64,000 nt of DNA from Bretschneidera sinensis. Taxonomy: Eukaryota > Streptophyta > Magnoliopsida > Brassicales > Akaniaceae. Location of the stretch: the NCBI GenBank assembly GCA_023935145.1, contig CM043700.1:100420400-100484399 (forward strand). The letters run 5' to 3'. Below are positions 1 to 64,000 of the stretch, piece by piece (within the stretch, counting starts at the first letter, position 1; every line of letters begins with the position of its first letter). Under the pieces are notes generated by a model. The model ran no database searches, was not told the origin of the DNA, and worked only from the letters and a program-made list of their open reading frames with translations. The position numbers and the translations under genes are program-made.

Positions 1-845
1 TTACCCATCTCCAAGTTAGATGTCAGTGAAGAAGATCCTTCTTTGGAACTAAAGCTGGGTCTTTTATTCCCTCTGCCACTCACAGGCCTATTTTTCCTAG
101 CCCACTTTACTCCATTTTGAGCTGGGGGAAAAGATTCATCGGCTACAACCATAGTTATGGCCAAATCTTTCAGTTTTTGCCTAAAAAGCTCAGACTTGAC
201 CCACATTTTTAGCCCCTTAAGAAAATAGAACATCTTATCCTTTTCTAACATATCTCAGATGTCAAGCATTAGTCCCGAGAATTCTTTCACATAGTCTCAG
301 ACATTTTATGATTACCTTAACTCTCTAAGCTTATAGTAAGCCAAGTACTCCACATTTTCAAGAAAAAACTAGTTCTTTAACTCCCACTTCAAGTCATCCT
401 AAGTGTCGATGGCGCACCTACTATTTTGGATGTCATCATATTTTCCATGCCACCATAGTTTGGCATCACTTAACAAAAACATCACCGCCATGGATATTTT
501 TTCTTCCTCAGAGGCTATACAAATAACTCGAAAGTACTGTTCAATATCGAAAACGAAATTTTCTAAGGTTTTCGCATCGCGAACACCTTCATAACGGTGA
601 GGCTCGAGGACCTTCACATTTTCTCTGTCTAAGGTTCCAGTTGTGTTGTTGCCCACCGCTCTTATAAACAAGTTAACCTTGTTATTCACCTCCTCAATAT
701 CATTACGGATGGTTTCCACTGTCTCTTTCACATCATCAATTAGGGCATTCAATGTCTCAGAGATTTCCCTTTATGAGATCTCAAGCTTTATTGAACTCCT
801 ATAAAAGGATCTCAAATTTTACACAAGAGCTTCAAGGGCGCTCAT
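1..845 (-). pseudogene. gag of a Ty3/gypsy element (element L), broken
   Basis: Retrotransposon Gag (capsid) fragment on the minus strand, running off the left edge of the window. It can be read from an ATG at 845. It has the usual gypsy Gag pattern: an N-terminal coiled stretch (ETVETIRNDIEEVNNKV), then EPHRYEGVRDAKTLENF, then DAKLWWHGKY, and further down an LKDLAITMVVADES tail before a basic region. There are at least two stops before residue 40 and several more between 400 and 230, so it is dead. It differs from the Athila Gags in the rest of the window and is closer to the chromovirus-like Gag type. That lineage call is from memory of the family pattern. The primer-binding site and LTR follow directly at 931-1628, which fixes the orientation. 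Confidence 0.8.
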
Positions 846-930
846 ATTTGCTTCCAACTCTACCAACCGTTGGGAGTATTAGTGTTACGCGTAACCACCT
901 TGGTTGCACTATTCCAGATAATCGAGTCGT

Positions 931-942
931 GCTTTGATGCCA
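931..942 (-). other. primer-binding site of element L (initiator-Met tRNA type)
   Basis: Minus-strand TGGCATCAAAGC matches the plant initiator tRNA-Met complement TGGTATCAGAGC at 10 of 12 bases. It lies between gag and a sequence beginning TATCATAGTCC, a likely decayed TGTCA LTR end. The two mismatches are both transitions. Confidence 0.7.
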
Positions 943-944
943 AC

Positions 945-1628
945 TATCATAGTCCTAGTACTTTCCCTTAAAAGTGTAGGCCCGTGCGGCACTTATCTTG
1001 GTTCCCTCTAAGCAAGTCATCCTAGCTCACTCGAGTAGCTTTAAGGTTTACACACTCTACAACCAAAAAGGAACTCATTATCCACAAAATGATATCACAT
1101 AATAAGCTAAGGATCAAGCAACAATGAATAGGGGAAAGGTGCAACAAGCACTTAGAAAGCAACACACACCACACACAGTTGTGCTTCGGGGCACACGCCT
1201 AGATCACCAAGCACATACTAGCCAAAATAAGAAATAGCACATAACCAACTCTAGGCACATGGATGCTTAAAAGCTTCATTAATATAGGCATCTTACAAGC
1301 ATGTTGTGGGGGTAAGGGGCACAACCAAGCAACCAGTAGGAAAATATACTTAATCATGACCAGTGAGCAACTTGCTCACCCCCCTAAAAATTCTTAAGTC
1401 ATATGGGGCTCTAGTAACGGGAAACATTACATATACTAGAGCCATCACACTTCTAAAACACAAAATAAAATAAAATAAAGAATTAAAAATTTTCCATTAG
1501 GCAAAACATTACAAAGAGGCATGGGACTTGCAACCATAGGCATAATAAAAGGCTTTGGACAAGCACGAACTGTGACACTTAGCCAAGGAACTTCCTAAAT
1601 TATATCTTAGTAGATCACATAGGATATT
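945..1628 (-). repeat. partial 5' LTR of element L
   Basis: AT-rich non-coding sequence immediately outside the initiator-Met primer-binding site. It is therefore the 5' LTR of the minus-strand gypsy element, read right to left. The inner end is decayed (TATCA instead of TGTCA). The outer end is not seen because LTR J begins at 1629. No ORF is present. Confidence 0.55.
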
Positions 1629-3148
1629 TGATGAGAGTCCTAAAATGCATCCAAGCAATACTTAATTGTTAGCATTTTAGGGTTGATCAAGGTTGGAATT
1701 GCACTTTTATACCTTAATAACTCTAAAGTGTTATTCTTGAATCGTTGACTTATTTCAGTGCATTTTCAAGTACTTTGAGCTTAAAAAAGAGATAGAAAAG
1801 CTATCATCATTTTAAACACGAAGCTTCAAAGAATACTTGAGTGAGATAATGGTCACGGAAGAGCCAAGATGAAGAGAAACCAAGAAAAGAGTTTCACTAA
1901 ATTGCCAGAATTGCCCGTGCAGATCAATCATCTTTGCAGATTAAACTGTATTGATATAGGAAGAACCAGGAGATGAGCCATATATGCTTAGAAATATCCG
2001 AAAGCCTATTTTCTTGAGAATTTTATGGTTCATAAAAGGATTTTTCTAGAGAAAGTTATGGCCGTTTTAGTAGACACAGGTCAGGCCTCCAGATCAGCAT
2101 CCACCTAACGCCGCGCTCACTTTCCAGCGCTGCACCCTCACTTTCCAGCGCTGCACCCCTCACTTTCAAGTGCCCACTCGTTCCAAGACCAAATTAGGGC
2201 TGCATAATGACATTTTCTGGACCAAAATTCCCCTAACTACTTGTGATCTATAAATACATGCTTAAGGAGTGTGCAGCCAAGATCATTAATCAAGAAGGAG
2301 AAGAGAAAGAGGGGATCCAAGGGATCCAAATCCATAATATTTCTAAGTCTCTTGAGGGCTGGAAATCAAGGGGAGAGTATCTATATTGTTCATCCACCTT
2401 GAGCTCCATGGCCAACTAATCATCAAATAAGGAAAAGGGATTAATCCTTAGGGTTTTGTTCTTCCTTATTTCCTGCTCTTGATTCATTTGTATGGACTTA
2501 TTGTTAAAACATTGTCTATGATTTACTCTTTGATTAAGTAAGAAGGATTTGAGTTCATGTGATAGCTGTACTTTATATTCTTCTTCTTTTAGATTTTCTT
2601 AACCGGTGATTGCATGCTCCTCCCCCATATAAGTCTAGTCATGCTCTTCTTATGTGATGTTGGTTGGATGTGATTGATTCTGGTAGATCTATCTTATTGA
2701 TTCGTCCATTATTGCGATATTGTCATGGAGATATATTATTGTTTCTTGATAATCTTTAAAGATCGGTCATGTGTGCTTGAATCGGAATCAATGAGTAATT
2801 TGTAGCAATTACATTAGAGTTTATAAATGTGCTTGATTGAATATTTTCCGATTGCTTGTTTGGGATGTGAAACTTGCAATCGAGATAAAAAACAATTAAA
2901 TCGAGAGTGGAACAAGGCAACGAACCTAAGGAGGATTCTCGGAACCTTGTTATTTCTTATTTATATTTCATTTACATTTACACAATTTTTCTCACATTAT
3001 TTCATTATCAAAACTCAAAAATCTTTCGTTTAACTTTTATCGTTCATTTTAAGGTTCACACATTTCTTTTGTAATTAACTTGTTTCCCTGTGGAATCGAC
3101 ACCCCAAAGCTGTACTACAATAACCGCATTATACTTTGGGTGTAATCA
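1629..3148 (+). repeat. 5' LTR of Athila-type element J
   Basis: A 1520-bp LTR beginning TGATGAGAGTCC and ending GTGTAATCA, followed by a tRNA-Asp primer-binding site. A second copy of the same family is LTR G (39868-41362); the first 200 bp and the last 300 bp are close to identical by eye. A GC-rich run with repeated CTTTCCAGCGCTGCACC lies at 2108-2165 and a TATA box (TATAAATA) at 2249-2256. No ORF of note. Confidence 0.9.
2108..2256 (+). promoter_or_regulatory. LTR promoter of J: GC-rich direct repeats and TATA box
   Basis: Repeats of CACTTTCCAGCGCTGCACC at 2118-2165 stand out in an AT-rich LTR, and TATAAATA follows at 2249-2256. Position (about 620 bp into the LTR) and order match the other LTRs here. 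Promoter function is inferred. Confidence 0.55.
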
Positions 3149-3153
3149 AATTT

Positions 3154-3170
3154 TGGCACTGTTGCCGGGG
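3154..3170 (+). other. primer-binding site of J (tRNA-Asp)
   Basis: TGGCACTGTTGCCGGGG matches the Athila tRNA-Asp primer site TGGCGCCGTTGCCGGGG at 15 of 17 bases, 5 bp after the LTR end. Confidence 0.9.
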
Positions 3171-3376
3171 AAACACACTTAAGTATAAGGAATCTTGTCA
3201 ACTTTGAGTGTAACGGTAGAAGAATTGTAAATATTTTTCTTTTCAGCAGTTTGTAAATACAGTAATATTGTTCCTTTACCTTTGTTTTGATTTCCTAATT
3301 TTCTTTTATTATTCTGTTTTAATTTATTTTTTTTCCTATTTTATTTATTTTATTTCCCCTCTAAATTAATTAGTGC

Positions 3377-3965
3377 ATGCTTAGATCGAGAGATTCGCGA
3401 GGTAGATTCATTAGAGGACCCGAATTAGAGTTACCCTCTCCTTCCACATCCGTTGGTGAAACCTCGCCTAGATCAAACAATAGTGCACCTCCACACAAGA
3501 ATTTAGAGGATTTTGTTAACATGGCCGATAATCCTAATGAGAATGTTGTTAGGACACTTCAGGATTACCTTCACCCTACACGCACAGCCACACCATCATG
3601 CATCATGTTTCCAGCCAATACTCACCAACTAGATTTTAAAACAGGGATGATACAATTACTCTCTACTTTTCATGGCTTGGATAATGAAAACCCATATGTG
3701 CACATTAAAGAGTTTGATGAAGTAGTCGCGACTTTTCATAGTCAAGATGAAACCGATGACATTGTTAGGCTTAAGTTCTTTCCTTTTGCTTTGAAGGATA
3801 GAGCTAAGAGTTGGCTATACTCACTAAGACCATGATCTATTGGGTCGTGGACTGAGATGACTCGAATTTTCTTTAATAAATACTTTCCCCAACACAAGAC
3901 TGATGCTTTAAAAAGATAAATCTCCACCTTTGCACAAAAGGACAGCGAGACTTTGTATCAGTCTT
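3377..3965 (+). pseudogene. gag of Athila-type element J, 3' truncated
   Basis: Athila-type Gag starting at ATG 3377 after a 200-bp leader. It reads RTLQDYLHPTRTATPSC, then ENPYVHIKEF, then FFPFALKDRAKSWLYSLRP. The first stop (TGA at 3834) replaces the Arg codon CGA that copy B keeps, a CpG deamination. A second stop follows in LKR*ISTFAQ. The frame then reaches FAQKDSETLYQS and ends at about 3965, where the sequence switches to a minus-strand copia leader. Zinc knuckle, protease and all of pol are missing. Closest relatives in the window are the Gags of B and D. Confidence 0.9.
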
Positions 3966-4166
3966 TAATAAATACCCACAAATGTTTTCTTCAACCTCAA
4001 GAACACGATCGAAGATGGATCTTAACACCGTTCTTGAATCACTCTCAAGAACACGATCTGATCTTGATCTTTACTCCGTTCTTGAATCACCCAAGAAGTT
4101 GATATTTGATTCTTAGAGTCTTGACTCCGTCACCTTCTTTTATTGCTCTGATACCCAGCTGTGCAA
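3966..4166 (-). other. leader fragment of minus-strand copia element K
   Basis: Non-coding stretch lying inside (left of) the primer site of copia LTR K, so it should be the start of that element's internal region. It contains two near copies of CAAGAACACGATC and a second GCTCTGATACC at 4145. Everything further into the element is missing; the Gag of J abuts it. Confidence 0.5.
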
Positions 4167-4178
4167 GCTCTGATACCA
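4167..4178 (-). other. primer-binding site of copia element K (initiator-Met)
   Basis: Plus strand GCTCTGATACCA, i.e. TGGTATCAGAGC on the minus strand, a perfect 12-base match to the initiator tRNA-Met primer site. It sits one base from the LTR end. Confidence 0.85.
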
Positions 4179-4179
4179 C

Positions 4180-5114
4180 TATTGGAAATCACATTGACAA
4201 GATGCCCAGGTGGTGATCTTCCAAACACCCAAGTCTAGATTGATTTGTAAAAAAAAAGATACAGCAACTAAAGCAAGAAAGAAAAGAAGACAAGCAATTG
4301 TTATTGAGGTTCGGCAATAGCCTACATCCCCGTGAGTTCCTCTGAACTCTCTGCACTAAATCAATGGTTCTTTACAATCTAGCAACCCTCTTCAAGAAAC
4401 CTCAAGTTATTGAAGAAACCAAGAAGAGAAGAAAGAAGATGATAAGAACTATTACAATGCTCTCTATCAAATCTATACTACTCTCTCTTTACAACCAGCC
4501 TCACTACAATGAGTACCTCTTGTGTTTTGTGTCTTTGCACTCTCACATAATTCTCTCTTGTATGTCTGTCACTCTTTATAATTGATCTCAAATTATGTCA
4601 CAGTGTTAATGAGAATAACGCTAGGTGACCCTTTATATAGTGCACCAACTTCTGGTCCAATCTTGAGAGTCAATCTCCACCCTTAGATCTTGATGACCAC
4701 TCAACCATGGCCCTTGATCAATCCTTAGTGATCCTATGCATTTTGGACATGTCTCCACACACTTAACAAAGGCTGAATCAAATGGACTATGTGTGCCTTC
4801 AAGGTTCGGCCTGAAACAGGGCACAATTGCTGCCACTCTGTGAGCCGCGACCTGGGGTAGGGTGCGCCGCAACCTGGCCTTCCTCCATGCTGTGCTCTAT
4901 GGCCTGGACAAAGCTAGGCCATGGCCTGACCTGATGTATATATTTTCCAGCTTGTGTGCTTAGGTGCACACACTAGTGTGCCTACCTTTGCCTTGCTCCA
5001 AGGTGCCACGCACACTTGTGTGCACTTCTTTAACATGCTGAAATTTATTCTTCCAACCTTGTTTAGACATTAACCTTGTTTAAACCATGTTTAAACCTTA
5101 GACAAATACCAATA
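4180..5114 (-). repeat. 5' LTR of copia element K
   Basis: A 935-bp LTR on the minus strand. Its start is a decayed TGTTGGTATTTGTCTAAGG (5101-5114) and its end reads GTGATTTCCAATA. The same family is seen in element F (25114 and 39412-41823). A TATA-like box (TATATAAAGG on the minus strand) lies at about 4631-4640, and a GC-rich run at 4845-4880. The element's internal region lies to the left and is nearly all lost. Confidence 0.85.
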
Positions 5115-6604
5115 GTGCCACATTCAAGTTTCAGAACTTCTCTGAGGAGTCAGTCCATCTTCAACTTTTCCCTTTTTCTCTTCACGATAGAGCTAGAGCA
5201 TGGTTGGTTTCCAACACGTCCGGGTCTATTACATCTTAGGAAAATCTGTTGAGTAAATTCTATAATAAGTTTTTCCCAATGTCTAGAGTTAATGAGCGCC
5301 GAAAGGAGATTAGTTCTTTCACTCAGGAGGAGGATGAGAAGTTTTCTGAGAGTTGGGAGCGTTTCAAAGAGTTACTGATTAGATGCCCTCCACATGGATA
5401 TGAGAAGTGGAGACTCATTCAGTTCTTCTACCAAAGGTTGACTTAACCCAACCGTAGCATGATCGAGTCTATGAGTGGGGGGCATTCTTAAGTCTGACGG
5501 GGGATGAAGCATTCAAAGCATTGGACAAGTTGTCTGATAACTCGCAGCTGTGGGATTTTTCAAGCTGCCGGGATAAGTCCATTCGTGATCCTAAGAAAGG
5601 AGGCATCTATGAGAGTAAGGAAGACACTGATTTGAGGTTAAAGATAGATGCTCTCCACCAAGAAGATTGGCACTCTCCCTGTGGGCCAGTCCATTAATGC
5701 TGACAATACATTCAATAATGATAGTTGTTCCATCTGTGCTAGTCTTATGCATTTAGCATAGAATTGTCCATTAATGTCGGCTTTTATCGAGTATCTAATG
5801 GAACAAGTGAATGCTTTCAATGACTATCGGAAGCAATCAAATGGATCGTACTCTGAGATTTACAATCCATGGTGGCGGAACCACCCTAATTTTTCATGGA
5901 AGCATAACCAACCGATGAATCAGGGAGGAGCCGCTCATCATTCTCACAATCAATACCCTCCTGGATTTCCTCCACCAATTCCAAGTCATGGTTACTCAGC
6001 CCATCCAGCACCATCACCTACTTACCAAGCTCCCACTCAAGTGCCAGCGCCGGTTTCGTAGTCTTTAGAGGACACTTTCAAAAAGTTCATGAAGATGACT
6101 GGCCAATCCATCAGCAAAATGAGGAGTACTACAATAGTAAACACCCAAGCGATTGCCAACCTAGAGAGTCAAATGGGTCAAATCACAAGTCACTTAGGTG
6201 AAAGAGAGAAGGGAAAGTTCCCCAGTCAACCCGTGCCCAACCTAAAGGGACAGTTTCTGGTTGGAAATTCATCAACTCGTACGCATGGGCAGGAACAAGT
6301 GTAATCAATTATCACATTGAGTTTTGGGAGACAAGTGTACAATCAAGTAAAAGAGAACCTTGCTATGCAACAAGGGCAAGAAAGTGGCAACAAGGAGAAG
6401 AGAGATGTTGAGCCATCTACAGCTACACCTACTATTAAGGATCTTCCTAGGTTGTTTGTACCTAAATAGCCTTACCCTGAGAGATTACAAGCGCCCAAGA
6501 AAGGAGGGAAGTCTGAGGACATTTTAGAGGCATGTTTTGCTCAATTTGGAGATAATTTGGAGTTGGATAAGTTACTTGAGCAAGCGAATGCCATTTTGGA
6601 GTCT
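5115..6604 (+). pseudogene. gag of element A, 5' truncated
   Basis: The sequence enters Gag in the capsid domain (LFPFSLHDRARAWLV), continues through LLSKFYNKFFPMSRVNERR and ERFKELLIRCPPHGYEKW, and carries a zinc knuckle CSICASLMHLAxNC at about 5728-5770 with a stop inside it. A Pro/Gln-rich linker follows (5930-6060), then a coiled stretch around NTQAIANLESQMGQITSHL. The C-terminal end reads KSEDILEACFAQFG then LEQANAILES. In intact Athila elements 'EDILEA' leads into the protease and 'EACFAQFG' follows it, so the protease has been deleted here. About eight stops and one or two frameshifts are present. Confidence 0.85.
6600..6604. repeat. target-site duplication of B (AGTCT)
   Basis: AGTCT directly before LTR B; the partner is at 23880-23884 directly after the 3' LTR. 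Removing B and one copy rejoins the Gag tail '..ILES' to 'APRESSETEE', as in the unbroken copy in E (46780). Confidence 0.9.
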
Positions 6605-7907
6605 TGATGAGTGCCAAATATTGCATATCATGGCCCCTTAATTTACATTTGTTAACTTAGGAATTTTTTACTTTGAGTTGTTTTTTCCTTGTTTTACAGG
6701 TTTACAAGCACTTGGAAAGGAGTTTCACTAAATTGCCAGAATTGCCCGTACAGATCAGTCATTTTTAAAGATTAAATTGTATTGATTCAGAAAGAACCAG
6801 GAGATGAGCCATATATGCTTGGAAATATTCAGATGTCTATTTTTTGGGGAATTTTACGGCTCATAAATATGATTTTTCTAGAGAAAGTTATGGAAGTTTT
6901 AGTAGACAAAGGTCAGGTTGTGCGGGATTTCAGCGTGGGCAGAAGTTTTAAAGGGCATGTGAAGGCTTAAATCCCATATCCCACATCAATTGGAAACACA
7001 TTTCTATATCCAACGTCCCACATCGAATTGGAAACTCATTGCACTTATGGAGTTCCCCTATAAAGGCCCACCCCAATTTAGCTTTGGGGATCATCTGAGA
7101 GCAGATCTAGAGGGCTTTTGGGAGCAATCCAAAGGATTTTTTGAGGGAAAGCTAGGGAATCTCCAAGGCTTTGCTACCAAGGGGGATGCTCACAGCGAGA
7201 TCAAATCTTTCCCTTGAGGTTCTTGTTGTCCATTATATTTATGGGTGACTAAATTCTCAAGAAGGGCTAGGGATGAACTTGCATAGTTAATGGTATTTTC
7301 GTTTATTTTTAATTTACGTATGTGAGTTTCAATTACTAAAACTCTTTTGTTTTATCATCGGTGATATTTTCTTTTCTGAATAATCTTTGAATTATTCGGT
7401 TTATGGATTCAGTCATGCTTTTTCTATTGAATGGTTTAGCTATTTGATTATGTTGGGATTAAGTATTTATCTATATTGATTTAGTTCTTTGCTGCAATAT
7501 CATTTCCTGAGTATATTGTCGTCATTGAATTTTCTCAATAGTGATAATAATTGACGTATTTTTAAAGTGGTAAATGATTTTTCAAAGGGTTACATTTGGT
7601 TTAATCTTGGTTTATAAATCTATATCTTCCGATTGGAATTTTGGAAATTGAATTCCCAATTGAGTTATCCAATGAATTAAGAGAAATTAAAATACTAGAT
7701 TTGTGCAATGGATTCCCAACGCTTTACTGTTTATCAAATTGGCTTTACTTTAATTTGCATTTAAAATTAATCTTTATTCTCCATTAATCATTCGATATTT
7801 CTCTTTAGTTTCTTTGTTCCTTATACTATTCTTTTAATTTGTCTCCCTGTAGAATCGACACCCCAAAGTTGTGCTACAACTATCACGTTATTATTTGGGC
7901 GTAATCA
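6605..7907 (+). repeat. 5' LTR of B
   Basis: A 1303-bp LTR, TGATGAGTGCC to GTAATCA. Two 'cccacatCRR-TTGGAAACAC' type motifs lie at 6975-7035 and a TATA box (TATAAAG) at 7059-7065. It differs from the 3' copy by many substitutions and by lacking the 190-bp internal duplication found there. Confidence 0.92.
6970..7065 (+). promoter_or_regulatory. LTR promoter of B: repeated CCCACATC motifs and TATA box
   Basis: Direct repeats of the form CCCACATCR-TTGGAAACACATT stand just upstream of CCCCTATAAAGG. The same arrangement is seen in LTRs of A (50590-50700), E (44730-44825, 49085-49180), B 3' (22935-23020) and G (40370-40466). The conservation of motif and spacing supports a core promoter; function is inferred. 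Confidence 0.6.
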
Positions 7908-7912
7908 AATTT

Positions 7913-7929
7913 TGGCCTCGTTGCAAGGG
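7913..7929 (+). other. primer-binding site of B, degraded
   Basis: TGGCCTCGTTGCAAGGG against the tRNA-Asp site TGGCGCCGTTGCCGGGG: 14 of 17 bases match. It lies 5 bp after the LTR. Confidence 0.75.
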
Positions 7930-8083
7930 AGACGGTAGAAGAATTGCTAGATAGTTTTTCTTTTTAGCAGTTTGTAAAGGCGGTAACTTCGTTCCTTCTT
8001 TTAGCTTGCTGCATTATTTTTTTTCTTTTTCCCTTCTTTCTTTTTATAGTATTTTTTATTTTATTATTATTTTGTTACCTTGC

Positions 8084-9717
8084 ATGCACAAATATAGAGA
8101 CACTTTGGGTAAAGTTGCTTGTAGACCTATGTTAGAGTCAGAATTAATTTTTTTTTTAAAATTTTTTATTTGACAATCCATCTAGACCTGAAGAAATAGT
8201 GAACACGAAGATCAACCCACTAGGACCCTTCAGGATTACCTCCACCCTACACGCACAACCACACCATCATGCATTATGTTTCTAGCTAATACTTGCTAGC
8301 TGGAGTTTAAAACAGGGATGATACAGTTACTCCCTTACATTTCCTGGTTTGGAAAATGAAAACCCATATGTGCACATTAGGGAGTTCGAGGAAGTAGTTG
8401 TGACTTTTTATAGTCAAAATGCAACTGATGACATTGTGAGACTTAAGTTCTTTTCTTTCTCTTTGAAAGATAGAGCTAAAAGTTGGCTATACTCACTGAG
8501 ACCACGATCTATTGGGTCGTGGAATGAGATAACTCAGGTTTTCTTTAATAAATACTTTCCCAAACATAAGACCAACGCTTTAAAAAGGCAAATCTCCACC
8601 TTTGCACAAAAGGACAGTGGACTTTGTATCAGTCGTGGGAGAGATTTAAGGAGTTGTTGAGTATGTGTCCTCACCATGGGTATGAGAATTGGCACTTAGT
8701 GAGCTACTTTTATGAGGAACTTACACCTAGAGAGCGCCAATTTGTGGAGATGATTTGAAATGGTGAGTTCTTACAGAAAGATCATGATGAGGCCATAGAA
8801 TACCTCAATGAGCTTGTTGAAAAAGCTCACACTTAGACTGGACCTAGTGCTACTGAGAGCACAAATAGGTCACGCCCTACAGTAAACCCAAATGGTGGTG
8901 GAATTTACCATCTCAGGGAAGAGGATAACCTAAAGGCTAAGGTCGAGATGCTCACTAGGGAGCTAGATGTGTTAAAGACTATGGACTTAAAGCCAACACA
9001 CGTGGCTAATCATGCAGAATCTTTTGGACCATGTTTTATATCTGGCGGGGTAGATCATCTCGCTCAAGAGTATCCCACATTTGCTGAGATGAGAGGGATA
9101 TATGAGGAACAATGTAATGCCTTAGGTATATACAAGAAGCCATTTTCACCTTTCTCTGATACCTGTAATCTAGGGTGGCGCAATCACCCCAATTTTAGAT
9201 GAAAGTTTGAAAACCAGCTGCCTGCAATACCGCCTGGATCATATCCTGCACCATATCATGCACCTGAATCTTCTAGGAGTCCTTTAGAAGACACTTTACA
9301 TGCTTTTATTAAGGCACAGGGTAAGACTAACCAAAGATATGAATCGTTGATTACGCAGGTTATTGAAGAAAATAAGGAGATAAAGAGCTAAGTGTCCAAA
9401 TTGATGAGCTCCTTGAGTGTGAATGAGCGAGATAAGTTCCCTTCTCAAGCTCAGTCCACACCCCATGGTCAACACATGGCGCAAAAGAATCTGAATGATG
9501 TGAATACCATTGTAACATGAAGTGGTAAGTCATTATACATCCCAACAACGAACAAATAAGAGGATGTGGAAAAGGGTCAAGATAGTAGTGATGCCGAGCT
9601 GCCCAAGGAACCTGAGGTGACAAAGAGTCCTGTTAAGGTACCATTCCCTCAAGCTTTAAAATCAAGTAAGTGAACTCTGGATCCAAACAACGAAATCCTA
9701 GAGAATCTAAAGCAAGG
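8084..9717 (+). pseudogene. gag of element B (J/D type), broken
   Basis: Decayed Athila Gag. An ATG at 8084 opens a divergent N-terminus; recognisable sequence starts at TRTLQDYLHPTRTTTPSC (about 8215). It continues with ENPYVHIREFEEVVVTF, FSLKDRAKSWLYSLRPRS (the Arg lost in J and D is kept here) and FFNKYFPKHKTNALKRQIS. A zinc-knuckle remnant (CFISGGVDHLAQEYP) lies at about 9030-9070; two ligand positions are altered. The tail ends at 'NNEILENLKQ'. At least six stops and several frameshifts are present. At 9718 it runs without a protease into an RT fragment of another lineage. Confidence 0.85.
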
Positions 9718-9932
9718 TATTGTACTGGGGTACGTCATATCTCATCGGGGGATTGAGGTGGACAAAGCGAAGGTGGACCTGATTTTTAACCTTCCACCCC
9801 CACATACGGTGAAGGAGGTTCGTTCTTTTTCGGGCAATGCAGGATTTTACAGGCGATTTATCCAAGATTTCAACAAGATCACCATGCCCTTGTGCAAGTT
9901 GTGCGTCTGGCTGAAGACATTAAACTTAGCGT
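9718..9932 (+). pseudogene. short RT fragment of element B
   Basis: About 70 residues from the end of the RT domain: [20 protein letters not shown], then VKEVRSFSGNAGFYRRFIQ. The catalytic palm is absent. It matches the corresponding part of element A rather than D. It ends at 'CKLC' and passes directly into the 3' UTR motif TCTGGCTGAAGACATTAAAC. The right end of this piece is cut by C at 9933. Confidence 0.85.
9928..9932. repeat. target-site duplication of C (AGCGT)
   Basis: AGCGT before C; AGCGC at 21847-21851 after it, one transition apart. Removing C restores AAACTTAGCGCTCATGGGAG, as found uninterrupted in A (43525) and E (47370). Confidence 0.85.
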
Positions 9933-11265
9933 TGTTGTGCATTTATTTACCTAAATAAATAACGAATAATCATACTAGTTATACTTGCAAGTGCACAAGG
10001 TCATGTAGTCTAGTGTGCAAGAGCAAGGTCATCTCCACAGGGATTGGTAAAGTTGCTTTTTAGAATTAGTTTCTTTAAGTAAAAAGAAATAAAATAACTG
10101 TTGTGTGTGATTTGATAATAATAAAGGTATAGGGCATTGATATCCACCACTAGTCGTACTTTCCCAATTGTATAAAGTATCAGTGCACTAGCCTTATCAT
10201 GTATACCTACTGGTTGCCAACCTAAGGGCATGGTATCTACTCCTTAAGCTATTGATTTCCCTAAGCAACGAGTTAGGCATGGTATCTACTCTAACTCTTT
10301 TCTTCCTTAAGGGATTCAGCATGGTATCTGCTTGAGTTGTTCCTTAAGAAAACATAAGTACTATGGAAATCGACAACCATATGAGACCTAGGGCATGGTA
10401 TCTACTCCCGGTTTCCCATGTTGATTAACCCGGGTATCCGGATAAGATATCCCTTGTTACTAATGTTAGACCCAGGACTCGGTCATCCAAATTGATCTAG
10501 CTAACCAATCCATACCACATGCATACATTGGCCATACACATACATATGAGAAATTTAAATAAGCACAGGCATTAATCAAGTTAAGCAACATAATAAAGGC
10601 TATTGGCAAAGATTTTATCAATGAATATAAATATGGGAATGCATAACTAGGGCTTCAATCGAGCCCTATAAGAAAGTTAGTTACACATACTATCTGAAGT
10701 AAACATTATAAATAAACTAAACATTAAAGGAGAAGAATAAACTCGAGAAAAGAGGCATCAATTCTCTCCTAAGCTCTCAACTCCAAGTAAAAGAAAAGAG
10801 AAAAGTGTTTTCTATCTCAGGTGTCTTTATGTATGTGAGTTACAAGTGTATTTATAGGTCTTTGAGAAGTCCTAAGAGACCCATGAATTCCTAAACCTTC
10901 CTAAAACGAAAATTCTATTATTTCCAAAATAGGGTTTTGCAGTTTACTGTTCACGCCCGTACATGTGCGCTTGATCGCATATGTCTTGCGCTCGATCGCA
11001 GTGTGCGCTCGATCCTTCATGTGTGCGCACGATCACAATGTGTGCTCGATCGCATTTCATGGTGCGATCGATCGCAATTTGTCCAAAGAATGCTCCAGGG
11101 ATTCCAGATTTCTTCCTTTAAGTGCCAAAACTGCTTCTTTTTCTCCAAAACCCTATAAAAACATGTAAAACACACAAATGGAGTAAAAGAGACCAAATTA
11201 ACATAATTAAGGACCTAACAAATGTAAATAAGAGGGCTTAAATATGAATATTTAAGCATCTATCA
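9933..11265 (-). repeat. 3' LTR of C
   Basis: Left LTR of the minus-strand element: on the minus strand it starts TGATAGATGC (at 11265) and ends AACA (at 9933). TATAAATA (minus) is at 10849-10856. Six copies of a TGCGCTCGATCGCA-like motif lie at 10958-11082, upstream of the TATA box. Short repeats of GGCATGGTATCTACTC occur at 10226-10400. Confidence 0.93.
10849..11082 (-). promoter_or_regulatory. LTR promoter of C: GATCGAGCGCA array and TATA box
   Basis: Array of six 14-15-base motifs (consensus TGCGATCGAGCGCA on the minus strand) at 10958-11082, followed about 100 bp downstream by TATAAATA at 10849-10856. The second LTR has the same array at 21546-21660. H has the same order in its LTRs. 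Regulatory role is inferred from position. Confidence 0.6.
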
Positions 11266-11279
11266 CACCCCCAAACTTA
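11266..11279 (-). other. polypurine tract of C
   Basis: Minus-strand AAGTTTGGGGGTG directly before the 3' LTR; the site that primes plus-strand DNA synthesis in LTR elements. The same tract precedes the 3' LTRs of A, B, E and H. Confidence 0.85.
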
Positions 11280-12685
11280 CATATTGCTAGTCCCTTAACA
11301 ATACTAAATTAAAAACTAAAACGAAAAATATAGATAAATCTAATGTTCATAGTGTCAATCAAAAGTCTAGATTTTACACAAAACTATGATGCACATTCAC
11401 GAGCAAGCTTAACAAGTGTAAATATATTTTTGCAATGAATAAGAGTTTTGAACATAAATCATATTCATGAGGTAGTTTAAGACATCACAAGTTTGACTTT
11501 AGTGTGTGGTGACTAGCACACAAAAGATTGGGCTTCCAAGAAATTCAAATGTGTAGTGTTTCGATGACTCAAGATTCACCAAACTTCCTATTAGAGTCAA
11601 CAAACATGGCATAGACTTTTATTTGTGAGATTTTTGCCACGTTAGTTCTCTTAAGCTTTCTTGTTGACTCGTGTAACGAGTGTTTAGCCAATGACTCCCA
11701 AACCAGATGGTTTTAGGGCATTAGGTGTAAAGACACCCCTAAGGACTTACTAGCTCGAGTCAACAAGGCTACGAAACTAACTGGTTTTAATGCTACTACT
11801 TAGAATTTTCCACCTTTTGACGTGACACTCAATGCTTACTGAGGCAAGAGGGCCAGTTACTCGGCAGAAGATTCTTTTTAATGATCACTTAGAATTTTTC
11901 ACCTTTTGACGTGACACTCAATGCTTACTGAGGCAAGAGAGCCAGTTACTCGGTGGAAGATTTGTTTTTATTGATCATTACGAGCATTTTTTTTTCTTTT
12001 GAGCACTAATTAATCTTTTCTATTTTTATATGCCAAAATGTCAATCTAATAGGTCATCTAATTCACAGTCAAGCAAAAGAAACATACAAATCCAAATAAC
12101 ATGTCATACCCCACACGATCATGTGCTAATGTGCTCGTGATAGTTTAAGCTAAACTTGTGAATTCTTAAATTCCTAAAGGGCAGTGATCTAGGTTCAAAA
12201 CTTGATTATTGGCCTATATGTTCAAAGTGTTAAGCTCGCTGATGAAGTCGAATCATACAGTTTTGTTTTAGATCACAAAAAAATGTTTATTGGACAAAAT
12301 GAACATGCATTTATCTATGAAAATAGCAACAAAACAATAACAAAAATGTAGGACATAATGAGTGTGTGAATGTGTCCCCATACCCCCAAACTTAAAATGC
12401 ACATTATCCCCAATGTGTGAGTAGCATGGAAGGATCTGACCTGGGAGATTGAGAGCTATATGGCTGGCATGGCTTGTAGCACACCCTCAAACTTTAGCTG
12501 GATGCACTGACACTGTCCTTGAAAAAGAAAGAAAAACAAATATAAAATGGAAAACAAATAAGAAACAATAATAGAAAAGTAAACTAGAAAATACTAAAAA
12601 TAACATAAACTATAAAAAATGATATGCATTGGGGTGCCTCCCATGAGCGCTAAGTTTAACGTCTTCAGCCAGACGTGGTATCCTC
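11280..12685 (-). other. 3' untranslated region of C with conserved hairpin modules
   Basis: About 1.4 kb with no credible ORF. In element order: ACATTGGGGATAATGT-type inverted repeat (12401-12419) followed by a second AAGTTTGGGGGT tract (12380-12393); two tandem copies of a CACTGAG..CTCAGTAAGC block (11893-11960 and 11808-11870); and the AGGGGTGTCTTTACACCT / CCATCTGG twin hairpin block (11694-11749). All recur in A, E and H at the same relative places. Confidence 0.7.
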
Positions 12686-13813
12686 TCACTGCTGATCATC
12701 AGGTGGTGCAGTCGAAGAGGTACCGGGTGTCGGAAGTAGGCGATCAAGAATGGCCTGCAGCATAGCCTCCTGTCGTGCTAACCGTGCCTCCAAACTATCC
12801 ATGTGCTAATGCACGAGTATGGTAGTAACAAAGACCTCACCTTGGAAGGAGGACAGCTCAGCTAGAAAGTGCTGGGACTCAATGGGTCCCATGTCTGAAG
12901 GGTCCTCCTCACGTACTGGGCTAATGACCGGGGTCTCGGTCTCCATGCGATCCTCCTCAACTCGCTCAGCTGCTGGAGCGGGTGCCAGGAGTCCTCATGG
13001 CATATGCGAGATGCTGTGTGTCCACTGAGCCTTCTCGAAGAAGGGATGCTCTCGCACTGGCCCGTCGCTATAGGTCCTCTTAATCCCCTTCTTCTTGAGG
13101 ATGAAGGTGAGTAGGAACGGGAAAGGGAGGCCCCAAGCATTGGCCGTGGTGATGTGACGGCCATGCACGTGATCCAAAAACTTATGTAACTGGCTCTAAA
13201 TGATAGTCGGGATGGAGTACCAGTGGCCTCTATATAAGGCATATATAGTTTGGAGAAACTGGTCTCGCCGCTGTGTCTTGTGCCCCAATGGACACACGTT
13301 ACGCTATAGGATCGTATCAACAAGCCACAGTCGGGGAGGTAGCTTGGACCGACTGGCCGCATTGTTATGCCTGTTGGCATACTGGCTAGCGCACATGTCC
13401 GTGATGATCTCAGCCAGGGCAAAGGACTCCAGCTACTCCTCGATATCAGTGCCCTCAAGAGGGGACTCATCGGTGCAATGAAGAGCAGCGACGATATCGA
13501 CAGTAGCCACCTCTATGGGCGTGCCCCAGACTGAAGAGGTGAGGACTCCCGGTCTACTGCAGTCGAAAGATAGATGCTCATAAAATTGGACTACGAGCTG
13601 GGAGTAGGCAGTGGAGCACACTGGTTTAAACAACCACTTCAACCCTCGATGTCGGACTACTTGGACGGCCCAGTGTGTGGCATTCATGTGCCGGAATATG
13701 TCATCGATGGCGAATATGGTCTCGATCAACAGCTCTCGTTGCTCGATGCTGGGCCGGGATGAGGAGGCACGGCTGCTTGAGGCACCAGAGGTAGAAACAG
13801 TTGGTCTGGACAT
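12686..13813 (-). pseudogene. Transposase_32-like ORF downstream of pol in C
   Basis: A single frame of 375 codons from ATG 13813 to TGA 12686, broken by four stops (13433, about 13195, 12995, about 12808) without frameshift. It starts MSRPTVSTSGASSSRASSS (Ser-rich). It then has RHRGLKWLFKP, LVVQFYEHLSF and SSVWGTPIEVATVDIVAALH, which follow the layout of the 'putative plant transposon protein' domain seen in D. The middle part reads AWGLPFPFLLTFILKKKGI and the C-terminus a coiled stretch (DSLEARLARQEAMLQAIL). Athila elements are known to carry an extra ORF here, often called env-like. I see no signal peptide or convincing membrane segment, so the env label is not supported. Function unknown. 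Confidence 0.7.
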
Positions 13814-14611
13814 GCTTGATACTAGTTTCTGCCAAATTTGCGATTGATCGTGACTTGCGTGCACTCGATCGCACACTGTCAGACTTTTCCTCGAACAGTT
13901 GATGCGCACCAAAAAAAAAGCTACGATCTTGATGAGTTGAATGTGTGCCAAACCTCCTGCAAACAAACAAGCACTCAATCACACTCAAGATAACATATAA
14001 GAATAAAGAGTTTTGTAAATAAAACATTAAAATTCGTGTGTGTGTGTGAAGAGTACCTTGTGGATTAATAGGGATGGGAATATGGGGTTTTAACAGTGGA
14101 GGTGATGGTGATTGCCGGTGATAGAGGCAATGGAGGATGACGGAGGATGGTGGAGATGGAAGTGGTGGTGAATGATGGTGGCAAAGTGTGAGCATGAGAG
14201 ATGCGGGTAGACAGGAAGAGCGAGTGAGAGAGAGAGTGTAGGGTGCGATTGAACATAGTGAAGAGGTGTGAGTGCGTGAGTGAAGGTTTTCAGATATATA
14301 AATGTTTCTGCCATGAATGCACTCGATCGCACACGGGGTGCGCTCGATCGCACTCGTGCGCTCGAGCACGTTTGAAGGACACGCTCGATCGCACACTTGC
14401 GCTCGATCACACTGGATGATGCGATCGATCGCAAAGAGGGCATATGGGCAAAAGAAAAAACTTACTGTAGCTAACAAAAATGATAATTTATTGAAACAAT
14501 ACAACCTTACTATTTTTTAGTGGCCTCAGTACCACTAACCTCAATAGAAGTGCTTGAGCTTAATGGGAAATCAATTTTTTTACTTTGCTCAAGCACTCTC
14601 TTGCTACCGTG
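13814..14611 (-). promoter_or_regulatory. pol to extra-ORF spacer of C with GATCGAGCGCA array and TATA-like box
   Basis: Non-coding. A second array of the LTR motif lies at 14315-14443 (at least five copies, e.g. TGCGATCGATCGCA) and one more at 13838-13880. A TATA-like TATATATC (minus) lies at 14293-14302, just downstream. A CAT/CCA-rich low-complexity stretch covers 14090-14210 and (TG)n sits at 14037-14048. The order array, TATA, ORF mimics the LTR promoter, so an internal promoter for the ORF at 13813 is possible. ORFs reported on either strand here are translations of the repeated motif. Confidence 0.45.
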
Positions 14612-15609
14612 CTAGTTGGTTGGTGGGGGGCACTTAGAGCCCACCTCTTGGAGCTCTAGTGCTTGTGTTTCAGTTGTATACTGTACTGATTCAAGTACCA
14701 AATCTTCATCTCTTGGAGGAATGTTAATGTCGAGGTAAGGCTTGGCTCTGTGGCCATTGATTGTAAAGGGCTAATTTCTGTTGGGGCCATAGACTTCTAA
14801 TGCACCATGAGGGAAGACCTTGGTGACCATGTACGGACTGGTCCATCTGGATTTGAGCTTGCCTGGGAACAACCTCAATCGTGAGTCATATAACAACACC
14901 TTTTGTCCTACATGGAACTCCTTCCGAACTAGTTGTTTATCATGATAAACTTTTGTTCGTTCCTTGTACAACTTTGCATTCTCATAGGCATCATATCTCA
15001 ATTCTTTAAGCTCATTTAGATGCAGTTTCCTTTTCTCATCCGCTTGCTTCATGTCGAAGTTGAACTGCTTAATGGCCCAATATGCTCGATGCTCTAATTC
15101 CACCGAGAGATGGTATGCTTTTCCAAAGACTAGGCGGTAGGGAGACATGCCAATTGGAGTCTTATAAGCTGTCCTATATGCCCATAGAGCATCATTTAAG
15201 CGTAGAGACCAATCCTTCCATTAGTCTTCACAGTCTTTTCTAATATTCCCTTGATCTCTCGGCTGTTTATCGCTACTTGGCCACTGGTTTGAGAATGATA
15301 TGGAGTGCCAACTTTATGAGTGATCCCATACTTCCAGAGTAGTTCGGCAAAAGAACGATGATGAAAGTGACTGCCCCCATCACTGATGATTGCTCTTGGA
15401 GTTCCAAATCGAGTAAAAATGTTAGCTTGCAAAAACTTGATAACTACTTTGTGATCATTAGTCCTTGAGGGGACAGCCTCGACCCATTTAGACACATAAT
15501 CCATGCCCACAAGAATATATAAATAACCAAATGAATTAGGAAATGGTCCCATGAAATCAATGCCCCATACATAAAAAATTTCTACTATATGAATATTTTG
15601 TAAGGGCAT
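14612..15609 (-). pseudogene. integrase core and C-terminus of C
   Basis: Integrase inserts the element DNA into the genome. Visible parts: [20 protein letters not shown] (first catalytic Asp), [13 protein letters not shown] (second Asp) and [13 protein letters not shown], where the catalytic Glu of 'GQVEISNR' is replaced by Ala. A frameshift at about 15200-15225 moves the rest to another frame: [20 protein letters not shown], then [33 protein letters not shown] and GALEVYG. A stop at 14771 precedes the final part, which ends at 14612. The first zinc-binding part is in the upstream piece. Confidence 0.9.
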
Positions 15610-15615
15610 TTGATT

Positions 15616-17769
15616 TCAAGAAGAGATGTTACCTGTCCGCTGGCATCTATTACATAAGCTGCAAAAGGAGAAAGCATCTTTAAATAGGCTAGGCCAATAA
15701 AAACCTGATTGGAGTACCTTAAGAGCTGTTCGTTTTGCTCCAAAATGTCTTCCATAAGCGAACTGGTGGTAGTGTTGCAATAAGCTAAAGTGTTCCTCAT
15801 CTGGGATACATCGTCTGATGATTTGATCGGAGCAAGCTTTGAAAAGATAAGGATCATCCCAATAGTAATGTCTTGACAGAGATATCAGCCGTTTCTTTTC
15901 TTGAGTAGTCATGCCTGGAGGAAAAACTTTAGCAGTTAGATAATTTACTATATTAGCGTACCATGGGAGTTTTACCTCTAGTGCGAATAGTTGTTCATCG
16001 GGGAAGTTCTCATTTAATGGTAACTCTTTATCATCACTCTCATAAGGAAGTCTTGACAAATGATCCGTAACTACATTCTCACTACCTTTCTTGTCTTTGA
16101 TCTCTAAATCGAATTCTTGTAGGAGGAGTACCCATCTGATTAGCCTAGGCTTTGCATCTTTCTTAGAAAACAAATATCTCAAAGCAGCATAGTCAGTGAA
16201 TACAATAACTTTAGAACCAATAAGATATGATCTTAACTTCTCTAAAGCAAAAATAACAGCTAACAATTCTTTTTTAGTAGTAGAATAGTTAAGCTGAGCA
16301 TCATTTAACGTTCTAGAAGCATAGTAAATAGCATGAGGTATCTTATTGATTCTTTGATCTAAGACAGCTCCCAAGGCGAAGTCACTAGCATCACACATTA
16401 ATTCGAAAGGGAGATTCCAATCCGGTGCCATTATTATTGGGGCAGAGGTGAGAACATTCTTCAAGGTGTTGAAATCTTGCATACAATCATCATTCCATTC
16501 AAGCTTGGTATCTTTAGTTAATAATGCACAAAGAGGTCTCGAGATTTTGGAGAAGTCCTTGATGAATATTCTATAAAAACCAGCATGTCTAAGGAAACTT
16601 CTAATGCCCTTGACCGTGAGAGGGGGAGGTAGCCTTGAAATGATGTCAATCTTAGCTTTGTCTACCTCAATACCTTTGTTTGAGATGGAGTGACCCAACA
16701 CAATACCTTGTTGAACCATGGAGTGACATTTCTCCTAATTCAGTACTAAATTACTCTCTTCACATCTCCTTAGGACATTTTCCAAATGATTCAGGCACTC
16801 ATCGAAATTAGATCCAAAGACACTAAAATCATCCATGAACACCTCAATATATTTCTCTACCATATCGAAAAAATTGCTCATCATACATCTTTGAAAAGTG
16901 GCTGGTGCGTTGCATAATCCGAATGACATTCTTCTATAAGCAAATGTACCGAAAGGACATGTGAATGTAGTTTTTTCTTGATCCTTAGGTGCTACGGTAA
17001 TTTGATTGTATCCACTATACCCATCCAAGAAGTAGTAATAACTGTGACCGGCTAACCTCTTTAGCATTTGATCAATGAATGGCAGGGGAAAATGGTCTTT
17101 TCTAGTTACTTTGTTTAATCTCCGATAATCAATGCATACTCTCCAACCCGTTGTTTTTCTTGTAGGTATGAGCTCCTCATCTTTATTCTTTACCACGGTA
17201 ATCCCACTCTTTTTAGGAATAACTTGGACTAGACTCACCCATTTGCTATCTGATATAGGGTAAATGATGCCAACAGCTAGTAGCTTCAATATCTCGGCCT
17301 TTACTACCTCCTTCATGTGTGGGTTAAGTCTTCTTTGAGCATCTCGAATGGGCCTTGCTTCTTCTTTAAGGTAAATATTATGCATGCGCTTTGCTGGACT
17401 TATCCCCTTAATGTCAGCAATGGTCCACCCAATGGCAGTTTTATGCTCCCTAAGAACTCTTAACAGCTTCCCTTCTTCCCCACTACTCAAGTTAGCAGCT
17501 ATAATCACAGGTAAAGTCTCATTTTCTCCTAAGTAGGCATATGTTAAATGCTCGGGTAGCTGCTTTAGTTTCAATGTTGGTGCCTGCACAATGGATGGAA
17601 GAAGAGTAGTATTAATGGGTACGAGAGATTCAAATGGAGGAGGATACATACTGGAGTATTTTGGAGAGGTCGCAAGAAGGTGCACAGCTGTGATGATGTC
17701 ATCAGTAACATCTTCATATTCTTGCTCAATATCCATCTTCGTGAAGCTATGAGTGAGAGTAGTCTCCAA
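15616..17769 (-). pseudogene. reverse transcriptase, RNase H and integrase zinc finger of C
   Basis: One frame with one internal stop (16735, Trp to TAG in LVLN*EKCHS) and a terminal stop at 15616. [59 protein letters not shown] and catalytic FMDDFSVFG at 16828-16839, intact. RNase [42 protein letters not shown] and TDHLSRLP, with its acidic residues in place. The integrase zinc-binding arm follows ([17 protein letters not shown]). Apart from the stops this is the best-preserved pol in the window. Confidence 0.93.
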
Positions 17770-17811
17770 TGGATCAATGTGTTGGACCTGAAAAGCTTGC
17801 TCAATAAAGTC

Positions 17812-18759
17812 TTATATCATACAAACATTAAAGCATTCCAAGTCATCTTGAGGAAGTTTCATTGCATCAAATATTTTAAGCTCTATTTTCTCACCATTGA
17901 TTTTCATACTTACTATACCCTTTTTTACACAGATCTTAGTGTCGGCAGTTCTCATAAATGGTCTCCCTAATATGATAGGCAAAGGTAATGGCATAGGGCA
18001 TTCCTCTATGTCTAATACAATGAAATCAGCAGGTAAAATGAACTCACCAACTTTCACTAAGACGTCCTCGAGAACACCCCCAGGTCTTTTAATACTCCTA
18101 TCTGCCAACTGTAAGGTAATAGAAGTCGGTTGTAGCTCCCCCAAACCTAGGGTTTCGAATACCGTGTAAGGTAGCAAGTTTACCCCCGCTCCTAAGTCTA
18201 GCAATGCCTTGTCAAATAGTTGATCACCTATTCTACAGGGAATAGTAAAACTACCCGGATATTTCAGTTTTGGTGGGAGTTTTCTTAGCAGTACAGCACT
18301 TACCTCCTTAGTTAATGCTACAGTCTCATGCTCTTGAAATTTTCTTTTATGAGTGCAACAATCTTTTAGGAATTTAGCATAGGCAGGAATTTGGTGAATT
18401 GCGTCTAATAATGGAATATTAATTTCAACTTTCCACAAGGTTTCAAAAATATCAAGTAGTTTATTGTCTTTCTTTTGTTTTACTAACCTTTACGGGAAGG
18501 GTGGTGCATTCACCTTCTCCGTCTCACTTACCCTTGATGCTGATGGTGTCTCTTTGGATGTTGCTGGAGATTCCTCATATCCGATTACTTTGCCATTTCT
18601 CAATGTTGTGATAGCCTTTAGTTGTTGATGCCCCCCAGGGTTAGGTAATGTTTGAGCTGGGAGCTCCCCTTGCTTTCTGCCACTGACAAAAAATCCCAAA
18701 TAATTTACGATGTACTCTGCTCCCTTCCTAGGCCAGAAAATCCCATATAATTCTTTCAA
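17812..18759 (-). pseudogene. protease region of C
   Basis: Gag-pol joint and aspartic protease that cleaves the polyprotein. It begins with a linker (LKAITTLRNGKVIGYEE), a stop at 18490, then LLDAIHQIPAYAKFLKD and LPPKLKYPGSFTIPCRIG. The protease active site is ALLDLGAGVNLLPY (D-L-G-A in place of the more common DSG/DTG; typical of Athila). It continues with ITLQLADRSIKRPGG, DFIVLDIEECPMP and LGRPFMRTADTKI. A stop at 17812 separates it from the RT frame, which is the same frame. Downstream 'DPLET..' is the point at which A and E have lost the protease. Confidence 0.92.
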
Positions 18760-18779
18760 CGAAGTTCTTTACTCTCCCC

Positions 18780-20248
18780 AAGAAAATAAAAATGGCATAA
18801 TCTAAACGAATCTACGTGAACTACTACATTTGCATTTACCACTTAGTCCCTCCTCATCCAACACCAAACACATCCAGATGACATTCATATGCAGCAGAGC
18901 AGACACTATGCATACACAACTCTTTAGCTAGTTGTCCCATTTGTACCTCTAGTCTTTGAATTGCTTGCTCATGTGCCGCATTAGTTTGTTTTTGCTGAGT
19001 CATGAACTGTTCTTGTGACATCACCAGTTGTCTTACTAGACTTTTGAGGTCGTTCTTCTTTGGTTCGGGAGTAGCATGAGCAGTGGGATGGGAGTTTTGT
19101 TACTGTCCTTGATTGTTCTGGTTGTTGCTCCACGAGAAATTTGGGTAGTTTCGCCATCCAGGGTTGTACGTGTTGGCATATGGGTTGTTCTTCGGTGGAT
19201 AGTTGTTAGGCCCCACTTAGTTGGCTTGTTCTGGATCTGCAGATGAATACAAAGGACACGTATCAGCATTATGGTCGTATTGAGAACAAATTGCACATAC
19301 CTGGAGTGGAGTGGATGGTAGGCTGGATGAGGCTTTTTGAGTAGTCATAGCTTTTACAATCATATCTAGTTTTCTCTCCATTGCTGCCATTTGAGGGGAA
19401 GATCCTTCATTTACATTTACCTCATACATACCTTTACCCTTGGTCACATGTCTACCTCAAGAGGAGAACTGTTGGGTGTGCTCGCTGAGGGTTTCGAAGA
19501 GCTCCATTGCTTCTTCACTGATTTTCTCCATCAGGACTCCTCCACAACCTGAATCAACAATACATTTGTTAGTATCATTTAAGCCTTCATAGAATGCTTG
19601 TACCAGTTCATCTTGAGGCAGGTTGTGGTGTGGGCATTTTAGTAGCAGCTCGTTGAAGTGTCCCCATGCTTCGAAGAAGAGGTCCCCATCCTTTTATTGG
19701 AAGGATTGGATCTCCTTCCTCATTTGTCTCGTCTTTTGGGCTGGGAAGAACTTCTTCAGGAACTTGCTTGCCAACTCCTCCCAAGTGTGGATGGAAACTG
19801 CAGGCAAAGAATTATACCAAAGTTTAGCATTATATTTCAAGGAAAAAGGGAACAAAATTAAACTTATTCCTTCTTGGTCTAGTCCTTGTGTGTGCTGGAA
19901 CTTGTAAAGATCGAAAAATTCTCAGAGGTGCAAGTGTGGATCTTCATTAGGATTGCCTTTAAAATGAGTCAAAGCATTCAAGATTTGTGGAGATATGTAA
20001 TAATTTTCCGCCGCCTCAGGTTGATCTGCAATGCATGATGGTTGATCAATGTTCCGAGGGATGAAGGAGTGCTTCATCGGTACTCGTGCAGGTGGTTGCT
20101 GGTTCTCGAGCTGTTCTGCCATTTGTGTTTCGTTTTCGACTTCTTATTCGTTCTCCTCGAAGTTGTTCCTTAGCTTTTGTCGGATAGTCCGTTCAAGCTC
20201 GGGATCGAGGGAAAAGAATTCTGGATATCGGGATCGAAGTCTATGTAT
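18780..20248 (-). pseudogene. gag of C
   Basis: Gag of the H type. The homologous start codon of H (ATG 56420) is ATA here (20246-20248), so the start is lost. Order: LDPELERTIRQKL, a block MAEQLENQQPPARVPMKHSF to NALTHFKGNPNEDPHLHL (absent from H), LFPFSLKYNAKLWYNSLPA, FFPAQKTRQMRKEIQSF and GHFNELLLKCPHHNL. The zinc knuckle CAICSQYDHNADTC at about 19240-19280 is intact. An Asn/Pro-rich stretch and a Gln-rich coiled part follow. Stops at about 19919, 19725 and 19455 and a frameshift before 18780 break it. Confidence 0.88.
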
Positions 20249-20491
20249 AAATCAGAAAAACCGGCTTCAGTGTAGCAGTGCAACTCTGCTGCTCGGGTAA
20301 CTCTCTGCCCTAAATGCGCTCAATCGCACAGGAGGTTGCGATCGATCGCAAGTACAACAGAAACTGTGATTTAGGGTTTTATGTTCCTGAAACAGAAAAC
20401 AACTTGATTAGGTTTTGAAAAAAAAATGGTAAAAATAAAATAATAGCAATGATAAAACGAAAGTAATCCTAAAAGAAACTTTTAGCGCACT

Positions 20492-20508
20492 CCCTGGCAA
20501 CGGCGCCA
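20492..20508 (-). other. primer-binding site of C (tRNA-Asp)
   Basis: Minus-strand TGGCGCCGTTGCCAGGG, 16 of 17 bases matching the tRNA-Asp site, 6 bp inside the 5' LTR. Confidence 0.93.
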
Positions 20509-20514
20509 AAAACT

Positions 20515-21846
20515 TGTTGTGCGTTTATTTACCTAAATAAATAAGCGAATAATCATACTAGTTATACTTGCAAGTGCACAAGGTCATGTAGTCTAGTGTG
20601 CAAGAGCAAGGTCATCTCCACAGGGATTGGTAAAGTTGCTTTTTAGAATTAGTTTCTTTAAGTAAAAAGAAATAAAATAACTGTTGTGTGTGATTTGATA
20701 ATAATAAAGACATAGGGCTTTGATATCCACCACTAGTTATACTTTCCCAATTGTATAAGGTATCAGTGCACTAGCCTTATCATGTATACCTACTGGTTGC
20801 CAACCTAAGGGCATGGTATCTACTCCTTAAGCTATTGATTTTCCAAAGCAACGAGTTAGGCATGGTATCTACTCTAACTCTTTTCTTCCTTAAGGGATTC
20901 AGCATGGTATCTGCTTGACTTGTTCCTTAAGAAAACATAAGTACTATGGAAATCGACAACCACATGAGACCTAGGGCATGGCATCTACTCCCGGTTTTCC
21001 ATGTTGATTAACCCGTGTATCCGGATAAGATATCCCTTATTACTAATGTTGGACCCAGGACTCAGTCATCCAAATTGATCTAACTAACCAATCTATACCA
21101 CATGCATACATTGGCCATACACATACATATGAGAAATTTAAATAAGCATAGGCATTAATCAAGTTAAGAACCAATAATAAAGGCTATTGGAAAAGATTTT
21201 ATCAATGAATATAAATATGGGAATGCATAACTACGGCTTCAATCGAGCTCTATAAGAAAGTTAGTTACGCATACTATCTGAAGTAAACATTATAAATAAA
21301 CTAAACATTAAAGGAGAAGAATAAACCCGAGAGAAGAGGCGTCAATTCTCTCCCAAGCTCTCAACTCCAAGTAAAAGAAAAGAGAAAAGTGTTTTCTATC
21401 TCAGGTGTCTTTATGTGTGTGAGTTACAAGTGTATTTATAGGTCTTTGAGAAGTCCTAAGAGACCCATGAGTTCCTAAACCTTCCTAAAACAAAAATTCT
21501 ATTATTTCCAAAATAGGGTTCTGCAGTTTACTATTCACCCCCGTACATGTGCGCTCGATCGCATGTCTTGCTCTCGATCGCAGTGTGCGCTCGATCCTTC
21601 ATGTGTGCGCACGATCGCAATGTGCGCTTGATTGCACTGCATGACGCGATCAATCGCAATTTTTCCAGAGAATGCTCCAGGGATTCCAGATTTCTTCCTT
21701 TAAGTGCCAAAACTACTTCTTTTTCTCCAAAACCCTATAAAAACATGTAAAAATACAAATGGAGTAAAAGAGACCAAATTAACGTAATTAAGGACCTAAC
21801 AAATGTAAATAAGAGGGCTTAAATATGAATATTTAAGCATCTATCA
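20515..21846 (-). repeat. 5' LTR of C
   Basis: 1332 bp, nearly identical to 9933-11265. TGATAGATGC at 21846 leftwards to AACA at 20515. Carries the GATCGAGCGCA-like array at 21546-21660, slightly altered from the other copy (one motif decayed to GCGATCAATCGCA). Confidence 0.93.
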
Positions 21847-21851
21847 AGCGC

Positions 21852-22381
21852 TCATGGGAGGCACCCCACATCACATCCTTAGGGGTGTCTTTACACCTAA
21901 TGCCCTAAAACCATCTGGTTTGGGAGTCATTGACTCAGCACTCGCTACATGGGTTAATTAGAAAGCTTAAGGGAACTAAACATAGTAGAGCCTTATAATA
22001 AAAGAGAGAAGCAAATAAAACTATGCCATCATTGTTTATTCTGATGAGAAATTTTGTGAATATTGAGACATGGAAACATTGCACATTGAAGTTATTTGAA
22101 AGCCTTATCTTTATAAGCTAATTCACTTTACACTTAATCAGACTTGTGATGCCTTAGCCTGCCTTTTGTAAGTAATTAAATTTTAAAATTCCTATTCATT
22201 GCGAAGATGGGTTTACATTTTAAGCTTGCTTATGAATGAATATCATGGTTTTGTGTGATGCTTAAATTTTAGGATACCATGAATGATGAACTTATCTTTA
22301 TGTTCTTTGTTTTTCATTTAGTTTTTTTTATTATTATTTTGTATTGCTAAGGGACTAGCAAAATGTAAGTTTGGGGATATT
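21852..22381 (+). other. 3' untranslated region and polypurine tract of B
   Basis: Resumes directly after C at GCTCATGGGAGGCACC, jumps to the twin hairpin block at 21876-21930 (AGGGGTGTCTTTACACCT, CCATCTGGTTTGGGAGTCA), and ends in the tract AAGTTTGGGGATAT (22368-22381) before the 3' LTR. Compared with A and E it has lost the GAGA-loop hairpin and the CACTGAG block. No ORF. Confidence 0.75.
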
Positions 22382-23879
22382 TGATGAGTGCTAAATATTG
22401 TATATCTTGGCCCCTTAATTTACATTTGTTAGCTTATTAATTTGTTACTTTGAGTTGTTTTTTCGTTGTTTTACAGGTTTACAAGCACTTGGAAAGGTGT
22501 TTCACTAAATTGCTAGAATTGCCCATACAGATCAGTCATTTTTATGGATTAAACTGTATTGATCCAGAAAGAACCAAGAGATGAGCTATATATGCTTGGA
22601 AAGTTCCAGATTTTTATTTTCTGGAGAATTTTTCAGCTCATAAATATGATTTTTCTAGAGAAAGTTATGGCAGTTTAAGTAGACAAAGGTCAGGCTGTGC
22701 ATGATTTCAGCGTGGCAGAAGTGATTTTTGCGGATTTAAACCATAATGATTTAGGAAGAACCAGGAGATGAGCCATATATGCTTGGAAAGATCCAGATAT
22801 CTATTTTCTGTGGAATTTTACAGCTCGTAAATATGATTTTTCTAGAGAAAGTTATGGCAGTTTTAGTAGACAAAGGTCAGGCTGTGCTAGATTTCAACGT
22901 GGGCAGAAGTTTTGAAGGGCATGTAAAGGCTTAAATCCCACATCCCACATCGGTTGGAAACACATTTCTGTATCCCACATCAGGTTGGAAACACATTGCA
23001 TTCATGGATTTCCCCTATAAAAGGCCCACTCCACTTCAGCTTTGGGGGTCATCTGAGAGCAGATCTAAAGGGTTTTTGGGAGCAATCGGGAGGACTTTTG
23101 GAGGGCAAGCTGGGGAATCTCCAAGGCTTTGCTACCAAGGGGGGATGCTCATGGCGAGATCAAATCTTTCCCTTGAGATTCTTGTTGTCCATTATATTTA
23201 TGGGTAACTAAATTCTCAAGTGGGGCTAGGGATGAACTTGCACAGTTAATGGTATTTTCGTTTATTTTTAATTTATGTGTGTGAGTTTCAATTACTAAAA
23301 CTCTTTTGTTTTATCATTTGCAATTGATTGATGATGTTTTCTTTTCCGAATAATCTTAGAATTTATTCTGTTTATGGATTCAGTCATGCTTTTTTTATTG
23401 AATGGTTTAGCTCTTTGATTATGTTGGGATTAAATATTTATCTATATTGATTTAGTTCTTTGCTGCAATATCGCTTCCTGAGTATATTGTCATCGTTGGA
23501 TTTTCTCAATAGTGATAATAATTGACATATTTTAAAAGTGGTAAATGATTTTTCAAAGGGTTACATTGGGTTTAATCTTGGTTTATAAATCTATATCTTC
23601 CGATTGAGAATTTTGGAAATTGAGTTCCCAATTGAGTTATTCAATGAATTAAGAGTAATTAAAATACCTGATTTGTGCAAGAGATTCCCAACGCTTTACT
23701 GTTTATCAAATTTGCTTTACTTTAATTTGCATTTAAAATTAATTTTTATTCTCCATTAATCATTCGATATTTCTCTTTAGTTTCTTTGTTCCTTCTACTA
23801 TTCTTTTAATTTGTCTCCCTATGGAATCGACATCCCAAAGCTGTGCTACAACTACCGCGTTATTCTTTGGGTGTAATCA
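22382..23879 (+). repeat. 3' LTR of B with internal tandem duplication
   Basis: 1498 bp against 1303 in the 5' copy. The excess is a roughly 190-bp direct duplication: 22540-22715 and 22730-22905 both read 'GAACCARGAGATGAGC .. GAGAAAGTTATGGCAG .. GACAAAGGTCAGGCTGTGC'. TATA box at about 23016 (CCCCTATAAAAGG). Ends GTGTAATCA. Confidence 0.92.
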
Positions 23880-23884
23880 AGTCT

Positions 23885-25113
23885 GCTCCTCGGGAGAGTA
23901 GTGAGACGGAGGAGGCCGCAACACCTGTGCCCCCCTATAAGGAACTTAAGCCTTTACCAAACAATCTTAAGTATAAGTTCTTAGGTCCAGCAGATTCTTT
24001 GCATGTGATTATAGCTTCAAATTTGGTTGATGCTCTAGAGGAGAAATTATTGGATGTTTTAAGAGAGCACAAGGAAGCTATTAGTTGGACTATTGAGGAT
24101 GTCAAGGGGATCAGCCCCTCAGTGGTGATGGACAAGATACATTTGGAGGAGAATTTCAAGCCATCGAGGGAGCCAGAGAGAAGGCTCAACCCAACTATGC
24201 AAGAGGTTGTGAGGACTGAAGTGATAAAGTTATTGGATGTAGGGATCATTTACCCAATCTCTGATAGCAAGTAGGTGAGCCCGATTCATGTCATGCCCAA
24301 GTGGGCTGGATTGACGGCAGTGAAGAATAAGGACGACGAGTTGGTGCCAAATCATGTTCAGTCAGGATGGAGAGTGTGTCTAGACTACCATAAGTTGAAT
24401 GCTGCCACAAGGAAGGATCATTGTCCACTCCCATTTATTGATCAGATGGTGGAGCGCTTGGCTAGGCATGATTACTATTGCTTCTTGGATGGTTATTCTA
24501 GATATAAACAGGTCCTTGTGGACCCCGAAGATTAAGAGAAGACGACGTTTACCTGTCCTTTTGGGAAATTCGCCTACTATCGCATGAATTTTGGGTTATG
24601 CAATGCACCCGCTACTTTTCAGCGGTGCATGGTCAGTATATTCTCTGACATGGTAAAGTGTTTCTTAGAGATTTTCATGGATGACTTCTCCGTGTTTGGT
24701 TCATTATTTGAGGAGTGTCTGCACCATCTCACTTTGGTCTTAGTGTGGTGCAAGGAGAAGAACCCGGTGCTTAATTGGAAGAAGTGCCCTTTTATGGTCA
24801 AGCAAGGTATTATATTGGGGCACGTCATATCTCATCGGGAGATTGAGGTCGAAAAAGCGAAGGTTGACCTGATTTCCAACCTTTCACCCCCACGTATGGT
24901 GAAGGAGGTTTGTTCTTTTCTGGGCCATGCAGGAGTCTACACGTGATTTATCCAGGATTTCAGCAAGATTGCCAGGCCCTTGTGCAATTTGTTGTTGAAG
25001 GATGCCCAATTTGTATTTGATGAGGACTGTAAGAAAGCATTTGGGGATCTGAAGAAGATTTTGACATCCACACCCATTATTCAGCCACCCAACCAGGGTG
25101 TACCTTTTGAGAT
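23885..25113 (+). pseudogene. reverse transcriptase of element A (first part of pol)
   Basis: Resumes A's frame after B. It reads KPLPNNLKYKFLG, VLREHKEAISWTIEDVKGIS, RRLNPTMQEVVRTEVIKLLD, WRVCLDYHKLNAATRKD, TFTCPFGKFAYYRMNFGL and catalytic FMDDFSVFG (about 24674-24700, intact). Then QGIILGHVISHREIEVEKAK, and it ends in 'NQGVPFEI', where copia F enters. Stops at 24272 (Trp to TAG), 24533 and 24944. No protease lies upstream. The frame continues at 41829. Confidence 0.92.
25109..25113. repeat. target-site duplication of F (GAGAT)
   Basis: GAGAT before the copia LTR; partner at 41824-41828. Joining the two rebuilds the A frame '..VPFEI' to 'ICDAS..' of RNase H. Confidence 0.9.
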
Positions 25114-25427
25114 TGTTGGTATTTTTCTAAGGATTAAACTGGTTGAAGAGTTCAGCATCCGATCTAGGTGTGCGCCACAGCACAGGTGGTGTGCATTGCG
25201 GCCACCAGCAAAGGAGGAAGTCTAGGGAGGTGTGTGCAGCGGCATAACCTCACCCACACCGCAGCGCCCAGCAAGGATGAAGACCTAGAGGAGTTTTTGC
25301 CCAATGTGCACCGCGGCCAGCCCTGTTCTGGGCCGCGGTGCCAGGCACAGTTGATTTTTCCTGATCAGCACTTTGGATTGGTGCGTGGGGCTTGGTTAAA
25401 ACGTACATGATCACTTAGACTTGTTGA
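25114..25427 (+). repeat. 5' LTR of F, first 314 bp only
   Basis: Starts TGTTGGTATTTTTC and matches the 3' LTR from 39412 for about 310 bp, including the GC-rich block with GTGCACCGCGGCC and GGGCCGCGGTGCC (25150-25350). It stops at CTTGTTGAAGAGCT, where the D LTR begins with a CTTCTTCTT microhomology. Confidence 0.88.
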
Positions 25428-25600
25428 AGAGCTTCTTCTTCTCTTTGGACTCAAAATACCTGAAAATGCATTGGAATAAGTTAGTGGTCCAATAATATTA
25501 CTTAAGAGTTATCAACACATAAAAGTGCAATAAAGACCGAGAAGAGTCATAAAATGCTAACAATTAAACATCGTTGAGATGCATTTTATGGCCCTTATCA
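25428..25600 (-). repeat. 3' LTR of D, remnant
   Basis: Only the first 173 bp of the LTR (minus-strand TGATAAGGGCC from 25600). It matches 35686-35858 with a handful of differences. The rest is deleted. Confidence 0.9.
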
Positions 25601-27261
25601 CAACCCCTAACTAACTTATTGCTAGTCCTTAGCAATTCAAGCAGAAATAAGAGATGAAATCCATGGTGGAAAACGAAATAAAGTAAAGCAATATCAGTGT
25701 TAACCAAGAGTAATCCACATTTTGTCTCAAAAATTTCGCATAACACATGGCACATAAAATCGTTTAAATTCACCCAAGTTCGAAAGTAATCCAAACATCA
25801 ATCTTGAAATCGTTATCGACTCTTAACATCCATCTTACCACAATCCATTAATCCGTATACCCGGATGATTTTATGCATATCATTCGTGAATACAAGTCTT
25901 GGCCTCTAAAAACATAATAAATTGTGTGACCTCAATCACATAAACAAGCTCCATAGGCTTATTTTTCAAATCACTGTCCACTATTGTAGAAAAATCACAC
26001 TACATTGGATCAATAGGTCTTTACTAAGCTTGTAATGTTAGGCTAGGTTAAGAAAGAACGGGAAGGATTGAACAAGTAAAAGAACTTAATCTCTTAGTTT
26101 TGAACACAACTCTTTAAGCAGTAGATAACCTTTCTTCGACTCCCAACTTTTTCAACCATTTTTTTCGAGCATTTCTTTCAACAAATCACCATTTTTTTTT
26201 CTTTCTTTCTTCTTTCTTTGCCATAATTCACTTTTTTTATTTTTTATTTTGGCACATAAGATCATTCATCTCCGTTTAAATCAATTTTTTTGTTTTCTTT
26301 TCCACAACCACCAACTTATCTCTTTTCATGTATTTGGGCTATGGTAGTAATATATTTTTTTTTCATACTTTCATCCTTACTCCTCTTGAGTGCTTCTCAA
26401 CAAATGTGTATAACTAAGTTCTTTTAAAAGAAAGGTAAGGATAAAATATTTTAGGCTCATAAAGGTGAGTAAATAGGCTATTGAAAGAAACAAGGCTCAA
26501 ATTCTTTTTCAAGAAAAAGGCTCAAAGAGGTGACTAGCGATAAATATAGCAATGGCAAGTTTGAAAGGCTCAAACGGTTCAAAATGGCCTATATCATATC
26601 CTAAGTAATGTGCATTCTAGGAATTCACCTCAAGTGATTATCAAATAAGTTCTAGAGCTTGTCGAGACCACAAAAATATTCACAAAATAATCAAACATAA
26701 AACTTCTCTAAGTGCTTAAGACTAATAATACATTCTTACCACAAACTAGAGTCTCTAACCAAATCAAGAGTGACACTTAAAGTATTTTCAAACCGAAGCA
26801 AAATTTAACTTTTTCTAAATGTTGTATGTTATCTCAATTAAGCTTATATCATTGATATGTGAATTTCATCCAAGGAAAACACAAATCATGCTTAAAGCAA
26901 AAGGTAAGGAAAGGTAACACCAAGCAATTTTAAAGAAATACGTATCCACCCCCAACTTAAAATGTGCATTGTCCTCAATGTTTAAAAGAAAGTGAAGAAA
27001 AACTCCCTTTGTAGGCATGAGTGTACAGCTGCTGAAAAATGTGTACCACAAGGTGAATTGCATGTCATTCTTCTTGCTGAAATTCCAATCTACAATCAGA
27101 GAACAAGACAACAAAAAGAAAACAACTATGGTGTACCCTAAAGATTTCCACCATAGGTTAGGTAAGCACATAAAATGTAGAAAAAAAATCACTAAAATGA
27201 GAAAAAGAAAATAATGAAACATAAACTAAAGAAAAGGGAAAATAAGAGACAGAACCCAAAA
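25601..27261 (-). other. 3' untranslated region of D
   Basis: Polypurine tract TTAGTTAGGGGTTG (25601-25614, minus). The rest is AT-rich with long A runs on the minus strand (26190-26375). The conserved ACATTGAGGACAATG inverted repeat with an AAGTTGGGGGTG tract lies at 26948-26983. I do not find the CACTGAG or twin hairpin blocks of A, C, E and H. No credible ORF. Confidence 0.65.
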
Positions 27262-28332
27262 TTATTCCTCTAAATTCTCATCATCATCTGCATTCCCTTC
27301 ACTCTCTTCACCTGCCTCGGGAAGTGGATCAAAAGATGAACCCGGATAAGGTGGCATAGTAGGAAAATGACCCATATTACAACCAGTAGCGGAGGCAAAG
27401 TGTTGGTACATCTAACCAAAGGAGGAGTTGACCTCCGCTTGATAATCTTCTTGCCGAGCCAAAAATTGGTCTTGATGATCTAACCTAACAATCAATACTT
27501 TCTGCTGAATCTCTATCCGTTCAAGTAGCTCGGCAACCGTGAAATGCCTAGAGGTGGAGGAATGAGCAGCAAATACTACCTCCTCTCCCGGAATTGGTGG
27601 CCTGGAGGTTTTAATCTAAGCTAGTTGGACATCATCAATGGGTCTTTTAGGTGGCTGAATCTCCTCATCAGGGCTGTATTGGACTCTGGCTCGGATGCAC
27701 AATTGGGTTATTAAAGAAGAAAAATATAATCCGAGCTTTTGTCTAATAGTGTGTTTGATCGACATAGCTCGCTCAACAGTTAAGGCACTATAGTGTAAAG
27801 CAGGCATCATCCGCTGACATATAAAATATTGCCAAGCCCTAGTAGTGGCATTGAGAGAAGTACCGGGCAAAGTGATAGGGATATCACCCGTCATTTTCCA
27901 TGTAGTGCCCGGAATACAAAGGGTAGTGCAAATCTCTTCATAATTAATGGTGGACACCTATGCACTGTATTCACTATGTTCAATGTCAGGTAAGCCATAG
28001 AAGCTATTAATGGTTGAGCTTCTAAAAGAAACTGTTTGCCCTCGTACTCTTACTTTACCATTCCTTTGCTCAGGTGCATTTGCATAAAATTCTCTAACCA
28101 AATTTGGGAGGGAAGGAGAGGGTGGTCTTGTAAATGTACCCCAATTCCTATCTAGAATCATTCTAAATAAGGTCGGATTTCCCCTCTCGGTGATGTTGAA
28201 TCCTCATTTGGGAATGGCTTTTCGACTGTGCAACATACTAATATATCTCTCACTTGCCTCAAAACTCAGAAATTTAGTGTCATTATACCCTTGTTGTGCT
28301 TTCCCCCTAGGTCTTTTGGTCTTAGGTGCCAT
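27262..28332 (-). pseudogene. Transposase_32-like ORF downstream of pol in D
   Basis: One frame of 357 codons from ATG 28332 (MAPKTKRPRGKAQQG) to TAA 27262, with in-frame stops at 28204, 27958, 27616 and about 27415 and no frameshift. Its core (NWGTFTRPPSPSLPNLVREF, YANAPEQRNGKVRVRGQTV, FYGLPDIEHSEYS) has the pattern of the 'putative plant transposon protein' domain (Transposase_32), recognised from memory. It then has a hydrophilic part (GLYFSSLITQLCIRA) and an acidic C-terminal tail (EESEGNADDDENLEE). A basic N-terminus and acidic tail suggest a soluble nuclear protein rather than an envelope protein. Role unknown. Confidence 0.78.
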
Positions 28333-29064
28333 TGAAATCAAATATATGTATAATATAGTAGACTTAAGGCAAAATGTAACCACTAAATGGCACAAAAAAG
28401 CAATAAAATGGAAGAAAGTGGGCTTACTTGATGTCTATGTTGGAGAGAAGAAAGACTACCTTCCTTTTGAAGTGTCCTTTGAGAAACCTTAAGTCTTCTT
28501 GTAACCAAACTTTAGAGAGAGAAGCTACCAAAAACAGCAAAATTAGTGAGCAATGATGGTAGAAACAAGAAAGTTTTGAGGCCAAGTGAGTAGGCAAGTA
28601 AGGATTTGTTGCAAAGTGGAGAGAGGAGGTAGTGTGCTGCTGGTTTTGTGAAAAGAGAGATGAAGAAGGAGGCTATAAAATGGCTTTTATAGTGCAAAAT
28701 TTAGGGTTAGCTATGTGCTGGGCTCGAGCTAGCGCTGTGCAATGTGCTGCGGTGCTGGGCCTGGTTGTGTGTGCTGCGCTGTGCGCTGCGGTACGGGGCA
28801 TGGTGCTGTTGAGTTCGGTTCTGGGCACCACAGTGCACACTGGTCTCCAAAAAAAAACTGTGTTGGTTGCCAAAAGAAAAATAAATTAAAGTTAAAAAGT
28901 AATCCTTAAAAATTTAAATTACACTAAAAGAAAAACTAACAATTGAGATTGAATAAAATGTAATTAAAAATAAAACAAACAAATCGAAAGAAAAGAAACG
29001 TACCTGTGTGGTGAAGTTAAGGGAAATAGACCGGATCTATAAGTGGAATTTCTTCCACTTCCGG
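28333..29064 (-). promoter_or_regulatory. pol to extra-ORF spacer of D with GC array and TATA box
   Basis: Non-coding spacer. A GC-rich cluster with repeated TGCTGCGGTGCTGGGC-like motifs covers 28712-28840, and TATAAAAG (minus) follows at 28684-28691, about 350 bp before the ATG at 28332. The same motif type (GCACCGCGGTGC) is arrayed in this element's own LTR upstream of its TATA box. An internal promoter is a reasonable inference. The apparent plus-strand ORF here is a translation of the GC cluster. Confidence 0.5.
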
Positions 29065-30031
29065 GTCTTGCCTATCGATTAGATCTTAAGGTGCTGTCCA
29101 TTTACTTTAAAAACCCAGCCATCTCTGGTATCCTCAATTTCTACCACCCCATTTTTAAAAACATTTTTCACTATAAAAGGGCCGGTCCATCTTGACTGAA
29201 GTTTTCCAGGATGCTTATGAAGACTAGAGTCGTATAGAACACCTGATCATTGGGTTTAAATGTTTTCTTCAAAATGTTTTTATCATGGAATACTTTCATC
29301 TTAGCCTTATAGATTCTAGAATTTTCATAAGCATCGTTTTTTTACTCTTCTAACTCGGTCAACTGATATTTTCTAAGCTTACCCGCTTCGCCCATATTAA
29401 AGTTAAAAGATTTGATGGCCCAATAAGGTCGATGCTCGAGCTCCATGAGTAAATGGCAAGGCTTTCCAAAAACAAGCCGATATGGTGACATACCTAAAGG
29501 AGTTTTAAAGGCTGTATAGTAAGCCCAAAGCGCATCAGTTAGTCTCAACGACCAATCCTTACGATCGGGGTTAACTGTTTTTTCTAAAATTTGTCTAATC
29601 TCCATATTAGCAAGCTCTACTTCTCAACTAGTCTGAGGATGGTAAGCAATAGAGATTTTATGCAATACCCCATATTTTTTCATCAAGGCTTCAAAAAAAC
29701 GGTTGCAAAAATGTGTACCCCGATCACTAATTATAACACGTGGTGTACCAAATTGAGATAACACATTTTCTTTAAGGAATTTAATCACCGTTCCATTATC
29801 ATTGCTTCGACAAGCTGCTGCCTCTACCCACTTAGATACATAATCTATTGCCATGATAATATATTGGTATCCGAAGGAAGGAGGAAAGGGTCCCATGAAA
29901 TCGATGCCCCAACAATCAAAGATTTCAATTACAAAAATAGGGTTTAAGGGCATCATATTTCGGCGAGACACAGCTCCTAACTTTTGACACCTTTCACATG
30001 AGCGACAATTGGTGTTTGCATCTCTAAACAA
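29065..30031 (-). pseudogene. integrase of D
   Basis: Zinc arm (CRSCERCQKLGAVSRRNM), then core [20 protein letters not shown] (Asp), ISDRGTHFCNRFFEALMKKY (Asp), YHPQTS followed by a stop at 29624 (Gly-Gln lost), then the Glu region [15 protein letters not shown]-terminal part: [39 protein letters not shown]. The end near 29065-29200 reads VVEIEDTRDGWVFKVNGQHL in a shifted frame. The reading frame is broken at least twice after 29342. Confidence 0.9.
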
Positions 30032-30037
30032 GATAAG

Positions 30038-31933
30038 CTAATAAAATCCACACTGGAAAATTTTTGCAGCAATTTTTTTCTTTGAAAAGTGGCCTCCACA
30101 AGCTTGGGAGTGACCAAATTCTAAGACACTCTCAATCTCTTCATTAGGGATGCAACGCCTTAGAATTTGGTCAGGGCAGTACTTGAAAAGATAGGGGTCA
30201 TCCCAATAGAAATTACGTACCTCATATAAGAATTTCCTCTTGTCTTGAGCACTCCAATCCATAGGTATCTCACCTGTAGCCAAATAGTTTACGATGTGAG
30301 CAAACCATGGTAGAGAAGTAATGGATAGTAATTGCTCATCAGGAAAATCATCCTCGATTGGCATGTCATCACAAGTGTCCCCAGATGTAAGTCTCGAGAG
30401 GTGGTCGGCTACTACATTCTCCACTCCTTTCTTGTCCTTGATGGTGATATCAAATTCTTGCAAGAGGAGGATCCATCGGATTAGTTGTACCTTAGCATCT
30501 TTCTTTGTGAGAAGATACTTGAGGGCGGCATAATCTGTAAAAATAAGGATAGGCAACCCAATTAAATAAGCACAAAATTTATCTAAAGAAAATACTACAG
30601 CTAGCAATTCTTTTTCAGTTGTAGAGTAATTCATTTGAGCAATATTTAAAGTCTTACTAGCATAGTAAATGACAAAAGGTTTCCCCTCTCTTCGCTGTCC
30701 AAGAACAGCACCTACAGTGTAGTCACTGGCATCACACATGATTTCAAAAGGAAAAGTCCAATCTGGTGACTACATTATAGGTGCGGAAGTAAGCTTGTCG
30801 ATCAGCATTTGGAATGCTTCTTGACAAGCTTCTGTCCATTCAAAGGGAGTGTCTTTAACTAGGAGGGCACTTAGAGGTCTAGAGATGTTTGAAAAATTCT
30901 GTATGAACCTCCTATAAAAACCAGCATGACCAAGGAAAGATCTGAAATCCTTTATTATCTTAGGGATTGGTAATTTAGAGATTAATTCAATCTTAGATTG
31001 ATCAACCTCTATTCCTTTAGAAGAGACGATATGCCCTAAGACAATATCGGATGATACCATGAAATGGCATTTTTTCCAATTTAAAGCCAATTCTTTTTCT
31101 TCACAGCGAATTAATTCTCTTTCCAAATTCATTAAGCATGCTTCAAATGAAGATCCAAAAACAGTTAGGTTATCCATAAAAACCTCCATGCAACTTTCAA
31201 CCATGTCACTAAAAATACTCATCATGCAGTGTTGAAAAGTAGCAGGGGCGTTACATAATCCAAATGGCATTCTACGAAAAGCATAGATGCCAAAAGGACA
31301 AGTAAAAGTGGTGTTTTCTAGGTCTTCTAATGTAATTTCTATTTGATAATAACTAGAATAACCATCTAGAAAACAAAAAAAAAAGGGATGACCACCTAAA
31401 CGCTCAAGAATTTGATCAATAAAAGGGAGTGGGAAATAGTCTTTCCGGGTGACAGAATTTAATTTTCTATAATCAATGCACATACGCCACCCGATCACAA
31501 GTTTGGTACGGACTAGCTCTCCTAGGTCATTCTTCATCATAATGACTCCAGACTTTTTAGGGATGACTTGTGTAGGGCTTACCCACTTACTATCAGCTAT
31601 GAGATATATAATACCCGCATCTAACAATTTCAGCACTTCATTTTTCACTACTTCTTTCATAGTAGGGTTAAGCCTACATTGAGGGTCTCTACGATGACTA
31701 CTTCCTTCATCCAAATTAATTTTATGGGAGCAGATTAGGGGACTAATTCCCTTTAAATCAGTCATGCTCCATCCTAGGGCTAATTTGTGTGCATTTAAAG
31801 TTTGAATTAATTTTTTACCTTGGATCTCAGATAATTTAAAAGAAATAATAACAGGAAAGGTATCACCTAGATCGAGAAAGACATGTTTTAAACCCTTAGG
31901 TAGTGGCTTCAATTTGACTTTAAGTGCTTCCAT
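30038..31933 (-). pseudogene. reverse transcriptase and RNase H of D; catalytic Asp mutated
   Basis: RT from ATG 31933: [78 protein letters not shown]. The catalytic motif reads FMDNLTVFG (31169-31180): the second Asp of FMDD is Asn, from GAC to AAC, which should abolish polymerase activity. A one-codon insertion of Phe occurs in a T-run (HPFFFCFLDGY). A stop at 30770 precedes RNase H (30038-30739): MCDASDYTVGAVLG, EKELLAVVFSLDKF, IFTDYAALKYLL, ADHLSRL. Zinc-arm His residues follow (HSQACGGHFSKKK). Confidence 0.93.
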
Positions 31934-32640
31934 ACTTGAGGGGACTTGTGTCTTGCTTCTTTCGGGCAGCTCCTCAAATCTCGGTTGCCATGCTCGATTG
32001 CTATAATCCTGAGATTTTCAAAAAAAGCACAAATATTAATTATATTAGTTTTATCATCAAATAAATCAATCTCAGAATTAACAAGAAAATTCTTAAGAGG
32101 ACCGTAATCATGGGCTAAGAAAACTCCTTCATTGATGAGTGACTCAATCATGTAAAGCTGGTGGTTTTCGTCCACATCTTAAGGCTGTTTTGCAACATCG
32201 AAAATATTCATTTCAAGGGTCATGTTGCTAAAGACAGCTTCATAAGTCCATTCCTACAATTTATTAGAGTATTCGCAGTAGCAAGAAAAGTCTACCCAAA
32301 ATCAAAGGGATTTTAGAGTTAATGTCAAGAGCAGAAGTGGTATCAAGAATTAAGAAATCAACAGGATTGTAAAATTTATCAATTTGAATCAAAATATCCT
32401 CTACCACACCCCGGGGTACTTTGACTAAACGGTCAGCCAATTGCAATACCACACCGGTTTGATTGATTTCTCCTAACCCCAGTTGTAAGTAAATGGAGAA
32501 CGACATCAGGTTTACATTAGCTCCTAAATCTAGCAAAGCTTGTCCAACCTCATGATTTCTAATGCTGTAAGCAATGGTAGGACAGCCCGGATCTTTGTAT
32601 TTTGGGGGAATTCTTTGCTCAATTAATGCACTAACTTGCT
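31934..32640 (-). pseudogene. protease region of D
   Basis: Aspartic protease with the active-site stretch LLDLGANVNLMSFSIYLQLG near 32500-32540, then TGVVLQLADRLVKVPRGVV and IPLILGRLF. Frames change at about 32260. A linker (31934-32175, DENHQLYMIESLINEGVF) leads to RT. It lies where A and E show their deletion, and so gives the intact order for comparison. Confidence 0.85.
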
Positions 32641-32643
32641 CAG

Positions 32644-34398
32644 TTAGGAATGTTGTTTTCTTGGCATGGTGTTTCCTCTTAATTGTGCATAAATCCTTGA
32701 GAACTTTTGCATAGGTAGGGACTTGTTAATCACATGTAAAAGAGGAAGATTAAGTTTCGCTTGCCTTAAGTTCTCAAGGATTTCATTATTTATTTCCAGA
32801 TTTTTCTTATTGGATTTTAAGGCGTGGGGGAATGGTGCCGTAACATAATCTTTTGTCACTTCAGGCTCTATAGACAGTTCAACTTCATTACTAGTTTGAC
32901 CTTTTCTCACATCCTCGGGTTTATTCATTGGTGGGATGTGTAGTGAGCTTCCACTTCGGGTCACAATGGAATTTACATCTTTCAAATTTTCTTGTGCTAT
33001 ATGTTGATCGTGAGGTATGGACTGATCTTGGGAAGGGAACTTACCTCGCTCAGTCACACTCAAGGAGCCAATTAATTTAGATACTTGGCTCCTTATTTCT
33101 TTGTTTTCCTCAACCACTTCTGTAATTAGAGCCTCACACCTTTGGTTTGTCTTACATTGTGCTTCTATAAAAGCATGTAAGGTGTCTTCTAAAGAGGTCC
33201 TAGAGGATGAAGGTGCATGATAAGGTGCTGGGTATGATCTAGGGGGTTGTGCATGCTGTTGATTTTCAGATTTCCAGCTGAAATTGGGGTGATTTCACCA
33301 CCTCGGATTGTAAGTGTTAGAGAAAGGTGCTGGAGGTTTCTTGTACATGCCTAAGGTATTACATTGCTCCTCGTACAACCCTCTCGTGTCAACAAATGTG
33401 GGACAATCTTGAGCAGGATGATTAACCCCACCACACACAAAACATGGTTCAAAGATTCGGCTTGATTAACCATGTGTGTTGGTTTTTTAGTTTTTAATGC
33501 CTCTAACTCCCTAGTAAGCATCTCGACCTTGGCCTTAAGATTATCCTCTTCCCTAAGATGGTAGATTCCTCCACCACTAGGGTTTGTCGTAACCTATTTG
33601 TGCTTTCAATAGCACTAGGTCCAGTCCATGTGTGAGCTTTTTCAGCAAGCTCATTGAGGTACTCAATAGCCTCATCAGGGTCTTTTTTTGCAGAAATTCA
33701 CCATTACACATCATCACTACAAATTGGCATTCTCTATAGGTAAGACCCTCATAGAAATAGCTCACTAAACGCCAATTTTCATACCCATGATATGGACACA
33801 TACTTAACAGCTCTTTAAACTTCTCCCAAGACTGATACAAATTCTCGTTTTCCTTTTGTGCAAAGGTGGAGATTTGTCTTTTCAATGCATTAGTCTTATG
33901 TTGAGGGAAGTACTTGTTAAAAAATAATTGGGTTATCTCATTCCATGACTCAATTGATCATGGTCTCAGCAAGTATAACCAACTCTTAGCTTTATCCTTC
34001 AAAGAGAAAGGAAAAAACTTGAGTCTCACGATATCATCAGTTGCATCTTGACTATGAAAAGTCACAACTACTTCCTCAAATTCTCTAATGTGCACATAGA
34101 GGTTTTCATTTTCCAAGCCATGAAAAGTAGGGAGTAATTACATCATCCCTGTTTTAAAATCTTGATGGCGAGTGTTGGTTGGAAACATAATGTATGATGG
34201 TGTGGCTGTCCGGCTAGGGTGTAGGTAATCTCTCAGTGTCCTAGCAACATTTTCATTAAGGTTTTTAGTCATGTTAACAAAATTTTCTATATTTTCTATT
34301 GGGTGTACACTAGGGTGTGATCTAGGTGAGGTCTCACTAACAGACGTGGAAGGGAAAGGTATTTCTAATTGGGGTCCCTTAATGAATCTCTCTCGCAA
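32644..34398 (-). pseudogene. gag of D
   Basis: Athila Gag: RERFIKGPQLEIPFPSTSV, RTLRDYLHPSRTATPSYIMF, stop at 34138, FFPFSLKDKAKSWLYLLRP then TGA (same codon as in J), FFNKYFPQHKTNALKRQIST, EKFKELLSMCPYHGYENWR. A frameshift at about 33690 follows. A zinc knuckle CFVCGGVNHPAQDC lies at about 33400-33445. The tail runs VEENKEIRSQVSKLIGSLSV (coiled) to NNEILENLRQAKLNLPLLH. The last phrase marks the join at which B switches to A-type RT. Confidence 0.9.
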
Positions 34399-34548
34399 AT
34401 CTCTCGGTCTAAATATACACCAACTGAGTTTTTAAAAGTGATAAATAAAACAGAACACAACAAAATCAGAAAATCAAAACTAATAGAAAAGAACGATGGT
34501 ACCGTCTTATCTTAGAGTTGACAAACTTCCTTATAAGTAAGTGCGTTT

Positions 34549-34565
34549 CCCCTAAAACGGTGCCA
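34549..34565 (-). other. primer-binding site of D, degraded
   Basis: Minus-strand TGGCACCGTTTTAGGGG, 13 of 17 bases matching the tRNA-Asp site, a few bases from the LTR end (minus-strand ..GCGTAATCA). Confidence 0.8.
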
Positions 34566-34570
34566 AAATT

Positions 34571-35858
34571 TGATTACGCCCAAAACATATGCGGTTGTTA
34601 TAGCACGGCTTTGGGGTGTTGAATCCACAAGGAAACAAGTTAACTAAAAAACAAGGTGTGAACCACAACACAAACGATAAAGATTTAAGTGAGTAGATAT
34701 GAATTTCTGGTAATGAAGTAATTGTGTAAAATAGATTGTAAAATATAATAGGAGGATAACAAGGATCCGGGAATCGTCCCTAGGTTCGTTGCCCTACACC
34801 TAACTTGATTCAGTTATTTTTATCTCAGTTTCAAGTTTTGCATCCTAAACAGGCAGCCGGCAAGTATTCAATGAGCACATATATAAACCTTAATATGATT
34901 GTAATGAAATACTTCTTATTTTCGATTCATGCACATGTGATATATCCTATAGGTTTATCAAGAAACGACAATATATCTTTGTTGACAATATTACAGTAAT
35001 GGACAAACCTAAAAGCTAGATTTACTGGACTCAATTATACTGAAACAATCTTGACATAAGAGAAGCATGACTAAATTTATATCAAGGAAGAAGATACAAT
35101 CACCAGAATAGATAAGATCTTATAATTAGATAAAGAAGTAAATCATGACAATGTTTGACAATAAATTCTTATTACAACTAAATCAAATAAGGGAAGGTAG
35201 GAACAACTACACCTAGGGATTTATCCCTTCACCTTTCTTGGAAGTTAGTTAGCCATGGTGTCCATGACTAAACACTTTTGTAGATGAGAGCTGCTGCCTT
35301 CAGTTTTCTGGGTTTTTCTTCATAACCAAGATCCCCTCTCTTAAGCCCTAAGTGTCCTATTTATAGTACAAGGGTCCAAGGGGTGTTCTTGGGTTTTAAT
35401 CTAATATTTAAAACCCTAATTAAAGTCTAACTCGGAGATACAATCCTGTGTGCGTACTGCGGTGCTGCTTGAGGAGCACCGCGGTGCTAGGCATAATCTA
35501 GCTGGGCGAGCTTCTGGGCACCGCGGTGCTGGCTGTTTGTTCACAATGAGGGAGTTTCTGGGCATTGCATTGCTGATTGAGGAGCACCGCGGTGCTGGTT
35601 GTTTACTGGTTTTCTTTATGCTTTGCCTCTCCGCAGCCACTCCTATGCTTCGTCGTTCATGAAACCTTGGTGCTTTTAAACAACGATCACTTCTTCTTCT
35701 CTTTGGACTCAAAATACTTGAAAATGCACTGGAATAAGTTAGTCGTCCAATAATATTACTTAAGAGTTATCAACACATAAAAGTGCAATAAAGACCGAGA
35801 AGAGTCATAAAATGCTAACAATTAAACATCGTTGAGATGCATTTTATGGCCCTTATCA
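34571..35858 (-). repeat. 5' LTR of D
   Basis: 1288-bp LTR, minus-strand TGATAAGGGCC (35858) to GGCGTAATCA (34571). TATA box (minus TATAAATA) at 35358-35365. Five copies of a CACCGCGGTGCTGG-like motif, three of them with the palindrome GCACCGCGGTGC, at 35455-35610, upstream of it. Confidence 0.92.
35358..35610 (-). promoter_or_regulatory. LTR promoter of D: GCACCGCGGTGC palindromes and TATA box
   Basis: Perfect palindromes GCACCGCGGTGC near 35484, 35519 and 35584 with decayed copies between them, then TATAAATA at 35358-35365 on the minus strand. Strikingly GC-rich against an AT-rich background. Regulatory role inferred from place and recurrence. Confidence 0.55.
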
Positions 35859-35869
35859 AAACTAGATGA

Positions 35870-36460
35870 GTTATTTCTTACCAAAACTCTCCCTAATAAG
35901 ATATATCTTCTGAAATGAATATTTTCTTTTAAAATGGATTCTAATAAAGAGTTGGAAGATAATCTTGATGTGTTTAATAAACTAGTTCAAGATTTGGCTA
36001 GTTGTAGTATAATATTCCTGGATGAACAATTGGTTGTTATGTTATTGAATTCTCTTCCTGATTATTTTGAAAGTTTGATTAATGTTATTGAATATGGAAG
36101 AGATACACTAACCAAAGAAATTGTGATCAATGCTATAAAGGCTCATGATTTCAAAGCTAAGATGAGGGAAGCATCAAGTGGGGAAGGGCTGTTCGTTAGA
36201 GGAAGGCTAGCAACTAGGTATGGCAGCAACATCTATGGCTACTACTAGGATAAACCAAAGGATAGAGGACAAAGCCATAGGAGAGCACACTCTAAACTGA
36301 GATTTGGAGGAAATAGATGCTACTACTACCATAAGAAGGGTAATTTCAAGAAAGATTGGAAGAAGATGATGGGGGATGAGAAAAGAAGAGGCCATACCAA
36401 CAATGGAGAGGCTTCGGTTGCCAAGGGAGAACAACAAGATGATGTTCTTGTTGTGTGCTA
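35870..36460 (+). pseudogene. gag of copia element F, 5' truncated
   Basis: Enters copia Gag in mid-domain just after D ends (LLNEYFLLKMDSNKELEDNL). It reads DVFNKLVQDLASCSIIFLDE, LLNSLPDYFESLINVIEYG and TLTKEIVINAIKAHDFKAKM, the UBN2-type capsid pattern. The zinc knuckle at about 36318 reads CYYYHKKGNFKKDW: three of the four ligands of CX2CX4HX4C are changed. A stop lies at 36246. The N-terminal half is missing, removed with the rest of the 5' LTR. Confidence 0.9.
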
Positions 36461-36716
36461 GAATGTGAGCAAGTGGCAGGGCAGTGAGAGATAGATCTTA
36501 GATTTCAGATGCACTTATCATATGTATCCTCACCAGGATTGGTTCAAGAATTTCAAGGAAACCAATGATGGAAAAGTTTTCTTGGGGAATGATACTTCTT
36601 GCCAAGTGAGGGGTATAGGAGACATCCAGTTGAGGATGTTTGATGGAGTTACTAGGCTGCTGTGGAATGTGAGATATCTTCTGAATTTGAGAAAAAATTT
36701 GATCTCATTAGGGTAG
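36461..36716 (+). pseudogene. protease of copia element F, active site lost
   Basis: Copia protease signature 'ILDxGCTYHM' appears as ILDFRCTYHMYPHQDWF, so the catalytic Asp is kept but Ser-Gly of D-S-G is changed to Phe-Arg. It continues FLGNDTSCQVRGIGDIQLRM and NVRYLLNLRKNLISLG. Stops lie at 36462 and 36715. Confidence 0.85.
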
Positions 36717-37555
36717 TTGGATTCCATAAGGTACACACACAAAGCAGAGGGAGGGAAGATCAAAGTAACCAAGGGATCTTTGATAGTGATCAAAGAAGCA
36801 ATGAAAGATGGTCTTTATGAGATGATTGGAGGCACGGACATCAAGGATCAAGCAACAAGCTTGATGGTTGAGATGGATAAAGCAGTACTTTGGCATAATC
36901 GCTTGGGATATATGAGCGAAATGGGGCTGCAAGTTCTCAGCAAGAATGGTTTACTTCTGATAATGACAAGGTAGAGAAACTTGATTTCTGTGAATGTTAC
37001 ATTCTTGGGAAGCAACATCGGGTCAGCTTCAACACCAGAGTGCACAAATCAAAGGGTATTCTTGATTATATTCATGTCGTTCTTTGGGGACCAGCAAGAA
37101 CACCAACACAGGGAAGTAATCTTTACTTTCTGTCTTTAATTGATGATTATTTTAGAAAGGTTTGGGTTTATTTGCTTAAAAATAAATAAAATGCTTTGAA
37201 TAAACTTGTGGTGTGGAAAAAGCTGGAAGAAACTCAAACGGGTAAGGTAGTTAAGGTGTTAAGAACTGATAATGGCTTAGAATTTTTTAATAAAGATTTT
37301 GATAAATTTTGTGAGTTAAATGGGATTCTAAGACATGGAATGGTTGTGAAAACCCCTCAGCAAAATGGAGTTGCTGAGAGGATGAATATGACCATTATGG
37401 AAAAGGTTAGGTACATGTTAATTGGTTTTGGATTACCCAAATGTTTTTTGGGGGAAGCTGTGTCTATTGCTGCGTATTTGGTTAATAGATCACCCTCTAG
37501 AGCTTTAGATCTCAAGACTCCCAAGGAGATGTGGAGTGGTAAACCCCTAAGTTAA
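36717..37555 (+). pseudogene. integrase of copia element F
   Basis: Pre-integrase part (KAVLWHNRLGYMSEMGLQVL; the CX2C arm is CECYIL in a shifted frame). Core residues: LIDDYFRKVWVYLLKNK (Asp) then a stop at 37186, RTDNGLEFFNKDF (Asp), and PQQNGVAERMNMTIMEKVR (Glu). It ends AAYLVNRSPSRALDLKTPKE. All three catalytic acids are still present, but the frame is broken by a frameshift near 36970 and two stops. Confidence 0.9.
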
Positions 37556-39340
37556 GCAACTTTAGGACTTTTGGATATGTTGCGTTTGCATATCAAAAGG
37601 ATGATAAACTTAGCTTAAGATCTAGAAAGTGTGTGTTTCTAGGATATGGTGAAGAGGTTAAGGGGTATAGGTTGTGGTCCTTAGAACCAAAAGGAATGAA
37701 ACTCATAATAAGTAGGGATGTCATTTTTAATGAGCATGTATTTCCCTATTTGGAGAAAACTAACCTTGTAGGGGATAGTGGGCAAACCAGCCCGGTTTAT
37801 GTGGAGCATAGTATCAAGGAAAATTCTGTTCAGGTAGAGCAAGGAAGGCAAGAGGGTTCGGACCAGGTAGAGCCCATTGATGAAGGCCAAGCTCAAGATA
37901 TTCAAGAGGAGGCTGAACTAGAAGGAGATGATGCAGGGAATTGGAATGATTATCAGCTCACAAGGAACCGAGAAAGGAGGCTGGTCAGACCACCTTTGAG
38001 ATATAGTTTTGCGGATGCTAATGTAGTAGCTCCTTATTCAGAAGGAGAGATTGAACTAGAAACTTACATTGATGCCATGAGATGTAAGGATTCATCAAGA
38101 TGGAAGCTAGCTATGGTGGAGGAAATGCATTCTTTGAGGGAGAACAACTATTGGAAATTGAGGCCTAAACCAGGAAAACAGAGAGTTTTAGATAGTAAGT
38201 GCACTTACAATATCAAAGAAGGGAACCCTCCAGGGTATGAAGTCCGAAATAAGGCTAGGCTGGTGGCGAAGGGGTTCACACAAAAAGAAGGCATAGATTT
38301 CATAGAAATTTTCTCACCAGTTGTGCCCAAGGTGGAGGAAATGGTGATTATCCTCATCTATGTCGATGATATGCTGTTGGTTGGGAACAACAGGGAGAGG
38401 ATAGAAAAGTTAAATTCTCAACTCAGTTCGGAGTTTGAAATGAAAGATCTTGGCTATGCATAGAAGATCATTGGGATGAGTATAATCCGAGAAAGGGAGA
38501 GAAACAGGCTTAAGGTTTCTCAGTCTTCCTACATAGAAAAGATGATATCTAAGTTTTCTATAGAAGATAGTTAACCAGTGAAGATTCCCCTTGATGGTCA
38601 TTTCAAGTTCTCCAATGATCAATTTCCTAGATTGGATGAAGAGAGGAAGGAAATGGAAAAGATCCCTTAATCTAGTGCGGTTGGATTTGTAATGTTCATC
38701 ATGGTAAGCACTAGACCCGACATTGCTCATGCAATTAGTGTTCTCAACAGGTTTATAAGTAATCTCGGAAAGGAGCATTGGCTTGGGATGAAGCAGTTGC
38801 TGAGGTATTTGAAGGGAAGCCTAGATACGGGGCATGTTTATGAGAAGAGGGGTAAGTCCATCTGTCTAGAAGGTTATGCTGATCCGAACTATGGAGTAGA
38901 CCAGGATAAAAGAATATCGATTACCTCATGCTTCTTCAACTTAACCGAATGTTGTATAAGTTTGAAGGCTTAGTTGCAGCCGATGGTAGCACTCTCAACA
39001 ACCGAGGCTGAGTACATAGCGGCTACAGAAGCCATAAAGGAGGCTATGTGGTGCAAAGGGTTATTGGAAGAGTTGAAGGTCCTAAAAGAGCAGGTGGTAA
39101 TGAATTCGGATAGCCAAAGTGTGTTGCACTTGTGTAGGAACCCAGTGTTCCATGAGAAGACTAAGCATATGGATGTTCGATATCATTTCATTCGGGAAAA
39201 TGTTACGAAATGATGCATTCATGTGGACAAAGTCGCTGCGGAAGAAAATCCTGCAGATTTAGGCACTAAAGTTCTATCTCTATGCAAGTTTAATCATTGC
39301 CTTGGACTTCTTAGGATTGGAGTTGGTTGATATGGTGACT
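37556..39340 (+). pseudogene. reverse transcriptase and RNase H of copia element F, RT internally deleted
   Basis: RT: SRWKLAMVEEMHSLRENNYW, NKARLVAKGFTQKEGIDF, then FSPVV jumps directly to PKVEEMVIILIYVDDMLLVG. The usual copia segment between these (with 'MDVKTAFLHG', 'QPEGF' and 'LKKSLYGLKQ' motifs) is absent, an in-frame loss of roughly 90-100 codons. YVDD at 38359-38370 is kept. After stops at 38461, 38572 and 38668: TRPDIAHAISVLNRFISN. RNase [61 protein letters not shown]. Dead enzyme. Confidence 0.92.
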
Positions 39341-39867
39341 AAAGTTGAGTTTGAATCCTAAGTTCTCTGCATAATGGGTTCGGGTTTAATCGCTTAGACA
39401 AAGGTAGAGATTGTTGGTATTTGTCTAAGGATTAAACTGGTTGAAGAGTTCAGCATCAGGTCCAGGTGTGCGCTGCGGCACAGGTGGTGTCCCCCACGGC
39501 CACCAGCAAAGGAGGAAATCCAAGGAGGTGTGTGTCACGGCACAGCCTCCCCCACGCCGTGGCGCCTAGAAAGGATGAAGACCTGGAAGAGTTTCTACCC
39601 TGTGTCCGCCGCAACAACCCTGTTATGGGCTGCTGCGCCAAGTACATTTGATACTTCCTTATCAACACTTTGGATTGGTGTGTGGGGCTTGGTTAAAATG
39701 CACAGGATCACTTAGACTTGTTGAAGGGCTATGATTCATTGGTCATCAAGATCTAAGGGTTGAGATTGTCTTCAAGATTGGTTCAAGAAGTGGTTGCACT
39801 ATATAAAGGATCATTTAGGAGCAATAACAAAATGTGTGTGAAATAGAACACATGGTGTGTGAGAGTG

Positions 39868-41433
39868 TGATGAGAGTCATAAAATGCATCTAAACAGTAC
39901 TTAACTGTTAGCATTTTAGGGTTGATCAAGGTTGGAATTATACTTTTATACCTTAATAACTTTAAAGTGTTATTCTTAAATCGTTGACTTATTTCAGTGC
40001 ATTTTCAGGTACTTTGAGCTTTAAAAAAAGAGATAGAAAAGCTATCATCATTTTAAACACGAAGGTTCAATGAATACTCGAGTGAGATAATGGTCGCGGA
40101 AGAGTCAAGATGAAGAGAAACCAAGAAAGGAGATCTACTAAATTGCCAGAATTTCCCATACAGATCAATCATCTTTGAAAATTAAATTGTATTGATGCAA
40201 GAAGAACCAGGAGATGAGCCATATATGCTTAGAAAGATCCAGAAGTCTATTTTCTGGAGAATTTTACGGCTTGTAAAAATGATTTTTCTAGAGAAAGTTA
40301 TGGCAGTTTTAGTAGACAAAGGTCAGGCTGTGCGGGCTGTGCGGGATTTCAGCGTGATTTTGGGCTTAAATCCCACATCCCACATCAGTTGGAAAACACA
40401 TTTCTATATCCCACATCCTACATCGGATTGGAAACACATTGCACTCTTGGTATTTCCCTATAAAAGGCCTACTTCACTTCAGCTTTGAGGCATCAATCGG
40501 AGCTCATCTGAAATCATCAGAGAGTGAATCCATAGGGCCTTTAGGAGCAATCCAGAGGGCCTTTAAGACGAATCCGAAGTATAATTTTGGAGGGCAAGCT
40601 GAGGAATCACCGAAGCTTTCACTACCAAGGAGGTGATGATCGTTGAGAGGCCAGAGGCAAGTCAAGGAAGTATGAGCTCAATGGCCAGCTAATCTCCAAG
40701 CAAGGCGAATGGATGAATCCCTAGGTGTAGTTGTTCTTATTTTCATTTATTTGATTCAGTTGTAGTTGGATATTATTTTCATTAAACATTGTTATGTTTT
40801 ATTCTTTAATTTAATTAGTAGATTTTTTATTAGTCCGGTGGTTGCATGCTTCTTTTCCATATAAGTCTAGTCATGCTTTTCTTATGTGTATCTGTTTAGG
40901 TATGATTGAGTCTGGTAGATCTCTTTTATAGATTTGTACATTGTTGCGGTATTATCGTTTAGATATACCGTCATCTTTTGATAATTTATAAGTTAGGTCA
41001 TGTGTGCTTGAAAGTAAAGAATAATTCATATCAATTACATTAGGGTTTATACATGCGCTTTAATTGAACATTTGCCGATTGCCTGTTTGGGATGTGAAAC
41101 TTGCAATCGAGATAAAAATGACTGAATCAAGTTAGGATTAGGGCAACGAACCTAGGGAGGATTTCCAGAACCTTTTTATTTCTTATTAAATCTGTTTACA
41201 CAATTTCCTTCACACTATTTTCACATAATTCAAATTCTTTCAATCAATCTTTTATCGTCTGTGTTAAAATTCACACCTTATTTTGTAATTAATTTGTTTC
41301 CCTGTGGAATCGACACCTCAAAGCTGTGCTACAATAACTGTGTTTTGTTTTGGGCGTAATCAAATTTTGGCGCCGTTGCCGGGGAAATGCGCTTAAGTAC
41401 GAGGAAGATTGTAAACTTTTGACATGATGGTAG
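39868..41433 (+). mobile_element. Athila-type fragment G (LTR, primer site and leader only)
   Basis: A 1495-bp J-family LTR (39868-41362, TGATGAGAGTC to GGGCGTAATCA), an intact tRNA-Asp primer site and about 50 bp of leader, then copia LTR sequence resumes at GACAC. Gag, pol and the 3' LTR are missing, and no target duplication matches the left flank GAGTG. So this is a truncated insertion, not a clean solo LTR. TATAAAAG at 40459-40466. Confidence 0.88.
41368..41384 (+). other. primer-binding site of G (tRNA-Asp), perfect
   Basis: TGGCGCCGTTGCCGGGG, all 17 bases complementary to the 3' end of plant tRNA-Asp. Confidence 0.95.
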
Positions 41434-41828
41434 AAGACACTAAACACAAGAGAGATTCACTGAAGAGAGGTTGGTTGTTTAGAGAGAGAGTAGTATAGAT
41501 TGGGGATTCAAGAGCTTTGTAATTGGAAATTTCTTAGGGAAAATTCTAGGGAAACACTTAGTTCTTGTCATTTTCTTTTTCTCTTTTTCGTTCTTCAAGA
41601 ACAAGAGGGTTCTTGAAGAGGTATTGTTGTAATTGCAAGAACTCCATTGATTTAGTGCAGAGAGCTCTAAGGAGATCACGGGGACGTAGGCACACTACCG
41701 AACCTCGATAACAATTGTTTGTGTTCTTTCTTTGATTGGTCTGATTGCTGTTTATTACAAGTCATTCTAGACTTGGGTGTTTGGAAGATCACCACCTGGG
41801 ATTCCGCAAGGTGATTTCCAACAGAGAT

Positions 41829-43486
41829 TATATGTGACGCATCAGATTAAGCAGTTGGAGCTGTTTTAGGGTAGTGTGTTGATAAACTCTCCCATGTCTT
41901 CTACTATGCAAGCAGAACTCTAAACGATGTATAACTCAATTACTCTACCACTGAGAAGGAGTTGCTAGCAGTCATTGTTGCATTGGACAAGTTCAGATCC
42001 TACTTATTAGGATCGAAAGTTATTATCTACTCGGATCATGCAGCGTTGAAGTATCTTTTCTCTAAAAAAAATGCTAAATCTTCTCTTATCCGATGGATCT
42101 TTTTACTTCAGGAGTTCGACATAGAGATTCAGGATAAGAAAGGTTCCGAAAATGTGGTGGTGGACTATTTGTCTAGGTTGATAGTGGATTTCACTGAGGC
42201 CGCCATTCCCATTTCTGAGACCTTTCCTGATGAGCAATTGGTGCACATTACTCACAATCACGTACCATGGTTTGCTGATATAGTGAACTATCTTGTCACC
42301 TGTCAAATGCCTTTACATTGGGGGCGACAAGATAAGTCCAAGTTTTTGGCCATTGTAAAGCATTTTTTTTGGGATGATTCTTACCTGTTCAAGTATTGTC
42401 CCGATCAGATCCTTAGAATGTGTATTCCTGAGCATGACCAATCTAATGTCATCTCCTTTTGTCATGATCATGCTTGTGGAGGCCATTCAGTGCTCAGAAG
42501 ATCGTTGCGAAGATTTTGCAGTGTGCATTCTATTGACCTACCCTGTTGTTAGACTCTCACACCTACTGTGTATCTTATGAGCGTTGCCAAAAGCTAGGGA
42601 ATATTTCTTGGGGGAATATGATGCCTTTCAATGTTATTCTGATCGTTGAGATTTTTGACGTGTGGGGCATTGATTTTATGGGACCTTTTCCAAACTCCTT
42701 TGGCTATCTGTACAAAGGTTGTTACATGCAAGACCAATGACCACAGAGTTGTGATCCAGTTTTTGATAGACACTGTTTTTGCTCGTTTTGGTATGCCTCG
42801 AGCAATCATAAGTGATGGAGGTTAGCACTTTTGTAACCGGATTTTTGAGTAGTTGATGAAGAAGTATTTCATCACACATAAGGTTGCCACCCCGTATCAC
42901 CCGCAGACGAGTGGACAAGTGGAAATTTCTAATCGTTAGATCAAGAACATTTTGGAGAAGACTGTGAACCCTAGTAGAAAAGATTGGTCTCTGCGATTGA
43001 ATGATGCACTGTGGGCATATCAGACAGCATTCAAGACGCCAATTGGCATGTCTCCATATCATCTTGTGTATGGAAAAGCATGTCACCTTTCAGTTGAATT
43101 AGAGCGTGGAACGTATTGGGCTATCAAGTAGCTGAACTTCAATCTTTTGAAGGTTGGCTTACAAAGGAAGCTCTAACTCAATGAATTAAAGGAGCTGCGG
43201 AATGAACAAGGCTCATGACCAGAACATTTTGAGACGATCTTTTGAGCCTGGTAAAAAAGTTCTTCTTTACAATTCACGCTTGCAATTTTTTCCAGGCAAG
43301 CTCAAATCTCGATGGATAGGCCTATTTATTATTTGGTCGGTTTTTCCTCGTGGGGCCGTCGAGATTGAGGATCCAAAGAATGGTAACACTTTCAAGGTGA
43401 ATGGATAGAGGCTGAAACCATTCTTGGAGTTGAGGAGTCTGGAGATTGAGACGACATTGTTAGAGGATCCTAGTTACCCAGAGTGA
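41829..43486 (+). pseudogene. RNase H and integrase of element A
   Basis: Continues the frame broken at 25113: [54 protein letters not shown]. Then the zinc arm (HDHACGGH) with a frameshift at about 42485 and CVSYERCQKLG. Integrase core [17 protein letters not shown], then a deletion of about 20 codons, [34 protein letters not shown] and [20 protein letters not shown]. The C-terminal part has frameshifts after 43190, and the piece ends at TGA 43486. First and second catalytic Asp and the Glu of GQVEIS are present. Confidence 0.9.
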
Positions 43487-44365
43487 TTGTCGTCTACTAT
43501 GGAGAGTCTGGTTGAAGACTTTAAACTTAGCACTCATGGGAGGCACCCCATAGCATATCCTGTATGTTTTTATTATTTTTCATATTTTTTGTTACTGTTT
43601 ATTTCTAGTATTTTTAATTGTTTTCCAATATTACTTTAGTCTTTATTTTTCAGGGACAACACGTACTTCAGTTCAAGTTTGGGGGTATGCTATGAGCCAT
43701 GCTAGTCCAACTAGTTCTCCATCTCCTAGGTCAGCTCTTTCCATATTATCCACACATTGGAGACAATGTGTAATTTAAGTTTGGGGGTATAGGAGACACA
43801 TTACACACACTTTGTCCCAGTTTGTTGTTGTTTTTCATTTCTTCATTTTTAAGAGAAGATAAATGCATGCTCATGTTGTTTTGAAATTTTGGGTGACTAA
43901 ACAAATATTGTGATGCGATTTCATTGGAAAGCTTAAAATTTTGAACACATGATCTAATGATAGAGTTTTAAAGTTTAGTTACTTACTTTAGGCATTTGAG
44001 AATTCACATGTTTGATCTAATCTGACATGAGCACATTAGCACATAATTGTGTGAGGTATGACATGTGATTTTAACGTGTATTTTTCCATGGCTTAGTTGA
44101 TTCAGGATGACTTGTTGGATGGACACTTTGGCATAAAAAAATTTTGCACAAAAAGAGAAAAATGCTCATCATTGATAAACTTTCCACTGAGTAACTGGAC
44201 CTCTTGCCTCTGTAAGCAGTGAGTGTTCACATCAAAAGGTGAGAATTTTAATTGGTTGCATTCAAACCAGTTTAGTTTCATAGTCTTTTTTTACTCGAGT
44301 TAGTAAGTCCTTAGGGGTGTCTTTACGCCTAATGCCCTAAAACCATCTGGTTTGGGAGTCATTAA
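43487..44365 (+). other. 3' untranslated region of A, first part
   Basis: No ORF. In order: TCTGGTTGAAGACTTTAAAC (43508), AAGTTTGGGGGT (43676), the perfect inverted repeat ACACATTGGAGACAATGTGT (43752-43771), a second AAGTTTGGGGGT (43777), the CACTGAG .. CTGTAAGC block (44181-44250) and the twin hairpin block (44306-44362), cut at ATTAA by E. The A UTR resumes at 49986. Confidence 0.75.
44361..44365. repeat. target-site duplication of E (ATTAA)
   Basis: ATTAA before the 5' LTR of E; partner at 49981-49985 right after the 3' LTR. The A UTR rejoins as GGGAGTCATTAACTTAACAC. Confidence 0.9.
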
Positions 44366-45617
44366 TGATGAGTGCCAAATATTGCATATTTTGACCCCTT
44401 AATTTACATTTGTTAGCTTAGGAATGTGTTACTTTGAGTTGTTTTTCGTTGTTTTACAGGTTTACAAGCACTTGGAAAGGGGTTTCACTAAATTACTAGA
44501 ATTGCCTTACAGATCAGTCATCTTTGTGGATTAAACTGTATTGATTCAGAAAGAACCAGGAGATGACCAATATATGTTTACAAATATCTGGATGTCTATT
44601 TTCTAGGGAATTTTACGGCTCGTTAATATGATTTTTCTAGAGAAAGTTATGGCAGTTTTAATAGACAAAGGTCAGGTTGTGCGGGATTTCAGCGTGGGCA
44701 GAAGTTTTGAAGGGCATGTGAAGGTTTAAATCCCATATCCCACATCGGTTGGAAACACATTCTATATCCACACATCCCACATCGGATTGGAAACACATTG
44801 CACTCATGGAGTTCCACTATAAAAACCCCATTTCACTTCATCAAAAAGGTGTGCAATCTGGAGGACTTATGCTAGTATTCTGGTGGATCTCGATGGCTTT
44901 GCTATGAAAACACCGCACAACAGCGAGTGGAATTTCTCCCAATATATAGTCAGTTTTAATTTATTTCTTTTTAGTTTTAAAGTTTAATGTTTAGTATTTT
45001 TATTGTGAACATTAGTTTCATAATTATGATAGGCTAAAATCTTCATCTAAGGTTGAAGATGGCCTCGCCATTGTTTGGCATAATGTTTTCAAGTTTGTTC
45101 ATACAATTCTGATATTTTTTGTATAAATGTTCTGTTCAATTATTTGAGTAAAATCTTATGATTGATTGCTTTTAAATTGTTCAATGGGATATTCCTTATG
45201 TTTCACCTGTCGGATACAGTAGATCATTCAAATTAGATTGGATATCCATTGTGATTTTTAAACGGATACATTAGATGGTTTTGGTTTAGTTTGGGTATTT
45301 ACTGTGATTTGTATAATGGTGGATTCATGGAATGATTTGATAGATTATTTTTATATAGAACATGAAAATATATGCTTTACTTTGGTGGGGTGGATTCAAA
45401 AACCTTAGTATTTTTATCATTTGCTTTAAACCAATTTAGTTTAAGTTTATATTTCTTTGCACAACATAATTCACAATTCGGAACTAGGTTAAAATAGGGT
45501 TAGTTTAGATAAAAATATATTTTCACAACGCAATTCCCTGTGGATTCGACCTCGCACTTGCACAACACTATATTGCAATCGACTCGTTCACTTGTGAGTA
45601 ATTTAAAACTCACAACA
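44366..45617 (+). repeat. 5' LTR of E
   Basis: 1252 bp, TGATGAGTGCC to CTCACAACA. The first 450 bp or so are like B; the rest (from about 44850) is A-like and unlike B. CCCACATC repeats precede TATAAAAA at about 44820. Confidence 0.92.
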
Positions 45618-45623
45618 AGTTTT

Positions 45624-45640
45624 TGGCACTATTGGTGAAG
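45624..45640 (+). other. primer-binding site of E, degraded
   Basis: TGGCACTATTGGTGAAG retains only the first half of the tRNA-Asp match (TGGCRCYRTTG), 6 bp after the LTR. Confidence 0.65.
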
Positions 45641-45799
45641 AGTTGTTTGGTTTGTGAAAATTAAATTTTTTTTCTGAATTGATTTTATTTTTCTACTAGT
45701 TTAGTTAGTACTTTTGTTTTACTTTTCTTTTGCAATTTTCTTTTAGTTTATTTGTTTCTATTTGCAATTACCCATAATAAATAAATAAAAATTTTAAAA

Positions 45800-46990
45800 A
45801 AATTGTTGATGAATCCAGCGCCGGTTCCATAGTCTTTAGAGGACACCCTCAAGGATTTCATGAAGATGACTGGCCAGTCCATCAATGCAGCCAATACATT
45901 CAAAGTTGATAGCTGTTCCATTTGTGCTAGCCCTATGCATTTAGCACATAATTGTCCATCTATGCCGGCTTTTTCCGAGTATCCCATGGAACAAATGAAC
46001 GCTTTCAATGACTATCGGTGGCAATCAAATGGATCTTACTTTGAGATATACAATCCAAGGTGGCGGAACCACCCTGATTTTTACGTAGAACCAACTGATG
46101 AATCAGGGAGGAGCCCCTCATCATACTTACAATCAATACCCTCTCGGATTTCCTCCACCAGTTCCAAGTTATGGTCGCTCAGCCCATCCAGCACCATCAC
46201 CCGCTTACCAAGCTCCAACTCAAGCACTAGCGTCGGTTTCACAGTCATTGGAGGACACCCTCAAGGATTTCATGAAGATGACCGGCCACTCCATTAGCGA
46301 AGTAAGGAGTGCGCAAATAGTAAACACCTAAGCGATTGCCAAGCTAGAGAGTCAAATGGATCAAATCGTAAGTCACGTGGGTGAAGAAAAGAAGGGAAAG
46401 TTCCCCAGTCAACCTGTGCCTAACCCGAAGGAACAATTTACGGTGGGAAATTCATTGACTCCTACGCATGGACAGGAACAAGTGCAGTTGATTACCACAT
46501 TTAGGTCTGGGAGACAAGTGAGCAATCAAGTGGAAGAGAACCCTGTTATGTAGCAAGTGCAAGAAAGTGGCAACAAGGAGAAGAGAGATGTTGAGCCATC
46601 TTCAGCCACACCTACTATTAAGGATCTTCCTGGGTCGTTTGTACTTAAAGCACCTTACCCTAAGAGATTACAAACGCCCAAGAAAAGGAGGGCAGTATGA
46701 AGACATTGTGGAGGCATGTTTTGCTCAGTTTGGAGAGGTTTGGATTTCGATAAGCTACTTGAGCAAGCAAATGCTATCTTGGAGTCTGCTCCTCAGGAGA
46801 ACAGTAAGACAGAGGAGACTGTGTGTGAATCAAGCATTGAGGACCCCCTGGAGGTATGCTTTGCTCAGTTTAGAGAGGATTTGGATTTGGATAAGTTGCT
46901 TGAGTAAGCAAATGCTACTTTGGAGTCTATTCCTTAGAAGAGTAGTGAGATGGAGGAAAACACAGCACCTGAACCCCCCAAGAAGGACTT
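45800..46990 (+). pseudogene. gag of E, internally rearranged, protease lost
   Basis: A-type Gag missing its whole capsid N-terminal part. It opens with the linker SLEDTLKDFMKMTGQSI (45832-45885) fused directly to the zinc knuckle CSICASPMHLAHNC (about 45918-45960, intact). It then runs through the usual Pro-rich part and meets SLEDTLKDFMKMTGHSI again at 46246-46296. The tail has EDIVEACFAQFG (the same protease-deletion join as A), LEQANAILESAPQ, then a second LEVCFAQFREDLDLDKLLE. Several frameshifts and stops. Confidence 0.85.
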
Positions 46991-47335
46991 AAGCCTTTAC
47001 CGGACAATCTTAAGTATAAGTTCCTAGGTCTAGCAGATTCTTTGCCTGTGACTATAGCTTCAGATTTGGTTGATGCTCCAGAGGAGAAATTATTGGACGT
47101 TTTAAGATAGTATAATGAAGCTATCGATTGGACTATTGAGGATATCAAGGGGATCAGCCCCTCGATGCTGATGCACAAGATACATTTGGGGGAGAATTCC
47201 AAGCCATTGAGGAAGCCACAGAGAAGGCTCAACCCAGCTATGCAAGAGGTTGTGAGGGCTGAAATGATAAAGTTGTTGAATGATGGATTCTACTGGTAAT
47301 TTCTCCAAGATTTCAACAAGATCACCAGGCACCTA
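46975..47335 (+). pseudogene. RT remnant of E
   Basis: Shifted-frame remains of the pre-RT and first RT part (PKRRLNPAMQEVV-like, EMIKLLN), then a jump to 'DGFYW*FLQDFNKITRHLCN' and to the 3' UTR motif TCTAGCTGAAAACTTTAAAC. The RT palm is gone. The final join is at the same point as in B (9921). Confidence 0.8.
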
Positions 47336-48719
47336 TGCAATTTGTGAATCTAGCTGAAAACTTTAAACTTAGTGCTCGTGGGAGGCACCCCATAACATAA
47401 CCTTTTTGTTTGTTTATTATTTTACATATTTCTTGTTACTGTTTATTTCTAGCGTTTCTTTGGTTTTTCAGTCTTTATTTTTCAGGGACAACGCGCACTT
47501 TAGTTCAAGTTTGGGGGTATGCTATGAGCCATGTCAGTCCAGCTAGTTCTCCATCTCCTAGGTCAGCTCTTTCCATATTATTCACACATTGGAGACAATG
47601 TGTTATTTAAGTTTGGGGATATGGGAGACACATTACACACATTTTGTCTTAATTTTTTGTTGTTTTTTCTTCGTTTTAAAGAAAAGATAAATGCATCTCT
47701 TGTTATTTTGAAATTTTGGTTGATCTAAACAATTTCTGTGATGTGATGTCATTGGTGAGCTTAAAATTTTGAACACATGATCTGATGATAAAGTTTTAAA
47801 ATTCAGTTACTTACTTTAGGCATTTGAGAATTCACATGTTTGATCTAATCTGACACGAGTACATAATTGTGTGAGGTATGACATGTGATTTTAATGTGTA
47901 TGTGTCCATGACTTAGCTAATTGGATAACTTATTAGATAAACACTTTGGCATAGAAAAGTATAAAAAAATATATTTATAATGATCATCAATAAACTTTCC
48001 ACTGAGTCACTGGACCTCTTGCCTCAGTAAGTAGTGAGTGTTCACGTTAAAAGGTGGGAATTTTATTCATAATGATCATTGAGAAACTTTCTGCTGAGTA
48101 ACTAGACCTCTGGCCTCAGTAAGCAGTGAGTGTTCACGTCAAAAGGTGGGAAGTTTGCTTGGTAGCAGTAAGGCCAGTTTAGTTTCATAGCCTTTTTTAC
48201 TCGAGTTAGTAAGTCCTTAGGGGTGTCTTTATACCTAATGCCCTAAAACTATCTGGTTTGGGAGTCATTGACTCAACACTTGCTACATGGGTCAATTAGA
48301 AAGCTTAAGAGAACTAAACATAGCAGAGCCTTATAATAAATAAAAAAAAGGAGAGAAGAAAATAAATTATGCCATTTTTGTTCATTCTGATGAGAAATTT
48401 AGTGAATCTTGAGATATGGAGACATTACTTATTGTAGTTATTTGGAAGCTTCATTTTTATATGCTAATTCACTTTACATTGAGTCAGACTTGTGATGCCT
48501 TAGCCTGCCTTTTGTAAGTAATTAGATTTTAACATTTCTATTCATTGCGAAGATGGCTTTATCTTTTTAAGCTTTTTCATGAATGAATATCATGGTTTTG
48601 TGTGCTACTTAAATTTTTGGATACTATGAGTGATGAATTTATCTTTATGCTCTTTGTTTTTCGTTTAGTTTGTATTTTGCTTTGCTAAGGGACTAGCAAA
48701 ATGTAAGTTTGGGGGTATT
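47336..48719 (+). other. 3' untranslated region of E
   Basis: No ORF. AAGTTTGGGGGT (47508), ACACATTGGAGACAATGTGT (47584-47603), AAGTTTGGGGAT (47610), two tandem copies of the CACTGAG..CTCAGTAAG block (47996-48062, 48085-48153), the twin hairpin block (48211-48270), and the polypurine tract AAGTTTGGGGGTAT (48706-48719). Confidence 0.78.
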
Positions 48720-49980
48720 TGATGAGTGCCAAATATTGCATATTCTAACGCCTTAATTTACATTTTTTAGCTTAGGAATTTGTTACTTTGAGTTGTTTTT
48801 CATTGTTTTACAGGTTTACAAGCACTTGGAAAGGGGTTTCACTAAATTGCCAGAATTGCCTGTACAGATTAGTCATATTTGTAGATTAAACTGTATTGAT
48901 TTAGGAAGAACCAGGAGATGAACAATATATGCTTGGAAAGATAAGAATGTCTATTTTTTGGAGAATTTTATGGCTCGTAAATATGATTTTTCTAGAGAAA
49001 GTTATGGCGGTTTTAGTAGACAAAGGTCAGGCTATGCGAGATTTCAGCGTGGGCAGAAGTTTTGAAGGGCATGTGAAGGCTTAAATCCCACATCCCACAT
49101 CGGTTGGAAACACATTCTATATCCACATATCCCACATCGGATTGGAAACACATTGCACTCATGGAGTTCCCCTATAAAAGCCCCATTTCACTTATAAAAA
49201 AGGTGTGCAATCTGGAGGACTTCTGCTAACATTCTAGTGGATCTCGAAGGCTTTGTTACCAAGAGGGGAAGCATCGCACAAAAGCGAGTGGAATTTCTCC
49301 CAATATATAGTCAGTTTTAATTTATTTCTTTTTAGTTTTAAAGTTTAATGTTTAGCACTTTTATTGTGAACTTTAGTTTCATAATTATGAGAGGCTAAAA
49401 TCTTCGTCTAAGGTTGAAGACGAAGCCTCACCATTGTTTGGCATAATATTTTGAGATTTGTTCATACAATTCTGATATTTTTAGTATAAATGTTTTGTTC
49501 AATTATTTGAGTAAAATCTTATGATTGATTGCTTTTAAATTGTTCAATTGGATATTCCTTGTATTTCATCTATCGGATATAGCAGATCATTCAAATTAGA
49601 TTGGATAACTATTGTGATTTTTAAATGGATACATTTGATCGTTTTGGTTTAGTTTAGGTATTTGCTGTGATTTGTATAATGGTGGATTCATGGAATGATT
49701 TGATAGATTATTTTTATATAGAACATGAAAATATATGCTTTACTTTGATGGGGTGGATTCAGAAACCTTAGTATTTTTATCGTTTGCTTTAAACCAATTT
49801 AGTTTAAGTTTATATTTCTTTTCACAATATAATTCACAATTCGGAACTAGGTTAAAATAGTGTTAGTTTAGATAAAAATATTTTTTCACAATGCAATTCC
49901 CTGTGGATTCGACCTCGCACTTACACAACACTATATTGCAAACGACTCGTGCGCTTGTGAGTAATTTAAAACTCACAACA
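48720..49980 (+). repeat. 3' LTR of E
   Basis: 1261 bp, TGATGAGTGCC to CTCACAACA; matches 44366-45617 with scattered differences. TATA box (CCCCTATAAAAG) at about 49170. Confidence 0.93.
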
Positions 49981-49985
49981 ATTAA

Positions 49986-50425
49986 CTTAACACTCATTAC
50001 ATGGGTTAATAAGAAAGCTTAAACGAACTAAACATGGCAGAGCCTCACAATAAAAGAAAGAAGAAAATAAAACTATGCCATTGATTGTTCATTCTGATAG
50101 GAAATTATGTGAATCTTGAGACATGGGGACATTGCACATTGGAATTATTTGGAAGCTTCATATTTATGTGCTAGTTCACTTTACACTGATTTGAGCTTGT
50201 GATGCCTTAGTCGGTCTTTTGTAAGTAATTAGATTTTAACATTTCTATTCATTGCAAAGATAGGTTAATTTTTTCAAGCTTGCTCATGAATGAATATCAT
50301 GGTTTTGTATGATACTTAAATTTTTGGATACCACGAAAGATGGATTTATCTTTGTGTTCTTTGTTTTTCATTTAGTTTTTAGTTTCGTATTGCTAAGGGA
50401 CTAGCAATATGTAAGTTTAGGGGTG
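49986..50425 (+). other. 3' untranslated region of A, second part, with polypurine tract
   Basis: Continues the A UTR after E: TTAACACTCATTACATGGG, GCTAAGGGACTAGCAATATG, then AAGTTTAGGGGTG (50413-50425) directly before the 3' LTR. No ORF. Confidence 0.8.
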
Positions 50426-51550
50426 TGATAAGTGCTTAAATATTCATATTTAAGCCCCTTAATTTATATTTGTTAAGCTCTTAGTTTATGTTATTTCATC
50501 CTATTTTATCTCCTTTATATGTTTACTGTGTTTTTCTAGGTTTTTGGAGCATTATGGAATTATCCGGCTTAAAGATCAAAATGTGAAGGCTTAAATCCCA
50601 CATCCCACATCCCACATCCCACATTAGTTGGAAACACATTCTACATCCCACATCCCACATCGGTTGGAAACGCATTGCACTTATGGAGTTTCCCTATAAG
50701 AGCCCCATTTCACTTCATCTTCAACGGTGTGGATCTCGAAGGCTTTGCTATCAAGAAGGGAGAGCGCCGCACAGCAAAAACAAAAAGAAGAAAAAACAAA
50801 GAGGAGTTGCAAGTGTAATTTATTTCTCAATGTATTTTCAACTTTAGTTTATTTCTTTTGTGTTTTAAAGTTTAATGTTTAGCACTTTAATTGTGACATT
50901 TATTTTCATAATAATGAGAGGCTAAAATCTTCATCTAAGGTTGAAGATGAAGCCTCGCCATTGATTAGCATTATATTTTCATATATGTTCGTACGATTCT
51001 GACTTTTTGTATTGATGTTCTATTTCAGTTCAATTGTTTGAGTAAATTCTTATGATTGATTGTTTTGTTTATAAACTGTTCAAATTGGATATTCGATGTG
51101 TTTCATCTGACGGATACATTGAATCGTTCAAATTAAATCGGATATCCACTGTGATTTGTAAATTAAACGGATACATTGGATGACTTGATTTAATTAGGAT
51201 ATTCGTTGTGATTTCTATATCGATGGATTCATGGAATTATTTGATAAATTACTTCTATATATAACATAAATAGGATGTAATTGCTTGTCGGTTGTAGGAA
51301 CAAAAATCATGAAAATATATTCTTTAATTTGGTGGGGTGGATTCAGAAACCTTAGTGCTTTTATCATTTGTTTTAAATCAATTTAGTTTAGTTTATATTC
51401 TTTGCACGACACAGTTCGAAATTCGAAACTAGGTTAAAATAGGTTTAGTTTAGATTAAAATCTATTTTTGCGACGCAATTCCTTGTGGATTTGACCTTGC
51501 ACTTGCACACACTATATTGTAAACGACTCGTGCGCTTGCAAGTAATTCAA
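50426..51550 (+). repeat. 3' LTR of element A
   Basis: Starts TGATAAGTGCTTAAAT and runs about 1125 bp to AAGTAATTCA, where the expected ending (as in E, CTCACAACA) is missing, so the outer end looks truncated. A 7-bp repeat (CCCACAT) is expanded at 50594-50672 ahead of CCCTATAAGAG (50694). Confidence 0.85.
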
Positions 51551-52130
51551 AAAATGATGTTACCTCAAAGATTTGTTGGTAAAGTAAGCGGTGGTTTTAG
51601 TAAATAATTCTTTTGCTAATATATATGTAAATATTATGACCCCCTACTTATTATGTAATTATATGATGTGATAGGCCTAGTGAGGGGCGATGTGATTCGC
51701 CTAGTAAGAGACGATATGACTGGCCCAGTGAGGAGTGATATGACTAGCCCAGTGAAGGGTGATGTGATTGGCCTAATAAGGGGCAATGTGATTTGATTAG
51801 CCTAGTAAAGGGCAATATGATTTGATTGCCCAGTGAGAGGCATGGTTTATTTTAACTCCTGGTTTCATGTTTTAAATTTATTTCCACTAAACTTTATTTG
51901 ATATTTAAAGTGGAAAAATGCTTTCTCGTGTTGGATAAGTGGTTTTCTTGATTTATACAAGCTTTTTGATATGTATTTTCCTAAAATATTGCTTATTTTA
52001 AAGCGCGGTTGAAAATTTTTGTTGTTGATTTGCAAAAGTGACCTTTTTGCTAGTATATAAATGTCCCTAGCCTACTTTTTTATGGAATTTTATGATGCAT
52101 GTAGAGAATCTGTAGACGTGGTTTTATCTA
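51551..52130 (+). other. unassigned AT-rich stretch between A and pol remnant I
   Basis: No ORF or LTR boundary recognised. It holds the minisatellite at 51665-51841. From 52050 it has TAGTATATAAATGTCCC, a possible TATA element. It may be the LTR or leader of element I, but I cannot show that. Confidence 0.4.
51665..51841 (+). repeat. minisatellite, 24-bp unit, about seven copies
   Basis: Direct repeats of GATGTGATNGGCCTAGTGAGG with GGC: five units of 24 bp, then two longer ones (29 and 28 bp, each with an added GATTTGATT-like segment). The units differ from one another by 2-6 bases, so the array is old. Confidence 0.9.
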
Positions 52131-52960
52131 CAAGTGGAAGTACCTTTTAAGAGACTTACACCTATAGAAATGAAGCTAAGAAAGGATAAAGTCTTTGTTA
52201 TAATTGTGATGAAATGTTTACACCTACTCGCAAATGTAAAAATCAATTTCTCTTATTAATAGTTAAATATGAACCATAGACTATAGAAGAGGAGTATGTT
52301 GAAAAAACTGTTGATCAAGATCAAGCAATTGAAGTTTCTAGCATTAGTTTAAATTGTCTTGCTAATCAATCTAGCCCCAGTACCATTAAAATTAATGGAG
52401 AAGATTCAAGTGCTCATTGATAATGGAAGCACTCACAATTTTGTGCAAGATAAAGTTGCCAAGATGCTCGGATGGGCTATCAGACCTTCAGAGTTCAAAT
52501 TGGCAATGGTTAGTACCTTACTTGCTGTAACTGGTGTAGTCAAGTAGTTTTATATCTACAACACAACATGTTTACTTTATATGTGTTTTTATTGCCTATC
52601 GAAGGATCTGATTTAGTATTGGGCATTCAATGGCTTGAGTTACTTGGGCCAATTTTAATTGATTATAAACAACAAACCCTGGACTTTGAAAGGCAAGGTA
52701 ATAAGGTTTATTTAGTAGGGGAACCTCAACATATAAATTTAAGGTGCTTAAAGAAGTTAACAATTACAGAAGAAATAGCTTCTTACTTTCAATTAAAACA
52801 AGTTGTTTCTTTAGCTAGCTCCTATTGTTATTCTTAAGGATATCACAGAGTTACTAAAGAAATACCATGTTGTATTTGAAAAACCTAGCAAGTTATCTCC
52901 AACTAGAGATTTTGACCATCAAATCCATTTATAACCTGGTTCAAGACCTGTAAATGTGAA
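52131..52960 (+). pseudogene. zinc knuckle and protease of gypsy element I
   Basis: LCYNCDEMFTPTRKC at about 52195-52235 is a Gag zinc knuckle with the His ligand replaced. The protease follows: KIQVLIDNGSTHNFVQDKVA (D-N-G-S where D-S-G is usual), then, after stops and a frame change at 52545, IEGSDLVLGIQWLELLGPI, DYKQQTLDFERQG. This is the pattern of chromovirus-type gypsy elements, not Athila. Most of Gag is missing. Confidence 0.85.
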
Positions 52961-54200
52961 GCTATATAGATACCTTTAATTTTAGAAGCATGAGATAGAA
53001 AAGCTGGTGCAAGAGATACTTAACGCTGGATTGATTAGCCCTAGCTATAGTCCCTTTTCTTCACTAGTACTCTTAGCAAAGAAAAAGGATACGTCATGGA
53101 GATCTTTATTGATTATAGAGCCTTGAATTCAATCACTGTTAAGGACAGGTTTCCCATTCCTACTATTGTTGAACTTCTAGATGAACTTTATGGGGCATTG
53201 CTTTGTTCCAAGCTTGACCTTAAAGCTGGCTATCACCAAATCAGAGTTAAACCTGGATATATAGAGAAGACTGATTTTAGAACTGAAGGGCACTGTGAAT
53301 TTGTGGTCATGCCTTCTAGTTTAACTAATGCACCCTATACTTTTCAAGGAACTATGAATACTTTATTTAAACCATATTTGAGAAAGTTTGTTATTGTCTT
53401 CTTTGATGATATCTTGTATTATAGTAGTACAATGGAAGACCATGTGACTCATCTAGAAGTGGTTCTTGAATGCTTGAGTGTTAACCAATTAATTTCCGAA
53501 ATGAGTAAACGCAGTTTTTATCAGTCTTCTATAAACTATCTGGGACATATTGTGTGTTCTTAAGGAGTACAACCTGATCCTAACAAAATTGAGGTGATGT
53601 TACAGTGACCACCACCATTAACCTTGAATAAGCTAAGAGGGTTCTTAGGACTTATTGGCTATAACAGAAGATTTGTGAAGAGCTATGCTAACATAGCAGC
53701 CCCTTTGACCAGCCTTTTAAAGAAATATGCTTTCAATTGGAAACAAGAAACGCAATAGGCCTTTAATGATTTTAAAAAAAACTATGACTAAGGATCTTGT
53801 ACTGGCCTTACCTTACTTTAACATGGTATTTGTAGTAGAAACATATGCTTCAAATGTAGGAATTGGAGTAATGTTGATGCAGCTGCTCCACCCTGTAGAT
53901 TTTTACAGTAAAAATATCAGTCTTAAGATGACAGTGTCTTCAGCATATGTCAAAAAGTGAAGACAGTACTTGCTGGGAAGGAAATTTGAAATTCATATTG
54001 ACCACAAGGCATTAAGAAGTCTAATATGTCAGGTTATTTAAACCCCTAAGCAACAACACTATCTTAACAAATTGCTAGGATTTTACTATGAAATTTTTTT
54101 ATAAACCATGGAGAGAAAATGTTGTTGCAGATGCATTGTCCAAATTACCTTCAACTGGTGAATCTATGGTTTTCACTCCAAGTAATTTAAAAGAAAGTAC
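52961..54200 (+). pseudogene. reverse transcriptase and RNase H of gypsy element I
   Basis: [72 protein letters not shown], catalytic FFDDILYYS (about 53400-53426) and INYLGHIVCS, then a stop. KLRGFLGLIGYNRRFVKSYA ends RT. RNase H: FVVETYASNVGIGVMLMQ (the first Asp of 'ETDAS' is lost) and HPVDFYSKNIS; the rest is in shifted frames to about 54160. At least eight lesions. Confidence 0.88.
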
Positions 54201-54399
54201 CCATAGTGAGCTTCTCATATTTATTTCTTATCCATTTTTTTATATATGATTTGAAAACAGAAAATATAGTTGATAAGAAACTAGTAGCCTTGCATCAGTA
54301 GGTCAGTAAGGATACTTGTCCTACAGGATACTCAGTCAAGCAAGAGTTATTATTTTATAATAATAATTTTTGGTCCTTAGTTTTACTTCCCAACTCAGA

Positions 54400-54900
54400 T
54401 TAAAGGTTTTGGAGGAATTCCATACTTCACTTATTAGAGGACACAATGATGTTCTTAGAACTCTTATGAGGATTTGTGCAAACTTCTTTTGGAAGATTAT
54501 GAGGTAAAACACCAAACAATTTATGAAGCAATGCTTGATTTTCCAGTAAACAAAGTATTCTCCTACCTTGCTTTATGGATTACTACAGCCTATACATGTC
54601 CTTAAGAGAGTTTGGGACGATATTTTCATGGATTTCACAACTGACTTATCTGTTGTCCATGGTCATTCAGTCATTATGGTTGACATTGATAGATTGACTA
54701 AGTATGCCCAATTTGGAGCCTTTTCTAGCACTTTCACTAGCCAAAAGGTGGCTAAATGTTTTTATGAGATGGTGGTCAAGCTATATGGATTGCCTAAATC
54801 CATTGTATCTGATAGAGATAAGGTCTTTACGAGCTAGTTTTGGAGGTAGTTATTCAAATACAGTGGCACTACTCTGTATTTAAGTTATACTTACCATCCA
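54400..54900 (+). pseudogene. integrase of gypsy element I, cut by H
   Basis: GLLQPIHVLKRVWDDIFMDF (first Asp), VIMVDIDRLTKYAQFGAFSS, KLYGLPKSIVSDRDKVFTS (second Asp), stop, FWR*LFKYSGTTLYLSYTYHP. The sequence ends at CATCCA, where LTR H begins, in the middle of the catalytic core. The Glu region should lie beyond the far end of H, outside the window. Confidence 0.88.
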
Positions 54901-56164
54901 TGATAAGTGCTTAAATAGTCATATTTAAGCCCCTTAATTTACACTTGTTAGACTCTTTACTTATCTATTTTAGTAGATTATACTTCACTTTCATGTGTTG
55001 TGTGTTTTTCACAGGTCTTGGACAAAAAGATAACAAAATGGAGCTTTTAGAAGCAAAAAGTGAAGTTCTGCCCTCTAGCAAGGTGCGCTCGAGCGCACCC
55101 CTCTTGAGATCAAGCGCACTTGAAGAAGGCTCGAGCGCATATATACGATCGAGAGCGTCCCGCATATGCTCGAGCGCAATTACTCCAGAGGAGACAGAAC
55201 CAGAATTAGAAAGATGTCTTCCGACTCCAAAACGGAATTAGGGTTTTGTGACACCATGAAGACCCTATAAATAGCCCTGTAAAAACACATAACACACACC
55301 TTTTGTTCTAGACTCGAAGTAGAGAGCTTAGGAGAAGAATTGACGACTCATCTCCCGAGTCCTCTGCGGTTTTAGTTTTCTGTTTTTATGTTTAGCATGT
55401 TTACTTTACTTAGCATGTGTAACTAAACTCCTCTAGGGCTTGATTGAAGCCCTAGTTATGCTTTACCACACATTAATTCATTGATTATCTTTGCTATAGC
55501 CTTGTTAGAGTATTTAACTTGATTAATATTTGTTTATATTTACATTCCTCATATGTATGTGCCTGATCAATGTATGCATGTGGTATGGATAGGTTAGTTG
55601 AATCAATTTGGATGACCGAGTCCTGGGTTCGACATTAGTAACAAGGGATATCCACACTGGATTCTCGGGTTAATCAACATGGAAAACCGGGAGCGGACCA
55701 AGCCCTAGGTCCCGGGTGGTTGTCAATCTCCACAGCCCTCATTCTCTCTTAAGGAACAACTCAGTATACACCCATGTTGAATCCCTTAAAGAGAGAAAAG
55801 AGTTAGAGTATACACCATGCCTAACTCATTGCATAGGGAGATCAATAGCCTAAGGTGTGGGCCAAGCCCTTAGGTTGACAACCATTAGATATTCATGATA
55901 AGGCTAGAGCATTGAAACCTTAGTAAGTGGGAAAGTATAATTAGTGGTGGATATCATAGCCCTATGTTCTCATTATTGTTATTCGCTCACTATCAACTGT
56001 TATTTCTCTTTTAACTTAAAGAAATTAGTTATAGATAGAAATTCACCAATCTCTGTGGAAATGATATCGCACTTGCACACTATGCTACCACAGACCTTAT
56101 GCATTTGCAAGTAAAACTAGAATGATTATTTGCATATTTATTTAGGTAGATAATCGCTCCAACA
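54901..56164 (+). repeat. 5' LTR of H
   Basis: 1264 bp, TGATAAGTGC to GCTCCAACA. GATCGAGCGCA-like array at 55083-55180, TATA box TATAAATA at 55266-55273. Nearly the same as the first 918 bp of the 3' copy, so a relatively recent insertion. Confidence 0.93.
55083..55273 (+). promoter_or_regulatory. LTR promoter of H: CTCGAGCGCA array and TATA box
   Basis: Five or six degenerate copies of TGCGMTCGAGCGCA, then TATAAATA 86 bp after the array. The 3' LTR repeats it at 63266-63378 with one extra motif (AGAACACGAGCACACTTG). Same family of motifs as in C. Confidence 0.6.
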
Positions 56165-56170
56165 AGTTTT

Positions 56171-56187
56171 TGGCGCCGTTACCGGGG
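56171..56187 (+). other. primer-binding site of H (tRNA-Asp)
   Basis: TGGCGCCGTTACCGGGG, 16 of 17 bases matching, 6 bp after the LTR. Confidence 0.93.
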
Positions 56188-56419
56188 ATTGCGCTAAATT
56201 TCTTTTAGAATTAAATTCTCATTCAGTTACCATTATTTCTTATTCTATTTTTATCGTATATTTTTTTTCATTTTACTAAAAACCCTCATCAATTCCTTTT
56301 TCTCTGTTTCAGGCACCCCAGGAAGCTTTTTGTGCCACTTGCGATCGAGCGCAATTAAGGCAAAGAGTCATCCGAGCAGCAGTGTTTGGCTACTGCACTC
56401 ACATATCATCAATTGATTC

Positions 56420-57590
56420 ATGCACGGACATCGGTCCAAGAATCCAACATTCCTTCCCTTTGATCCCGAGCTTGAGAGGTCAATCCGACAAAGGTTTAGG
56501 GATAACCCGGAAGAGGTAGAAGAAGGGAGTGAGGATCCACATATGCACCTTCGAGAGTTCTTTAACCTCTGCAAATTCCAACACATCCGAGGCCTAGACC
56601 AAGAAGGAATAAGGTTAATTCATTTCCCTTTTTCCTTGAAAGACAATGCTAAATTATGGTATAATTCTTTGCCCGCAGTTTCCATCCACACTTGGGAGGA
56701 GTTGGCGAGAAAATTTCTAAAGAAGTTCTTCCCAGCCCAGAAAACAAGACAAATGAGGAAGGAAATACAATCCTTCCAACGAAAGGATGGAGATCTGTTC
56801 TTCGAGGCCTGCGGACACTTCAACGAGCTACTACTCAAGTGCCCACACCACAACCTAGCCCAAGACGAACTGGTACAAGCCTTTTCTGAAGGTTTAAGTG
56901 ATTCTAACAAAAACATTGTTGATTTAGGTTGTGGATGAGTACTGATGGAAAAGAGTAGCGAATAAGCAATGGAACGGTTCGAAACCCTAAGTGAGCACAT
57001 GCAGCAATTCTCCTCTTGAGGTAGACACATAACCAAAAATAAGGGTATGTATGAGGTCAGCTTAAACAGAGGATCATCTCCTCAAATGGCTGCCATGGAA
57101 AAGAAAATTGACCTATTAGTGAAAGCTATGGCCGCTCAGAACACCTCAGCTAACCCATCAGCTGCACCACTACAGGTATGTGCCATTTGCTCACAATTTG
57201 ATCATGATACTAATACTTGTCCTTTGTATTCATCTGCAGATCATGAGTAAGCCAACTTTTTGGGTCCTAATAATTATCCGCCAAATAACAATCCCTATGC
57301 CAACACATACAACCATGGATGGCAGAATCACCCGAACTTCTCATGGAGCAACAACTAAAACAATCAAGGGTAGCAAAGAAATTTCCAATTAGCAGCCCAA
57401 ACTGCTCCTGAACCCAAGAAGAATGATCTCAAAATTCTTGTGAGGCAACTAGCAATTCAGCAGCAAAAAATCGTTACTTCACAAGACCAGTTCATGGTAG
57501 AAGAAAGACAGGTTCGGACCGAACTAAGGCAAACGATAGCAAAACATGAACAAGCCATCCAAAGTGAGAAGTACAAATGGGACAATTAGC
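56420..57590 (+). pseudogene. gag of H
   Basis: Starts at ATG 56420 (MHGHRSKNPTFLPFDPELER) after a 230-bp leader that has one GCGATCGAGCGCA motif. EVEEGSEDPHMHLREFF shows a deletion of about 65 residues present in C. It goes on with FPFSLKDNAKLWYNSLPA, ARKFLKKFFPAQKTRQMRKE, GHFNELLLKCPHHNLAQDEL. First stop TGA at 56936 (Gly to stop). The zinc knuckle CAICSQFDHDTNTC (about 57178-57220) is intact. Then NNNPYANTYNHGWQNHPNF and Gln-rich coiled sequence. About six stops. Confidence 0.9.
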
Positions 57591-58689
57591 TGAGGAGATG
57601 AGCAGCAAAAAGCAATGGGAGATTTCAACTCAACACCTTGGGGCACATCAACAACTTAAAGCTGTCATGACCCTCAGAAACGGTAAGGTGATAGGGACCG
57701 ATGAATCTGCAACAGCATCAAAGGTAAGGGAGACAGAGAAGGTAAATGCACCACTCTTCCCGCAGAGGTTAGTAAAACAAAAGAAAGAGAATAAATTACT
57801 TGATATTTTTGAAACCTTGCGAAAAGTTGAAATAAACATTCATTTGTTAGATGCAATTCAACAGATCCCAGCTTATGCTAAATTTCTAAAGGAATGTTGC
57901 ACTCATAAAAGAAAGTTTCAAGAACACGAGACTGTAGCTTTAACTGAAGAGGTAAGTGTTGTGCTATTAAGAAAACTCCCACCTAAACTAAAAGATCCTG
58001 GTAGTTTTACTATTCCCTGTAGGATAGGTGATCAGTTATTTGATCGAGCATTACTAGATTTGGGGGCAGGTGTAAATTTGCTACCATATACAATAGTTGA
58101 AACCCTAGGATTGGGGGAGTTACAACTTACTTCCATTACCTTACAATTGGCAGATAGAAGTATAAAAAGACCTAGGGGTATTCTTGAGGATGTTCTAGTT
58201 AAGGTAGATGAGTTCATTCTACCCGCAGATTTCATTGTGTTAGATATGGAGGAATGTCCTATGCCATTACCCTTGCCAATCATTTTAGGTAGACCCTTCA
58301 TGAGAATGGCTGATACAAAAATTTGTGTAAAAAAGGGTACAGTAAGTATGAAGGTAAATGGGGAGAAAATAGAATTCAAAATATTTGATGCATTAAGATT
58401 ACCTCAAGATGATATGGACTGCTTTAATGTGTGTATGATACATAATTTTGTTGAGCAAGTTTTTCAGGTCCAACACGTTGATCCCTTGGAGACTGCTCTT
58501 ACTCATAGCCTTACAACTATGAATATTGAGCAAGAACCGAAAGATATCACTAAACACATCATGACAACTGTGCACCTCCTTGAGGCTTCCCCAAAGCATT
58601 CAAGTAAGTATGCTCCCCATTTGAAACTCTCATGCCGACTAATACCACTCTTTTTCCTTCTATTGTCCAGGCACCAGTTTTGGAATTAA
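57577..58689 (+). pseudogene. protease region of H
   Basis: A 370-codon open stretch: linker LKAVMTLRNGKVIGTDE, LLDAIQQIPAYAKFLKE, active site ALLDLGAGVNLLPY, ITLQLADRSIKRPRG, DFIVLDMEECPMP, LGRPFMRMADTKI, then the spacer HNFVEQVFQVQHVDPLETAL. All residues around the active site agree with C. A frameshift at about 58620 sends the end into a wrong frame, so RT would not be reached. The protease itself is uninterrupted. Confidence 0.92.
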
Positions 58690-60354
58690 AGTAACTGCCA
58701 GAACATCTAACTTATGCCTATTTGGGAGAGAAGAAAACATTACTAGTAATCGTGGTTGCTAATTTAAGTATTGGAGAAGAAAACAAATTATTAAGAGTTT
58801 TAAGGGAGCATAGATCCGCCATTGGATGGACCATTGCTGAAATTAAGGGAATAAGTCCGTCCAAATGCATGCATAATATATACCTTGAGGATGAAGCAAC
58901 ATCCACACAAGACGCTCAAAGAAGACTTAACCCGCACATGAAAGAGGTAGTAAAGGCCGAGATATTAAAAGTCTTAGATGTTGGCATCATCTACCCTATT
59001 TCTGACAGTAAATGGGTAAGCTCGATTCAAGTTGTTCCTAAAAAGAGTGGGATCACAATAATGAAAAACGAAAAATGAAGAACTCATACCCATAAGAAAA
59101 ACAACAGGCTGGAGAGTATGTATTGACTATCGAAAACTAAACAAGGTCACTCGAAAAGATCACTTCCCTTTGCCATTTATTGATCAAATGTTAGAAAGAC
59201 TAGCTGGCCAAAATTACTATCGTTTCTTGGATGGGTACAGTGGATACAACTCGATTGCCATAGCACCCAAAGATCAAGAAAAGACTACCTTCACTTGCCC
59301 TTTCGGTACATTCGCTTATCAGAGGATGCCATTTAGATTATGCAACGCACCAGCCACTTTTCAAAGATGTATAATGAGCATATTTTTCGATATGGTGGAA
59401 AAATACATTGAGGTGTTCATGGACGACTTCAGTGTCTTTGGGTCCAATTTTGATGAATGCCTAAATCATTTAGAGAGTGTCCTAAAGAGATGTGAAGAAA
59501 GTAACTTGGTACTAAATTGGGAGAAATGTCACTTCATGGTTCAACAAGGCATTGTGTTGGGTCACTCCATCTCCAACAGAGGTATTGAAGTAGACAAGGC
59601 CAAAATTAAAATTATTTCAAAGCTACCTCTCCCTCTCATAGTCAAGGGTGTTAGAAGCTTCCTCGGACATTCCGGTTTTTATAGACGATTTGTGAAGGAC
59701 TTCTCTAAGATCTCAAGACCTCTGTGTGCATTGTTAGCTAAAGATACCAAATTCGAATGGACTGACAATTGCATGACAGCTTTCAACACACTTAAAGATG
59801 TTCTAACCTCAGCCCCGATAATGATGGCACCCGATTGGAGCCTTCCATTCGAGTTAACGTGTGATGCTAGTGATTTTGCTTTGGGAGCTGTCCTCGGTCA
59901 AAGGATCAATAAGGTACCTTATGCTATCTACTATGCTTCTAGAACTTTAAATGATGCTCAACTTAACTACTCTACTATTGAAAAAGAATTGTTAGCTGTT
60001 ATTTTTGCTTTAGAGAAGTTTAGATCATATCTGATTGGTTCTAAAGTTTTTGTTTATACTGACCGTGCTGCTTTGAGATATCTATTTTCTAAAAAAGATG
60101 CAAAGCCTAGGTTGATCAGATGGGTGCTCCTATTGCAAGAATTCGACTTGAAAATCAAAGACAAGAAGGGTAGTGAGAATGTGGTTACAGATCACTTATC
60201 AAGACTACCCTATGAGAATGACACAAATGAATTATCTTTAAATGAAAACTTCCCTGATGAGCAATTATTCGCACTAGAGGTAAAACTCCCATGGTATGCT
60301 GATATTGTCAATTATCTAACTGCTAAAGTTTTTCCCCCAGGTATGACAACATAA
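58690..60354 (+). pseudogene. reverse transcriptase and RNase H of H
   Basis: [39 protein letters not shown], a +1 frameshift at about 59070, then [38 protein letters not shown] and FMDDFSVFG (59416-59442, intact). RNase [58 protein letters not shown]. Uninterrupted from about 59085 to the TAA at 60352. A good template for comparing with C (about nine in ten residues alike by eye). Confidence 0.93.
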
Positions 60355-61611
60355 GGAAAAAAGCGATTAATGTCTATGGCTTGATGCTACCATTGGGAAG
60401 ATCCCTACCTTTTCAAATTATATCCTGATCAGATCATACGATGATGTGTCTCGGGAGAGGAGCATTTGAGCTTATTATAACACTGCCATCAGTTTGCTTG
60501 TGGAGGACATTTTGGAGCCAAGAAAATAGCACTTAAGGTACTATAATCCGACTTTTATTGGCCTAATATATTTAAAGATGCCTTCACATTCTGTAGCTAA
60601 TGTGATAGATGCCAACAAATAGGTAGCATCTCACCCCGAAATCAAATGCCCTTCCAAAATATCCACATAGTAGAAATTTTTGATGTATGAGGCATTGATT
60701 TTATGGGTTCCTTCCCTAACTCTTTCGGTAATTTATATATTCTTGTGGGAGTGGATTATGTGTCTAAATGGGTCAAGGCAGTCCCCTCAAAGACTAATGA
60801 TCACAAAATGGTGTTAAAGTTTCTACAAGACAACGTTTTTACCTGGTTTGGAACACCAAGAGCGATCATCAGTGATGGAGGCAGCCACTTCCATCATCAT
60901 TCTTTTGCTGCACTCATCAGAAAATATGGCATAACCCATAAAGTTGGCACCACATACCACCTTCAGACTAGTGGCCAAGTGGAGATAAGTAACCGATAAA
61001 TCAAAAGCATCTTGGAGAGAACAGTAAATCCTAGTCTGAAGGACTGGTCCGTACGACTCAATGATGCTCTATGGGCATATCAGATAGCTTATAAGACACC
61101 AATTGGGATGTCCCTATACCGCCTAGTCTTTGGAAAAGCATGCCTTCTACCTGTAGAGCTTGAACATCGAGCATATTAGGCAATTAAGCAATTCAACTTC
61201 GACATGAAACAAGCGGGAGAGAAAAGAAGGCTACACTTAAATGAGCTAGAAGAGTTGAGGTTTGATGCGTATAAGAATGCCAAGCTTTACAAGGAAAGGG
61301 CCAAGGCCTATCATGACAAACAATTAGTGCGAAAAGAGTTTCATGTAGGACAAAGGGTACTACTCTACAATTCAAGATTGAGGTTGTTCCCTGGCAAATT
61401 AAAATCCCGATGGGAAGGTCCATTTGAGGTTACCAAAGTCTTCCTTCATGGAGCTTTGGAAATCCATGATTCACACAACAATCGAACTTTTACAGTCAAT
61501 GGACACCGCGTCAAACCTTACCTCAATCTCGCATTACCTCCTCGGGATGAGGACCTGAAACTTCAAACTGCGCATTACATAACTGATCCACAGGCACCTG
61601 ACCCACCTTAA
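60355..61611 (+). pseudogene. integrase of H
   Basis: Same frame as RNase H, with stops at 60352, about 60382, 60442, 60478, 60541, 60598, 60688, 60997 and 61177. Zinc arm HQFACGGHFG .. CS*CDRCQQIG. Core [20 protein letters not shown] (Asp), [13 protein letters not shown] (Asp), [10 protein letters not shown] (Glu, kept). C-terminus [51 protein letters not shown] and [20 protein letters not shown]. Terminal TAA at 61609. Most stops are CAA/CAG/CGA/TGG to stop, i.e. C-to-T type changes. Confidence 0.92.
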
Positions 61612-63082
61612 TTTCTAGTTTCTATCACACAAAACGTCAGCACTTAAGGAAGTGCGATCGAGCGCAATACTTCTTGTGATCGAGCGCACTTACACCAGAA
61701 CCTTCTTGACTGCACCCACTGATGATCAGCAGTGAGGAGATACCAATCTGGCTAAAGATGTTAAACTTAATGCTCATGGGAGGCACCCAAGACATATCCT
61801 TTTTTTATTTAGTACTTTTCTTTTATAGTCATATTTTCATATCTGTTATTTTGTTTTTCGGAACAACGTTTGTTTTCCTTTGTCAGGTACTTAGTGTGTG
61901 CATCCAGTTCAAGTTTGGGGGTGTGTATAATCAAGCAAGCAACCTAGTTCTCCTTCTCCCAGGTCATATCTTTCTATGCCACACATATTGGGGACAATGT
62001 GCATTTTAAATTTGGGGGTAGTGGGAGACACTAGATACTATCACACGCGCACTTGGAACACATGCACACACTAAGTCCCAGTTTTTTTTAGGAGGATAAA
62101 TGCATGTTCTTTTGGTAAACAAAAATTTTGGTTAATTTAAAATTTTGATAACACTTCATTAGTAAGCTTAAAACCTAGAACACATAGTCTTGTATTAAGA
62201 ATTTTACAAAGTTAAGTTAACTACCTCAAGGCACCTAAGACTTCACGAGTTTGATTTAAATTTGCACAAGCACATTTAGAACGCATTTGTCCGGGGTCTG
62301 ACATATAATTCTTTTGTATATGTTTCCATAACCTAAACTGTAGTCGGATAACTTGTTGAAAAGAACCCTTTGGCATAAGAAAAATAAAGAAAAAAATATG
62401 TTCATCATACAAAAAGAAAATGAAAAAAAAAAAGCTTCCAAAAATCAACTTTCCACTGAGTAACTGGGCCTCTTGCCTCAGTAAGCATTGAGTGTTCACG
62501 TTAAAAGGTGGAAGTTCATCAAGAAGCATGAAAAAAACCTGTTAGTTCCGTAGCCTTTTTTTACTCAAGTTAGTAAGTCCTCAGGGGTATCTTTACACTT
62601 AATGCCCTAAAACCATCTGGTTTGGGAGTCATTGGCTAAACACTCGTTACAAGGGTCATATAGAAAGCTTGATGGAACTCAACATGGAAAAAAAAACGCA
62701 TGATAAAAGAAAAAGAAAAAAAAAGCAAGTATTATGCCATTTTGTTCTCTTTAATAAGAAATTCGATGAAAGTTTGGGTACCGAAACACTATCCACTAAA
62801 ATTATGTGGAAACCCCATCTCATATGTGCTAATCCATCACACACAAATCAAACTTGCAATGCCTTAAGCCAACCTTGGGTAGTTAACATAAAACTTTTGA
62901 AAGTCCTTTTGCAATCCAAAATGTGTTTTTATTATAAGCTTACTCAAGAACGGTTATCGTGGTCTTATGCACAACCCAAATTTTTTAGTACCATGAAAAT
63001 GAATTTATCTTTAAAATTTTGTTTCAACATAGTTTTTGGTTTTGTATTGCTAAAGGACTAGCAATATGTAAGTTTGGAGGTG
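61612..63082 (+). other. 3' untranslated region and polypurine tract of H
   Basis: No ORF comparable to the extra ORF of C and D. Two GATCGAGCGCA motifs at 61652-61690, just after pol. Then TCTGGCTAAAGATGTTAAAC, AAGTTTGGGGGTG (61912), CATATTGGGGACAATGTG (61984-62001), AAATTTGGGGGTA, the CACTGAG..CTCAGTAAGC block (62448-62516), the twin hairpin block (62574-62632, partly decayed) and the tract AAGTTTGGAGGTG (63070-63082). Confidence 0.75.
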
Positions 63083-64000
63083 TGATAAGTGCTTAAATAG
63101 TCATATTCAACCCCCTTAATTTACACTTGTTAGACTCTTTACTTATCTATTTTAGTATATTATACTCCACTTTTGTGTTTTGTGTGTTTTTCACAGGTCT
63201 TAGACAAAAAGATAACAAAATGGAGCTTTTAGAAGCAAAAAGTGAAGTTCTGCCCTCCAGCAAGGTGCACTCGAGCGCACCCCCCTTGAGATCGAGCGCA
63301 CAAGAACACGAGCACACTTGAAGAAGGCTCGAGCGCACATATGCGATCGAGCGCATCCCGCATACGCTCGAGCACAATTACTCTAGAGGCGGCAGAGCCA
63401 GAATTGGAAAGATGTCTTCCAACTCCAAAACGAAATTAGGGTTTTGTGACGCCATGAAGACCCTATAAATAGCCCTGTAAAAACATAAAACACACATTTT
63501 TTGTTCTAGACTCGAAGTAAAGAGCTTAGGAGAAGAATTGACGACTCGTCTCCCGAGTCCTCTTTGGTTTTAGTTTTCTGTTTTTATGTTTAGCATGTTT
63601 ACTTTACTTAGCATGTGTAACTAAACTCCTATAGGGCTTGATTGAAGCCCTAGTTATGCTTTAACACACGTTTATTCATTAACTATCTTTGCTATAGCCT
63701 TGTTAGAGTATTTAACTTGATTAATACCTGTTTATATTTACATTCCTCATATGTATGTGCCTGATCAACGTATGCATGTGGTATGGATAGGTTAGTTGAA
63801 TCAATTTGGATGACCAAGTCCTAGGTTTGACATTAGTAATAAGGGATATCTACACCAGATTCCCTGGTTAATCAACATGGGAAACCGGGAGCGGACCAAG
63901 CCCTAGGTCCCGTGTGGTTGCCAATCTCCACAGCCCTCATGCTCTCTTAAGGAACAACTCAGTATACACCCATGCTGAATCCCTTAAAGAGAGAAAAGAG
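63083..64000 (+). repeat. 3' LTR of H, cut by the window end
   Basis: First 918 bp, TGATAAGTGC onward; same as 54901-55815 apart from scattered changes and an 18-bp insertion in the motif array. Confidence 0.93.

Follow-up and report, generated by a model that had tools for sequence, protein, structure and literature searches.

Two different Athila-type retrotransposons in a 64,000-nucleotide window of the Bretschneidera sinensis genome (the whole stretch of DNA analysed here) seem each to carry an inner promoter built from the repeated signal of their own LTR. In both elements, termed D and A, the spacer between pol and an extra open reading frame (ORF) holds an array of short motifs, a TATA box and a leader that runs up to the ORF. 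The motifs match those of the element's own LTR, and in element A the repeated units are kept while the linkers between them differ. Because the parts are arranged as in a promoter and the array matches the LTR's own, the most likely reading, to which we give a little over even weight, is that the spacer is an internal promoter that carries the LTR's family-specific array and answers to the same factor as the LTR. Specifically, an array of family-specific sites, the ones also found ahead of the TATA box in the LTR of that element, would act in an RNA polymerase II promoter in the spacer, with a TATA box close behind the array and an untranslated leader before the extra ORF. A motif-specific factor, encoded by the host or by the element, would then switch on the full-length RNA and a short ORF mRNA together. 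We infer that transcription starts in the spacer, that a factor binds to the array and that the ORF is translated from the spacer RNA. Since the extra ORFs are broken in both the D and the A copy, the promoter statement concerns the family rather than these copies.

Element D is encoded on the minus strand. It has a 5' LTR read directly at about 35858-34571 and a shortened 3' LTR that was aligned to the 5' LTR and whose LTR start falls at 25600. The two are 97.7% identical over 173 bases (25604-25432 vs 35862-35690), and a copy of an LTR-like repeat at 25.4 kb interrupts the 3' LTR. The order in the sense of the element is pol, an AT-rich stretch, a GC-rich cluster, TATAAAAG, an ATG-free leader and the ATG, the apparent end of pol lying at 29019-29017 in a frame shifted relative to the upstream frame. 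The sequence-only reading had described a GC-rich cluster, a minus-strand TATAAAAG and an ATG at 28332 between pol and the ORF, and all three are present where it placed them. The cluster (28712..28840, minus) is an array of degenerate copies of the LTR motif, the clearest at 28836-28825, 28794-28783 and 28755-28744; it contains TGCTGCGGTGCTGGGC at 28745-28760 and reaches a GC content of 63%, against 38% in the whole window. TATAAAAG (28684..28691, minus, read directly) would be the TATA box of the proposed internal promoter, followed by a putative 5' leader with a pyrimidine-rich start and no ATG (28333..28660, minus), whose start point is deduced from the TATA box. The extra ORF, which matches PF20167 (Transposase_32) and has four in-frame stops, spans 27262..28332 on the minus strand, with its ATG at 28332-28330. 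No ATG occurs within the 368 bases ahead of it (28700-28333); across the whole window, 91 of 12736 overlapping 328-base tiles are ATG-free. TATA-like sites are common (0.73 matches to TATA[AT]A[AT] per kb and strand), so that a TATA box on its own proves little. An inverted repeat, CTATAAAA-TGGC-TTTTATAG at 28673-28692, adds a mirror TATA on the plus strand, and the proposed promoter could, with one TATA box on each strand, be bidirectional. Just past pol and upstream of the array, a T-rich stretch (28858-29003, minus) flanked by CAG/GTACGT and CACAG looks like a plant intron.

The LTR of element D carries, as had also been read from the sequence, a motif array upstream of its TATA box: GCACCGCGGTGC is repeated within 35454..35595 (minus), exactly at 35476, 35518 and 35584 and with two mismatches at 35454, at spacings of roughly multiples of 22 bases, and the TATA box follows at 35365-35358 (minus). 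A weight matrix built solely from these four sites, with the strands scored apart, ranks spacer sites in rows 2, 3 and 8 of all matches outside the D LTR, the best row (25252) lying inside another LTR-like repeat. Dinucleotide shuffles of the spacer equal the summed score of its best four sites in 5 of 1000 cases and the score of its single best site in 59 of 1000; the best local alignment of spacer to LTR array is equalled by 19 of 1000 shuffles (15 of 500 in a second run). A foreign control, the 3' LTR of element E against the D spacer, is equalled by 50 of 500 (z 1.6), so that the margin for the element D match is not wide. Outside D's LTR, the tile 28731-28860 is the window's best match to the D LTR array, with 44 vs 34 for the runner-up region. 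Spacer copy 28836 differs from the 18-base LTR unit at 35529 only at two CpGs of the LTR, which are now TpG, as methylation decay would do. Unlike the LTR array, the D spacer has no excess of palindromes. As such, the cluster appears to resemble its own LTR array modestly beyond composition; with its motif degenerate and palindromes not in excess, element D by itself is weak, and the relation between cluster and LTR is, taken by itself, suggestive only. Past the array, spacer and LTR could not be aligned convincingly, which leaves the array as the sole shared part; a reading of the spacer as a copy of the entire LTR promoter (array, TATA and leader) was rejected for this reason.

The earlier proposal that the ORF has its own promoter on the plan of the LTR is thus narrowed by the degenerate D motif and by a likeness limited to the array, and it gains from a second element, A, that repeats the plan and from matches that are family-specific. 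Element A (9932-21846, minus; LTRs 9932-11265 and 20514-21846, 95.7% identical) shows the order pol, array, TATA, leader and extra ORF in a text unrelated to that of element D and with a different motif. Its pol stops at about 14613; six 14-bp palindrome-like units TGCGATCGAGCGCA lie in the spacer (14318..14433, minus), followed by TATATAT (14294..14300, minus), the TATA box of the proposed internal promoter, and by an extra ORF (12684..13813, minus) that is in pieces, the longest of 126 aa in that frame, with PF20167 below cut-off. The array-to-TATA distance is about 20 bases in both D and A, and the C+T richness of the two leaders is equalled by 1.2% and 0.06% of tiles. The leader of A contains four ATGs, which counts against a simple leader there; two are left if a weak possible intron, AAG/GTAC ... 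TTTGCAG/G (13957..14056, minus), noted by eye, with an acceptor that passes the filter and a donor that fails it, is removed.

Both LTRs of element A bear six-unit arrays as well (3' LTR 10966..11076, 5' LTR 21550..21658, both minus), whose units agree with those of the spacer at 72 of 84 positions for the 3' LTR and 70 of 84 for the 5' LTR; since units were chosen by likeness to one consensus, part of this mutual identity is built in. The linkers, a comparison of 32 positions, are identical at 12 of 32 between 3' LTR and spacer (random mean 35%), as against 22 of 27 between the two LTRs. Unit spacings run 22-17-20-17-21 in the 3' LTR, 22-17-20-17-19 in the 5' LTR and 22-18-23-18-21 in the spacer. 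In element A, units and distances are therefore alike between LTR and spacer, and linker text is not.

Element E (54901 to the window end, plus) shares its motif with element A. It carries a 5' LTR array (55084..55178), a single unit in the gag leader (56340..56353), two units after pol (61653..61688) that were found by motif matching alone, and a 3' LTR array (63266..63376), all on the plus strand, and its extra ORF is missing. When the spacers of A and E were aligned with MAFFT, the E units did not fall on the A array, and this alignment was left unused as evidence. Sites of the A/E type with at most 3 mismatches number 35 in the window: 22 in LTRs, 3 in gag leaders, 6 in the A spacer, 2 in the A ORF leader and 2 in the E spacer. 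None of the 35 falls outside these regions, which make up 8.9% of the window and were delimited with the sites already in view. A scan of the window with one consensus gave 57 strand-wise matches vs 1.0 expected in shuffles. Pairing 8 LTR stretches with 3 spacers (24 pairings) supports a family-specific match between LTR and spacer: the 8 pairings of A or E LTRs with A or E spacers reach z 7.1 to 14.2 and the D LTR with the D spacer z 2.5, against z -0.6 to 1.6 for the other 15. Among the latter, the LTR at 44350-45618 shows no match to any of the three spacers (z 0.5 to 1.5); the pol that runs to about 43486, with which this LTR is putatively associated, passes, by eye, directly into the 3' region, with neither spacer nor ORF.

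At 39868-41437 lies an LTR whose ends are related to the LTR of element D (34516-35860) and whose middle (40125-40495) is common to another LTR family (compare 44350-45618), a mosaic that looks as if promoter cassettes had been swapped between families. An LTR-like repeat at 25109-25433 and 39407-39730 has a GC-rich cluster of its own, with CCGCGG at about 25340-25300; in the copy at 39.4 kb the cluster lies upstream of a TATA-like site.

The arrays could instead be targets of host silencing or leftovers of LTR duplication without promoter function, a reading that we consider the least probable of all. It draws on CpG content, since the 120-base tile of the window with the highest CpG count is the A spacer array, followed by four LTR arrays of A and E, and on Athila6A, where, according to the portion of the report consulted, RDR6-RdDM is described as targeting nearly all copies in which the ENV ORF promoter is retained (PMC4977677). 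Yet linkers at chance level beside like units, as in element A, would be unexpected of a passive duplicate, with the caveat that the units were picked by likeness, and keeping a silencing target brings the element no gain.

Motif units also lie downstream of the TATA boxes, in the gag leader and in the ORF leader, which counts against a purely upstream promoter element, as such an element would not need them. In element A, one pair just upstream of the ORF ATG at 13813 (13839..13873, minus) is followed by GGCAGAAA and another in the gag leader (20315..20350, minus) by GGCAGAGA; the units of these pairs are separated by 21 and 22 bases, and both pairs sit downstream of acceptor-like text (for gag, by eye). 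Of the four GGCAGARA octamers in the window, three lie exactly 5 bases past the last unit of a block in element A, namely in its gag leader, its spacer array and its ORF leader; in element E, the gag leader has GGCAAAGA at the same 5-base offset. The blocks at these places look mutually related. Near the LTR ends of A (20532-20387, minus) and E (56146-56312, plus), donor-like AG/GTAAAT or AG/GTAGAT was seen by eye before the primer binding site, as was acceptor-like TTTCAG before gag; if used, such a leader intron would take the primer binding site out of the spliced RNA.

The units might instead act in RNA, with adjacent palindromes forming hairpins in the genomic RNA for dimerisation, packaging or export, or for the production of small RNAs, which we hold to be quite unlikely. 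Folding of six stretches against 200 shuffles each predicts three hairpins of neighbouring units in the A spacer (z -5.4) and one hairpin in the A gag-leader pair (z -3.6), with 0 of 200 shuffles as stable in either case, and GGCAGARA, with its fixed offset, is partly paired in the predicted stems of both leaders. A clear excess of folding is absent from the ORF leader (z -1.4, 14 of 200), the A LTR (-1.6, 12 of 200), the D spacer (-0.7, 46 of 200) and the D LTR (-0.65, 47 of 200), and a role in RNA alone would hardly account for the U3 arrays ahead of the LTR TATA box. Rows of palindromes fold anyway, so that the z-scores partly reflect the palindromes themselves. With the A spacer and gag-leader pair folding stably and the other stretches unremarkable, an RNA role is conceivable for element A, not in general.

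According to the sequence-only reading, expression of an ORF after pol is usually supposed to need a spliced RNA. This premise overlooks the ENV ORF promoter mentioned for Athila6A in the part of the report available to us (PMC4977677). Both ORFs are preceded by acceptor-like sites, at 13957 in A and at 28383 and 28363 in D. Because of these sites, the extra ORF might be expressed from a spliced, LTR-driven RNA, the spacer giving a splice acceptor and the array being no promoter; we rate this as unlikely, albeit ahead of the other alternatives. Element D has a donor-like CAG/GTACGT at 29003, 13 bases past the apparent end of pol, donors that score like it occurring 0.32 times per kb and strand. 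From partial texts, splicing is reported for barley Bagy2 (PMC7264820), and BAGY2 and Athila are said to have predicted acceptor sites (PMC2829016). Splicing, however, leaves family-matched arrays with TATA boxes unexplained, and acceptor-like sites are frequent, with 12 passing the filter in each of two scanned stretches. A leader intron was set aside as weak in both elements: in D it would span 45 or 65 bases, the nearest donor-acceptor pair enclosing merely 45, and in A the likeliest donor failed the filter. The ENV ORF promoter of Athila6A likewise runs contrary to a splicing-only view, and the readings do not fully exclude each other, given that the same partial text mentions both an intron and that promoter (PMC4977677).

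The elements share RVT_1 and RT_RNaseH domains (D, A and E); Integrase_H2C2 was detected in A alone among the three, and Asp_protease_2, scanned in A and E, falls just below the Pfam cut-off. We take the RT_RNaseH families, and RNase H followed by integrase in one ORF of element A, to mean gypsy-type elements, and the label Athila is presumed from layout, PF20167 and general knowledge rather than from an RT tree. The extra ORF lies in sense after pol in D and A. Two of four scanned pieces of the D ORF exceed the PF20167 cut-off (55.2 and 53.2 vs 45), and one of four pieces of the A ORF gives a weak match (E 0.19); the family is described as a 'putative plant transposon protein'. In 11 pieces of the two broken ORFs, which end at stops, there is no 19-residue stretch with a mean hydropathy above 1.4 that would point to a transmembrane segment. 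The D ORF has a net charge of +7 in its first 42 residues and of -11 in its last 49. Searches gave three short PF20167 proteins as homologues of its 81-residue piece, no protein homologue of its 113-residue piece, no match among solved structures for one extra-ORF piece, and no relative in viral contigs for one D ORF piece or for the pol of E. The 14-base motif occurs in at least 120 stretches of viral contigs, a count that is neither for nor against. Among 34 pattern matches in genome contigs, one locus is gypsy-like; its polymerase is 36% identical to that of element E in the best segment, and its contig, titled Heimdallarchaeota MAG (locus L121), is possibly a eukaryotic contaminant.

A doubtful extension, which we place below the RNA role and above silencing, is that the extra ORF would encode a sequence-specific DNA-binding regulator of the arrays in the LTR and in its own promoter, self-controlling or anti-silencing, with motif and protein having diverged together between the families of D and of A/E. 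Such a self-controlling circuit would be likened to foamy virus Tas, and an anti-silencing factor to VANC.

The internal promoter reading, if correct, bears on several questions. Specifically, an array common to the LTR and the inner promoter hints that one factor controls both, and whether the ORF's own protein is that controller becomes testable. The LTR-matched array also bears on the expression and the role of the post-pol ORF in plant gypsy elements. In addition, such arrays provide a search handle for promoters of this kind in any plant genome.

An internal promoter is not new in principle; an LTR-matched array in Athila-type elements appears to be, and searches of the open-licence PMC literature brought up no description of such arrays ahead of the ORF in elements of this type. 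Athila6A of Arabidopsis, also a Ty3/gypsy Athila element, is the closest in kind: the report seen in part names an internal 'ENV ORF promoter' (Panda et al. 2016, PMC4977677) and states that start sites, ORFs and an intron had been defined, and an internal promoter for the ORF after pol is what is proposed here. Unlike the present elements, the portion of that text on which we draw mentions no LTR-matched array (PMC4977677). Maize Grande has a gene23 between pol and the 3' LTR with its own promoter, as described in an excerpted source (PMC7264820); gene23 is antisense to gag-pol, whereas the extra ORF here is in sense. As far as the consulted accounts go, foamy viruses likewise use a second retroelement promoter, with one factor, Tas, for it and the LTR; they have Tas, while the extra ORF here is at most a candidate factor gene. 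VANDAL transposons resemble the present elements in that dense arrays of short, family-specific motifs occupy non-coding regions of plant transposon DNA, and they encode VANC anti-silencing proteins. They differ, on the partial text, in being DNA transposons with a demonstrated binding protein, the arrays here being known from sequence, and in that VANC sites are not described there as palindromes, unlike the units here (PMC5735166).

The design itself is best matched by the Sireviruses, Ty1/copia elements in which, according to the sections considered, element-specific palindromic boxes cluster in the LTR ahead of the TATA and recur before ENV (Bousios et al. 2010, PMC2829016). These boxes are CpG-rich, and the four motif-bearing elements that have no ENV lack them in the linker; the authors discuss an internal promoter hypothesis, the promoter not being conclusively identified (PMC2829016). 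The likeness, the same palindromic motif in the LTR and before an ENV-like ORF, is clear for A and E and modest for D. In the sections considered the Sirevirus core is CGG-CCG, while the motifs here are GCACCGCGGTGC, in the order CCG-CGG, and TGCGATCGAGCGCA; the present elements also belong to another superfamily, and their array is followed by a TATA box and a leader. With gypsy-type rather than Ty1/copia domains in D, A and E, the present arrays would work like the Sirevirus motif without being a member of that group. If Ty1/copia Sireviruses and Ty3/gypsy elements have arrived at one design, this would be a case of convergence that deserves an explanation.
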